From positions 1 through 28,554 of the IMG/VR virus record IMGVR_UViG_3300023184_000414: 28,554 bases of DNA, one strand, 5' to 3'. Of the stretch, positions 1 through 28,554 are shown piece by piece. The notes below the pieces were generated by a model. It was not told the DNA's origin. It worked only from the letters and a program-made list of their open reading frames with translations, and ran no database searches. The translations under genes and the position numbers were made by a program. Source of the stretch: a virus. Position 1 is the first letter of the stretch, and every line of letters begins with the position of its first letter.

Positions 1-224
1 ACACTGGATTCTGGGTTGTCAAAACTATGCTCTCCAGATGGTGTAACAAACATTCCAAGAGAAGACATATCACCAAACGATAGCAGTTCAGTAATTTTTG
101 CTACTGAATCATAATTTGATACAAGACACGCACCAACATTTAGAGGATATCCATCCCAATGAACGTAGGAATGTTTAATTGTTCCATCTTGAAGTTTCAG
201 ACCAATACGCGCACGAGTTGCCAT
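1..224 (-). CDS. Conserved small phage protein, N-terminal part (runs off the window)
   Basis: The 5' part of a minus-strand gene whose 3' end lies outside the window; about 74 codons are visible. It begins MATRARIGLKLQDG and contains HWDGYP and LLSFGDMSSLG, a pattern I recognise from small hypothetical proteins common in large phages; no biochemical role is known to me. The start at 224 is supported by AAGGAG six bases upstream and by a strong sigma70-type promoter (TTGACT, 16 bases, TATAAT) just before it. Family recognition is from memory. Confidence 0.75.
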   Translation of the reverse strand, partial: MATRARIGLKLQDGTIKHSYVHWDGYPLNVGACLVSNYDSVAKITELLSFGDMSSLGMFVTPSGEHSFDNPESS

Positions 225-242
225 AACTATCTCCTTGTGAAT

Positions 243-322
243 ATTATATCATTAGGTGTATACAAGTCAAATTAAAAACAAAATTTGTTGAATTTTTGTA
301 GGCATGGTATATACCATGCCTA
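243..322 (-). promoter_or_regulatory. Palindrome-promoter cassette 1
   Basis: Perfect palindrome at 299-322 (arms TAGGCATGGT), AT-rich spacer, then -35 TTGACT at 265-270 and -10 TATAAT at 243-248 (16-base spacer). Drives the partial gene ending at the left edge, which has a Shine-Dalgarno leader. Confidence 0.8.
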
Positions 323-337
323 AAGGTAAAGTTTCAT

Positions 338-365
338 AAAAAAACCTCCATTTCAGGAGGTTTTT
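338..365. terminator. Bidirectional intrinsic terminator
   Basis: Stem AAAACCTCC / GGAGGTTTT with a 6-base loop, flanked by A-run and T-run, immediately after the gene ending at 367. Confidence 0.85.
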
Positions 366-366
366 A

Positions 367-711
367 TTATTTAGCATAGTCAGTGCTTTGTCTGGTAGTT
401 CTTGCAAATATATCAGCAACTTTGAACGCTTCAGACAAGTATGTATGAATTGCACTAGTTAATGACAAAGATGAAATGTAGCTAGCAGTGAGGGATTTGA
501 TTGGCATAGTATATTTCAATTCTGTTTCATCATTTAGAAAATGATATACGTCTGCTTCTATAGCATCCATAGTTGGACTTACAACTATATCAATAACACC
601 ATTACTATGTGTTACGCTTAAGACTATGTCTTTTTGACCAAATTCCATGACTTGCTTTACGAATTCTTCGGTCGTGTCAACTGTCTTGAAACCTTGCTTA
701 GAGAATAACAT
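367..711 (-). CDS. Hypothetical protein
   Basis: A 114-residue soluble protein, if read from the ATG at 711 (MLFSKQGFKTVD). The frame stays open upstream to a GTG at 774, but that stretch overlaps the preceding membrane-protein gene, so 711 is preferred; it overlaps that gene by 14 bases and is probably translationally coupled, since no clear Shine-Dalgarno lies at the usual distance. The sequence alternates strand-like and helical segments and shows no motif I recognise. A bidirectional terminator follows the stop directly. Confidence 0.7.
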   Translation of the reverse strand: MLFSKQGFKTVDTTEEFVKQVMEFGQKDIVLSVTHSNGVIDIVVSPTMDAIEADVYHFLNDETELKYTMPIKSLTASYISSLSLTSAIHTYLSEAFKVADIFARTTRQSTDYAK

Positions 712-1018
712 CTTGGTATTGCTTCTTTCCTTGTAATGCTCTTGATGATTGTACCATAACCATCCATATACCACAAAATAAACCTACAAAACAAAGACCT
801 GCTACAAACATCATTGTAATGTGAATATTACCAACCAAAATATATTCGATTATCATAGAAAATGGAGTAAGCAACAAAACACTACAAGTCATAACAGAAA
901 TGCATTCAAGCAATGTATATAGTACTTTTGGCATATGCTTTGTAATCTGCCAAAACGCAACAAAACCACCAGTGTATACAACCAAATACAATAAGCGATT
1001 AACCATCTCTAAAGTCAT
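698..1018 (-). CDS. Small three-span membrane protein
   Basis: 106 residues with three hydrophobic segments at roughly residues 8-23, 32-56 and 67-88, so an inner-membrane location is likely. No known family recognised. The start at 1018 is chosen because GAGG lies six bases upstream; the GTG four codons earlier lacks such a site. It is the first gene of a two-gene unit driven by the promoter at 1040-1067 and overlaps the following gene by 14 bases. Small early membrane proteins of phages often act in host takeover or superinfection exclusion, but nothing here shows that directly. Confidence 0.8.
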   Translation of the reverse strand: MTLEMVNRLLYLVVYTGGFVAFWQITKHMPKVLYTLLECISVMTCSVLLLTPFSMIIEYILVGNIHITMMFVAGLCFVGLFCGIWMVMVQSSRALQGKKQYQDVIL

Positions 1019-1039
1019 CTCATACCTCACTTATGAATA

Positions 1040-1120
1040 AGTATATCATATATTATATACTGCGCAAATTAAAAATAAATTTTGACAAAATTTTATAGGC
1101 ATGGTTTAGACCATGCCTAT
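1040..1120 (-). promoter_or_regulatory. Palindrome-promoter cassette 2
   Basis: Palindrome 1095-1120 (arms ATAGGCATGG, loop TTTAGA), -35 TTGCGC at 1062-1067, -10 TATACT at 1040-1045, 16-base spacer. Drives the membrane protein gene. Confidence 0.8.
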
Positions 1121-1131
1121 TTTATAAAAGC

Positions 1132-1155
1132 AAAAAAATAGGGGAGCTAGTCCCC
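1132..1155 (-). terminator. Intrinsic terminator
   Basis: GGGGA-CTAGC-TCCCC stem at 1141-1155 followed on the minus strand by TATTTTTTT. It includes the stop codon of the small zinc-ribbon gene. Confidence 0.85.
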
Positions 1156-1293
1156 TTTGTCATCTTTGAACTTATCATCTAAACAGTCCTGGCATCCAAC
1201 ATACCATCTACCATTGTAATTCCAAACTTTACCATAACCAGCAGGAACTACAACTTTGCACCAACAGCACTTTTTATCATATTGATTAACCAT
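1147..1293 (-). CDS. 48-residue zinc-ribbon-like protein
   Basis: A short gene (MVNQYDKKCCWC...) with a CCWC knuckle near residues 9-12 and a second GCQDC knuckle near residues 35-39, the CxxC...CxxC arrangement of a treble-clef or zinc-ribbon fold. GGAGG lies six bases before the ATG, and a promoter (TTGACA at 1333-1338, 17 bases, TATATT at 1310-1315) precedes it; an intrinsic terminator overlaps its stop. Small zinc ribbons in phages often bind host proteins or nucleic acid, but the partner here is unknown. Confidence 0.8.
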   Translation of the reverse strand: MVNQYDKKCCWCKVVVPAGYGKVWNYNGRWYVGCQDCLDDKFKDDKGD

Positions 1294-1309
1294 GACTTCC
1301 TCCACAGTA

Positions 1310-1338
1310 AATATACCAAATTATATATATCGTGTCAA
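1310..1338 (-). promoter_or_regulatory. Sigma70-type promoter
   Basis: TTGACA at 1333-1338 and TATATT at 1310-1315, 17-base spacer. The -35 box overlaps the TGA stop of the upstream zinc-ribbon gene. Confidence 0.8.
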
Positions 1339-1484
1339 GTTTTTCGTTCATTTATTTTTTTAATATAACAATCTTTGCAACAAAAATAGTTTGTTCTATT
1401 GTTATCAGAGTGCCAATTAGTGACTTCGTAAACATCTAAACTTACAGAACAAAAACAACATTTTGCCAATATTTTCTTAATCAT
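1335..1484 (-). CDS. 49-residue zinc-ribbon-like protein
   Basis: Reads MIKKILAKCCFC... with CCFC near residues 9-12 and FCCKDC near residues 34-39, the same two-knuckle layout as the next gene, so the two look like diverged tandem duplicates. Only a weak purine stretch (TTGAGAA) precedes the ATG, and no promoter is visible between it and the terminator at 1498-1524, so it is probably expressed by read-through from the gene at 1528-1800. Its TGA stop is shared with the -35 box of the following promoter. Confidence 0.7.
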   Translation of the reverse strand: MIKKILAKCCFCSVSLDVYEVTNWHSDNNRTNYFCCKDCYIKKINERKT

Positions 1485-1497
1485 AATTTTTCTCAAC

Positions 1498-1524
1498 AAA
1501 AAAGCCCCATATTTCAGGGGCTTT
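1498..1524. terminator. Bidirectional intrinsic terminator
   Basis: Stem AAAGCCCC / GGGGCTTT with T-run on the minus strand, directly after the gene ending at 1528. Confidence 0.85.
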
Positions 1525-1527
1525 GGT

Positions 1528-1800
1528 TTAGTCCATAATGTTGGCTAGTCTATCTTCTTTGGTCTTGATATGACCAGTGAACCATCCTCTAGGTTTTGGT
1601 TCAAGAGTTTCTGCCGACTTGACCAATGATAGTTGATGCTTATAAACTTCTTCAAGCGCAGAGATTTGGGTTGCAACTTGATTTGCCACTTTGCTATCAT
1701 GATTCATTAGGTCGATTTGTATATCCTTAAGGGATACAATCTGTTGACGAGTTGAGAGAAGAATCTCACGAAGTCTATCCGAATTTCTTGTACTTTTCAT
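1528..1800 (-). CDS. Small helical protein, probably coiled coil
   Basis: 90 residues, almost wholly helical by composition, with heptad-like hydrophobic spacing between about residues 10 and 60 and a basic, Pro-rich tail (EPKPRGWFTG). No family recognised. AAGGAG lies before the ATG and a near-consensus promoter (TTGACA, 17, TATATT) starts the unit, so strong early expression is expected. Confidence 0.8.
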   Translation of the reverse strand: MKSTRNSDRLREILLSTRQQIVSLKDIQIDLMNHDSKVANQVATQISALEEVYKHQLSLVKSAETLEPKPRGWFTGHIKTKEDRLANIMD

Positions 1801-1820
1801 ATCAAACTCCTTACAAGACT

Positions 1821-1900
1821 AATATATCAAATATAGTATGCTGTGTCAAGTAAATAAAATATTTGATATATTTTTTTAGGGATGGTAAATACCATCCCTA
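1821..1900 (-). promoter_or_regulatory. Palindrome-promoter cassette 3
   Basis: Palindrome 1877-1900 (TAGGGATGGT arms, loop AAAT), -35 TTGACA at 1844-1849, -10 TATATT at 1821-1826, 17-base spacer. Confidence 0.85.
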
Positions 1901-1910
1901 AGATCAAAGT

Positions 1911-2078
1911 TCAAATAAAAGAATCGTCGGAATTTTTATCCTGACGATTCTTGTGCTTGGTTTTTCTTGTGTACTTTGACTTATCCTTAAAAGTACTTGG
2001 ACGCATCTGACTAGCTCGCATCATTTCTGTTCCTGATGCAATAGCCAACTCTTCAACAAACTTCTTGAACTTTTTCAT
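1911..2078 (-). CDS. 55-residue basic hypothetical protein
   Basis: Reads MKKFKKFVEELAIASG..., strongly basic in the middle (KSKYTRKTKHKNR) and acidic at the end (DDSF). AGGTGAG precedes the ATG. It starts inside the last 26 bases of the upstream gene, so translation is probably coupled. The coding end forms the 5' arm and loop of an intrinsic terminator. A nucleic-acid-binding role would fit the charge but is inference. Confidence 0.75.
   Translation of the reverse strand: MKKFKKFVEELAIASGTEMMRASQMRPSTFKDKSKYTRKTKHKNRQDKNSDDSFI
1914..1951 (-). terminator. Intrinsic terminator inside a coding end
   Basis: Stem AGAATCGTC / GACGATTCT with a 14-base loop and TTTTATT on the minus strand; the hairpin lies within the last codons of the 55-residue gene. 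Confidence 0.75.
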
Positions 2079-2337
2079 AACTCACCTCAATCTTTCCATT
2101 ATTGTCTGCGTAATAATTGAATTTCTGTACTAGTGCTTTGTATTCATCTTCATAGATAGAATACTTGATACGAAACATTCTATGGTAATTGGTATCTCTA
2201 AGTCGTTTTGCCATATACTTAATAGATTCAGAACAAAGATTCTGCTTAAGGTCAAAACCTGTTACATCTTCAAGTAGTGGTTCGTAATGATGATGATTGA
2301 ACCAACGCTCAGTATTATTCCACAACACTGTTCTCAT
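2053..2337 (-). CDS. Hypothetical protein, leaderless candidate
   Basis: 94 residues from the ATG at 2337 (MRTVLWNNTERWFNHHHYEP), with an N-terminal aromatic and histidine-rich stretch and a helical C-terminal half. No family recognised. The start lies only six bases from the -10 box (TATATT at 2344-2349), so the transcript should begin at or near the ATG; an upstream in-frame start at 2373 would be inside the promoter. Divergent to the plus-strand gene at 2399 with overlapping -35 boxes. Confidence 0.75.
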   Translation of the reverse strand: MRTVLWNNTERWFNHHHYEPLLEDVTGFDLKQNLCSESIKYMAKRLRDTNYHRMFRIKYSIYEDEYKALVQKFNYYADNNGKIEVSYEKVQEVC

Positions 2338-2343
2338 AGCACT

Positions 2344-2393
2344 AATATACCAAATAATATATACTTGTGCCAATATTTTTTTACTGGTAAACT
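2344..2393. promoter_or_regulatory. Divergent promoters with overlapping -35 boxes
   Basis: Minus strand: TTGGCA at 2368-2373, 18-base spacer, TATATT at 2344-2349. Plus strand: TTGTGC at 2365-2370, 17-base spacer, TAAACT at 2388-2393. The two -35 boxes overlap, so polymerase can occupy only one at a time. Both genes would be leaderless. Confidence 0.65.
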
Positions 2394-2398
2394 AGGGT

Positions 2399-2638
2399 AT
2401 GGGTATTATGAATGTACTAGGATTGATGCAAGAGACAAGAGATGCAGTAAAATCTCTTGGACACGAAGTTAATCAATGGGATGTTATCTCAGAAACAAAC
2501 TTTTCTCTTGTATGTAAAGATTGCAAGATGCAAGTTACTGTAAATGAAATAACCAAAGATAACATTCAAATACAAGGTGATGCAATGTCAAAAAATTGTG
2601 TGAAACCAGAGAAGAAAAAATTGTCCAAAAAAAAGTAG
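2399..2638 (+). CDS. Small zinc-binding-like protein on the plus strand
   Basis: 79 residues; the only complete plus-strand gene in the window. LGHEVNQW, VCKDC (residues ~38-42) and a later KNC (~65-67) resemble the His/CxxC/C pattern of small phage zinc proteins with a GDAM-like segment between; the tail is Lys-rich. The ATG at 2399 is five bases after a -10-like TAAACT; a second ATG at 2408 with AGGG upstream is an alternative. Its TAG stop is the first three bases of palindrome 2636-2659. Confidence 0.75.
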   Translation: MGIMNVLGLMQETRDAVKSLGHEVNQWDVISETNFSLVCKDCKMQVTVNEITKDNIQIQGDAMSKNCVKPEKKKLSKKK

Positions 2639-2659
2639 GTATGGTCTTTACCATACCTA
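2636..2659. repeat. Palindrome at a convergent gene junction
   Basis: Arms TAGGTATGGT / ACCATACCTA, loop CTTT. Same family as the cassette palindromes but without an adjoining promoter: it separates the plus-strand gene from the minus-strand unit that ends at 2694 and supplies the plus gene's stop codon. Confidence 0.85.
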
Positions 2660-2660
2660 A

Positions 2661-2694
2661 AAATAAATCCCAAGAATTTTCTTGGGATTTATTT
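2661..2694. terminator. Bidirectional intrinsic terminator
   Basis: A 14-bp perfect stem (AAATAAATCCCAAG and complement) with a 6-base loop, serving the converging genes on both sides. Confidence 0.85.
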
Positions 2695-2864
2695 TAAAAC
2701 TCATCTTGAACTTCTATACCATTATCTGCACAATATTGGTATATTTCTTTTTTACGTTTTTCATCTCTTCTCATTACGAGCTGATTTGCAGAATCATATA
2801 AACAATAATTGTTCTTGATTTTGCGAACGAACCAGACTACTATTGGATAATCATCAAGAAACAT
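2694..2864 (-). CDS. 56-residue hypothetical protein
   Basis: Reads MFLDDYPIVVWFVRKIKNN..., with an aromatic and hydrophobic N-terminus followed by a charged helical segment (RRDEKRKKEIYQ). No family recognised. It lies 38 bases after the stop of the gene ending at 2903, separated by a strong GC-rich hairpin, and has no Shine-Dalgarno in the usual place; the GGGAGGG in the hairpin stem is about 25 bases away. Terminator 2661-2694 follows at once. Confidence 0.65.
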   Translation of the reverse strand: MFLDDYPIVVWFVRKIKNNYCLYDSANQLVMRRDEKRKKEIYQYCADNGIEVQDEF

Positions 2865-2874
2865 GGGTGTGTGT

Positions 2875-2893
2875 GGGAGGGCTTTGCCCTCCC
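2875..2893 (-). promoter_or_regulatory. GC-rich hairpin between two genes
   Basis: GGGAGGGC-AAA-GCCCTCCC with no U-tract on the minus strand, so not a normal terminator. It sits in the leader of the 56-residue gene and could limit read-through or act on translation. Confidence 0.55.
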
Positions 2894-2902
2894 ATCCTTT
2901 CT

Positions 2903-3214
2903 CTACTGGATATCTACTGAATCTACTTTACCATCTTGTTGATAAGTAACAATGGTCATTTTATCAGTGTCATCAATGTGAATCTCATCCACAGACACAG
3001 TATTTGCCTCATGGATTTCCACATAGTCAATATCGGCTTCCATATCACAAGTAGTTTGAATCAAAGCCTTACGAAGTGTTTCCCATTGCTCAAATGTGAA
3101 TTCCTTGAACTGCTCTGGGTCAAGTTTCACACTCTCACAAGCATCAGCAAAATCTGCTTTATCAATTGTCAACTCAAAGTTGGCTGTTAAGATACCACGA
3201 ATTGAAAGTTCCAT
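2903..3214 (-). CDS. Acidic hypothetical protein
   Basis: 103 residues from the ATG at 3214 (MELSIRGILTANFELT), which has GGAG seven bases upstream; a start six codons earlier lacks this. The protein is strongly acidic with many Asp and Glu and a beta-rich C-terminal half. Acidic small phage proteins may act as inhibitors or DNA mimics, but nothing specific is visible. Confidence 0.75.
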   Translation of the reverse strand: MELSIRGILTANFELTIDKADFADACESVKLDPEQFKEFTFEQWETLRKALIQTTCDMEADIDYVEIHEANTVSVDEIHIDDTDKMTIVTYQQDGKVDSVDIQ

Positions 3215-3234
3215 ACCTGTCTCCTTACACAAAC

Positions 3235-3315
3235 AGTATATATCACTTTTAGTATATTAGCAAATAAAATAAATATTTTGAATAATTTTTGTAGGGATGG
3301 TAAATACCATCCCTA
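3235..3315 (-). promoter_or_regulatory. Palindrome-promoter cassette 4
   Basis: Palindrome 3292-3315 (loop AAAT), -35 TTGCTA at 3258-3263, -10 TATACT at 3235-3240, 17-base spacer. Confidence 0.8.
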
Positions 3316-3327
3316 TTTTATTAAAGC

Positions 3328-3353
3328 AAAAAAAAGAGGGGTTTTCACCCCTC
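3328..3353 (-). terminator. Intrinsic terminator
   Basis: GAGGGGT-GAAA-ACCCCTC followed by eight Ts on the minus strand; the stem includes the stop codon of the gene ending at 3345. Confidence 0.85.
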
Positions 3354-3650
3354 AACAACCTCAACATGGTCTTTCAACCTAAATACTGGATATTCACAAA
3401 ATCCAGACTTATCAACTTTACCAGTGTCTTCAAAATGTCCACTGTTCAAGACATCATCCTTAAGAGTCCCAGCATCATTACTATTGAAATGAAACTCTCT
3501 TGAATCAATGTTAGTGTCTGGGAGATTAGTGGAGATTTTGACAAGAGGACTTCCACCTTGAAAGAGCTGGATACCTATATGTCCATTAGTGTATCTGCCA
3601 ATCTTTGCAGTAGACCATCCATACTTTGTGTTAATTTCAATTTTTTGCAT
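3345..3650 (-). CDS. Hypothetical protein, beta-rich
   Basis: 101 residues (MQKIEINTKYGWSTAKIG), predominantly beta by composition, with an N-terminal segment (YTNGHIGIQLF) of the kind seen in small conserved phage proteins of unknown function; I cannot name the family. The ATG overlaps the TAA of the upstream gene (TAATG), so translation is coupled. Confidence 0.75.
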   Translation of the reverse strand: MQKIEINTKYGWSTAKIGRYTNGHIGIQLFQGGSPLVKISTNLPDTNIDSREFHFNSNDAGTLKDDVLNSGHFEDTGKVDKSGFCEYPVFRLKDHVEVVEG

Positions 3651-3991
3651 TATGCTTCTTCCTTTACTTCCAATGCTCGAATGATATATTTGATTTGGTC
3701 ACATTCAGTTTTAGCACGAGCCTCTTCTGCACGAGCCACTTCCAACTGATATTCCAATTCACGTTTTGCTACAATAAGTTCAGATGTTTGAGCAGAAATC
3801 TTTGCATTACGCTGTTCTGCATTGCTACCAAGTTCCTTAACATCAACATCACGATAAATCTGATTTACTGCATCTTCAAGTGCATAAACTGCTTTCTTGT
3901 ATGCAATGTTGGTTTGTGCTGTTTTGTCAATGGAGTTTGTGTATGTCTTGACTGCCTTCATGAAGGACGTGATTGCTTGCTCTTTGTTCAT
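3650..3991 (-). CDS. Coiled-coil protein
   Basis: 113 residues, all-helical, with a long heptad-like stretch from about residue 55 to 105 rich in Ala, Glu and Lys (ELEYQLEVARAEEARAK). Probably an oligomeric scaffold or small structural or regulatory protein; no family recognised. GAGG lies before the ATG and a strong promoter (TTGCAC, 16, TATAAT) begins the two-gene unit. Confidence 0.8.
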   Translation of the reverse strand: MNKEQAITSFMKAVKTYTNSIDKTAQTNIAYKKAVYALEDAVNQIYRDVDVKELGSNAEQRNAKISAQTSELIVAKRELEYQLEVARAEEARAKTECDQIKYIIRALEVKEEA

Positions 3992-4016
3992 TTTCTTACC
4001 TCAACCTTGATGACTT

Positions 4017-4096
4017 ATTATATCATCTAGTGTATACAGTGCAAGATTAAAAAAATATTTGATTAAAATATTTAGGGATGGTGTTTACCATCCCTA
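4017..4096 (-). promoter_or_regulatory. Palindrome-promoter cassette 5
   Basis: Palindrome 4073-4096 (loop GTTT), -35 TTGCAC at 4039-4044, -10 TATAAT at 4017-4022. The TAG at the edge of the palindrome is the stop codon of the gene ending at 4094, and no other terminator is present. Confidence 0.85.
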
Positions 4097-4366
4097 AAGG
4101 TACTCGTAAGAAAAATTTCCTTCATAAAATGTTTTGAACTTATCGTATACATGATCTCCTAAGCTTTGAGGTATTCTGATAAAGTGTGTTTCAGAAAACA
4201 GCTCCAGGAGTGCATAATACTTTTCTCCATCTGTCCAAAGAATACATTCAGTTCCTTCTTTGTATGTTATTTTAAAACCAATACGATTTATGTATTTTGG
4301 TTTTAAAATAACATTACTCGGAAATTCAGCATTCTCAGTTAAAGACAGAAGAAACTTATCGTACAT
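4094..4366 (-). CDS. Hypothetical protein
   Basis: 90 residues (MYDKFLLSLTENAEF), mixed alpha/beta, with no motif I recognise. Its start overlaps the end of the TPR-like gene by 11 bases and its TAG stop is part of palindrome 4073-4096. Last gene of a four-gene overlapping unit starting at 5628. Confidence 0.75.
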   Translation of the reverse strand: MYDKFLLSLTENAEFPSNVILKPKYINRIGFKITYKEGTECILWTDGEKYYALLELFSETHFIRIPQSLGDHVYDKFKTFYEGNFSYEYL

Positions 4367-4883
4367 TTAAGTCTTTTAGTCTCATAGTAGCATATGCATC
4401 TTTTGGAAATCTTTTTAAAGTAAGTAAGCAATAATCTTTTGCTTTTACTAAATCACCAGTCTTAATACAAAGAGCAATAAGAGAATGATGAGTGCTCGTT
4501 TCAGCATCTTTCCATCTAATTGCAGATTCATAATATCTTACTGCCAATCTTTCATCTTTAATCATACTACGATAGAATGTTCCAAGATATTCGTAAGAAC
4601 GATAACCATTTGGCATTAATGACAAGTATGTTTTAGCAAATTTTTCTGCTTCTAATAACCAAGCTGTATCTTTTTTATTTACAGCCATACTCCACATTAG
4701 CCAAACCATATTCTCCCAAGCATCTCTATCTTTGTAATTGATTTTCAATACTTCTTTGTAGAGATTAATGATTCTTGGATAATCACCATCTTTAGTATCA
4801 GCAACACCGTGCCATAATGTTTCAATAGTTTTATTTAGTAGTTTAAGTTTTTGTTCACTAGTTTGCATTTTGAATTTCTTCAT
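4356..4883 (-). CDS. TPR-like helical-repeat protein
   Basis: 175 residues built of helix pairs: segments such as YPRIINLYKEVLKINYKDRDAWEN, AEKFAKTYLSLMPNGYRSYEYLG and AVRYYESAIRWKDAETSTHHSL follow the tetratricopeptide pattern (A/G at helix packing positions, aromatic and Pro at repeat ends), giving about four repeats. Such proteins mediate protein-protein contacts. An alternative ATG at 4868 is five codons in and has a slightly better purine stretch upstream. It overlaps neighbours on both sides. Confidence 0.75.
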   Translation of the reverse strand: MKKFKMQTSEQKLKLLNKTIETLWHGVADTKDGDYPRIINLYKEVLKINYKDRDAWENMVWLMWSMAVNKKDTAWLLEAEKFAKTYLSLMPNGYRSYEYLGTFYRSMIKDERLAVRYYESAIRWKDAETSTHHSLIALCIKTGDLVKAKDYCLLTLKRFPKDAYATMRLKDLNVR

Positions 4884-5193
4884 CCTCTAATTGCATCATA
4901 TATTCTTTGTAAATTTCTTGTCTTACATTATGGCAAACGTGTACATTCTTAGCAAAATTAACTAGAACGTCTTGTCTTTGATATCCTTCAGAGATTGTTC
5001 TACGTCTCTTTTGAGATTTATCATATTCATAAATAAAGAAATGCATAGAATCTTTTTGTCCAGAAAAACTATACTCTATGAGATAAGTGCCATCTGTATG
5101 TAGATATGCATCGATACCAGAAATAATATCAGAACCAAGCATTTCATACCCAGTTCCAGTTTTTGAAAAGTAAATCCAAACTTTTGATTCCAT
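4858..5193 (-). CDS. Hypothetical protein
   Basis: 111 residues (MESKVWIYFSKTGTGYEM) with beta-strands in the first half (TYLIEYSFSG, MHFFIYEY) and a helical tail ending in acidic residues. Not recognised. Starts three bases after the upstream stop and overlaps the TPR-like gene by 26 bases. Confidence 0.7.
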   Translation of the reverse strand: MESKVWIYFSKTGTGYEMLGSDIISGIDAYLHTDGTYLIEYSFSGQKDSMHFFIYEYDKSQKRRRTISEGYQRQDVLVNFAKNVHVCHNVRQEIYKEYMMQLEDEEIQNAN

Positions 5194-5196
5194 AGT

Positions 5197-5628
5197 TTAT
5201 TCTACCATGCCCCTGTTATATTTCTTTTCAAGTGTTTCAATAAATCGTGCATCAAAGTTAAGTGATTGAAACTGGATTTGGTCTTTTGGTGTTTCATAAT
5301 AACCAGTAAAATAAAAGTAATCCCTGTCAATATGTAACTTGACTGTCTTGAATTCTTTTAAACTTGTGTGGTCAAAATCAATCTTTAATTTATCAGTAAA
5401 TTTATAAGTTTCAACATCAGTAATTGTAATCATCCTTCTCATATAATGATAAGTACTATAAAGCAATTTGACTTCTTTAGAATCAAGAGTAAATGATAAT
5501 GGTTCTGGTTTAGAAATTTCTGTAATGTTTTCTTTTATATCAGAGAAGAGTTCTGGGTCATACTTCATAGAAAAATAACCAAAATAATCCGAGTCGATGT
5601 TTGCAGATGCTTCAAAAGAAATTATCAT
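5197..5628 (-). CDS. Hypothetical protein, leaderless candidate
   Basis: 143 residues (MIISFEASANIDSDYFG), rich in beta-prone and aromatic residues, with no known motif. The ATG is eight bases from the -10 box, so the mRNA is predicted to start within two bases of the ATG and no Shine-Dalgarno exists. First gene of the unit 5628-4094. Confidence 0.75.
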   Translation of the reverse strand: MIISFEASANIDSDYFGYFSMKYDPELFSDIKENITEISKPEPLSFTLDSKEVKLLYSTYHYMRRMITITDVETYKFTDKLKIDFDHTSLKEFKTVKLHIDRDYFYFTGYYETPKDQIQFQSLNFDARFIETLEKKYNRGMVE

Positions 5629-5636
5629 AACACGAC

Positions 5637-5708
5637 ATTATATCAGTTAATAGATAACTGTTCAAATAATTTTTCGATTTTCTTTAGGGTATAAAAGTAT
5701 ACCCTAAA
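5637..5708 (-). promoter_or_regulatory. Palindrome-promoter cassette 6 (variant arms)
   Basis: Palindrome 5683-5708 with arms TTTAGGGTATA, loop AAAG; -35 TTGAAC at 5660-5665, -10 TATAAT at 5637-5642, 17-base spacer. The palindrome's TAG is the stop of the gene ending at 5704. Confidence 0.8.
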
Positions 5709-5970
5709 TCAAAAGTTTCAAAATATTTTTCTTAGATAAATTTACAGGACCTAGAGTAGAATATGTTCCATCAGGGAATGTGATAACAGCTTCGTCATCT
5801 TTGTATTCTGATATCTCTAACATTCTATCCAAGAGAAACTGCCATTCCTCTTCTTTAAAATCTAAATCTTGAAGAATGACAGATTTACTCTTACCTTGTT
5901 CCAATTGCTCGATAAAATAAACTACGCGAGCAAATGTTTTTCGAAGGTCAATGTTGGTGTGTTCAATCAA
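5704..5970 (-). CDS. Hypothetical protein with TTG start
   Basis: 88 residues beginning with a TTG codon that overlaps the upstream TGA stop (TTGA), so expression probably depends on translational coupling. Helical N-terminal half, then a short beta segment (AVITFPDGTYST). No Shine-Dalgarno. Not recognised. Its stop lies in palindrome 5683-5708. Confidence 0.65.
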   Translation of the reverse strand: MIEHTNIDLRKTFARVVYFIEQLEQGKSKSVILQDLDFKEEEWQFLLDRMLEISEYKDDEAVITFPDGTYSTLGPVNLSKKNILKLLI

Positions 5971-6473
5971 AGAATTGTATTTAGATAATCAACATTGTTC
6001 TTGTTGATTGTTTCCCTCATCTTTTGTTGTGCCATCATGTAGTTCTCAAGAGGTTTTCGGTTCCTGTTGATTTCCCATGAAGCAATAGCAATTTTGATAG
6101 CAACATCCAAATTGCTATCATCATACTTTTTGTACTGAGAGAATTCAGTATATGCACAGCAGAAATTCTCAATCACGATACCATTGTGTTGAGGATTCTT
6201 TTGTGTTGAGAGTTTGCAAGCCTGGAAAGGATTTAGAACAATGTATTCAAATCCATTAGTAGTCTCTTTGCCAATGATATGGAATTTCAAATCAATAGCA
6301 GATAACTGGTTTACATTGTTACCATCAATACCTACGCTGGTGATTTTGACAGGATACTTCTTGCCATTATGGAGATAATAGTTTTGTCTTCCTGCAACGA
6401 AAGAAGAACCAAGTAAAGACGATATTTTGTTTTTTAAGATGGACGCTAATCCATCTTTATCTCTCATTCCCAT
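5967..6473 (-). CDS. Hypothetical protein, leaderless candidate
   Basis: 168 residues (MGMRDKDGLASILKNKISS), with a central beta-rich region (FEYIVLNPFQACKLS) and a helical C-terminus. Not recognised. The ATG is six bases from -10 box TATACT (6480-6485) with -35 TTGCAT at 6502-6507; no Shine-Dalgarno is present for this ATG or the one two codons later. Confidence 0.75.
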   Translation of the reverse strand: MGMRDKDGLASILKNKISSLLGSSFVAGRQNYYLHNGKKYPVKITSVGIDGNNVNQLSAIDLKFHIIGKETTNGFEYIVLNPFQACKLSTQKNPQHNGIVIENFCCAYTEFSQYKKYDDSNLDVAIKIAIASWEINRNRKPLENYMMAQQKMRETINKNNVDYLNTIL

Positions 6474-6479
6474 AAGAGC

Positions 6480-6507
6480 AGTATATCATCTCTTACATAC
6501 AATGCAA
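6480..6507 (-). promoter_or_regulatory. Sigma70-type promoter, leaderless class
   Basis: TTGCAT at 6502-6507, 16-base spacer, TATACT at 6480-6485. It lies directly after terminator 6508-6538, with no palindrome between. Confidence 0.8.
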
Positions 6508-6538
6508 TAAAAAATCCCCCTTAATAATAAGAGGGATT
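6508..6538 (-). terminator. Intrinsic terminator
   Basis: AATCCCTCTT / AAGGGGGATT stem with a short AT loop, then TTTTATT on the minus strand. Confidence 0.85.
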
Positions 6539-6692
6539 CCTAAATATTGCTGGTCATCTTGACTATTGATATATCCATCAATGCCCGATTATACGCATCT
6601 TTTATTTTTTTCTATCACATAACAGGAAAACAAGAACATACTCAGTGAGGACCAAACAATCTCTATTACTATATTATTATTTTATGTTCCTG
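6539..6692 (-). other. Non-coding stretch between gene and terminator
   Basis: No credible gene: the longest frames are about 12-16 codons without ribosome sites. It contains a TATAAT without a good -35, a small stem (TTGAT / ATCAA) and a longer imperfect pairing between CAGGAACATA next to the stop and TATGTTCTTG further on. It is probably an untranslated 3' region. Confidence 0.5.
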
Positions 6693-6899
6693 CTATTTAA
6701 AATCAATAACAGCGAAATCATATCCACTTGACCAACTAGTAAACTTTTGCTTTACTGTTGGGTCAGTAATAGCTTCTGAAATTTTTGAAATATTAATGGT
6801 AGAATTCTTTTCAAATCCACTATTAATAATATTCTTTAACACCTGAAAACTTGCATCATCAAACTTCTTACGAAAATTTGAAATATGTATTTTCTTCAT
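6693..6899 (-). CDS. 68-residue hypothetical protein
   Basis: From the ATG at 6899 (MKKIHISNFRKKFDDASFQ), chosen over a TTG at 6911 because GAGAG lies six bases upstream. Mostly helical, basic N-terminus, acidic-aromatic end. Not recognised. It has a roughly 50-base leader from the promoter at 6947-6974. Confidence 0.7.
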   Translation of the reverse strand: MKKIHISNFRKKFDDASFQVLKNIINSGFEKNSTINISKISEAITDPTVKQKFTSWSSGYDFAVIDFK

Positions 6900-6946
6900 T
6901 TTTTCTCTCAAAAATAAATTACAAAGCTCATAAGCATTGCAAGATC

Positions 6947-6999
6947 ATTATAGATTATTTTTCACGAAAATCAATAGGAATATTTCGAAATATTCCTAT
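6947..6999 (-). promoter_or_regulatory. Palindrome-promoter cassette 7 (divergent arms)
   Basis: A 26-base perfect palindrome at 6974-6999 (arms ATAGGAATATTTC); -35 TTGATT at 6969-6974 abuts it, -10 TATAAT at 6947-6952, 16-base spacer. Confidence 0.75.
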
Positions 7000-7012
7000 A
7001 AAAAAAGTTGAC

Positions 7013-7040
7013 AAAAAAATACCCTCCCGAAGGAGGGTAT
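7013..7040 (-). terminator. Intrinsic terminator
   Basis: ATACCCTCC-TTCG-GGAGGGTAT (a UUCG tetraloop on the minus strand) followed by TTTTTT. Confidence 0.9.
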
Positions 7041-7043
7041 TGG

Positions 7044-7517
7044 TTAGATTTTGACTGGGTTGTATCTGTTCTTCAGATAGTCAAGGAATATCTGATAGAC
7101 ATCTTTGGGATGGCTGTACTCTGACAGGAAGTTGATGATGACCTTGATATCAACATCTTCCTTGATGAAGAACTTTACCATCTCTTCAGCAGTAATGCTC
7201 GATTGTTCAGTTACTAGAGTGACTGGAGTTTCTGTCTCGATATTCAAAGCACGTTTTCGCTCGAAAGTAGCAGATACTTTTTGACCAAGTGCTTTGTAGT
7301 CAGTGTTTGCTTTACGTGCTTTGGTCACATTGGCTCGATATTCTTCTTGTGTCCAACCAAGATACTTTGCACCACCCTCAAACTCCTTGTAGAATGCTCT
7401 TGGGTTTACAGGAAACAGTGAATCGAATTGATTATCTAACACCCACTTGGAATATTCTCTAAGAGTAGGAAACTTCAACGTAGAGACTTTGGTTTTAGCC
7501 TCATTATAACTAAACAT
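7044..7517 (-). CDS. DNA-binding-like protein, paralogue of the gene at 7714
   Basis: 157 residues. The first 60 (SYNEAKTKVSTLKF...YSKWV...PVNPRAFYKEF...YLGWT) match a repeat unit (D/N-EA...L...Y..W....NP...Y....G..-LG) shared with the neighbouring gene and, from memory, with phage and algal proteins carrying an 'integrase repeat'-type helical domain. The middle is basic; the C-terminus is helical. GGAG lies eight bases before the ATG; the leader also holds the GAAGCCAA motif. A role in DNA binding is inference. Confidence 0.65.
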   Translation of the reverse strand: MFSYNEAKTKVSTLKFPTLREYSKWVLDNQFDSLFPVNPRAFYKEFEGGAKYLGWTQEEYRANVTKARKANTDYKALGQKVSATFERKRALNIETETPVTLVTEQSSITAEEMVKFFIKEDVDIKVIINFLSEYSHPKDVYQIFLDYLKNRYNPVKI

Positions 7518-7574
7518 TTGAATTTCTCCCTTGGCTTCTTTTCAAACTCTAACAAGCAACCTTGTTACTCCTTA

Positions 7575-7580
7575 AGTATA
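7575..7580 (-). promoter_or_regulatory. Probable weak promoter -10 box
   Basis: TATACT at 7575-7580 with only a poor -35 (TGGTAA at 7598-7603). A second TATAAT at 7607-7612 also lacks a -35. The leader contains a small hairpin (TAACAAG / CTTGTTA). Confidence 0.4.
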
Positions 7581-7646
7581 CTCTAAGGTTCTAAATCTTA
7601 CCACTAATTATATAGAAATAATCATATATTTTTTGACTATTTTTTG

Positions 7647-7669
7647 TAGGCATATTAGGAATATGCCTA
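7647..7669. repeat. Palindrome of the cassette family
   Basis: Arms TAGGCATAT / ATATGCCTA, loop TAGGA. It lies between the terminator at 7682-7710 and the promoter region of the gene at 7517. Confidence 0.8.
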
Positions 7670-7681
7670 AGCTATACTGAT

Positions 7682-7710
7682 AAAAGAAAAGGAGGGCTTA
7701 TTAGCCCTCC
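7682..7710 (-). terminator. Intrinsic terminator
   Basis: GGAGGGCT-AATA-AGCCCTCC followed by TTTTCTTTTA on the minus strand, next to the stop at 7714. Confidence 0.9.
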
Positions 7711-7713
7711 TGT

Positions 7714-8043
7714 CTATCCCATATGTAAGATTTGCTTTATGATTTGCTTTATCTTACTGAAGTTGAGTTGACCTTTGATATCTTGGTCTTCTGATACACT
7801 TGGTTTGACATAATCAGTCAATCCTAAGAAGTGTTTAGTGCCTTTCCAATCACCTCTGTACCTGTATATCTGGTACGGGTTTGTGGAAAAACCATATGGC
7901 TTGGTCTCATTGACCCAATCTAGATACTCTTGATAACTCTTGATATTCTTACTCTTGAGTATCGCTCTGGCTTCGTCATATGGTAATATGAATGACGGTC
8001 TTCCTACCTTGCGTTTCTCTTCACTATGTAATGTGGTACTCAT
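7714..8043 (-). CDS. DNA-binding-like protein with an AT-hook-like motif
   Basis: 109 residues. An N-terminal KRKVGRPSF segment (residues ~10-18) has the GRP core of an AT-hook, which binds the minor groove of AT-rich DNA. It is followed by the same repeat unit as the gene at 7044 (YDEARAILKSKNI...YLDWV...STNPYQIYRY...FLGL). The leader has GAAGCCAAGG close to the ATG and a promoter (TTGAAT, 17, TATACT). The combination suggests a small DNA-binding regulator or chromatin-like protein; this is inference. Confidence 0.65.
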   Translation of the reverse strand: MSTTLHSEEKRKVGRPSFILPYDEARAILKSKNIKSYQEYLDWVNETKPYGFSTNPYQIYRYRGDWKGTKHFLGLTDYVKPSVSEDQDIKGQLNFSKIKQIIKQILHMG

Positions 8044-8087
8044 TGCCTTGGCTTCTTTCTTTAGGCTGTGATTTATCCAACACTAAA

Positions 8088-8193
8088 AGTATACCCAACG
8101 CATAGGGAAAATTCAACATATTTGACACACTATTATATATTTATTAGATATATTTTTTGTTCAAATTTTGTAGGGATTGTGTTACAATCCCTA
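8088..8193 (-). promoter_or_regulatory. Palindrome-promoter cassette 8
   Basis: Palindrome 8171-8193 (arms TAGGGATTGT, loop GTT), -35 TTGAAT at 8111-8116, -10 TATACT at 8088-8093, 17-base spacer. Confidence 0.8.
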
Positions 8194-8205
8194 AATGTAA
8201 TTAAG

Positions 8206-8247
8206 AAAAAAATCCCTTCCAGAAAACACTACTAAACTGGAAGGGAT
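8206..8247 (-). terminator. Intrinsic terminator
   Basis: 11-bp stem ATCCCTTCCAG / CTGGAAGGGAT with a 14-base loop and seven Ts on the minus strand. Confidence 0.85.
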
Positions 8248-8274
8248 AAGTCTCATTCTGTTTTATTATTTATC

Positions 8275-8580
8275 CTACCCCAAAGGCAAGTCAGAATGAG
8301 AAAATTTTAAATTACCATATTCTTCTTGATATGCTTGCACTGCTTCCAAAGCAAACTGATATCCTTTAAGCTTATCTGATACCATTTCAAAATTAAAACC
8401 TAAGCTAACAAAAGTAAACCAATCATCTGGAGTAACATGATAAACAATAGTGACAAACCAATTATCATCATGGTCTTCTTTTGGATTTCTAAACATATCA
8501 AAAAATAAAACCATCGGAGCATAAAGTTTATTTAGCTCTTCTACTTTATTTTTTAAAGTTTGTGCTTGTTCTTGTGTCAT
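8275..8580 (-). CDS. Hypothetical protein downstream of tRNA-Ser
   Basis: 101 residues (MTQEQAQTLKNKVEELNKLY) with a helical start and end and an aromatic central beta region (NWFVTIVYHV). Not recognised. The ATG is 13 bases after the tRNA-Ser 3' end and no Shine-Dalgarno is visible, so tRNA 3' processing would leave a very short leader. Confidence 0.75.
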   Translation of the reverse strand: MTQEQAQTLKNKVEELNKLYAPMVLFFDMFRNPKEDHDDNWFVTIVYHVTPDDWFTFVSLGFNFEMVSDKLKGYQFALEAVQAYQEEYGNLKFSHSDLPLG

Positions 8581-8592
8581 AGTGTTTTAAAA

Positions 8593-8677
8593 AGGAGAGA
8601 ACAGGATTCGAACCTGCGAACGCTTTCACGTTAACTGTTTTCAAGACAGTCGCTATCGACCACTCAGCCACCTCTCC
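8593..8677 (-). tRNA. tRNA-Ser(UGA)
   Basis: Cloverleaf on the minus strand: acceptor GGAGAGG, anticodon stem ACTGT / ACAGT with loop CTTGAAA (anticodon TGA), a long class II variable arm and TTCGAAT T-loop. No CCA is encoded; a T-run follows. It lies between two protein genes in the unit started by the promoter at 8909-8937. Confidence 0.93.
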
Positions 8678-8687
8678 AACAAACTAA

Positions 8688-8891
8688 TTATACCTCATCT
8701 ACAAGAACGTCTTCAAGATAATTTTGAACATCTTCTCTCAATTCCATTAGACAATCATCATTGTAATCTAACTTTTCAGCAAGTATATCAAATAATTCTG
8801 CATCAGCCAGGAGCATTCTAAATCCCTCAAGAATAACCAGCAAATCGTGTTCAGTTTTATCTGATAAATAATTCAATGTATCGTTTGGCAT
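8688..8891 (-). CDS. 67-residue acidic helical protein
   Basis: MPNDTLNYLSDKTEHDLLV..., highly acidic and helical, with no recognised motif. GAGGAAA precedes the ATG and a near-consensus promoter (TTGACA, 17, TATATT) lies just upstream. First gene of a unit that continues through tRNA-Ser to the gene at 8275. Confidence 0.75.
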   Translation of the reverse strand: MPNDTLNYLSDKTEHDLLVILEGFRMLLADAELFDILAEKLDYNDDCLMELREDVQNYLEDVLVDEV

Positions 8892-8908
8892 TTTGTTTCC
8901 TCACTAAG

Positions 8909-8937
8909 AATATATCATATAGATATAATGATGTCAA
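8909..8937 (-). promoter_or_regulatory. Sigma70-type promoter fused to a terminator
   Basis: TTGACA at 8932-8937, TATATT at 8909-8914, 17-base spacer. The T-run of the preceding terminator runs straight into the -35 box. Confidence 0.85.
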
Positions 8938-8982
8938 AAAAAATCCCTCTATTATTTCTCTCTGAAAATATTAATAGAGGGA
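8936..8982 (-). terminator. Intrinsic terminator of the tRNA-Met unit
   Basis: 11-bp stem TCCCTCTATTA / TAATAGAGGGA with an 17-base loop and eight Ts on the minus strand. Confidence 0.85.
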
Positions 8983-9016
8983 GGAGTATGGACATGCAAA
9001 ACACCAAACCAACCAA

Positions 9017-9089
9017 TGGGCAGTACAGGACTTGAACCTGTAACCAACAAATTATGAGTTTGCTGCTCTAACCATTGAGCTAACTGCCC
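9017..9089 (-). tRNA. tRNA-Met(CAU), or Ile2 after modification
   Basis: Canonical cloverleaf: acceptor GGGCAGT / ACTGCCC, D-arm TAGCTCAATGGTTAGAGC, anticodon loop CTCATAA (CAT), T-loop TTCAAGT, discriminator A. Elongator methionine versus lysidine-modified isoleucine cannot be decided by eye. No CCA encoded. Confidence 0.92.
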
Positions 9090-9094
9090 TAAGT

Positions 9095-9149
9095 TCCTGA
9101 TTGATTTTGTTCATACCCCACGTACAAAATTTTCAAACCATCAATCAGG
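9095..9149 (-). other. Structured spacer between tRNA and tRNA-like element
   Basis: A 12-bp perfect inverted repeat (TTCCTGATTGAT and complement) encloses about 33 bases, with an inner TTTTGT / ACAAAA pairing. It is probably a processing or folding element of the tRNA precursor. Confidence 0.6.
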
Positions 9150-9153
9150 AAAT

Positions 9154-9218
9154 AGATGGGATGGGATTCTCACCCATATCAAAGGTTTATGTCCTCTGCT
9201 TTATTTAAGCTACCCATC
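9154..9218 (-). tRNA. Aberrant tRNA-like element
   Basis: About 65 bases fold as a cloverleaf: acceptor GATGGG / CCCATC, D-arm GCTT / AAGC with only a 5-base loop (no GG), anticodon arm AGAGG / CCTTT with loop ACATAAA, T-arm ATGGG / CCCAT with loop TGAGAAT instead of TTCRANN. The bases that normally join D- and T-loops are missing on both sides. It could be a decayed tRNA, a minimal functional tRNA or a tRNA mimic. The co-transcription with tRNA-Met is seen from the shared promoter and terminator. Confidence 0.5.
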
Positions 9219-9225
9219 AATTTTT

Positions 9226-9282
9226 CCAGAATCACCACATTCTGGATTTTGTTCTTGATGCTGAAGACATCTCGAACAAAGT
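9226..9282 (-). other. Structured leader of the tRNA unit
   Basis: Two hairpins after the promoter: TTTGTTC / GAACAAA with an inner GATG / CATC, and CCAGAAT-GTGGTG-ATTCTGG. They lie immediately 5' of the tRNA-like element. Confidence 0.6.
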
Positions 9283-9283
9283 A

Positions 9284-9311
9284 AGTATATCATAATCAAA
9301 TGACTATGCAA
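9284..9311 (-). promoter_or_regulatory. Promoter of the tRNA-Met unit
   Basis: TTGCAT at 9306-9311 and TATACT at 9284-9289, 16-base spacer. The -35 box overlaps the end of the gene at 9304-9513. Confidence 0.8.
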
Positions 9312-9513
9312 GGGTCTTATGATATTTTCCCTTGCGATAAGTTTTTGCTAATCTAATATCACCATTGTCATCTAAATGAATTTCAAGTAAATTGGCATTT
9401 GGTTCTTCAGCTAAATGTTTATTAATATATTCAAAAGCAACTATAACACTACCAAACTTAAACTTATTAATAATATTGAAATCATCATCTAATTGATAAA
9501 GTATGTACTTCAT
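9304..9513 (-). CDS. 69-residue hypothetical protein
   Basis: MKYILYQLDDDFNIINKF..., with a beta start, a central helix and a basic tail (KTYRKGKYHKTLA). The layout (short strand, acidic turn, helix, strand, basic end) is common in small phage proteins, but I cannot name it. No clear Shine-Dalgarno; a TAATAT lies about ten bases upstream, without a good -35. Confidence 0.65.
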   Translation of the reverse strand: MKYILYQLDDDFNIINKFKFGSVIVAFEYINKHLAEEPNANLLEIHLDDNGDIRLAKTYRKGKYHKTLA

Positions 9514-9546
9514 ATACCATTGTATATTATCAAAGCAATACAGGCA

Positions 9547-9578
9547 AGAAAAAACCCATGAATTTTATTTCACAGGTT
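9547..9578 (-). terminator. Intrinsic terminator of the small RNA
   Basis: AACCTGTGAA / TTCATGGGTT, ten pairs including two G-U, then TTTTTT. Confidence 0.8.
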
Positions 9579-9659
9579 TAATCTTGCTCTGAACATTTGG
9601 AGGAGTAACTGATAGAGACAGGTATTGATGTTCAGAACGGTGGTCTATTTATTAGACTT
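9547..9659 (-). ncRNA. Candidate small RNA with a CU-rich loop
   Basis: A complete transcription unit without a gene: promoter TTGCAA / TATAAT at 9666-9693 and intrinsic terminator 9547-9578 with six Us, giving a transcript of about 110 bases. Predicted structure: a short 5' hairpin (GTCTA / TAGAC), then a 9-bp stem TCTGAACAT / ATGTTCAGA (9628-9636 with 9588-9596) closing a 31-base loop that contains ACUCCUCC, complementary to Shine-Dalgarno sequences. No start codon with a ribosome site lies in it on either strand. Confidence 0.65.
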
Positions 9660-9665
9660 AACAGT

Positions 9666-9763
9666 ATTATACCCAATGCGTGGTAGATTGCAAGTCACAT
9701 AAGAAAAATGTTAAGAAATCTTTTTTTGATAGAATTTTTTAGGAATGGTATTTACCATTCCTA
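9666..9763 (-). promoter_or_regulatory. Palindrome-promoter cassette 9 (small RNA)
   Basis: Palindrome 9740-9763 (arms TAGGAATGGT, loop ATTT), -35 TTGCAA at 9688-9693, -10 TATAAT at 9666-9671, 16-base spacer. The only cassette with no protein gene behind it. Confidence 0.8.
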
Positions 9764-9775
9764 TATTTTTAATGC

Positions 9776-9811
9776 AAAAAAATCCCTCTTCCTATGAGCT
9801 AGAAGAGGGAT
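9776..9811 (-). terminator. Intrinsic terminator
   Basis: ATCCCTCTT / AAGAGGGAT stem with TTTTTTT on the minus strand, after the gene ending at 9841. Confidence 0.8.
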
Positions 9812-9840
9812 GAGTTGAGAGCGGATTTGAAACAGTGTTA

Positions 9841-10329
9841 TTATATCACTAAGTATTCAATGTGCAAGTCTTCATCTGTAAAAGGTTTTTCAGTAACAAA
9901 ATAACTCTCTCTGTCAATCCATCTAAATCCGGGAACAATGTAGTATTCTTCTTCAGCATATACAAGTGTCCAAATGTTATGGGGATTTTGAGATTGTATG
10001 AATTCTAATTCTTCCTCATATGTTTCAAAAGATGTTCCCTCAAATGAAGCATCTTCATTTATATGATTTTTAATTGGATTATATTTGTCCATCCAATCAT
10101 CAACAGTAAGAATACGTTCAAAACAATGCACTGCTAAATCTTCTACTTTGCAAATACCAATAGTATAAGAGTCAATAAAACTTTCAAGAAATTCTTTAAC
10201 AATTTCATCTTGAGTGCCAGAACTTGTTATATAATCTGACTTTTGAATTTTACGAACTGACTTATCTGCATAGTGCCAGTTGAAAGTAACAGACACTTTG
10301 TACGTTGGAGTTGTAGTGGTGTTTTCCAT
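9841..10329 (-). CDS. Acidic hypothetical protein, leaderless candidate
   Basis: 162 residues (MENTTTTPTYKVSVTFNWHY), strongly acidic (for example the ETYEEELEF stretch) and aromatic, likely alpha/beta. Not recognised. The ATG is six bases from TATAAT (10336-10341), and no Shine-Dalgarno is present. It directly follows the nuclease-helicase unit but has its own cassette, so a functional tie to that island is not shown. Confidence 0.75.
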   Translation of the reverse strand: MENTTTTPTYKVSVTFNWHYADKSVRKIQKSDYITSSGTQDEIVKEFLESFIDSYTIGICKVEDLAVHCFERILTVDDWMDKYNPIKNHINEDASFEGTSFETYEEELEFIQSQNPHNIWTLVYAEEEYYIVPGFRWIDRESYFVTEKPFTDEDLHIEYLVI

Positions 10330-10335
10330 GTTTGT

Positions 10336-10404
10336 ATTATATCATCTATAATATAACATGCAAAATATTGCGATAATTTTTTAGGGATGGTAGTACCATC
10401 CCTA
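10336..10404 (-). promoter_or_regulatory. Palindrome-promoter cassette 10
   Basis: Palindrome 10382-10404 (loop AGT), -35 TTGCAT at 10358-10363, -10 TATAAT at 10336-10341, 16-base spacer. Nearly identical over about 43 bases to the cassette at 17494-17537. Confidence 0.85.
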
Positions 10405-10407
10405 CGA

Positions 10408-11037
10408 CTAATCATCAAAAAATTGTTTTATTTGTTGATTAGCGATAGTCCAAAAATTTTTGTTTTGATGGATAATTTCTGACAATTGCTTTCTTCCTAA
10501 GAACACCAGTTTATCTTTAAAATTCACATCAATAATGAATGAATACGTGCTTGCTGTAGTAAATAGAAATACAGTGTGTGGTTTGTCCAAATCACAAGCA
10601 TGATTTTCTCTACCATCAAAATATGTTTTGGTCAAATCCTCATATTTTATTTGGTCATCACCAGTAGGATTTGGATTTGCTCTATATTTACATTGAACAG
10701 CAGACTTGTGACCATTGACATTAATACCTGTTGCATCTACACCATAGTCTGATGCACAATCTGCAATAGTATATTGATGTAGTCCAAACCTGTCATCAAA
10801 AACAGAATTAGTGAAGAATATTTCTGCTAAGATTTCAAGCATATCTCCTCGGAAATCATTCATGGTTTTTTCTTTATCAATCTGAGAAGATTTTTTGCTA
10901 CCAAGTTGATTTGCGTGATTTTCTACTAAAGATATCCAGATATCCAATGTTTTCATGGATTGTTCTGCTGTATCTAAAGTTTCGTATATGTCTTTAACTT
11001 GTTTGTGATAGACAGAAATACTACTATGTTCAAGCAT
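10408..11037 (-). CDS. Mrr-like PD-(D/E)XK nuclease
   Basis: 209 residues from the ATG at 11037, which has GGAG seven bases upstream and overlaps the helicase stop by eight bases (ATGCTTGA); an earlier in-frame start at 11085 would be deeper in the helicase gene. The nuclease core shows an early acidic helix (GDMLEILAE, Glu68/Glu72), GVDATG (Asp101) and AVQCKYR (Gln115, Lys117), the E...D...QxK pattern of Mrr-type restriction endonucleases. The N-terminal 60 residues are helical. Tight coupling to a DEAH helicase implies a joint complex that moves on and cuts DNA; target and trigger are unknown. Confidence 0.8.
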   Translation of the reverse strand: MLEHSSISVYHKQVKDIYETLDTAEQSMKTLDIWISLVENHANQLGSKKSSQIDKEKTMNDFRGDMLEILAEIFFTNSVFDDRFGLHQYTIADCASDYGVDATGINVNGHKSAVQCKYRANPNPTGDDQIKYEDLTKTYFDGRENHACDLDKPHTVFLFTTASTYSFIIDVNFKDKLVFLGRKQLSEIIHQNKNFWTIANQQIKQFFDD

Positions 11038-12775
11038 CGTATGTCTCCAAAATACTAATCGCCAGTTTCTCTTGTTCCTCTTCACTCATATCTGATGTTT
11101 TGAGATTAATCATTTCAGAGAATGAGAAGATGTGAGCCAATTGACCTTCTTTGAATTTTGCTTCGATTTCATCATCGGTATTAATGGATGGCATAACATA
11201 TTCTGGGTTTGCCATGAACTGTTCTTTTTCAGTAAATCTTTCTGCTCTGACACCATAGTTATCATAAACTTCGTCAATCAAAGTTTGTATTCTGTTAGCA
11301 TCATCCAAAAGATAGTTAGGTATCAAGACCCAAGCCCAAGGTTTTACGAATTTCTTGTATTCAGTTGGATATATTTTATCTTTATGTCCATCAGGTAAAT
11401 ACAATCTTCTTCGGTCTTCTGCAAGTAATCTAGTAGCTCGACCCAAGGTTTGTGTTAACTTCGATTTTGTCATGTCTCTGATAGGCATGACACCAGTAAT
11501 TGCAGGTAAGTCTATACCTTCCGCTAAGATATCAACATGAAGGAATATTGCATCATCACTATCACTTAACTCATTCATTTTGTCAATGATAGTATTTCTG
11601 CTATTTATTCTTTCAAAATTACAAAAGTCTCCATATTCAGAATTGACACTGAACATATGAACATTATTTTGTTCACACCATGTCCTAAATGCAATGTCAT
11701 TTACTACATCGTTTAATTGAACACTACCATCGCAAGTTACTAGTAATTTTGCACCTAGTGATTTTGGTTTACTTGAATGTTCCTTCACCTTAACTCTGTG
11801 ATTAATAAATCCCTCAGTTATGGCTCTAACAGTCATAAGGGGATTGTCATAACTATATCCCTCATCGTTTTGCACTTGGATGACATGATAGTTATTTGGT
11901 CTTACAATCTCTCCTTTTTCAACCATTTCTCTAGGAGATTTTTCAAAGAGCAATTCACCATAAAAATCAACTCTATTCATCCCACGTTTGCAATCACTCT
12001 CTTTACGTGTTGCAGTGAAGAAAAACTGTTTTTGAATTCTAGGTTTTACTTTGTCTACATTTGACCAGTAGTCATCTCTTGTTATAGTGTGTGCTTCATC
12101 GTAGGTACATACATCAATAACTGGTATCTTATTCAATCTGTCAAATGAATCATAAGTAGCAATGATTACACAATGCTTTTTATTTGATTTAGATTCATTT
12201 ACGAAATTTACTATCTCATCTGAATTGGTAGTATTCTTAACTTCAATATCATCAATAGATAATCTATCTGATACATCGTTTTGCTTCAGATGTTTGTTTC
12301 GTTTCTTGATTGATTTGTGTATCTTTTTCATGCTGTAGTTATCAGAACTAACAGAAAGAAAATCACATTCAATATTGTTCTCAAAACGTGCCATGTAGAC
12401 AAAATCATTGAATAACTGATTACACAATGCTAGTCTATGTGCAGTAATGACATATACACCACTTTGATTATTTTTGTTTTTTTCCACCATGTCTTGAAGA
12501 TGGATATGCAACTGGATTAAAGTTTTACCAGTACCAGTGGGAATTGAAACCTGACCTATAGATTCGTTTTTTATTCTTGATAATGCATCAATTTGATGAG
12601 GACGTAGATTCTTTCCATCATTGTCCAAGAATTCAATACTCTCGGTAATTTTTGGTTCGAATTTTTCTGTGGTAATCTGTATAGGTTGCTCTATCTTAAT
12701 TGTCTCTTTATTGTTAGGCAACATCTTACGCAAAGCACTTGCTATTTCTTTTCGGATTTCATCAATTGACTTCAT
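11030..12775 (-). CDS. Superfamily 2 DEAH helicase/translocase, restriction type
   Basis: 581 residues. A Q-like LRPHQ (57-61), Walker A IPTGTGKT (78-85), DEAH (226-229), a TAT motif (FFTATR), and a RecA2 domain ending in QTLGRATRLL (442-451) define an SF2 translocase of the type III restriction / UvrB-like group. EGIDLPAITG precedes motif VI. The start at 12775 (MKSIDEIRKEI) is five bases from the -10 box, so the mRNA is probably leaderless; earlier starts fall inside the promoter. It forms an operon with the nuclease and lies behind a separate unit with the two methyltransferase-like genes. Confidence 0.88.
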   Translation of the reverse strand: MKSIDEIRKEIASALRKMLPNNKETIKIEQPIQITTEKFEPKITESIEFLDNDGKNLRPHQIDALSRIKNESIGQVSIPTGTGKTLIQLHIHLQDMVEKNKNNQSGVYVITAHRLALCNQLFNDFVYMARFENNIECDFLSVSSDNYSMKKIHKSIKKRNKHLKQNDVSDRLSIDDIEVKNTTNSDEIVNFVNESKSNKKHCVIIATYDSFDRLNKIPVIDVCTYDEAHTITRDDYWSNVDKVKPRIQKQFFFTATRKESDCKRGMNRVDFYGELLFEKSPREMVEKGEIVRPNNYHVIQVQNDEGYSYDNPLMTVRAITEGFINHRVKVKEHSSKPKSLGAKLLVTCDGSVQLNDVVNDIAFRTWCEQNNVHMFSVNSEYGDFCNFERINSRNTIIDKMNELSDSDDAIFLHVDILAEGIDLPAITGVMPIRDMTKSKLTQTLGRATRLLAEDRRRLYLPDGHKDKIYPTEYKKFVKPWAWVLIPNYLLDDANRIQTLIDEVYDNYGVRAERFTEKEQFMANPEYVMPSINTDDEIEAKFKEGQLAHIFSFSEMINLKTSDMSEEEQEKLAISILETYDA

Positions 12776-12780
12776 ACCGT

Positions 12781-12857
12781 ATTTTATCATAATTTGTATA
12801 TACTGCAACAAATAAAAATTTGAATAAATTTTTTAGGGATGGTATCTACCATCCCTA
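12781..12857 (-). promoter_or_regulatory. Palindrome-promoter cassette 11
   Basis: Palindrome 12834-12857 (loop ATCT), -35 TTGCAG at 12803-12808, -10 TAAAAT at 12781-12786, 16-base spacer. Separates helicase-nuclease from the methyltransferase pair. Confidence 0.8.
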
Positions 12858-12887
12858 AAACAAATCCCCCATAAAATTATGGGGGAT
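12858..12887 (-). terminator. Hairpin terminator
   Basis: ATCCCCCATAA / TTATGGGGGAT with a 2-base loop, followed by TTTGTTTTA on the minus strand. Confidence 0.75.
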
Positions 12888-12891
12888 AAGC

Positions 12892-14133
12892 TCACTTTCT
12901 AATTCCATAATAATCAGGAAGAAATTCTCTGATGTAATCTTGGAGTTCTTGAGATACGTCAAATTTCTCAAATAACTTTTCATCATCCCATTCTTCTTTA
13001 AAATCAAGCCAAGGTATAAGACCAAGTTCACCGCCGACTAAACTTACACCATTTTTATAGATTGAAAGACAAAATCTTGCAAAATCTGTTTTGAGATATT
13101 CTATAAAGTTATATTGTTCTTGTTCACTATCAAAAGCGAATGTTGGAGGATTTTGATTTGTTTTTCTTATACCTTTATTATCATTAGAAGATTTCATAAC
13201 CATTGTGTAAAAATCATCTTGTGCGATTTTTGAAGAATCTGATTTTGCAGACAAATTGACATGACCACGAATCCTTGCCATTTGTACAAAAAATTTATCT
13301 GCTGGTGGATTCTCAGCATCAATCTTAACATCATTAATACTTTGATATGTCTTGATAGATTCAAAAAATGGTTTCACTAAAGTTATCCATTTCTCACCAT
13401 ATTTACTGATATCAAAAATATCACTTAAATTATAATTTTCATTAAAAAATGAAATATCAATGTTGCCACTATGTTTGGAATTTATGTGCGTAATCACTGT
13501 AGGAACATATAAACCAATATTGAATACAGGATTACCATTAAACATTTCTACTGATTTCAAAGAATCTTTAATTTGATTTCTGAAGTCTACAGTGAACTTT
13601 GTTCCATACTTGCAGTCAATTAACCAAGTAGAAGGGTGTATTGCAATTATTTCTTCTGAAATACCAACAAGTTCACTTAATATTTTTATGTCTACATTGT
13701 TAGTGTATGGTGGATTACTAAAAACCAAATCAAATTTCATATCAATGCCTGTTATCATTTTCTTCAATGCTGGAACAGAAAACTCATCTAAATTATATGA
13801 TTGTACTTTGAAAATCTTAACAGCACAAAGTTGTTCAATTTTGTTGTCTGAAATAAAAACAACATCTGACGAATTAACTTTTTGTTCATCTACTAAAATA
13901 TGAAGAAATTCTATATTAAATAAAACTAATATTTTCTTATTTTGTAAAGATGTTTTACTGACCATCTTACGAATAAGTGAATAAGGTGTTGGATTCTCCT
14001 GCCAATGATTTCCTAGTTTCGATACCCAATTGAAAAATGAAGCACGTTCATCAGAATCATTTAACTTATAACTCATTTGCTTTAAAAAGTTATCATCAGC
14101 AAGGGTTTTGTTTTTTAATTCATAGAGATTCAT
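12892..14133 (-). CDS. Adenine-N6 methyltransferase-like protein B (keeps NPPY)
   Basis: 413 residues from the ATG at 14133; GGAAGAG lies upstream and the start overlaps the stop of protein A by 14 bases. It has NPTPYSLIRKMV (47-58, motif X-like), a degenerate motif I (KKILVLFNIEF, 66-76, lacking the GxG loop), an acidic motif II region (SDN, 95-97) and a clear catalytic NPPY at 140-143. The C-terminus (YLKTDFARFCLS, IPWLDF, DEKLFEKF) resembles the target-recognition and tail region of type II/IIG adenine methyltransferases. It probably needs protein A, or an unusual AdoMet site, for activity; this is inference. Confidence 0.8.
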   Translation of the reverse strand: MNLYELKNKTLADDNFLKQMSYKLNDSDERASFFNWVSKLGNHWQENPTPYSLIRKMVSKTSLQNKKILVLFNIEFLHILVDEQKVNSSDVVFISDNKIEQLCAVKIFKVQSYNLDEFSVPALKKMITGIDMKFDLVFSNPPYTNNVDIKILSELVGISEEIIAIHPSTWLIDCKYGTKFTVDFRNQIKDSLKSVEMFNGNPVFNIGLYVPTVITHINSKHSGNIDISFFNENYNLSDIFDISKYGEKWITLVKPFFESIKTYQSINDVKIDAENPPADKFFVQMARIRGHVNLSAKSDSSKIAQDDFYTMVMKSSNDNKGIRKTNQNPPTFAFDSEQEQYNFIEYLKTDFARFCLSIYKNGVSLVGGELGLIPWLDFKEEWDDEKLFEKFDVSQELQDYIREFLPDYYGIRK

Positions 14134-14725
14134 TGATAAACTCTTCCATGTCTGAAACAAACTGCATTTCCGCTTTTTGGGAATATTTCTCTAGTGTATC
14201 ACCAAATATCTCAATTACTCTGTCTGTGCAATTAATCCAACCATTTTTGTAAATGTAAATGCCAGAACAATTATCAGGTAAAGATTTCAAATGTTTACTA
14301 TCACCAATAAACAAATTGATATACTGTGAATAAATGTGCATCAACTTATAGCATGATGATAATTGTAGTTCAGAAAAATAATGTGTTTCATAGAGAAACT
14401 TTTTGTATTGGAAATCATTGCCAAGTAATGAGATTTTTTTACGAAGCATTCTGATAGTAAATTGACCATAACCAGCACAAAGGTCTAATGTGATTTTGTT
14501 CTGGTTTTTCCAATCATAATCACTTACTCTTTGTAACATCTCATCTACTAACCAAATCGGAGTAAAAACCTCACCAAACGTATCAGATTTTTCCTTGTTG
14601 GTTGCTACTTGTAAATGGTATTCTTTTGGCATAGGCATGATAGAAAAATCACCTTTTAATTTGGCTACATTTTTGAATCTTCTTTCAATACACTTAACTA
14701 TATGTGTTGAATCATAAACTATCAT
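14120..14725 (-). CDS. Methyltransferase-like protein A (keeps AdoMet loop, lacks NPPY)
   Basis: 201 residues from the ATG at 14725, with AGGA six bases upstream; an upstream start at 14764 lies in the promoter. GEVFTP (51-56, motif X as in N6-adenine methyltransferases of the type I/Eco57I group) is followed by LDLCAGYGQFT (80-90), an intact motif I, and a GDS (141-143) fitting motif III. Where NPPY is expected (about 155-165) the sequence is GIYIYKNGWIN. So it can plausibly bind AdoMet but lacks the usual catalytic tetrad. It is translationally coupled to protein B. Confidence 0.8.
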   Translation of the reverse strand: MIVYDSTHIVKCIERRFKNVAKLKGDFSIMPMPKEYHLQVATNKEKSDTFGEVFTPIWLVDEMLQRVSDYDWKNQNKITLDLCAGYGQFTIRMLRKKISLLGNDFQYKKFLYETHYFSELQLSSCYKLMHIYSQYINLFIGDSKHLKSLPDNCSGIYIYKNGWINCTDRVIEIFGDTLEKYSQKAEMQFVSDMEEFINESL

Positions 14726-14735
14726 GTTGTTTCCT

Positions 14736-14806
14736 ATGTTATCATCAAAGTAATATACTTGCAAAAAATTTTACAGATATTTGTAGGTATGGTAGTACCA
14801 TACCTA
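14736..14806 (-). promoter_or_regulatory. Palindrome-promoter cassette 12
   Basis: Palindrome 14784-14806 (arms TAGGTATGGT, loop AGT), -35 TTGCAA at 14759-14764, -10 TAACAT at 14736-14741, 17-base spacer. Drives the methyltransferase pair. Confidence 0.8.
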
Positions 14807-14819
14807 ATTAAAATAAGGA

Positions 14820-14852
14820 AATCCCCCACACGACCTGTAAATGTGGGGGATT
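14820..14852. terminator. Hairpin after the tRNA-Lys unit
   Basis: AATCCCCCACA / TGTGGGGGATT, 11 bp; the tail on the minus strand is only moderately U-rich. Confidence 0.6.
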
Positions 14853-14854
14853 AT

Positions 14855-14888
14855 TTTCACTTGGAGAAAAGAAAAAATCCAAGTGAAA
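14855..14888 (-). other. Hairpin immediately 3' of tRNA-Lys
   Basis: TTTCACTTGGA / TCCAAGTGAAA, 11-bp stem with a T-rich loop, starting one base after the tRNA; probably a 3' processing or stability element. Confidence 0.6.
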
Positions 14889-14960
14889 TGGGTTGAGTGG
14901 GATTTGAACCCACGACCAATGCCTTAAAAGGGCACTGCTCTTCCACTGAGCTACCAACCC
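14889..14960 (-). tRNA. tRNA-Lys(UUU)
   Basis: Canonical cloverleaf: acceptor GGGTTGG / TCAACCC, D-arm TAGCTCAGTGGAAGAGC, anticodon stem GTGCC / GGCAT with loop CTTTTAA, T-loop TTCAAAT, discriminator A. AAA/AAG codons are heavily used in this genome, so it would aid translation. No CCA encoded. Confidence 0.93.
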
Positions 14961-15049
14961 AAACTAAAGGAAGAGGTTATGTTCTGCCCGTCTTCGTGAC
15001 TAGTTAACGAGTGTCGATTTGAACAAAACTTACAATGATATGGCTTCAT
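14951..15049 (-). CDS. Possible 32-residue zinc-finger-like microprotein
   Basis: A frame between tRNA-Leu and tRNA-Lys reads MKPYHCKFCSNRHSLTSHEDG..., with CxxC and two following His (a C2H2-like pattern); its TAG stop lies inside the tRNA-Lys gene. There is no good ribosome site, so it may be chance. The region also has AGAGGTTA / TAACCTCT at its ends, which could pair to loop out the spacer. Confidence 0.3.
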   Translation of the reverse strand: MKPYHCKFCSNRHSLTSHEDGQNITSSFSLGW

Positions 15050-15090
15050 GACATGACAGGGATTGCTCTTACTGTCTAACCTCTCTCCAA

Positions 15091-15171
15091 TCCCCCAGAC
15101 GAGACTCGAACTCGTACTCTTTGCAGAAAAGGATTTTAAGTCCTTCGTGTCTACCATTCCACCACCGGGGG
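15091..15171 (-). tRNA. tRNA-Leu(UAA)
   Basis: Class II cloverleaf: acceptor CCCCCGG / CTGGGGG, D-arm with GGTAGACA, anticodon stem AAGGA / TCCTT with loop CTTAAAA (TAA), a long variable arm, T-loop TTCGAGT, discriminator A. It reads the AT-rich UUA codon. No CCA encoded. First RNA of the unit started at 15182-15209. Confidence 0.93.
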
Positions 15172-15181
15172 TTACAGGAAT

Positions 15182-15270
15182 ATTATACCATGACAAAAAG
15201 GGTATGCAAGAAAAAATAATTAGTAATAAAAATTTGACACAAAAAAATAGGGATGGTATTTCCATCCCTA
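15182..15270 (-). promoter_or_regulatory. Palindrome-promoter cassette 13 (tRNA unit)
   Basis: Palindrome 15248-15270 (TAGGGATGG arms, 5-base loop), here followed by seven Ts on the minus strand so it can itself terminate; -35 TTGCAT at 15204-15209, -10 TATAAT at 15182-15187, 16-base spacer. Confidence 0.85.
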
Positions 15271-15288
15271 AAATTTATAAAACAAAAT

Positions 15289-16050
15289 TTATCGTGTCCA
15301 GATTTCGAATGTTCTTCCTGTACCTGTACTTAATCCTGATATAGTTACAGCTTCTACAGCAGAATATCTTGTTACACTTCCAGGACTTGTTTCTAAGTTA
15401 ACATAAGAACCAGCAGTACCAGCAAATGCTCCAATACCAATACTTACTGTATCTGTTCCACCATCTGTTCTAGTTAAATTAAATGAAATAGTACCAGCTG
15501 TTCCAGTAGAAAAGTATTTTCTAAATTCGAGTAAACTACCAGGGAAACCAAATGTTCCTCCTGTAGAAACTAAATTTCCTGATGTATTATAATCGTATAT
15601 TTTATATAGCAGTTCTTGTGCATATACTCTTCTGTATAAGTCTCTAAAGCTTGATAAACCTATAGCACTATTTGGATATGTAGCTCCAGTGTAATCTAAA
15701 GTTCTATCAGTTGTTTTGCTATCAAAGTAATCCCTAAATGAATATCCAACAACACTTTGGAAATATGTGTCTGTTGAGTACATTGTATTTGCATAGAATA
15801 ATTCTAAATTTGAAACTAATGTATCTTCTGTGCTTCTTAATGCTTGTGTCAATACAAGAGTAGCATCATAGTTAGCATCTGTATTTGATGTAGGTGTGAT
15901 TGTATTTGAAACAATAGTACGGTTTAGTTTTGTAAGAGATGCAGCAGTACCAGCTTGATCAACTAATAACTGATCTTGTAATTGTTTGTCAGCTAATCCT
16001 AAATTGATAGCATAACTTGTAAAAACACCAGCTTGATAAACAAATGACAT
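15289..16050 (-). CDS. Probable virion structural protein
   Basis: 253 residues, unlike its neighbours: rich in Thr, Ser, Gly, Ala and Tyr with few Lys. The N-terminal half is helical (MSFVYQAGVFTSYAINLG, then Leu- and Gln-rich), and the C-terminal ~100 residues are Gly/Thr-rich beta strands (TGTAGTISFNLTRTDGG), as in neck, tail or fibre-associated proteins. AGGG lies before the ATG at 16050. No good sigma70 promoter precedes it; a TTTAAATA at about 16078-16085 is close to the T4-type late promoter core TATAAATA. The exact structural role is unknown. Confidence 0.65.
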   Translation of the reverse strand: MSFVYQAGVFTSYAINLGLADKQLQDQLLVDQAGTAASLTKLNRTIVSNTITPTSNTDANYDATLVLTQALRSTEDTLVSNLELFYANTMYSTDTYFQSVVGYSFRDYFDSKTTDRTLDYTGATYPNSAIGLSSFRDLYRRVYAQELLYKIYDYNTSGNLVSTGGTFGFPGSLLEFRKYFSTGTAGTISFNLTRTDGGTDTVSIGIGAFAGTAGSYVNLETSPGSVTRYSAVEAVTISGLSTGTGRTFEIWTR

Positions 16051-16077
16051 AATATTCCCTCTAGTATGGATTTCTTA

Positions 16078-16085
16078 TTTAAAGC
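16078..16085 (-). promoter_or_regulatory. Possible late promoter core
   Basis: On the minus strand TTTAAATA differs by one base from the T4 late core and lies about 30 bases before the virion-like gene, with no -35 match. Speculative. Confidence 0.3.
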
Positions 16086-16116
16086 ATTTCGTTCCTGTTT
16101 TTTTGATAAATTATTT

Positions 16117-16138
16117 TAGGGGATACCTGTATCCCCTA
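16117..16138. repeat. Palindrome of the cassette family (variant)
   Basis: Arms TAGGGGATAC / GTATCCCCTA, 2-base loop. It precedes the virion-like gene but without the usual promoter. Confidence 0.8.
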
Positions 16139-16165
16139 AAAGGTAGTTGTGCAAATTTTTCTCAT

Positions 16166-16194
16166 AAAAAAATCCCCAGAGAAATCTGGGGATT
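16166..16194 (-). terminator. Intrinsic terminator of the rIIB-like gene
   Basis: AATCCCCAGA-TTTC-TCTGGGGATT followed by seven Ts on the minus strand. Confidence 0.9.
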
Positions 16195-16210
16195 ACTTGA
16201 CAAATCACGT

Positions 16211-17404
16211 TTACTTGGATTTGATGAATTCCAAATAAATCTTATATGCATCCTCATCTGAAGTGAACTGTTTAAGGATGGCAAATACTGGGTTGATTCG
16301 ATGATGGTCATCAACATTCTTGTAGAAATTTTTGAGAGCATTTCCTACTGCTGGTCGTCGATGAGCATAGAGCCATGATAACATCACAAGATATTGAAAT
16401 CTTTCATCTGCCCAATTCGAGGTCATCTTATTATCAAGATTTAATTCGAGTTGGATTTCTATCTTTGGTGCATCTGGGTGACCTTCATACATGCCATCTT
16501 CAGGTTCATCATCAGACTCATCGTCACAGTTGCAACATTTTCCACACTGTTCACAATCCGTACACCAAGAGTTATATTCTGAATTACAACCAGCGCAAAG
16601 GTCTTCTTCTTCCTTATCGTTCCAGATATCAACATCATCATCATTTTCTGTCTGGAAACGGGATGCATAAACAGGGTCAGATAAGTCAATCTCATACTCA
16701 TCTACTACCTTGTATTTGCAGGTGCGGAGTTTCTGGAAATTGCAGTCTGTTGGAATGGAAACTACATCTGCTGGGTTGATTTCTACAAGCACCAAGTGAC
16801 CATCCCTGTCCATATAATTCTTGGCATATTCTATAGTACCTGCGTGTAAACCATGTGAACATCCGATATTCTTATCATCATCCACTTTGTTTCGTGGCAT
16901 TTCAAGAACATTACCTACAGTATTAAGGAATGTTCCAGAATACTTATCGTAGTAATCTGAACGTACTGCTTTGTATGCAATAAAATTACCATTATCAGTG
17001 ATTGGCAGGTTTTCGTGGTCAAGGAATGTATACAGTTCGTCAACAGCACGTTTTGATGGATTGAGATTAAGTTTGAGAATAAATTTGAAGAGGTGAACAC
17101 AATCTAAACCATGCTCTAGGAACGAAAGTACACGAGTGGCAAGTGTGGAGTGAACAGGTTCACCAAAGACATAAAGGTTACCATCCTTAACCTCAATGCC
17201 CTCGTAGGATGCATACAAAGACTTAAGACGCAATTCTGGATTGACACAACTTACATAAGTATCCCAGTCTTCTGCTTTGTATGCCTCAAATGCTTTAAGA
17301 AACATCGGGTTCTGTGCATTGATGAAATATGGTTTGCCATCCAATATAACTGTGATGTGACCCGACTGCGGATTTGGGTCTGCGTTCTTAGCGAATAACT
17401 TCAC
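16211..17404 (-). CDS. rIIB: RIIB-like protein
   Basis: 397 residues from a GTG at 17404 with AAGGA eight bases upstream; the frame is open to 17551, but that part is promoter and palindrome. The N-terminal VILDGKPYFI region, the central DNGNFIAYKAV, and CSHGLHAGTIEYAKNY with VEINPADVVSIP are typical of RIIB-family proteins of large phages. RIIA and RIIB act together at the membrane in T4 lysis timing and exclusion; this role is inferred by family. Unusual here is an eight-Cys cluster (about 270-292) next to an acidic stretch. It has its own promoter after rIIA. Confidence 0.82.
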   Translation of the reverse strand: MKLFAKNADPNPQSGHITVILDGKPYFINAQNPMFLKAFEAYKAEDWDTYVSCVNPELRLKSLYASYEGIEVKDGNLYVFGEPVHSTLATRVLSFLEHGLDCVHLFKFILKLNLNPSKRAVDELYTFLDHENLPITDNGNFIAYKAVRSDYYDKYSGTFLNTVGNVLEMPRNKVDDDKNIGCSHGLHAGTIEYAKNYMDRDGHLVLVEINPADVVSIPTDCNFQKLRTCKYKVVDEYEIDLSDPVYASRFQTENDDDVDIWNDKEEEDLCAGCNSEYNSWCTDCEQCGKCCNCDDESDDEPEDGMYEGHPDAPKIEIQLELNLDNKMTSNWADERFQYLVMLSWLYAHRRPAVGNALKNFYKNVDDHHRINPVFAILKQFTSDEDAYKIYLEFIKSK

Positions 17405-17436
17405 GATAGTTTCCTTATGACCAAATTGATATATTG

Positions 17437-17537
17437 ATAATATCGCAACAATAGATGGGTTGCAACATATATACAGAAATATATTATAGCTGAAAAAATA
17501 TTGCGATAATTTTTTAGGGATGGTATTACCATCCCTA
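17437..17537 (-). promoter_or_regulatory. Palindrome-promoter cassette 14 (rIIB)
   Basis: Palindrome 17515-17537 (loop ATT), -35 TTGCAA at 17460-17465, -10 TATTAT at 17437-17442, 17-base spacer. The palindrome and adjoining bases are nearly identical to cassette 10. Confidence 0.8.
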
Positions 17538-17549
17538 CTCGAAATAAGC

Positions 17550-17578
17550 AAAAAAAAGGAGGCTCGAAAGCCTCCTTT
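17550..17578 (-). terminator. Intrinsic terminator of the rIIA-like gene
   Basis: AAAGGAGGCT-TTCG-AGCCTCCTTT followed by Ts on the minus strand. Confidence 0.9.
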
Positions 17579-17602
17579 CTGGATAGATTGTTTTGAGGAA
17601 AC

Positions 17603-19675
17603 CTACCTACCCATAACGTAGTCGTTAAGTACATCCATGTACTTGGTTTTGCTAAATACCAAGTCGTTGTATTCAAAGACATTCTTGAGCATTGGATGAT
17701 TGTCCAATGTCTCATTGATTAATTCCTTGCACAAATCATACAGATGAAAGTCAAACTTATAATCACGATAAACAAAGAATCTTAATGCTTGCATCTTTAA
17801 GGTTGTCATAGTATCTGTAGAGTAATTGTCAAGTAGGATTTGCTTAAGCTGTTCTTCCCTGTCGTTTGAACATTGCATTCCTCTACGATAGTAATCTACC
17901 CAAATACACTTGATATCATCAGATATTTTGCATTTGTTTACTAATGCTATCTTTTCAGATGTCATTTCATCAATTTGTTGTTTGATATGGTCATTTAAAG
18001 AAACCCATCCATTACCAAGTTTCTTTAAGTCTGCGGACTTGATACCATATACCGTATCAACTCGAATTCCCAAAGTGGACGCATTGTTCAGTAGTTGGTT
18101 CAGGTCAGTTACATCAACAATTTTACTGCCATCTGGATATCTCATCTTTGGATTGAACCGATTGATTTCTACATAAATCCCTTCAGAAATACCAAGGGAC
18201 AATTTCTCATCAATCCAAGATTGTGATGCAGATGTACGATGAGGCATAAACCTATATACATCAGACTTGACCATTGTTCTCGAAACTCTAGTCTTGATTG
18301 TTTTGTCAAAGCGCAGAGAAGCAACATCAACAAAAGTAGCACCCTGCCAGTCAGGATGATTTACGAATTCATCTCTGTCTGCTTGGTTCTCGAATTTGAA
18401 TAAGAATGCATTATCCAAATTGTATGATGATTGAGATATCCTTGGTCTTACTGATGTTTTGATAACATTCTCATGATAAGTAAAGATAATCTGGTCTTCA
18501 TTATGACTTAAGTCCGATATCACTTTGTAAGACGTGTTGTTATTTAAATTTCTCGAAATACGGAGAGCCTCTTTGAGCATCTCATATTTCTTCAGTTGAA
18601 TATTCCAAGAACGTCTACTGCTATAGGTTTCCCCTTGAAAATCTACACTGATATTGAAAGCACGAATTGTTGCAAACAATTCACAAAATGTCTTATCAAA
18701 TAAATACAAAGATTTGCACTTATCAATTTCAGATTGGACATCAGATTTAATGTCTTCAAGTATTTGCTTCATCTGTGAAACTAGAAAGGACTTTGTACGT
18801 TCGTCCATTTCAAGGTATTCACGGGAAGCGGCTGGTGTGACTGTTCCTATCTCAGCATATAACTTGATGTAGTTATTCTGGAATGGACTTAACTCTCTTG
18901 CATCATCCGCATTCAAAGACAAATCGGATAATTTAAAAGCATAGTTCACATTACCCATTCGCACAACATGGTTACTTTCATGCCACGTATTATGAATGGA
19001 GTAAGTATCTTTCTTGATTAAGAAACTTTTCTTATGTGTATCTTGCATCCTTCTAACCACAAAATCATCATTACGAACAATTGGTTGTGGTACGAATTCT
19101 GCTAGAAATTCACCTGCGGTAGTTTTAAAAGAATAAAGGTCATCTGGGTTGATTGCGATTGTTATTTCCAAACCAGTTTCTGTGGTTGGCTCTTCATACA
19201 ATTTTGCAATAACACCCAATCTGGTATCATCAATGAATGCTTTGTAGAGAGACTTTGTTCCATTGTGATATGAGGTGATTAAGAAATCGTTGACATAGCA
19301 GAATGCGCTCTTGCATCCTAATCCAAGCATACCTACTTGGTCATTTGTATTACGCTTACTAGATTCAGCATATGAGACATAGTCATTGAGCATAAACTCT
19401 TCGGACAATCCATACCCAAAATCACGAATGGTAAGTGTGTTGTTGAATGGAGTAGGAAAGATAACCTCAATTGGCTTATCACTGATACCTGCTTCAACAT
19501 GAGCATCGTATGCATTGGTGCAGTATTCACGAATGATTGCCAATGGCTTGTTGGTGTAAATTTTCTTACGTGCAATGTCAAACATAACACCAAGGTTCTT
19601 ATCCTTGATGGAAAAGAATGATTGCTTGATGACACCCGATTGCTCGATGTCAATTGTCGGTGAATTCATTTTCAT
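17603..19675 (-). CDS. rIIA: RIIA-like protein with GHKL ATPase domain
   Basis: 690 residues from the ATG at 19675, preceded by GAGGAAA; longer upstream starts fall in the promoter. The N-terminal ATPase domain shows the N-box (Glu50, Asn54, Asp57 in REYCTNAYDAH), DFGYG (85-89) and GLGCKS (118-123), the Bergerat fold of gyrase, Hsp90, MutL and T4 RIIA. The remainder is a long alpha/beta region typical of RIIA. RIIA/RIIB act as a membrane-associated pair in T4; family inference here. Adjacent to rIIB but with a separate terminator and promoter between them. Confidence 0.88.
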   Translation of the reverse strand: MKMNSPTIDIEQSGVIKQSFFSIKDKNLGVMFDIARKKIYTNKPLAIIREYCTNAYDAHVEAGISDKPIEVIFPTPFNNTLTIRDFGYGLSEEFMLNDYVSYAESSKRNTNDQVGMLGLGCKSAFCYVNDFLITSYHNGTKSLYKAFIDDTRLGVIAKLYEEPTTETGLEITIAINPDDLYSFKTTAGEFLAEFVPQPIVRNDDFVVRRMQDTHKKSFLIKKDTYSIHNTWHESNHVVRMGNVNYAFKLSDLSLNADDARELSPFQNNYIKLYAEIGTVTPAASREYLEMDERTKSFLVSQMKQILEDIKSDVQSEIDKCKSLYLFDKTFCELFATIRAFNISVDFQGETYSSRRSWNIQLKKYEMLKEALRISRNLNNNTSYKVISDLSHNEDQIIFTYHENVIKTSVRPRISQSSYNLDNAFLFKFENQADRDEFVNHPDWQGATFVDVASLRFDKTIKTRVSRTMVKSDVYRFMPHRTSASQSWIDEKLSLGISEGIYVEINRFNPKMRYPDGSKIVDVTDLNQLLNNASTLGIRVDTVYGIKSADLKKLGNGWVSLNDHIKQQIDEMTSEKIALVNKCKISDDIKCIWVDYYRRGMQCSNDREEQLKQILLDNYSTDTMTTLKMQALRFFVYRDYKFDFHLYDLCKELINETLDNHPMLKNVFEYNDLVFSKTKYMDVLNDYVMGR

Positions 19676-19694
19676 GATAGGTTTCCTCACAAGA

Positions 19695-19783
19695 ATATTA
19701 TCATCTGTACATACCCTATGCAACATATATTTCAAAAGAAAAATTTTGACAAATTTTTGTAGGTATGGTGAACACCATACCTA
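19695..19783 (-). promoter_or_regulatory. Palindrome-promoter cassette 15 (rIIA)
   Basis: Palindrome 19760-19783 (arms TAGGTATGGT, loop GAAC), -35 TTGCAT at 19718-19723, -10 TAATAT at 19695-19700, 17-base spacer. Confidence 0.8.
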
Positions 19784-19833
19784 AAGGATCTTTGCTAATT
19801 ATTTTTTTAGAAGCTTATAACAGCACTTAAGCA

Positions 19834-19864
19834 CAAATAACACAGTATAAACCTGTGTTATTTG
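19834..19864. terminator. Strong hairpin after the DUF932-like gene
   Basis: 12-bp perfect stem CAAATAACACAG / CTGTGTTATTTG with a 7-base loop. There is no good U-run on the minus strand, so termination efficiency is uncertain. Confidence 0.5.
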
Positions 19865-19888
19865 CATTATAAGAGAGTTTAGAGGGAC

Positions 19889-19913
19889 TTATGTTGCCTA
19901 AACGGCAACATAA
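19889..19913 (-). other. Hairpin enclosing the stop codon of the DUF932-like gene
   Basis: 10-bp stem TTATGTTGCC / GGCAACATAA with the TAG stop at the loop. No U-run follows. It could affect mRNA stability. Confidence 0.55.
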
Positions 19914-21220
19914 GCGTATTGATTGATTGTTTTCTCTTTCTCTAACTTTGCACGTTCGGAAATCATTCCCCAACGCTTGGAAATTGCTTGCAAATCACTA
20001 TCAATGGATGGTGCAAGGATAAAACTTGCTTGGGTTTCCATTTGTTCGCGCATACTACCCTTATAATCTTGTGATGCACGGGTAAGACCGTTCACAATAC
20101 CAAAAGCAGTGTTTTCGTGAACATGACCGTTTGCTTCATGCAAACTATCCAAGTATCCCTTGTGCCAGAGTTTACCTTGTTCAATGGTCATTTTCTGGTC
20201 ACGGGCAAGTAGTGCAATAGTTGCAAGTGGGTTTTCAACCTTGACCTGCTTGGATAAGGACATGAGAGTGAGAAGGTCATTACCTTGCGTCAAAGCACTC
20301 TTAACAGCATTGGTGACCTGTTCTTGTAATTCTTTAAGGTCAATCTTACCCATGTGTCGTTGGTTGACATTGATTTCATCTTTAGCATCTTGTCTACCCC
20401 AAATCATTCCATTAAGACAAATGGCACGGAAGAGGAATGGAGAAATCTTGAAAGTGGAATTGCGAATTTCAGAATTTCTGAATGCAATACCCACACCGTA
20501 GTCACTATCTGGTTCACTCTTCATGTAGTCTGGCAAAAGAACATTACCATAGATATCATCACCATCGTTGAAGATGTGTGAAGCAAGTGCATCCTTCAAT
20601 GATGGTAGAGCATTGACTACCATGTCCATGGCTTCAGAATTATCAATCACACCATATCGTTCAGATACGATGGCACGAATGACATCGTTGCCTTCATCAT
20701 CATGTCGAACACGTACACGGAAATCCCGTGGTTCTTTGCCAGAGTGGTTCCAAGTGGTTTCCCGTCTGTCCAATTCTTTGTTGAGAAACTTTACCAGTTC
20801 TTCATCATATTCACGCTCTTGAAGGAACGAAACCATGGATGAAGGAACGTCTGTAAAACCACGAAGAGAGTTAAGACCAGACTTGGTTAATGGTGTGCCA
20901 TCAAGCAGAGTGTTAGCATCAAGCAAGCGGATTTCAGATTCCTTCTTGACGATGTCTTCCTTGTGCTTGGATTGTTCCTTGACTGTAGAAACAAAGTCTG
21001 CGAATGGGGTACATTTGTCTTGCCAAACTTTGGCAACATGACGATGTGATGCAGAGGATTGAAGACCGATAGCATTGAACCAATTGCCATTGGCATCTTG
21101 CTTTGCTGTTGAACCTTCCTTGACTTGGAGGGATGAGACATTGGTGAAGACAGACTTGTTTGGTTCTGCTTTGATTGGTGCATCGTCCAGTTCAAGGAAC
21201 GATTTAGGTGTATCCGACAT
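19898..21220 (-). CDS. DUF932 / phage-plasmid-like protein (TIGR03299-like)
   Basis: 440 residues. Segments such as VIRAIVSERYGVIDNSEAM, GIAFRNSEIRNS and the FKISPFLFRAICLNGMIW region match, from memory, the DUF932 (TIGR03299) proteins found in many plasmids and large phages; their function is not established. The first 60 residues are acidic and low-complexity. AAGGA lies eleven bases before the ATG within an AAGGAAGCCAAT leader that belongs to the GAAGCCAA set. Good codon bias and a cassette promoter suggest high early expression. Confidence 0.8.
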   Translation of the reverse strand: MSDTPKSFLELDDAPIKAEPNKSVFTNVSSLQVKEGSTAKQDANGNWFNAIGLQSSASHRHVAKVWQDKCTPFADFVSTVKEQSKHKEDIVKKESEIRLLDANTLLDGTPLTKSGLNSLRGFTDVPSSMVSFLQEREYDEELVKFLNKELDRRETTWNHSGKEPRDFRVRVRHDDEGNDVIRAIVSERYGVIDNSEAMDMVVNALPSLKDALASHIFNDGDDIYGNVLLPDYMKSEPDSDYGVGIAFRNSEIRNSTFKISPFLFRAICLNGMIWGRQDAKDEINVNQRHMGKIDLKELQEQVTNAVKSALTQGNDLLTLMSLSKQVKVENPLATIALLARDQKMTIEQGKLWHKGYLDSLHEANGHVHENTAFGIVNGLTRASQDYKGSMREQMETQASFILAPSIDSDLQAISKRWGMISERAKLEKEKTINQYAYVAV

Positions 21221-21258
21221 AGCGATTGGCTTCCTTTGTAATTGAAATTTACACTAGG

Positions 21259-21357
21259 ATATTACCATGTGTGTATATCATATGCCACACTATTTAAAAA
21301 AATAAGCTAGAGAAAAAATTTGACAAAAATTTTTAGGGATGGTAAATACCATCCCTA
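21259..21357 (-). promoter_or_regulatory. Palindrome-promoter cassette 16
   Basis: Palindrome 21334-21357 (loop AAAT), weaker -35 TGGCAT at 21282-21287, -10 TAATAT at 21259-21264, 17-base spacer. It is the only hairpin after the gene ending at 21382. Confidence 0.75.
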
Positions 21358-21381
21358 AGTTTAAGATGTAAATTAAAAAAA

Positions 21382-22038
21382 CTAAAAACCAACAGGAAAG
21401 TCTTCTTCTATACAATAGTAATTATGATATAAATCAACAGGAGCATTCATAGCTACAGGATAGATATTATTGGTATTACTACATACCCAGAACTCTCCTC
21501 TGTTATAATCATTGATATTGTATTTAGTAAGTCTAGGAAGTGTTTTTAAATAATTAGAATTTGCCCACCAGAAATTACCAGAGAAGTGTTTAGGATTATC
21601 AACATATAATCCTCCAGCTACATCATGATCTTTTAGTGCTGCAATACATTCTTCCCACTTAGCTATATTATATAAATCTAAGTATCTCACCCAAGCATCA
21701 ATGTTTCTTTTAAGATTTGGATTTAGATGAGAAACACCTTTAGTATGTAAATATAAGACTGGAGTATTAGTCTCATACTCATTAGCTTTTTTTAATATCA
21801 AATTTAGTGTATCTGGTTCACTATTGAATTGTGCATTACTAATAAATGAAAGTTCAATCTTGGGATATACATTTCTTAAGTCATCTAAAAATTCTTGATG
21901 ATGAGGATAGAAATTAAAAACAGGTAAATAGATTTTATTAACAGCGTCATATAGACCTGACATTTTTAGTTTTTTAAATTTGTTTGTCAGTACTGTTGCA
22001 AAATCATTAGTACAATAGCAGTGAAAGAAAATATCCAT
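21382..22038 (-). CDS. Putative glycosyltransferase, GT-A-like
   Basis: 218 residues. The patterns VLYLHTKGVSH (about 93-103), a WVRYLD segment, HFSGNFWWANSNYLKTLP (about 147-164) and GEFWV match, from memory, a small glycosyltransferase-like family found in phages, giant viruses and bacteria, acting in the cytoplasm on an unknown acceptor. There is no signal peptide or membrane segment. The ATG follows the upstream stop by 15 bases and lacks a Shine-Dalgarno. Sugars on hypermodified DNA or on the virion are possible acceptors, but this is speculation. Confidence 0.65.
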   Translation of the reverse strand: MDIFFHCYCTNDFATVLTNKFKKLKMSGLYDAVNKIYLPVFNFYPHHQEFLDDLRNVYPKIELSFISNAQFNSEPDTLNLILKKANEYETNTPVLYLHTKGVSHLNPNLKRNIDAWVRYLDLYNIAKWEECIAALKDHDVAGGLYVDNPKHFSGNFWWANSNYLKTLPRLTKYNINDYNRGEFWVCSNTNNIYPVAMNAPVDLYHNYYCIEEDFPVGF

Positions 22039-22052
22039 ATTATATTTTTACA

Positions 22053-22355
22053 TTATTCCATTGAAATAATTAGTGGAGTTGTAATACCAAGATATCCACC
22101 AGCAACATTATAATCAACCCATTCTATTGCATCTATTTCAGCATCATCTTCTGAGATTGGATTTTCTGTATCTTTTAAATATTCTTCTTTGAAATGGTTT
22201 ACTAATCTTTCATAAGAATAAATAGCAACATCTACAAACTTATCTTCTCTTACTATTTTAGCAATACCAACGAGAGCTGAATCACAACCATTATAAATAA
22301 TTGCATCTTCACAATGCTCATCTAAGTATTCTCTAATCTTTTCTGTTTCAGTCAT
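22053..22355 (-). CDS. Conserved small phage protein
   Basis: 100 residues; the tail AIEWVDYNVAGGYLGITTP, after an acidic helix, is a pattern I recognise from small conserved phage proteins of unknown function. A perfect AGGAGG-like site (GGAGG, six bases) precedes the ATG, which overlaps the upstream stop by eight bases. Confidence 0.8.
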   Translation of the reverse strand: MTETEKIREYLDEHCEDAIIYNGCDSALVGIAKIVREDKFVDVAIYSYERLVNHFKEEYLKDTENPISEDDAEIDAIEWVDYNVAGGYLGITTPLIISME

Positions 22356-22890
22356 AATATTCCTCCAGGTCTTTTGTTACGATAGATTGTGGTTCAAAAC
22401 CAATCTTCTTTGCTTGTGCTGGTGTTAGTGGTTTTCCATCAAGATATACTGTTGGATAAATCTTGATTTGTTTACCATCTTTAGTTTCAAAGATGCTATC
22501 CCTTACATGTTTTATATTATCATACTTAGAGAAATAACACTTAAAGTCAATCATCCAATCTGATTTATATTTATCAAACTGTTCTCCAGTCCAAGTGTAA
22601 TCATCTAAGGAGGGGAGATTATCAAAGAAAGATTGAGGTCGAGAATAATCTTCTTTTAAAGTAACATTGACGTTATCGTGTTCTAATCTTTTGATAAATA
22701 ATCTCAAATCACCATCTTCTTCAATATAAACTTTTCCTCTCATATGTCTAGAATAAACACTGACAAGTTTTGATATTTTTAATTTACGAAGATAAGATAA
22801 TGTTGTTTCTACATAACCGTGTCTTTCAGTTATGTAGTATGTAAATGTTTTTTCTGCTGTAGGATTTTCAAGAGAGAGTTCTGGATTCAT
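22348..22890 (-). CDS. Hypothetical protein, leaderless candidate
   Basis: 180 residues (MNPELSLENPTAEKTFTYYI), with a KIYPTVYLDGKPLTPAQAKKIGF end and no family I can name. The ATG is six bases from TATACT (22897-22902) and there is no Shine-Dalgarno. First gene of the unit ending with the glycosyltransferase-like gene. Confidence 0.75.
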   Translation of the reverse strand: MNPELSLENPTAEKTFTYYITERHGYVETTLSYLRKLKISKLVSVYSRHMRGKVYIEEDGDLRLFIKRLEHDNVNVTLKEDYSRPQSFFDNLPSLDDYTWTGEQFDKYKSDWMIDFKCYFSKYDNIKHVRDSIFETKDGKQIKIYPTVYLDGKPLTPAQAKKIGFEPQSIVTKDLEEYYD

Positions 22891-22896
22891 AAGACT

Positions 22897-22974
22897 AGTA
22901 TATCATCTTGCTATAGGAGTGCAAATTAAAAATTATTTGCTTTTTAAATATAGGATTATCTTGATAATCCTATA
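22897..22974 (-). promoter_or_regulatory. Palindrome-promoter cassette 17 (variant arms)
   Basis: Palindrome 22949-22974 (arms TATAGGATTATC, 2-base loop), -35 TTGCAC at 22919-22924, -10 TATACT at 22897-22902, 16-base spacer. The rightmost copy of the cassette. Confidence 0.8.
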
Positions 22975-23007
22975 AAAATATCCCAAAGTTTTTCTTTGGG
23001 ATATTTT
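22975..23007. terminator. Bidirectional intrinsic terminator
   Basis: 14-bp stem AAAATATCCCAAAG and complement with a 5-base loop. Confidence 0.85.
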
Positions 23008-23008
23008 A

Positions 23009-23320
23009 TTAACTTAGGTTATCAGTGTAAGCAAAGGAGTGAAATATTTTAATTTTGAATTTCTCTCCCTTCTTATATTTTTTATTTTCTCTTAGGTAGA
23101 TAACATACCAACCAGAAGTACCAACAGAGAAGAATGTGGATTTATCTTTCTTACGTTCTTCTAGAATAGTTTTATAAAGATATTCAATAATCTCAGCTTC
23201 TTTTGTGAATGAATAAGCTGGATTGATATTAGTAACTTGTCTAATCTCTTTAATTCTATCTTGGTAATTGCAAAGATATTGGATTTCCTTATCCAATATC
23301 TTTAATTCTTTAACTGTCAT
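23009..23320 (-). CDS. Hypothetical protein
   Basis: 103 residues (MTVKELKILDKEIQYLCNYQDR): a helical N-terminal half followed by a basic beta segment (YVIYLRENKKYKKGEKFKIKIF). Not recognised. AGGAAGCCAAAATG leader (GAAGCCAA set); the ATG overlaps the upstream TGA (ATGA). Confidence 0.75.
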   Translation of the reverse strand: MTVKELKILDKEIQYLCNYQDRIKEIRQVTNINPAYSFTKEAEIIEYLYKTILEERKKDKSTFFSVGTSGWYVIYLRENKKYKKGEKFKIKIFHSFAYTDNLS

Positions 23321-23571
23321 TTTGGCTTCCTGTAAAAGAAATAGTAACTACCCACTTGAGTGTGTTCTATATCTATTGTATCAAGATATTTGAAGAAATC
23401 AACTTTACTTTTTTCTATTATATTTACTCGTGGGAAATCAGGTATTTCTTCATTAATAAAATACACTCCACAATGTATCTTTGCATTCTCTGATATATAA
23501 GTTTTCAAGGATACAAAGTTCTTGATTGGATCTAGTGATGTTAAAAGAAAAATACTAATTAAGGGTATCAT
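23317..23571 (-). CDS. Small protein with a hydrophobic N-terminus
   Basis: 84 residues beginning MIPLISIFLLTSL, a short hydrophobic stretch that could be a signal peptide or membrane anchor, followed by a soluble part. Not recognised. Overlaps the upstream gene by 17 bases and the next by four. Confidence 0.65.
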   Translation of the reverse strand: MIPLISIFLLTSLDPIKNFVSLKTYISENAKIHCGVYFINEEIPDFPRVNIIEKSKVDFFKYLDTIDIEHTQVGSYYFFYRKPK

Positions 23572-23851
23572 ATAAGATTCCTTGCTCCTTTAGTTCTTTG
23601 ATTTTTTGAATGTTTAATTCATTCTGTTCATTTTTTCTTTTACGGATTAATTCTTTAGCTTTGATAGAACAAAGATGTTGACTTTTGTATCTGAATAATT
23701 CAACACCATTTTCTTCAGCTGTAAAGTAATCATCCACTTGAAATAATTGGATTGGAAAAATGCTGGAAGAAATATCAGTCCTTACTTTGATTAATCTTTT
23801 CAATTGCATATCTTTCTGCTGCACGTCTTGTTTGTAATTGTTGCTGGACAT
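23555..23851 (-). CDS. Hypothetical protein, start uncertain
   Basis: Up to 98 residues; a later ATG at 23809 would reduce the overlap with the upstream gene from 77 to 35 bases and has a purine-rich run (AGAAAGAT). Basic helical C-terminus (ELIRKRKNEQNELNIQKIKEL). Not recognised. Confidence 0.6.
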   Translation of the reverse strand: MSSNNYKQDVQQKDMQLKRLIKVRTDISSSIFPIQLFQVDDYFTAEENGVELFRYKSQHLCSIKAKELIRKRKNEQNELNIQKIKELKEQGILYDTLN

Positions 23852-23990
23852 ATCTCTCGCAAGTCTTAACTGTTTTGGATGTTTTTAAAGTATATCCAAA
23901 TTGGTCTTTGACTGCATATCCCTCTTCCATTTTGTAAACATAGAATCCATCAGCCATATAGATAAACTTTTCAATCTTCAAAGTAAGCAT
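23775..23990 (-). CDS. Hypothetical protein, start uncertain
   Basis: 71 residues from the ATG at 23990 (MLTLKIEKFIYMADGFYVYK); a later ATG at 23957 is possible. A beta-rich start (GFYVYKMEEGYAVKD) then a helix with many Arg. Overlaps neighbours on both sides. A TTCGAG motif lies beside the start. Confidence 0.55.
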   Translation of the reverse strand: MLTLKIEKFIYMADGFYVYKMEEGYAVKDQFGYTLKTSKTVKTCERYVQQQLQTRRAAERYAIEKINQSKD

Positions 23991-24198
23991 CCTCATACTC
24001 GAAAAATCCAATGTCATGAGATTTGAAATTATCATCTGTTACAATTATTTCTTTTTCATCTGCCTCTAAACCAGCAATCAAAGAATATGTTTTATCATTG
24101 ATTTTAAAAGAGTAGATTTGATTCTCGAAATTGTATTCATACTCTACACTATCAGGAACAAAGATAGTTCCAGTAATTGTAAATTTTAATTCTTTCAT
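23971..24198 (-). CDS. Small beta-rich protein of a three-member family
   Basis: 75 residues (MKELKFTITGTIFVPDSVEY...EYEDAYFED). The FTITGT..VPD start and a YEDAYFED-like acidic end recur in the proteins at 25488 and 25717, so the three are paralogues of about 75-83 residues. Not recognised beyond that. The ATG overlaps the upstream TGA. Confidence 0.75.
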   Translation of the reverse strand: MKELKFTITGTIFVPDSVEYEYNFENQIYSFKINDKTYSLIAGLEADEKEIIVTDDNFKSHDIGFFEYEDAYFED

Positions 24199-24386
24199 TC
24201 AGCATCCTCGAAATAATCTGATTCAATTAAAGAGCTCGATTTTAGTTCTTCAACGATTCCTGGTTGTTGAAATAATCCTTGCATAAACGCTCGAATTATT
24301 AAATCTTTTGTTTCATCATCATACTCGCTCGAAAGTTCATCTCTCAAACGGTCTGCCATTGCTCGAATCCATTTCAAGTTTTCCAT
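24195..24386 (-). CDS. 63-residue acidic helical protein, leaderless candidate
   Basis: MENLKWIRAMADRLRDELSSE..., helical and acidic at the end. The ATG is five bases from TATAAT (24392-24397), with an extended TG and no good -35 or Shine-Dalgarno. The coding sequence contains four TTCGAG motifs in 160 bases. Not recognised. Confidence 0.7.
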   Translation of the reverse strand: MENLKWIRAMADRLRDELSSEYDDETKDLIIRAFMQGLFQQPGIVEELKSSSLIESDYFEDAE

Positions 24387-24391
24387 ACGCT

Positions 24392-24397
24392 ATTATA
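24392..24397 (-). promoter_or_regulatory. Extended -10 promoter
   Basis: TGATATAAT without a convincing -35, directly after the terminator at 24411-24438. Confidence 0.6.
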
Positions 24398-24410
24398 TCA
24401 TCTCTAACAT

Positions 24411-24438
24411 AAAAAAGGGGAGACTCGAAAATCTCCCC
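24411..24438 (-). terminator. Intrinsic terminator
   Basis: GGGGAGA-TTTTCGAG-TCTCCCC then six Ts on the minus strand; the TTCGAG motif forms the loop. Confidence 0.85.
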
Positions 24439-24448
24439 TCGAAATATT

Positions 24449-24661
24449 TTAGTCTTCCTCGAAATACAATTCCCCATGAAGACATACTTTATAAATATAT
24501 CCATCTGGAGTATCTAGTGCTTGATATTTATTAAATACAACATCATCTAGATATGTTTCATTAAAAGCATCATTAGTATCAAGGGAGATGACACACTCTA
24601 CATCATCTCCTTGTTCTGCTCGAATTTTCTGGAGTGCTTCGATTAGTTCTTTAATTGTCAT
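24449..24661 (-). CDS. Small conserved phage-type protein
   Basis: 70 residues (MTIKELIEALQKIRAEQGDDVECV), a start pattern I know from many small phage proteins of unknown function; it ends in ELYFEED. ATGA overlap with the upstream gene, whose GAGGAAAG acts as ribosome site. Confidence 0.75.
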   Translation of the reverse strand: MTIKELIEALQKIRAEQGDDVECVISLDTNDAFNETYLDDVVFNKYQALDTPDGYIYKVCLHGELYFEED

Positions 24662-25296
24662 TCGCTTTCCTCAAGCAATTCAGACCACTCATCCCATCCG
24701 CCCCACTTACCATCTTCCACTGCTTCTCGAAAATTATCGTAGGAGCAAGTTTCCTCGAATTTACCATCTACACAAGTAAACTCATAATGGGAGTCATTCT
24801 CAATACTACCAGATACCATTTCAAAAGTAGCATTAGGATAGAGTTTGGATAATCTGATTACGAAATTCTCTGGTGTTCCCCATGGACTATTAAAATTATA
24901 TATAATAGTATTGAAATCAGTTAGTTCTTTGGATGTACATTTATTAGCATCCCACTTTACACCCCAATTTTCAATATTCCAAGAATACCATTCGTAGTGT
25001 CCAGTTTCCTCGAATGCTTTGAGATTTTGAATAAGTTGTGTAGCACATTCAGCATCCCATTTTTCACCAGCAAGTTTAATTCCCTCAAGTGTTAGGAATT
25101 TAGTACCTTTGCTTTTATTAACTCCAGCAATAAAAGCATCAGGGTCAAGATGAGGAGAGCGTGTTCCATCTAATATTGATGGCATAGGAATAAAAGAATT
25201 ATATAATCCTTCAGTGTTTGCTTTATTTTTAAAAGCATCTAGTTCTTCCTTGGTTTGGAAGATACAGGTAAGTTCATTCATTACCCAGTTTGGCAT
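24658..25296 (-). CDS. Api92/YubB-like protein (DUF1281, ferredoxin-like)
   Basis: 212 residues. MPNWVMNELT, a YNSFIPMPSIL segment, WYSWNIENWGVKWDA (about 98-112) and a late FEMVSG strand followed by acidic and Trp-rich C-terminus (GKWGGWDEW) match the DUF1281/YubB ferredoxin-like family found on plasmids and phages; its function is unknown. The leader holds AAGAAGCCAACA before the ATG, and the start lies inside the upstream gene's end. Confidence 0.78.
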   Translation of the reverse strand: MPNWVMNELTCIFQTKEELDAFKNKANTEGLYNSFIPMPSILDGTRSPHLDPDAFIAGVNKSKGTKFLTLEGIKLAGEKWDAECATQLIQNLKAFEETGHYEWYSWNIENWGVKWDANKCTSKELTDFNTIIYNFNSPWGTPENFVIRLSKLYPNATFEMVSGSIENDSHYEFTCVDGKFEETCSYDNFREAVEDGKWGGWDEWSELLEESE

Positions 25297-25510
25297 TGTT
25301 GGCTTCTTTCTCGTACATCTTGAATGTACAATGTGTTATATCATCTGCTACAATAAATTGCCAATAGTTCCTCGAAATATTTCTTTTGTAAATATCGTAT
25401 CCCTTTAGCTGCAGATAATAAAAATTATACGTAATTAAGGACCAGCTAGTAAGATCTTTACTTTCTCTTACTAGCTGTTTTGCTACACTAATCTTCACTA
25501 AATTCTGCAT
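25274..25510 (-). CDS. Hypothetical protein
   Basis: 78 residues (MQNLVKISVAKQLVRESK), overlapping neighbours by 23 bases on each side. Not recognised. A 12-bp perfect inverted repeat lies within the coding sequence (25443-25477). Confidence 0.65.
   Translation of the reverse strand: MQNLVKISVAKQLVRESKDLTSWSLITYNFYYLQLKGYDIYKRNISRNYWQFIVADDITHCTFKMYEKEANNAKLGNE
25443..25477. repeat. Perfect inverted repeat inside a gene
   Basis: Arms CAGCTAGTAAGA / TCTTACTAGCTG with an 11-base loop. Confidence 0.8.
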
Positions 25511-25727
25511 CTTTATAACGTAGATTAGTTATGCTATGATTTTCCATTTCCTCGAATTGATGAAGGATATCATAACCTCCAGCACCAGCTTCAGCAACAA
25601 TACACACCTGGAGCATATACATAATGTCATTAAATTCTAATGCATATAATTTTCCAGCAACATCATAGTGTTTGATTGCATCATCAGGAATTTCCATTGT
25701 TCCTGTAACATTGAAATTAATCTTCAA
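25488..25727 (-). CDS. Small beta-rich family member, TTG start
   Basis: 79 residues read from a TTG at 25727 that overlaps the previous gene's end, with GGAAG close upstream. FNVTGTMEIPDD and the YKDAEFSED end link it to the proteins at 23971 and 25717. Not recognised. Confidence 0.7.
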   Translation of the reverse strand: MKINFNVTGTMEIPDDAIKHYDVAGKLYALEFNDIMYMLQVCIVAEAGAGGYDILHQFEEMENHSITNLRYKDAEFSED

Positions 25728-25968
25728 TTGCTTCCACCTCGATTTCTGAATCTACTGATATGTGTTTAATTTCATAATCCAATACAGACCAAATATCATT
25801 TGGGAATTGAATTAATTCTTCTGGATTATTTGGGTCTACTTCTACACAATTAAAAGATAATAAAGGTTCGAACATTACTTCTTCACACTCAAAAATTCCA
25901 CCATCATGTATTTTAACATTATCTGGAATTAGGAATTCTGCTGTAAAGGTGATTGTCATCTTTCTCAT
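25717..25968 (-). CDS. Small beta-rich family member
   Basis: 83 residues (MRKMTITFTAEFLIPDNVKI), sharing the TFTAEFLIPDN start with its neighbours; the end is acidic. Ribosome site GAGGAAGCCAAT, of the GAAGCCAA set and containing a TTCGAG motif (TTCGAGGAAG). First gene of this unit, after an extended -10 promoter. Confidence 0.75.
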   Translation of the reverse strand: MRKMTITFTAEFLIPDNVKIHDGGIFECEEVMFEPLLSFNCVEVDPNNPEELIQFPNDIWSVLDYEIKHISVDSEIEVEAIED

Positions 25969-25987
25969 ATTGGCTTCCTCGAAAAAT

Positions 25988-25993
25988 ATTATA
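25988..25993 (-). promoter_or_regulatory. Extended -10 promoter
   Basis: TGATATAAT with no good -35, about 20 bases before the ATG at 25968, directly after hairpin 26013-26038. Confidence 0.6.
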
Positions 25994-26012
25994 TCACAAG
26001 CTTCTTAAGTTT

Positions 26013-26038
26013 GAGGGGGAACGACATTGTTCCCCCTC
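26013..26038. terminator. GC-rich hairpin
   Basis: GAGGGGGAAC / GTTCCCCCTC, ten bp with a 6-base loop; moderate T-rich tail on the plus strand (TTGTTT), none on the minus. Confidence 0.55.
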
Positions 26039-26041
26039 TTG

Positions 26042-26081
26042 TTTACTAAGGAACAAGAAGCCAAAAAAGTTCCCTAGTAAA
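26042..26081 (-). promoter_or_regulatory. 3' hairpin exposing an anti-leader loop
   Basis: Stem TTTACTAGGGAAC / GTTCCTTAGTAAA (12 pairs and one mismatch) closes a loop that reads TTTTTTGGCTTCTT on the minus strand, the complement of the leader motif AAGAAGCCAA found before seven genes. It follows the HhH-GPD-like gene by three bases. Confidence 0.65.
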
Positions 26082-26084
26082 TTT

Positions 26085-26759
26085 TTAAAATTGGAAGTGT
26101 AGTTGGTTCTCTAAGCAAGAAGACCAATACCTCGAATTTTTATGTCCTTGTTTTACGTCCCAATAAATACATCTTGCAATATAATTAGGAGCAGACATTT
26201 TGTTTGCTCGATAATGCCACTTTCTCTCTCCCTGCTCATATATTGCTACATCTTTGGGATTATCTTTTTTATATCCCTGTTCATTCATTCCTAGTAATCG
26301 TAGCATATGAACATCAAGACAAACTGCTTGACATTTTTCTGGATAGCATAACTCTAAAGCAAAACTAGTTTTTGCTAATCCTATTCCCCACAATTCATTA
26401 GAGAGACGATTTCTAAAATTAAACCAGTTCTCTCTATTAGTCTTTTTAAATCTATCAGGATTAGACCAGAACTTGCTCGAAAAATCCCAGATATAATTGG
26501 TACGTTGATTATGACATCCAGCTCTACCAATTAATAATAAGTGAGCAAGTTTATCTTTGTCATTCTTCCATTCGTGATAATTTTTAATATGATTGTAAGC
26601 ACGTACATTGCTTTCCCATGTTGTGTGAATGCTAGTGTATGCAAACAACCATCTTTGGAAAAACTCTCCATCTGTTTTAGGAGCAACACTATTCCAATAT
26701 TCTTTATATTGATTCACTCTGTGTGAATCAATATTATTTAACACACTCTCAAATGTCAT
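26085..26759 (-). CDS. HhH-GPD DNA-glycosylase-like protein
   Basis: 224 residues from the ATG at 26759, preceded by AGAGAAGCCAA; an earlier start at 26822 lies in the promoter. A helix-hairpin-helix (GIGLAK, 125-130) is followed by a CLDVHMLRLLG segment with Asp149, the place of the catalytic Asp in endonuclease III/MutY/AlkA. This predicts a base-excision repair or modified-base enzyme acting on DNA. No Fe-S Cys cluster is visible. Substrate unknown. Confidence 0.72.
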   Translation of the reverse strand: MTFESVLNNIDSHRVNQYKEYWNSVAPKTDGEFFQRWLFAYTSIHTTWESNVRAYNHIKNYHEWKNDKDKLAHLLLIGRAGCHNQRTNYIWDFSSKFWSNPDRFKKTNRENWFNFRNRLSNELWGIGLAKTSFALELCYPEKCQAVCLDVHMLRLLGMNEQGYKKDNPKDVAIYEQGERKWHYRANKMSAPNYIARCIYWDVKQGHKNSRYWSSCLENQLHFQF

Positions 26760-26793
26760 TTGGCTTCTCTTTCTTGGTTTTGGCTTCCAATCT

Positions 26794-26822
26794 AATATAT
26801 CAGATGCACTATAGGATTGCAA
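26794..26822 (-). promoter_or_regulatory. Sigma70-type promoter
   Basis: TTGCAA at 26817-26822, TATATT at 26794-26799, 17-base spacer; the leader carries two GAAGCCAA motifs. Confidence 0.8.
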
Positions 26823-26837
26823 GAAAGAGAGGACATT

Positions 26838-27131
26838 TTATTTTTCTCTATAGTGTGATAATATTTGTTTGTATGTTTCTTTTTCTATTAATAAGCTTTC
26901 CCATTCTTTGGATTCCTTATTAACTTTAGTAATTGTTGCAGTTTTATTTTCATAATGATTTGCAATAGATAGTGAATAATTATCATCTTCTAAATACAAA
27001 CATTCGAAATGCTTTGACTCTGTTTTATTAATTTTAGAAGGATGATAATTTTTATATAAATCATTTAAATATTTATTCTTATCATCTGGATCTAACATTG
27101 GAGGATAAAGCTTATTGTTTAATAATGTCAA
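26838..27131 (-). CDS. Hypothetical protein, TTG start
   Basis: 97 residues from a TTG at 27131 with GAGAG seven bases upstream; an ATG at 27098 is the alternative. It contains LNDLYKNYHPSKI. Not recognised. Overlaps the upstream gene by 20 bases. Confidence 0.6.
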   Translation of the reverse strand: MTLLNNKLYPPMLDPDDKNKYLNDLYKNYHPSKINKTESKHFECLYLEDDNYSLSIANHYENKTATITKVNKESKEWESLLIEKETYKQILSHYREK

Positions 27132-27345
27132 GGATTTCTCTCACTTTCAAGAATGCTTTTTTAATTTTAGTCTCTACATTGATCATTAGTTTTTCTTCAT
27201 TTTGATCTTGTAGTTCTTCAGCATCATATTTAACTGTTTGATGATTGGCACTCTCTAATGATTTTAACATTATAGAGAATAATAAACCAGCTTCATCTTC
27301 ACTTAATGTGCTGCTTATCTTTTTTAACTTATCTTTATTCGTCAT
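27112..27345 (-). CDS. Tandem paralogue 2, helical
   Basis: 77 residues (MTNKDKLKKISSTLSEDEAGLLFSIM), matching the neighbouring 61-residue protein in KLKKISSTLSEDEAGLLF versus KFEQLCDILTEEEANSVL and a KIKKAF...ILDI end, hence a tandem duplication. Helical and acidic. Not recognised. Confidence 0.7.
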   Translation of the reverse strand: MTNKDKLKKISSTLSEDEAGLLFSIMLKSLESANHQTVKYDAEELQDQNEEKLMINVETKIKKAFLKVREILDIIKQ

Positions 27346-27520
27346 TTTTAAATAAACTCAGTATTTTATATATTGTTTGTAATTTAAAATTACTTAGTGA
27401 GGTGTAAACATTGATTTCCTCCTCTTCAATGTTCTCTAATAATATCTCTATAAGCTGCAGTACACTATTAGCTTCTTCCTCTGTTAGTATATCACAGAGC
27501 TGCTCGAATTTCTCTTTCAT
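27335..27520 (-). CDS. Tandem paralogue 1, helical
   Basis: 61 residues (MKEKFEQLCDILTEEEANSVL), all-helical. GAAGAG lies before the ATG inside the end of the uvsE-like gene. See the neighbouring paralogue. Not recognised. Confidence 0.7.
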   Translation of the reverse strand: MKEKFEQLCDILTEEEANSVLQLIEILLENIEEEEINVYTSLSNFKLQTIYKILSLFKNDE

Positions 27521-28409
27521 TGTATCTCTTCAGTATGTCCAGGATTGCGTAATCTTTACTTTTTAATTCTACATCAAACATTACATCTTTATTATAATTA
27601 ACAGGAAGATCTTCTGCCATATCCCTGTGAGCTCTAGTACCATTTTTTCCTTCACTATAATGGAATATTGGAGTACAGTTCCAGGTAGAATAAGCTAATA
27701 AGAATGCATCCTCATGAGACATATTATTATTAAGCATGTTGTGATGTAAGTTATCATAAGTAACAGGAATATTATAAGTATCGTAGAAATATTTCTTCAA
27801 TATTTCTACGGTCCAGGTTTTTCCAGTATCGTTGTTCTCTAATACTAATCTACTCTTTACATTAGAGGATAGTTTATTATAATTATCTATGAAGGTTTTT
27901 GATAACTCTTCTGGATCCCCTTCTTTTCTCACATGGATATTTAGTGGATTATAATAACTCTTACTCAAACCTAAGCGCTCGAAAATCTCAGCATGGAATT
28001 CTAAATCAATAAGAGAATGATTTATTTTTATTGGATCATCTGAAGTGAGAGTTATATATTCAGAGGGATGTGCACTAACTCGAATTTTTGTTTCTTTAAT
28101 AGCTGCAGAAACATTATTTATTTCTTCTTCTATTAATTTATAATTAGGAAGATCTTCTAGTTCTAACATTACATCTGGATGTTTAATAACTGGACAAAGA
28201 TCACTCGAAAGTCTATATCCCTTTATATTATTAGCAGCACAGTGATTAATAATTTTTCCAGTAACAGAAAAATTATTAATAATAATCTCTGACAGCTTCT
28301 CTAATGACTCAGCTTTATCTTTACTCGAAAAACTCTTATAAGTCATTGTTCGAAATTTGTATCCTTGTTCAGCTAGGATATTTGAAATACAACACAAGGA
28401 TAAGTTCAT
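27492..28409 (-). CDS. uvsE: UV damage endonuclease, UvsE/UVDE family
   Basis: 305 residues, the usual length for the TIM-barrel UVDE enzymes, which nick 5' of UV photoproducts in DNA. Seen motifs: YRLSSDLCP (66-74), SAHPSEY (about 110-116), LVLENND (about 188-194), PVTYDN, FHYSEGKNGTRAHRD (about 248-262) and DVELKSKD (about 275-282), which supply the metal-binding His, Glu and Asp. The start at 28409 is six bases from TATCAT (28416-28421) with -35 TTGTTA at 28439-28444, so leaderless. A 12-bp inverted repeat lies at 27782-27810. It overlaps the next gene. Confidence 0.9.
   Translation of the reverse strand: MNLSLCCISNILAEQGYKFRTMTYKSFSSKDKAESLEKLSEIIINNFSVTGKIINHCAANNIKGYRLSSDLCPVIKHPDVMLELEDLPNYKLIEEEINNVSAAIKETKIRVSAHPSEYITLTSDDPIKINHSLIDLEFHAEIFERLGLSKSYYNPLNIHVRKEGDPEELSKTFIDNYNKLSSNVKSRLVLENNDTGKTWTVEILKKYFYDTYNIPVTYDNLHHNMLNNNMSHEDAFLLAYSTWNCTPIFHYSEGKNGTRAHRDMAEDLPVNYNKDVMFDVELKSKDYAILDILKRYNEREIRAAL
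27782..27810. repeat. Perfect inverted repeat inside uvsE
   Basis: Arms CGTAGAAATATT / AATATTTCTACG with a 5-base loop, within coding sequence. Confidence 0.85.
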
Positions 28410-28415
28410 AACGTT

Positions 28416-28444
28416 ATGATATCATAGAAGGAATAAAGTAACAA
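28416..28444 (-). promoter_or_regulatory. Promoter of uvsE, leaderless class
   Basis: TTGTTA at 28439-28444, 17-base spacer, TATCAT at 28416-28421, ATG six bases on. Confidence 0.7.
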
Positions 28445-28465
28445 TATACGGAACAAAAAATCATC

Positions 28466-28554
28466 ATGAACGAAGAAATTTTAAAGAAGCTTGGTTATAA
28501 TAATATTGCTCTCGAAATGTTATTAAAAAGAGAAGCAGAGATTAATACTGATAA
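28466..28554 (+). CDS. Start of a plus-strand gene (partial)
   Basis: An open frame MNEEILKKLGYNNIALEML... runs to the window end, divergent to uvsE. No clear ribosome site or promoter is visible, so this is tentative. It contains the last CTCGAA motif of the cluster. Confidence 0.5.
   Translation, partial: MNEEILKKLGYNNIALEMLLKREAEINTD

What the first reader, a model, noticed from the sequence alone, without database searches (positions are those of the whole stretch)
10408..14725. Phage-encoded methyltransferase pair + DEAH helicase + Mrr-like nuclease island
Seen: two neighbouring units encode two coupled methyltransferase-like proteins (14725-12892) and a coupled DEAH helicase and PD-(D/E)XK nuclease (12775-10408). 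Known: methyltransferase + translocase + nuclease is the parts list of restriction-modification and of several defence systems; helicase-nuclease pairs alone occur in Hachiman/AbpAB-type systems. Inference: the island is a weapon against competing DNA (host or rival phages), with self-DNA protected by methylation, or a host-chromosome degradation device. I know of no described system with exactly these four parts, but could not search.
Basis: partly seen in the sequence, partly recalled or inferred. Interest (0 to 1): 0.75.

Follow-up and report, generated by a model that had tools for sequence, protein, structure and literature searches.

The report
Phage-carried, four-piece restriction-modification machine
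This phage carries four neighbouring genes that together look like a DNA-cutting defence enzyme taken apart (a DNA motor, a cutter, and one DNA-marking enzyme split into two halves), and the same four genes stay together in many unrelated phages, so phages probably use it to destroy DNA that lacks their own mark.

Summary
The four genes are real: A 14725-14120, B 14133-12892, helicase 12775-11030 and nuclease 11037-10408, all on the - strand, in two overlapping gene pairs.

The 'methyltransferase pair' is better read as one N6-adenine methyltransferase cut in two. A keeps the FTP motif and SAM-binding GxG but has no NPPY; B keeps NPPY and the C-terminal specificity part but has lost GxG. Some relatives carry both halves in one chain.

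Among solved structures the helicase profile matches Type ISP enzymes LlaGI and LlaBIII best, and one relative carries nuclease, helicase and methyltransferase in a single chain in Type ISP order. The cutter is exchangeable: PD-(D/E)XK in most, HNH in two, GIY-YIG in bacterial relatives, one beside Wadjet.

Best reading: a disassembled, Type ISP-like, ATP-dependent restriction-modification system carried by phages. Activity and target (host chromosome, rival phages or both) are untested. New variant of a known kind.

The parts
14120..14725 (-). Gene A: SAM-binding half of a split N6-adenine methyltransferase (motif X 'GEVFTP', motif I 'DLCAGYGQF'; no NPPY)
   Evidence: profile matches CamA, BseCI, LlaGI, LlaBIII
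12892..14133 (-). Gene B: catalytic half (NPPY) plus C-terminal presumed target-recognition region; degenerate N-terminal half without GxG
   Evidence: phrog_11371 3.7e-48; predicted fold pLDDT 85.6, like BpuSI, M.TaqI, HsdM
11030..12775 (-). SF2 helicase/translocase, ResIII family, Type ISP-like
10408..11037 (-). PD-(D/E)XK nuclease, Mrr-like
   Evidence: phrog_7683
12831..12887 (-). Two hairpins with T-rich tails between the A-B pair and the helicase-nuclease pair, terminator-like; the downstream one is a copy of an intergenic repeat of the window
   Evidence: terminator-like sites 2 found against 1.6 expected by chance, so the repeat rather than the scan is the evidence

Best explanation
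A four-subunit, ATP-dependent restriction-modification system carried by a phage, built like a Type ISP enzyme taken apart. A (SAM-binding half) and B (catalytic half plus target recognition) join to methylate adenine at a specific site in the phage's own DNA. Where the site is unmethylated, a complex of A/B, helicase and nuclease fires the SF2 motor and the PD-(D/E)XK nuclease cuts. Virion DNA would arrive already methylated, so unmodified DNA is destroyed: the host chromosome and superinfecting phages. Shown by computation: the four parts, their linkage, the split, and the relation to Type ISP. Inferred: subunit assembly, site-specific methylation, cleavage and target.
For: Linkage: window, S-CAM7, ACG-2014f, Bellamy and about ten further kinds of IMG/VR contig hold A, B, helicase and nuclease side by side in six orders, recovered from independent seeds: helicase, A and nuclease. 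The window's order recurs in L018, L103 and L105. Fusions: L021 carries nuclease, helicase and methyltransferase in one chain in Type ISP order; L022, L023 and L029 carry the A and B halves in one chain. Helicase profile: LlaGI and LlaBIII best in PDB, UvsW far behind. Helicase tree: 22 system helicases on one side of a 100/100 branch, 42 solitary ones on the other. Cutter swap: HNH on the helicase in L019 and L020; GIY-YIG (T5orf172) on the helicase in bacterial L117, with the same N-terminal sequence in L118, L119 and L121, and L121 lies next to JetC and JetD. Complementary loss: GxG in all split A, absent at the motif I position in all 18 B with an N-terminal half; NPPY the reverse. The Aeh1-type fused B-A protein aligns across both halves with class-beta methyltransferases, Z about 10.5. 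Presence pattern: the nuclease is nearly always accompanied by a methyltransferase, while methyltransferases without the nuclease are common, as for restriction enzymes and orphan methyltransferases.
Against: No activity, modification or cleavage data. The window helicase alone has no significant PDB match; the Type ISP relation rests on the family profile and the L021 fusion. No coupler domain was identified. A binding to B is inferred; no complex could be predicted, and the fused model is of moderate quality (pLDDT 73, pTM 0.67). No recognition site is known. B keeps a degenerate N-terminal half whose role beside A is unexplained.
Confidence: 0.75

Rival explanations
1. The methyltransferase halves and the helicase-nuclease pair are two unrelated modules: A+B protects phage DNA from host restriction, and helicase+nuclease serves phage recombination or host DNA breakdown without regard to methylation.
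For: A/B occur alone in Aeh1, Ah1, ZPAH1, PKO111 and Lak-B1, with no nuclease in the whole record. In the window the two pairs are separated by hairpins.
Against: Conserved four-gene linkage through six gene orders, the one-chain relative L021, the distinct helicase clade, and nuclease-bearing records nearly always holding a methyltransferase.
Confidence: 0.12
2. The helicase-nuclease pair is a modification-dependent (Type IV-like) enzyme that attacks foreign methylated DNA.
For: The Mrr nuclease family includes Type IV enzymes (established knowledge), and the HNH end of L019 matches a PADLOC Type IV model (2.4e-6).
Against: It would have to spare the phage's own methylation; association with a full methyltransferase is the signature of Types I-III. 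No methyl-binding domain was recognised by Pfam.
Confidence: 0.06
3. A is not the SAM-binding half of B's enzyme but a separate regulator or RNA/protein methyltransferase-like domain; B alone is the methyltransferase and binds SAM in an unusual way.
For: B is predicted as a whole methyltransferase fold on its own. Bacterial B keeps a partial motif (DPC(A/T)KSG).
Against: GxG is lost at motif I in all 18 B with an N-terminal half and kept in all split A; Aeh1-type fused proteins and L018, L103, L100 show NPPY halves without any N-terminal half in the same chain; single-chain relatives hold both motifs.
Confidence: 0.2

Closest known systems
Type ISP restriction-modification enzymes (LlaGI, LlaBIII; PMC4666363, PMC4872093)
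   Same: Mrr-family nuclease, SF2 translocase, N6-adenine methyltransferase and specificity region; the helicase family profile matches them best; the A profile matches their methyltransferase; relative L021 has nuclease-helicase-methyltransferase in one chain.
   Different: Four separate proteins, the methyltransferase itself split between motifs III and IV, carried by phages, cutter exchangeable; coupler domain not seen.
CglI / NgoAVII type (separate R and H subunits; PMC5737866)
   Same: Nuclease and SF2 helicase-like ATPase as separate subunits of a restriction-modification system.
   Different: The CglI nuclease is PLD plus B3 and its helicase has a Z1 domain (PMC5737866); here the nuclease is PD-(D/E)XK, and Pfam shows no PLD, B3 or Z1 match.
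Natural two-piece C5 methyltransferases M.AquI and M.EcoHK31I (PMC3404938)
   Same: One DNA methyltransferase encoded as two polypeptides.
   Different: Those are C5-cytosine enzymes cut elsewhere (M.AquI within the variable region; M.EcoHK31I with only motif IX apart); here an N6-adenine type is cut between the SAM-binding and the catalytic halves.
Type III R-M (Mod + Res)
   Same: ResIII-type helicase and N6A methyltransferase.
   Different: Res carries its own nuclease (established knowledge); here the nuclease is a separate Mrr-like protein.
Hachiman (HamA/HamB)
   Same: A helicase-nuclease pair.
   Different: No methyltransferase there (established knowledge); the nuclease here does not match HamA.
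MADS and BREX methyltransferases (MAD2, PglX/BrxX)
   Same: Distant methyltransferase similarity (window A to mad2, 0.002).
   Different: No BREX or MADS partner genes among the four; NCBIfam models do not match the window A, and reach nowhere near their cut-offs in the bacterial relatives.

Membership tests
Type ISP restriction-modification | Nuclease, SF2 translocase, coupler, methyltransferase and TRD in a single polypeptide | tested here: not met
   Four separate ORFs in the window; only relative L021 has nuclease, helicase and methyltransferase in one chain, cut by the contig end.
Type ISP restriction-modification | Helicase of the LlaGI/LlaBIII family | tested here: met
   Family profile E 1.9e-25 and 4.6e-25, ahead of XPB 8e-15 and UvsW 9e-11. 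The single window sequence gives no PDB match at 0.001.
Type ISP restriction-modification | Mrr-family nuclease | tested here: met
   Invariant PD-(D/E)XK residues; 3 of 20 relatives match Mrr_cat or Mrr_cat_2. The window sequence itself has no Pfam match.
Type ISP restriction-modification | Site-specific adenine methylation and ATP-driven cleavage of unmodified DNA | not testable with these tools
   Needs biochemistry.
Split N6-adenine methyltransferase | SAM-binding and catalytic motifs on different polypeptides, each missing what the other has | tested here: met
   23 of 23 split A rows have GxG and no NPP[YFW]; all 24 B rows have NPP[YF], and none of the 18 with an N-terminal half shows GxG at motif I (the one GxG found, in S-CAM7, lies outside motif I).
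Split N6-adenine methyltransferase | The halves assemble into one active enzyme | tested here: inconclusive
   Fused B-A relative (Aeh1 type) aligns over both halves to class-beta methyltransferases, Z about 10.5, but model pLDDT 73. No complex of the window proteins predicted.
CglI / NgoAVII | PLD-B3 nuclease and Z1-domain helicase | tested here: not met
   No such Pfam domains in the window proteins.
Type III R-M | Res subunit with helicase and nuclease in one chain | tested here: not met
   The helicase ORF shows no nuclease domain; the nuclease is a separate ORF.
Hachiman | HamA nuclease plus HamB helicase without methyltransferase | tested here: not met
   Nuclease has no PADLOC match; HamB match weak and partial, 5e-5 over about 120 residues; methyltransferase genes present.
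T4 UvsW-type recombination helicase | Groups with the solitary phage helicases of the UvsW kind | tested here: not met
   Separate side of a 100/100 branch. The label was defined by neighbourhood, and long branches are present.

The most novel reading that the evidence does not exclude
A widespread, undescribed family of ATP-dependent restriction-modification systems, defined by a methyltransferase split between its SAM-binding and catalytic halves and by an exchangeable cutter (PD-(D/E)XK, HNH or GIY-YIG), used by lytic phages to destroy host and rival DNA. The separate SAM-binding half could act as a switch: B has a degenerate half of its own, and binding of A in its place would turn methylation on.
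Probability: 0.35. Interest if true: 0.8.

Novelty: new variant of a known kind. Interest (0 to 1): 0.62.

Why it matters
Phages are known to carry single methyltransferases, but a complete, conserved cut-and-mark machine in phages, including named Synechococcus phage isolates, would make two questions directly testable: how such phages destroy host DNA, and whether they use restriction against each other. It also gives a natural split N6-adenine methyltransferase whose SAM-binding and catalytic halves are separate genes, and a natural set of cutter swaps on one motor.

Tried and rejected
Single-protein scans of IMG/VR with the window helicase and B found no close relatives; alignments were needed. 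The B alignment A3 was too divergent to scan with. The nuclease profile finds no related solved structure. The window nuclease alone finds no phage record by tblastn; S-CAM7 gp054 does. No plasmid record matches the helicase at 1e-8. Promoter-like and terminator-like sites in the region are not above shuffled expectation, so no promoter is claimed. Literature searches found no description of this four-part set; the library is open-access only. Considered and rejected: UvsW-type recombination pair, Hachiman, two independent methyltransferases. A false split of B by sequencing error in L018 was considered; the same split in a second contig, L103, speaks against it.

Full report
What is there. 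The window is a 28.5-kb virus record with rIIA and rIIB genes next door. On the - strand lie four genes: A (14725-14120), B (14133-12892), a helicase (12775-11030) and a nuclease (11037-10408). A and B overlap by 14 nt, helicase and nuclease by 8 nt. The helicase matches Pfam ResIII (1.7e-12) and phrog_16 (1.6e-28); the nuclease matches phrog_7683 (2.7e-7, unknown function); B matches phrog_11371 (3.7e-48); A matches phage methyltransferase families. PADLOC gives only weak matches.

The four genes travel together. Cyanophage S-CAM7 has nuclease gp054, B gp055, helicase gp056 and A gp057 in a row; each matches its window counterpart (BLASTP 5e-7, 1e-30, 1e-41, 6e-9). ACG-2014f has A, nuclease, B, helicase, and Bellamy has helicase, B, nuclease, A. 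A scan of IMG/VR with a helicase alignment, followed by profile searches of all six-frame ORFs, found the set in further contigs. A separate scan with A alone brought in L103 and L105, both with A-B-helicase-nuclease in the window's order. Counted by kind, 14 loci including the window have all four as separate genes, in six different orders. Linkage kept through so much reshuffling is strong evidence for a shared function. The solitary helicases (61 loci) have no such partners, and in a tree of 64 helicases the 22 system helicases lie on one side of a branch with full support. Caveats: the label was defined by neighbourhood, and some branches are long.

A and B are two halves of one methyltransferase. 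In all 23 split A sequences the SAM-binding GxG motif is present and no NPP[YFW]-type motif exists. All 24 B sequences have NPP[YF]; of the 18 that keep an N-terminal half, none has GxG at the motif I position, the single GxG found (S-CAM7, LIGMGHEP) lying downstream of it. L022, L023 and L029 carry both motifs in one chain. In L018 and L103 B is cut again, exactly between its degenerate half and the NPPY half, and in Aeh1-type phages the degenerate half is missing and A is fused behind B. The window's B is predicted with good confidence as a methyltransferase fold (pLDDT 85.6) resembling BpuSI, M.TaqI and Type I M subunits. The fused Aeh1-type protein, at moderate confidence (pLDDT 73), aligns across both halves with class-beta methyltransferases such as MboIIA and TTHA0409 (Z about 10.5). 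This supports, without proving, that A supplies the SAM-binding half to B.

What the machine resembles. The helicase family profile matches the Type ISP enzymes LlaGI (1.9e-25) and LlaBIII (4.6e-25) best among solved structures, then XPB proteins, with T4 UvsW at 9e-11. The A profile also reaches the methyltransferase parts of LlaGI and LlaBIII. Type ISP enzymes are single chains of Mrr nuclease, SF2 motor, coupler, methyltransferase and recognition domain (PMC4666363). L021, truncated by its contig end, has nuclease, helicase and methyltransferase in one chain in that order, with an intein-like insert inside motif I. The window set is thus like a Type ISP enzyme taken apart; it is not filed as a Type ISP member because the single-chain feature is not met.

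The cutter is exchangeable. L019 and L020 carry no PD-(D/E)XK gene beside A and B (none in the whole L019 record) but an HNH domain at the end of the helicase. In bacterial genomes, a scan with A found A next to a B-type methyltransferase (with DPC(A/T)KSG, lacking the first glycine, at motif I in most) and a large protein with ResIII helicase in L117, L118, L119, L121 and L122. Its N-terminus matches GIY-YIG T5orf172 in L117, and L118, L119 and L121 carry the same N-terminal sequence. L121 sits directly after Wadjet genes JetC and JetD. This speaks for restriction or defence rather than replication.

Presence pattern. A search of whole records found the nuclease in 9 of 20; eight of these also hold a B-type match, the exception being a 36-kb fragment (L028). 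Aeh1, Ah1, Lak-B1, ZPAH1 and PKO111 have A/B but no nuclease. Methyltransferase without nuclease is common and the reverse is rare, which is what restriction-modification systems and orphan methyltransferases show (established knowledge).

How it probably works (inferred). A+B methylate an adenine site in phage DNA; unmethylated sites engage the motor and the nuclease. Because virion DNA would be pre-methylated, the host chromosome and incoming unmodified phages would both be targets. No experiment or dataset here separates these uses, and none shows activity.

Known versus new. Restriction-modification in jumbo phages is mentioned in general terms, as are phage adenine methylases with circular permutation (PMC7824862). 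CglI shows that nuclease and helicase can be separate subunits (PMC5737866), and M.AquI and M.EcoHK31I show that C5 methyltransferases can be split (PMC3404938). I found no paper describing this four-part set; subscription papers and REBASE could not be searched. I therefore call it a new variant of a known kind.

Noticed in passing
window 267-341, 1064-1138, 1845-1919, 3260-3334, 4041-4115, 9708-9782, 12802-12876, 19728-19802, 21302-21376 and others: A hairpin (TAGGGATGGT...ACCATCCCTA and variants) with conserved flanks recurs in at least ten intergenic places, probably terminator-promoter modules; stem letters vary together (AGGCATGG/CCATGCCT, AGGTATGG/CCATACCT).
   Followed up: partly
L021:6308-10453: Single chain of nuclease, helicase and methyltransferase with an intein-like insert (weak LAGLIDADG match) inside motif I (DPAC / GDGNF).
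   Followed up: partly
L117, L118, L119, L121, L122 (bacterial genome contigs): Three-gene sets: half methyltransferase A, methyltransferase B (motif I DPC(A/T)KSG in most; L122 B starts at NPPY), and a large ResIII helicase with a GIY-YIG-type N-terminus; not named as one system in PADLOC.
   Followed up: partly
L009:16644-17755: S-CAM7 has a second A protein behind a short B-like fragment.
   Followed up: no
L012:9008-9691: Lak-B1 has a second B-like C-terminal fragment on the opposite strand, between its B and A genes.
   Followed up: no
window 8593-8677, 9017-9089, 14888-14961, 15091-15171: Four tRNA genes (Ser, Met, Lys, Leu), two of them directly upstream of A.
   Followed up: no
window 19898-21220: DUF932 protein (phrog_1362), next to rIIA.
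   Followed up: no
L119:11886-13457: Reverse transcriptase (RVT_1, 1.4e-13) just downstream of the bacterial three-gene set.
   Followed up: no
L106 (416-kb contig): A and B about 1 kb apart, and no nuclease found in the whole record.
   Followed up: no

What the first reader, a model, noticed from the sequence alone, without database searches (positions are those of the whole stretch)
12892..14725. Two methyltransferase-like paralogues with complementary losses
Protein A has motif X and an intact AdoMet loop (LDLCAGYGQFT) but no NPPY. Protein B has NPPY and a recognition-like C-terminus but a degenerate motif I with no GxG. They are translationally coupled. This looks like one activity divided between two subunits, reminiscent of heterodimers in which one partner binds AdoMet and the other holds DNA (as METTL3-METTL14), but with the split placed differently.
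Basis: partly seen in the sequence, partly recalled or inferred. Interest (0 to 1): 0.7.

Follow-up and report, generated by a model that had tools for sequence, protein, structure and literature searches.

The report
Phage DNA methyltransferase split in two
Two overlapping phage genes look like the two halves of one DNA-methylating enzyme, one half shaped to hold the methyl donor and the other to hold the DNA, and in relatives the donor half stays nearly constant while the DNA-reading half is exchanged, which would let a phage change its methylation target by swapping one gene.

Summary
Gene A (14120-14725, minus strand) has motif X (GEVFTP) and a GxG motif I and ends before motif IV. Gene B (12892-14133) has NPPY and a target-recognition-like C-terminus, but its motif I has lost GxG. 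The genes overlap by 14 nt and are followed by helicase and nuclease-like genes.

The split is conserved. None of 80 related viral A proteins has motif IV; all 69 loci with enough upstream sequence have a B-type gene beside A; 0 of 69 B proteins counted have motif I. Seven Aeromonas-phage records carry the halves fused as B-A, and that fusion is predicted to fold like beta-class methyltransferases. In three S-CAM7 isolates A is 93-95% identical while the B genes are mostly unrelated, with the DNA breakpoint at A's start codon.

Best reading: a two-subunit amino-methyltransferase in which A supplies the AdoMet half and B the catalytic and recognition half. Open points: no interface was predicted; the model of window B places B's own degenerate half in A's slot; one relative of B keeps a GGG motif I. 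Half-methyltransferases also occur in cellular genomes, so this is a widespread, apparently unnamed variant of split DNA methyltransferases, not a new category.

The parts
14120..14725 (-). gene A: donor (AdoMet) half of a split amino-methyltransferase, 201 aa
   Evidence: ORF; profile of 80 viral A proteins matches it, 30.4 bits, E 1.7e-11 for one target; PHROG families phrog_21201 and phrog_4376, E 5e-7 and 7e-7
14558..14575 (-). motif X-like GEVFTP in A
   Evidence: sequence; E52, F54, T55, P56 invariant in 10 aligned A proteins
14459..14488 (-). motif I LDLCAGYGQF in A
   Evidence: sequence; both glycines invariant in 10 aligned A proteins
12892..14133 (-). gene B: catalytic and target-recognition half, 413 aa; ORF open to 14160
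   Evidence: ORF; phrog_11371 E 3.7e-48 over residues 141-413 of the 422-aa reading; AlphaFold2 model mean pLDDT 74.8, pTM 0.75
13741..14001 (-). degenerate donor half (pseudo-half) at the N-terminus of B
   Evidence: model aligns here to M.TaqI and CamA; encoded as a separate ORF in the closest relative L108
13705..13716 (-). motif IV NPPY in B
   Evidence: sequence; invariant in the alignments
12895..13473 (-). target-recognition-like region of B (approximate bounds)
   Evidence: model aligns to M.TaqI up to B residue 389 and to CamA up to residue 402
14120..14133 (.). 14-nt overlap of A's end and B's start
   Evidence: sequence
11030..12811 (-). SF2 helicase (ResIII) gene downstream of B
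   Evidence: Pfam ResIII E 1.7e-12; same gene neighbours in L108 and S-CAM7
10408..11085 (-). nuclease-like gene (PD-(D/E)XK/Mrr-like by eye: DYGVD...VQCKYR)
   Evidence: profile of six cyanophage homologues from the same neighbourhoods, 38.0 bits, E 1.4e-13 for two targets; no Pfam match

Best explanation
A and B are the two subunits of one split amino-type DNA methyltransferase (N6-adenine inferred from NPPY). A carries motifs X and I and would bind AdoMet; B carries the catalytic NPPY loop and the target-recognition domain. They would assemble so that A's half-sheet completes B's, as the same halves do in one chain in Aeromonas phages. In relatives A is the constant part and B the exchangeable part, so replacing B would change the target sequence. 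With the helicase and nuclease-like genes downstream, the window unit most likely works as a phage-borne restriction-modification system resembling Type ISP enzymes cut into separate genes; pairs without those genes would act as solitary methyltransferases. Shown by sequence: the complementary losses, their conservation, the fusions, and cassette exchange beside a constant A. Supported by prediction only: that the two halves make one fold in the fusion. Inferred: the physical A-B complex, AdoMet binding, methylation, cleavage, and the role of B's degenerate half.
For: 0 of 80 viral A proteins have motif IV; 69 of 69 loci with at least 1500 nt upstream have a B (64 by one pattern, the other five); 0 of 69 B found have motif I; the motif IV pattern is in 1 of 250 other ORFs. 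Seven B-A fusions in viral contigs, also seen in named Aeromonas phages; phrog_11371 holds B- and A-like parts in that order. The fusion model aligns over residues 1-371 with beta-class MTases, best M.MboIIA Z 10.5, rmsd 3.1, 148 residues. B proteins starting within 7 residues of motif IV: 8 of 69. S-CAM7: A 93-95% identical in three isolates, B unrelated or barely related, 97.7-98.5% DNA identity resuming at A's start codon. Two B beside one A in L040 and L093 and L126 and L130. A detected in 16 of 16 named phage records searched. Closest relative L108 has the whole set with A 54.8%, degenerate half 42.6%, B core 34.6%, helicase 39.8%, nuclease 39.7% identical. Median dN/dS 0.20 (A), 0.24 (region before motif IV), 0.17 (B core).
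Against: The window B model puts B's own degenerate half in the donor slot (M.TaqI Z 17.3, 279 residues, 56-389), and that half is under purifying selection in relatives, so it is not simply vestigial. No A-B interface was predicted. The fusion model's Z of 10.5 is moderate, its pTM is 0.70, and no inter-half error was available. One B (S-CAM7 isolate 0809CC03, pair 1) keeps FYDPAMGGGQYL. Many cellular B have LDPxxKSGV, which might still bind AdoMet. B genes were found without A in six short records of 4-30 kb. Window A's motif II is unresolved. 15 of 72 cellular half-A loci showed no B by my pattern.
Confidence: 0.68

Rival explanations
1. B is a complete pseudo-methyltransferase fold that uses its own degenerate half, and A is a separate AdoMet-binding regulator (for example of the helicase-nuclease), not part of B's active site.
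For: Window B model fits M.TaqI including the donor-half region; the region before motif IV has median dN/dS 0.24 over 76 related pairs.
Against: Relatives whose B begins at motif IV have no such half yet keep A beside them (8 of 69); natural B-A fusions; pairs with no annotated helicase or nuclease gene next to them, e.g. S-CAM7 pair 2.
Confidence: 0.17
2. B is an active methyltransferase of a variant motif I class (as KSG in cellular relatives) and A is an accessory that raises activity or stability.
For: KSG motif I in many cellular B beside half-A proteins; a GGG motif I in one S-CAM7 B.
Against: Window B has neither GxG nor KSG, and the viral B proteins counted have no GxG; some B have no donor half at all.
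Confidence: 0.12
3. The pair is the decaying remains of one ordinary methyltransferase gene broken by mutation or sequencing error.
For: The gene order A then B resembles a broken X-I-IV chain; A ends just before motif IV.
Against: B carries its own degenerate X-I region, so A and B overlap in content; the arrangement recurs in 69 of 69 loci with room; dN/dS is well below 1 in relatives.
Confidence: 0.03

Closest known systems
M.AquI and M.EcoHK31I, two-polypeptide C5-cytosine methyltransferases (PMC3404938, passages read)
   Same: One DNA methyltransferase naturally encoded by two genes.
   Different: C5 enzymes; M.AquI is cut inside the variable region and M.EcoHK31I gives only motif IX to its small subunit. 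Here AdoMet motifs and catalytic motif IV are on different chains of an amino-methyltransferase.
M.TaqI / CamA gamma-type N6-adenine methyltransferases
   Same: Window B's predicted fold and motif IV; the profile of A matches the N-terminal region of CamA, residues 22-140.
   Different: Those are single complete chains in the order X-I-IV-recognition domain (recalled).
Beta-class amino-methyltransferases (M.MboIIA, CcrM, EcoP15I Mod)
   Same: The Aeromonas-phage B-A fusion has their motif order (class order recalled) and aligns over both halves.
   Different: Window halves are separate genes with A first.
Type ISP restriction-modification enzymes LlaGI and LlaBIII
   Same: Nuclease, helicase, methyltransferase and recognition parts (recalled); B aligns to both (Z 14.4 and 14.2).
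   Different: Single polypeptide there, four genes here.
Type I HsdM/HsdS (recalled)
   Same: Constant and exchangeable subunits.
   Different: HsdM keeps AdoMet and catalytic motifs together; only DNA recognition is separate.
METTL3-METTL14 and ciliate MTA1c (recalled; search listing and start of abstract of PMC9174199 only)
   Same: Two MTase-related proteins with unequal roles.
   Different: Two whole MT-A70 domains rather than one domain cut in half.

Membership tests
gamma-class amino-methyltransferase (M.TaqI type) | motif I GxG and motif IV NPPY in one chain | tested here: not met
   GxG only in A, NPPY only in B
gamma-class amino-methyltransferase (M.TaqI type) | M.TaqI-like fold with recognition domain | tested here: met
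   Model of B: 1aqj_B Z 17.3, rmsd 4.6, 279 residues; B alone, fold only
beta-class amino-methyltransferase | order IV - recognition domain - X - I in one chain | tested here: not met
   Window genes run A (X, I) then B (IV); met only by the Aeromonas fusions
split C5 methyltransferases (M.AquI type) | one methyltransferase on two polypeptides | tested here: inconclusive
   Two overlapping genes with complementary motifs; joint activity not tested
split C5 methyltransferases (M.AquI type) | cut in the variable region | tested here: not met
   Cut lies between the motif I-III region and motif IV
Type ISP restriction-modification | nuclease, helicase, methyltransferase and recognition parts in one polypeptide | tested here: not met
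   Separate genes at 10408-14725
Type ISP restriction-modification | SF2 helicase linked to a nuclease | tested here: inconclusive
   ResIII helicase E 1.7e-12; neighbouring nuclease only by homologue profile and by eye, no Pfam match
MT-A70 (METTL3/METTL14) | DPPW catalytic motif | tested here: not met
   B has NPPY

The most novel reading that the evidence does not exclude
A widespread modular methylation system in phages and bacteria in which the AdoMet-binding half of the methyltransferase domain is a separate constant subunit serving several exchangeable catalytic-recognition subunits, sometimes two in one locus, so that target specificity is changed by swapping half an active site rather than a recognition subunit.
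Probability: 0.55. Interest if true: 0.82.

Novelty: new variant of a known kind. Interest (0 to 1): 0.7.

Why it matters
If true, a methyltransferase active site is assembled from a constant donor half and exchangeable target halves. It would offer a natural platform for split, re-targetable DNA methylation, explain many phage and bacterial 'hypothetical' or truncated-looking methyltransferase genes, and show how T4-like phages can change their methylation pattern by swapping a cassette next to a constant gene. Part of this is testable with existing isolates by sequencing the modified bases of the S-CAM7 isolates.

Tried and rejected
Single-protein scans of viral contigs with window A and window B found no relatives; alignments did. 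tblastn of window A against phages at 1e-5 found nothing and at E up to 1 only weak hits, which together led to the cyanophage A genes. The window nuclease had no tblastn match in phages at E up to 0.01. Pfam and NCBIfam give no family above its cut-off for window A or B; PADLOC gives only one weak match to window A and none to B.

I first read window A's motif II acid as lost (note) and withdrew this after seeing L108: the alignment is ambiguous. I considered a pseudogene (rejected by conservation and dN/dS) and a METTL3-14-type pair of whole domains (A is too short). The regex missed B in 5 of 69 loci; these were found, and a second finder missed only L028. Dropped before the count: 11 of 80 loci with under 1500 nt upstream, of which 3 show a B.

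Literature, ten searches: none of the listings named a methyltransferase split between motif I and motif IV; the library lacks most subscription papers and REBASE was not available. Read only in passages: PMC3404938, PMC1564403, PMC4081073.

Full report
What is there. The window is a 28,554-base virus record with rIIA and rIIB lysis-inhibition genes, so T4-like in gene content. On the minus strand four genes follow one another: A (14120-14725), B (12892-14133), a ResIII helicase (11030-12811; Pfam E 1.7e-12) and a nuclease-like gene (10408-11085). A holds motif X and a GxG motif I and stops before motif IV. B holds NPPY and a recognition-like C-terminus, but at the place of motif I it reads KILVLFNIEFLHILV. 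A and B overlap by 14 nt.

Named relatives. tblastn with B finds 34 phage records. In Aeromonas phages Aeh1, phiAS5, ZPAH1 and 65.2 one protein starts at NPPY, runs through a recognition region, and ends in motifs X and I; PHROG family phrog_11371 has the same layout, matched by window B at positions 2-261 and weakly by window A at 282-352. A separate A-like gene sits beside, or within a few genes of, a B-like gene in cyanophages S-CAM7, ACG-2014f, S-SKS1, P-SSM2 and Bellamy, in Aeromonas phage Ah1, in Vibrio phage phi-ST2 and in Lak phages. A search with the A alignment finds A in 16 of 16 named phage records examined; in four of them the only match lies in a frame of 385-451 aa, the size of the fusion. 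In S-CAM7 and ACG-2014f a helicase gene and a nuclease-like gene belong to the group; the nuclease-like proteins are homologous to the window's (38.0 bits, E 1.4e-13 for two targets).

Viral contigs. None of the 80 A proteins has motif IV. Of 69 loci with at least 1500 nt upstream, 64 show a B by one pattern and the remaining five show one. Of 69 B proteins found by that pattern, none has motif I, or GxG followed by N, T, Q, A or S, in the 110 residues before motif IV; 8 of them start within 7 residues of motif IV and therefore have no donor half at all. The motif IV pattern occurs in 1 of 250 other ORFs of 150 aa or more in these loci.

A constant, B variable. All 3160 pairs of A are detectably similar (median 68.3% identity), but only 644 of 2628 pairs of B cores are at 70% coverage (median 39.3%); 34 of 174 locus pairs with A at 80% or more have B cores with no BLAST hit. 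Three S-CAM7 isolates give a natural experiment. At pair 1, A is 93.2-95.5% identical while the three B show either no hit or a 20-79 residue match; DNA identity of 97.7-98.5% resumes at A's start codon, so B and its upstream partners were exchanged beside a standing A. At pair 2 two isolates are identical and the third differs in both A (69.6%) and B (no hit). Two B genes beside one A occur in L040 and L093 and in L126 and L130.

Closest relative. L108 carries the window's whole set. There B's degenerate donor half is an ORF of its own (4965-5327), joined by a TAATG overlap to a B core that starts MKFDLVITNPPY. A one-base assembly error at exactly that point cannot be excluded, but the core starts where other B cores start. 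Identities to the window: A 54.8%, degenerate half 42.6%, B core 34.6%, helicase 39.8%, nuclease 39.7%. Across related loci median dN/dS is 0.20 for A (851 pairs), 0.24 for the region before motif IV (76 pairs) and 0.17 for B cores (56 pairs), so that region is maintained (pairs not independent).

Structure. The B-A fusion (L020) was modelled at mean pLDDT 76.2, pTM 0.70. Its best structural matches are methyltransferases of the beta class (class recalled) aligned across both halves: M.MboIIA Z 10.5, rmsd 3.1, 148 residues, model 1-371; then M.BceJIV, TTHA0409, M1.HpyAVI, CcrM and EcoP15I Mod. M.TaqI with a low rmsd (2.0) aligns only to the first 113 or so residues. This supports, moderately, that A's half completes B's. 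Window B was modelled at pLDDT 74.8, pTM 0.75 and matches M.TaqI (Z 17.3, 279 residues, 56-389) and CamA (Z 15.8, 296 residues) including the region of its degenerate half, so in the isolated chain that half fills the slot A would need. Either A displaces it on assembly or A docks differently; I cannot decide. No complex could be predicted with the tools at hand.

Cellular genomes. The same A alignment finds 163 places in bacterial and archaeal contigs, 80 kept. By pattern, 74 of 80 are halves, 3 are full, 2 run off the contig and 1 was not found. Of 72 halves examined more closely, 57 have a neighbouring ORF with motif IV and 15 do not; none of the neighbours found has GxG in the 220 residues before motif IV, and many have a KSG variant such as LDPCCKSGV. 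Several lie beside a protein with T5orf172/MUG113 (GIY-YIG-like) and helicase domains. PADLOC places one such B core and its partner under generic Type II methyltransferase and Type IIG models. The split is therefore wider than phages, and I found no family name for it in Pfam, NCBIfam or PADLOC nor in ten literature searches.

Verdict. The reading of one activity in two subunits is the best-supported explanation; its mechanism remains a prediction. Known split DNA methyltransferases such as M.AquI are cut elsewhere (PMC3404938, passages), so I file this as a new variant of a known kind.

Noticed in passing
window 304, 1882, 3297, 9745, 10387, 12839, 14789, 17520, 21339: A palindrome ATGGTA-N(1-2)-TACCAT occurs nine times in the window, against 0.07 expected in shuffles; several copies lie between genes, as if marking gene borders.
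   Followed up: partly
window 12864-12887 and 14821-14851: A second hairpin (ATCCCCCA...TGGGGGAT) occurs only twice, once on each side of the A-B pair; it might be a terminator or a cassette border.
   Followed up: partly
L127:3764-5840: Three B cores in tandem with no A detected in the 30,219-base record.
   Followed up: partly
L107:1799-2122: A spare recognition-domain piece next to a B-A pair; Lak phages also carry extra B-like pieces (L005:5005-5424, L009:4921-5442 and 5842-6702), suggesting shuffling.
   Followed up: no
L231:4174-5235: The B protein of S-CAM7 isolate 0809CC03, pair 1, keeps a near-complete motif I (FYDPAMGGGQYL) although it stands beside A.
   Followed up: no
L134:2755-4101: A 448-aa permuted B-A fusion in a contig titled Paludibacteraceae MAG.
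   Followed up: no
L009:605-4924: A 1439-aa Lak phage protein combining a GIY-YIG-like N-terminus (by eye), a ResIII helicase and a B-type methyltransferase with degenerate motif I.
   Followed up: no
window 8593-8677, 9017-9089, 14888-14961, 15091-15171: Four tRNA genes (Ser, Met, Lys, Leu), two of them just upstream of the A-B unit.
   Followed up: no

Follow-up and report, generated by a model that had tools for sequence, protein, structure and literature searches.

The window, meaning the whole stretch of 28,554 nucleotides analysed here, represents part of the genome of an uncultured phage. Its right end is occupied by a block of small genes, among which a UvdE-type UV endonuclease, a protein resembling 8-oxoguanine glycosylase and a 212-aa protein could be recognized, while a DUF932 gene and rIIA lie further left. 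The hexamer TTCGAG recurs throughout this block in the sense of the main operon, and a weaker cluster is found downstream (Table 1).

Table 1. Genes, terminators and TTCGAG copies of the window
Feature	Position	Strand	Remarks
Dense TTCGAG array	23998..28554	-	24 copies, 0 opposite; small-gene block; extends to contig end
Weaker downstream cluster	15105..18557	-	7 copies; rIIA end, rIIA terminator, next leader
Opposite-orientation copies within weaker cluster	15526, 16416, 16445		n=3
UvdE-type UV endonuclease gene (uvdE)	27492..28409	-
8-oxoguanine glycosylase-like protein	26085..26822	-	Pfam Ogg-HhH, sub-threshold, E 1e-5
212-aa protein	24658..25296	-	sub-threshold CapR / DUF1281_C similarity
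DUF932 protein	19898..21220	-	no motif
Rho-independent terminator AGGGGAGATT(TTCG)AGTCTCCCCT	24416..24439	-	motif at loop; hairpin shared with G001, G008
Rho-independent terminator after rIIA, ...GGAGGCT(TTCG)AGCCTCC...	17553..17580	-	motif at loop; same in G001, G008
TTCGAG, leader, 107 nt upstream of UvdE gene	28511..28516	-	conserved in G001
TTCGAG, uvdE, phase 2	28324..28329	-
TTCGAG, uvdE, phase 2	28204..28209	-
TTCGAG, uvdE, phase 1	28079..28084	-
TTCGAG, uvdE, phase 0	27978..27983	-
TTCGAG, close to uvdE end, phase 1	27503..27508	-
TTCGAG, Ogg-like gene, phase 2	26476..26481	-
TTCGAG, Ogg-like gene, phase 2	26131..26136	-
TTCGAG, intergenic	25978..25983	-	15 nt upstream of start codon
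TTCGAG, small ORF, phase 0	25551..25556	-
TTCGAG, small ORF, phase 2	25371..25376	-
TTCGAG, DUF1281/CapR-like gene, phase 0	25009..25014	-
TTCGAG, DUF1281/CapR-like gene, phase 0	24754..24759	-
TTCGAG, DUF1281/CapR-like gene, phase 1	24726..24731	-
TTCGAG, 70-aa ORF, phase 1	24619..24624	-
TTCGAG, close to 70-aa ORF end, phase 0	24458..24463	-
TTCGAG, 5' edge of terminator	24438..24443	-
TTCGAG, terminator hairpin loop	24424..24429	-
TTCGAG, 63-aa ORF, phase 1	24362..24367	-
TTCGAG, 63-aa ORF, phase 2	24328..24333	-
TTCGAG, 63-aa ORF, phase 1	24290..24295	-
TTCGAG, close to 63-aa ORF end, phase 0	24207..24212	-
TTCGAG, 75-aa ORF, phase 0	24124..24129	-	missing from the sequence-only list
TTCGAG, 75-aa ORF, phase 0	23998..24003	-	final core copy

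Number, polarity and selection of the copies

Read as CTCGAA on the plus strand, the motif occurs 24 times between 23998 and 28516 and never in the opposite orientation. An earlier sequence-only reading had located 23 of these copies, all correctly, and overlooked the one at 24124; its counts of no opposite copy in this interval and of 13 copies left of 23.9 kb (10 CTCGAA and 3 TTCGAG) were reproduced. The Markov-corrected expectation that it had suggested computing is far below the observation, as the highest count per 4.5 kb averaged 2.0 and did not exceed 4 in 200 order-2 simulations of the window. The base preceding the motif on the sense strand, described earlier as nearly always A or T, is T in 15 copies and A in the nine others, giving the consensus [A/T]TTCGAG. 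Coding copies (21 of the core, the remaining three being noncoding) use all three codon phases, as had been noticed, with 9, 6 and 6 copies in phases 0, 1 and 2. Synonymous shuffling leaves only 4.1±1.6 copies against these 21, and codon-order shuffles likewise fall far below the observed number. The array is therefore not a codon effect, and the codon bias named in the sequence-only reading as a possible refutation does not account for the excess.

This excess escapes an internal Markov z-score, since the sub-words of the motif are themselves dominated by it, and an outside background is required. With other regions of three related phages as background, the pooled dense regions contain 121 TTCGAG for 2.3 expected and a single antisense copy, and TTCGAG and TTTCGAG rank first among 6-mers and 7-mers, respectively. 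The extended motif comprises 6-7 fixed positions and weak flanks, with information out to about 13 nt, and the flanks of the copies are not repeated sequence. Density in the arrays reaches 1 copy per 100-200 bp. Two copies are never closer than 14 nt (14 pairs lie at 14-21 nt), and a test for helical phasing of the copies found none.

Individual sites are under selection: between the window and the related genome G001, 15 of 20 (75%) are intact, against 28% of all hexamers (p=2e-5). The presence of the motif depends on position rather than on the gene. Orthologues carry 60 copies in 16.7 kb inside the dense core versus 2 in 14.0 kb outside, and genes with four copies in the core have orthologues outside it with none. 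In particular, uvdE holds five copies in the window, four in G001 and three in G008, and none in G003 and G005, where it sits away from the core. The DUF932 orthologues of G001, G003, G005 and G008 are all devoid of the motif.

Distribution among phages and placement on transcripts

The array is also present in about nine further IMG/VR phages, including jumbo phages of 300-358 kb, and its carriers make up a group of bacterial viruses that are uncultured and mostly giant, one of which shares only 29% rIIA identity. A scan of IMG/VR for a triple motif returned mostly chance occurrences or tandem repeats, G006 (L111) being the only real case among the matches listed. Neither megablast nor tblastn of three proteins detected a cultured relative, and the motif-free jumbo phages G018 and G019 share too few genes with the carriers for phylogenetic profiling. 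We found no relevant report in the literature on TTCGAG or UUCGAG in phages, or on over-represented sense-strand motifs.

Only in a single block of small genes, apparently early ones, does the motif occur densely and on one strand, and the array is interrupted at particular genes. Outside this block, the 300-358 kb genomes carry it at background level on both strands, and later genes show no specific avoidance of it on their sense strand. The nine blocks, totalling 146.6 kb, contain 330 sense and 11 antisense copies, the sense orientation being kept throughout in about ten phages. Block genes encoded on the opposite strand hold 10 copies antisense to the gene and none in sense. Motif orientation thus follows the block and not the strand of individual genes, the latter being the other refutation envisaged in the sequence-only reading; the orientation switch that it proposed to look for was not seen across the genome.

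A copy in a terminator loop had been pointed out earlier, and two such terminators were identified in the window. More generally, hairpin loops with the motif occur in 12 of 43 block terminators and in 0 of 102 elsewhere, while random placement in the noncoding DNA of the block gave 1.5 loop matches and never reached 8 in 5000 trials. Start codons are also preceded, at 5-25 nt, by 2.2 times as many copies as expected (23 for 10.5), most sites lying elsewhere, and the start codon itself is depleted of them (4 versus 10.5). In predicted RNA, the motif is no more unpaired than with shuffled flanks (0.406 versus 0.425).

A proposed recognition site on early transcripts and its alternatives

That this word is selected in coding and noncoding DNA alike, at such a density, implies that these phages possess a reader specific for its sequence. 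We tentatively favour, at somewhat less than even confidence, the view that [A/T]TTCGAG serves as a strand-specific recognition site through which a phage-encoded factor, presumably a protein, acts on the transcripts of one block, probably immediate-early, and most likely shuts them off. The site would be read as sense-strand RNA, each transcript offering many copies in coding sequence, in leaders, near ribosome-binding sites and in the loops of terminators. By binding or cleaving these copies, the factor could bring early messages under control in the course of infection, most likely shutting them down. Phage T4 acts likewise through other sites, its RegB endoribonuclease (cutting at GGAG) and its translational repressor RegA having their targets on early mRNA. 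The likeness would lie in a phage factor acting on short early-message sites and in the position of some TTCGAG copies just upstream of start codons, whereas the sequence differs and the TTCGAG array saturates coding regions. No protein scanned was annotated as RegB- or RegA-like. The sequence-only reading had hesitated between a Chi- or KOPS-like motif and an RNA site on the coding strand; operon sense, terminator loops and pre-start positions best fit the latter, and restriction to one block speaks against the former. Conversely, the lack of an unpaired-RNA signal, the antisense copies in opposite genes and the lack of sense-strand avoidance in later genes argue against RNA reading, which needs read-through transcription since opposite-strand genes keep the orientation of the block.

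Two candidate readers were discarded. Homologues of a phage NusG, considered for its ops-type reading, occur in G003, G006 and G008; on the sequence available this is not a general solution because none was found in that of G005/G007; the conserved 63-aa protein of the block was not detected in G006, which bears the array.

A stoperator-like roadblock, in which a phage protein bound to an asymmetric double-stranded site halts RNA polymerase from one side and closes the early block, appears unlikely but deserves the most attention among the alternatives. L5-type stoperators are asymmetric 13-bp sites, more than 20 per genome, whose orientation follows the direction of transcription and is needed for activity (PMC9283540, PMC6550527). 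The same logic applies here, with many asymmetric sites, an orientation set by the block and not by the single gene, an extended motif of about 13 nt and a footprint-sized minimum spacing; as in cluster A mycobacteriophages (L5 and relatives), the cognate motif varies from phage to phage. However, stoperators are well-conserved over 13 bp, occur chiefly in promoters and in short gaps between genes and belong to temperate phages with a known repressor, whereas the TTCGAG array has about 7 nt (6-7 strongly conserved positions), reaches one copy per 100-200 bp and lies mostly in genes and terminator loops, a preference that a roadblock does not explain. Helical phasing is absent, an unsystematic look revealed neither integrase nor immunity repressor, and none of the ten window proteins scanned was recognized as a repressor combining HTH and stoperator domains.

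Strand-specific nick sites, the localized single-strand interruptions of T5, phiKMV-like phages and Pseudomonas phage tf, are a distinctly improbable explanation. In tf, the sites (TACT/RTGMC) occur on the top strand only, including where they fall within leftward genes, and the rightward arm, made up of small and replication genes, holds 12 of the 14 (PMC3517423). This layout of a short asymmetric motif, denser in one arm and kept on one strand in opposite genes, is matched by the TTCGAG array and by the ACTATCA phages described below. However, the array is about ten times denser (24 copies in 4.5 kb, against 14 in 46 kb for tf), and the preference for terminator loops and start codons is left unexplained. 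Moreover, nick sites keep to one strand genome-wide, as ACTATCA does, whereas TTCGAG is at background on both strands of the jumbo phages outside the block.

Chi and KOPS are short, polar and over-represented motifs distributed over a whole genome or replichore. A polarity signal of this kind, or one marking the entry end, for a recombinase or translocase shares these traits with TTCGAG and its strand-exclusivity in the block, but is very improbable for an array that occupies a single internal block in genomes of 300-358 kb, is interrupted at particular genes, gives way to background on both strands elsewhere and prefers terminator loops. Ordinary causes (codon or codon-pair use, promoters, ribosome-binding sites or a proliferated repeat) can practically be dismissed in view of the shuffles, the use of every codon phase, unrepeated flanks with information limited to about 13 nt and copies not locked to gene starts, even though related phages have promoter elements among their other polar words.

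A second one-stranded word

The same pattern is displayed with another word, ACTATCA, by an unrelated phage group whose contigs reach 69 kb. This family suggests a class of such words whose sites, being located inside genes, escape genome annotation. It is conceivable, at a lower confidence than for the site on early transcripts, that several unrelated lineages each write their own one-stranded word densely through the early block, as a sense-strand barcode by which a phage factor recognizes early transcripts, or the DNA under transcription, as one class and switches them jointly, and that these words together form an unreported control layer. Identifying the reader of TTCGAG would bring to light such control of early phage expression, and perhaps also an RNA- or DNA-reading protein with a specificity of 6-7 nt. 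In the ACTATCA phages, 213 kb of sequence contain no copy in the opposite orientation.

The motif and its carriers

The window, a virus record of 28,554 bp, has no near match among named phages; its ORFs are nearly all transcribed leftward and include, besides numerous small ORFs, genes for rIIA- and rIIB-like proteins, a DUF932 protein and a UvdE endonuclease. Its IMG/VR relatives were reached through the window proteins, G006 having first been picked up by the motif itself.

CTCGAA, which is TTCGAG on the coding strand, occurs 24 times at positions 23998-28516 and never in reverse orientation, and simulating the window with an order-2 Markov model never gave more than 4 copies per 4.5 kb. 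When dense regions are pooled for the window, G001, G003 and G005, TTCGAG numbers 121 copies versus 2.3 expected from the remaining regions of these phages, with a single antisense copy. There the top 7-mer is TTTCGAG, the variants TTAGAG and ATCGAG are likewise elevated, and flank preferences are weak (A at -5, purine at -4, A/T at -2, T at -1, A at +7). Coding copies in the window number 21 versus 4.1±1.6 after synonymous-codon shuffling, and the difference is of similar size in the remaining phages.

Each long relative has its copies gathered in a single block, which starts with an AT-rich leader of 1-1.5 kb with few ORFs; outside it they fall to background level, as in G007 (about one motif per 7 kb in the rest of its 300 kb, on both strands). 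Coding counts outside the blocks are close to or slightly under the codon-shuffle expectation, with no difference between sense and antisense. Motif-free stretches exist within blocks, e.g. the DUF932 gene of the window, G001, G003, G005 and G008. Small-ORF content and the sigma-factor, radical-SAM and rII genes suggest that the block carries early genes.

A conserved leader element, (G/A)TGGAGAC, lies upstream of the radical-SAM gene in 2-3 repeats, with repeated CATTAGAGA boxes. Directly upstream of the G006 block, some 40 short repeated ORFs start with MINTDCV and abound in QVRxQV repeats; the overlapping locus L186 contains CAGGTG about 209 times. Elsewhere in the window, adjacent genes resembling, as judged by eye, those for a PD-(D/E)XK-type nuclease, a DEAD-type helicase and an adenine methyltransferase (NPPY) whose N-terminal part is separate possibly form a restriction-like cassette carried by the phage.

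Relatives (IMG/VR phage records, G) and coordinates of features (L, loci cut from such records)
Feature	Record or locus	Position or size	Remark
Relative	G001	26.5 kb	
Relative	G003	166 kb	same phage as G002
Relative	G005	129 kb	same phage as G004 and G007 (300.5 kb)
Relative	G008	358 kb	
Relative	G006	347 kb	rIIA ~29% identical
Further relatives	L308, L309, L310, L311		
Block core	window	23998-28554 (-)	
Motif block	G003	122-153 kb	
Motif block	G005	101-124 kb	
Motif block	G008	173-197.5 kb	
Motif block	G006	33-48 kb	
Leader element	L014	500-640	
Leader element	L022	2200-2290	
Leader element	G008	~192.0-192.2 kb	
Possible restriction-like cassette	window	10408-14764	PD-(D/E)XK-type, DEAD-type, NPPY
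PD-(D/E)XK nuclease adjoining Dam-like DNA methyltransferase	G008, L253	16948-18235	block start
Short-ORF array	G006, L157	~22-33 kb (L157:2000-13000)	~11 kb
NusG homologue	L254	9948-10481	
NusG homologue	L020	5598-6188	
NusG homologue	G006, L301/L302 junction	319808-320338	
ACTATCA group	L242, L243, L244, L239, L246, L224, L210, L245		records G010-G017
Position-locked elements	G006, L312	36-56 kb	
Position-locked elements	L407, L396		

Dependence on position and block orientation

Aligned blocks of the window, G001 and G008 are 74-80% identical, and 75% of the window copies are intact in G001; for hexamers as a whole the figure is 28% (p=2e-5), and the remaining pairs give similar values. Motif presence is not decided by gene identity: uvdE holds 5, 4 and 3 copies in the cores of the window, G001 and G008 and none outside the core (G003, G005), and the radical-SAM gene, with 3-4 copies in each of four phages, has none in G006. 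Overall, 60 copies fall within the 16.7 kb of 31 core genes versus 2 in the 14.0 kb of their out-of-core orthologues, a comparison which, since cores were defined from the motif itself, speaks for independence from gene identity and is not an unbiased effect size.

Orientation is likewise set by the block. Genes opposed to it in G008, G001 and G005, one of them conserved between G008 and G001, contain 10 block-oriented copies and none in their own sense. The alternatives are that the DNA itself is read or that these genes are crossed by long early transcripts.

Candidate readings of the motif

Strand polarity fits three readings. The one we tentatively weight highest is recognition of the motif as RNA by a factor, which explains both the terminator-loop preference and the excess upstream of starts. 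The motif lies at the hairpin loop of 12 of 43 block terminators (roughly 8 once orthologues are collapsed) versus 0 of 102 elsewhere; copies placed at random within the noncoding sequence of the blocks gave 1.5 loop matches, and at least 8 in none of 5000 trials. Against 10.5 expected in each case, 23 copies lie 5-25 nt upstream of starts and 4 over the start codon itself, orthologues not being independent in these counts. Nearest copies never lie 6-13 nt apart, but 14 pairs lie at 14-21 nt, a minimum distance as expected of protein-bound sites. The motif is no more unpaired than with shuffled flanks. As separate observations, the phages with NusG homologues have genes for several small sigma-70 family proteins as well.

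Stoperator-like DNA binding, with bound sites acting as roadblocks, ranks second and is rather unlikely; it would account for polarity, block restriction and this spacing. Nicking at the motif, which would account for strand exclusivity and indifference to the strand of the gene, appears improbable. Because either of these two mechanisms may apply, the TTCGAG array is grouped with dispersed polar control sites. A search of the open-access literature, which leaves out most subscription journals, turned up no earlier account of this motif or of any phage-genome word that is at once saturating, block-restricted and one-stranded.

Other polar words

During tests of relatives, a second phage group (contigs of 14-69 kb) came up with the same pattern and a different word, ACTATCA, in a layout akin to the nick sites of phage tf. 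G010 has 22 copies in 10 kb; copies use every codon phase, two lie in terminator loops, and the opposite strand has none in 213 kb (four records), opposite-strand genes included. In G014 the block lies directly past a divergent strand switch and reaches over both contig ends, which suggests that the map is circular, at ~69 kb.

From the same screen, CCGTAAA, CTTATCT and TTTCCAG were rejected as ordinary words fixed to promoter or gene-start positions. The repeated position-locked elements comprise TTTCCAG-N-TTTAACA...TATAAT, TTCCGTAAA...TATAAT, and CTTATCTTTG ~35 nt ahead of starts.
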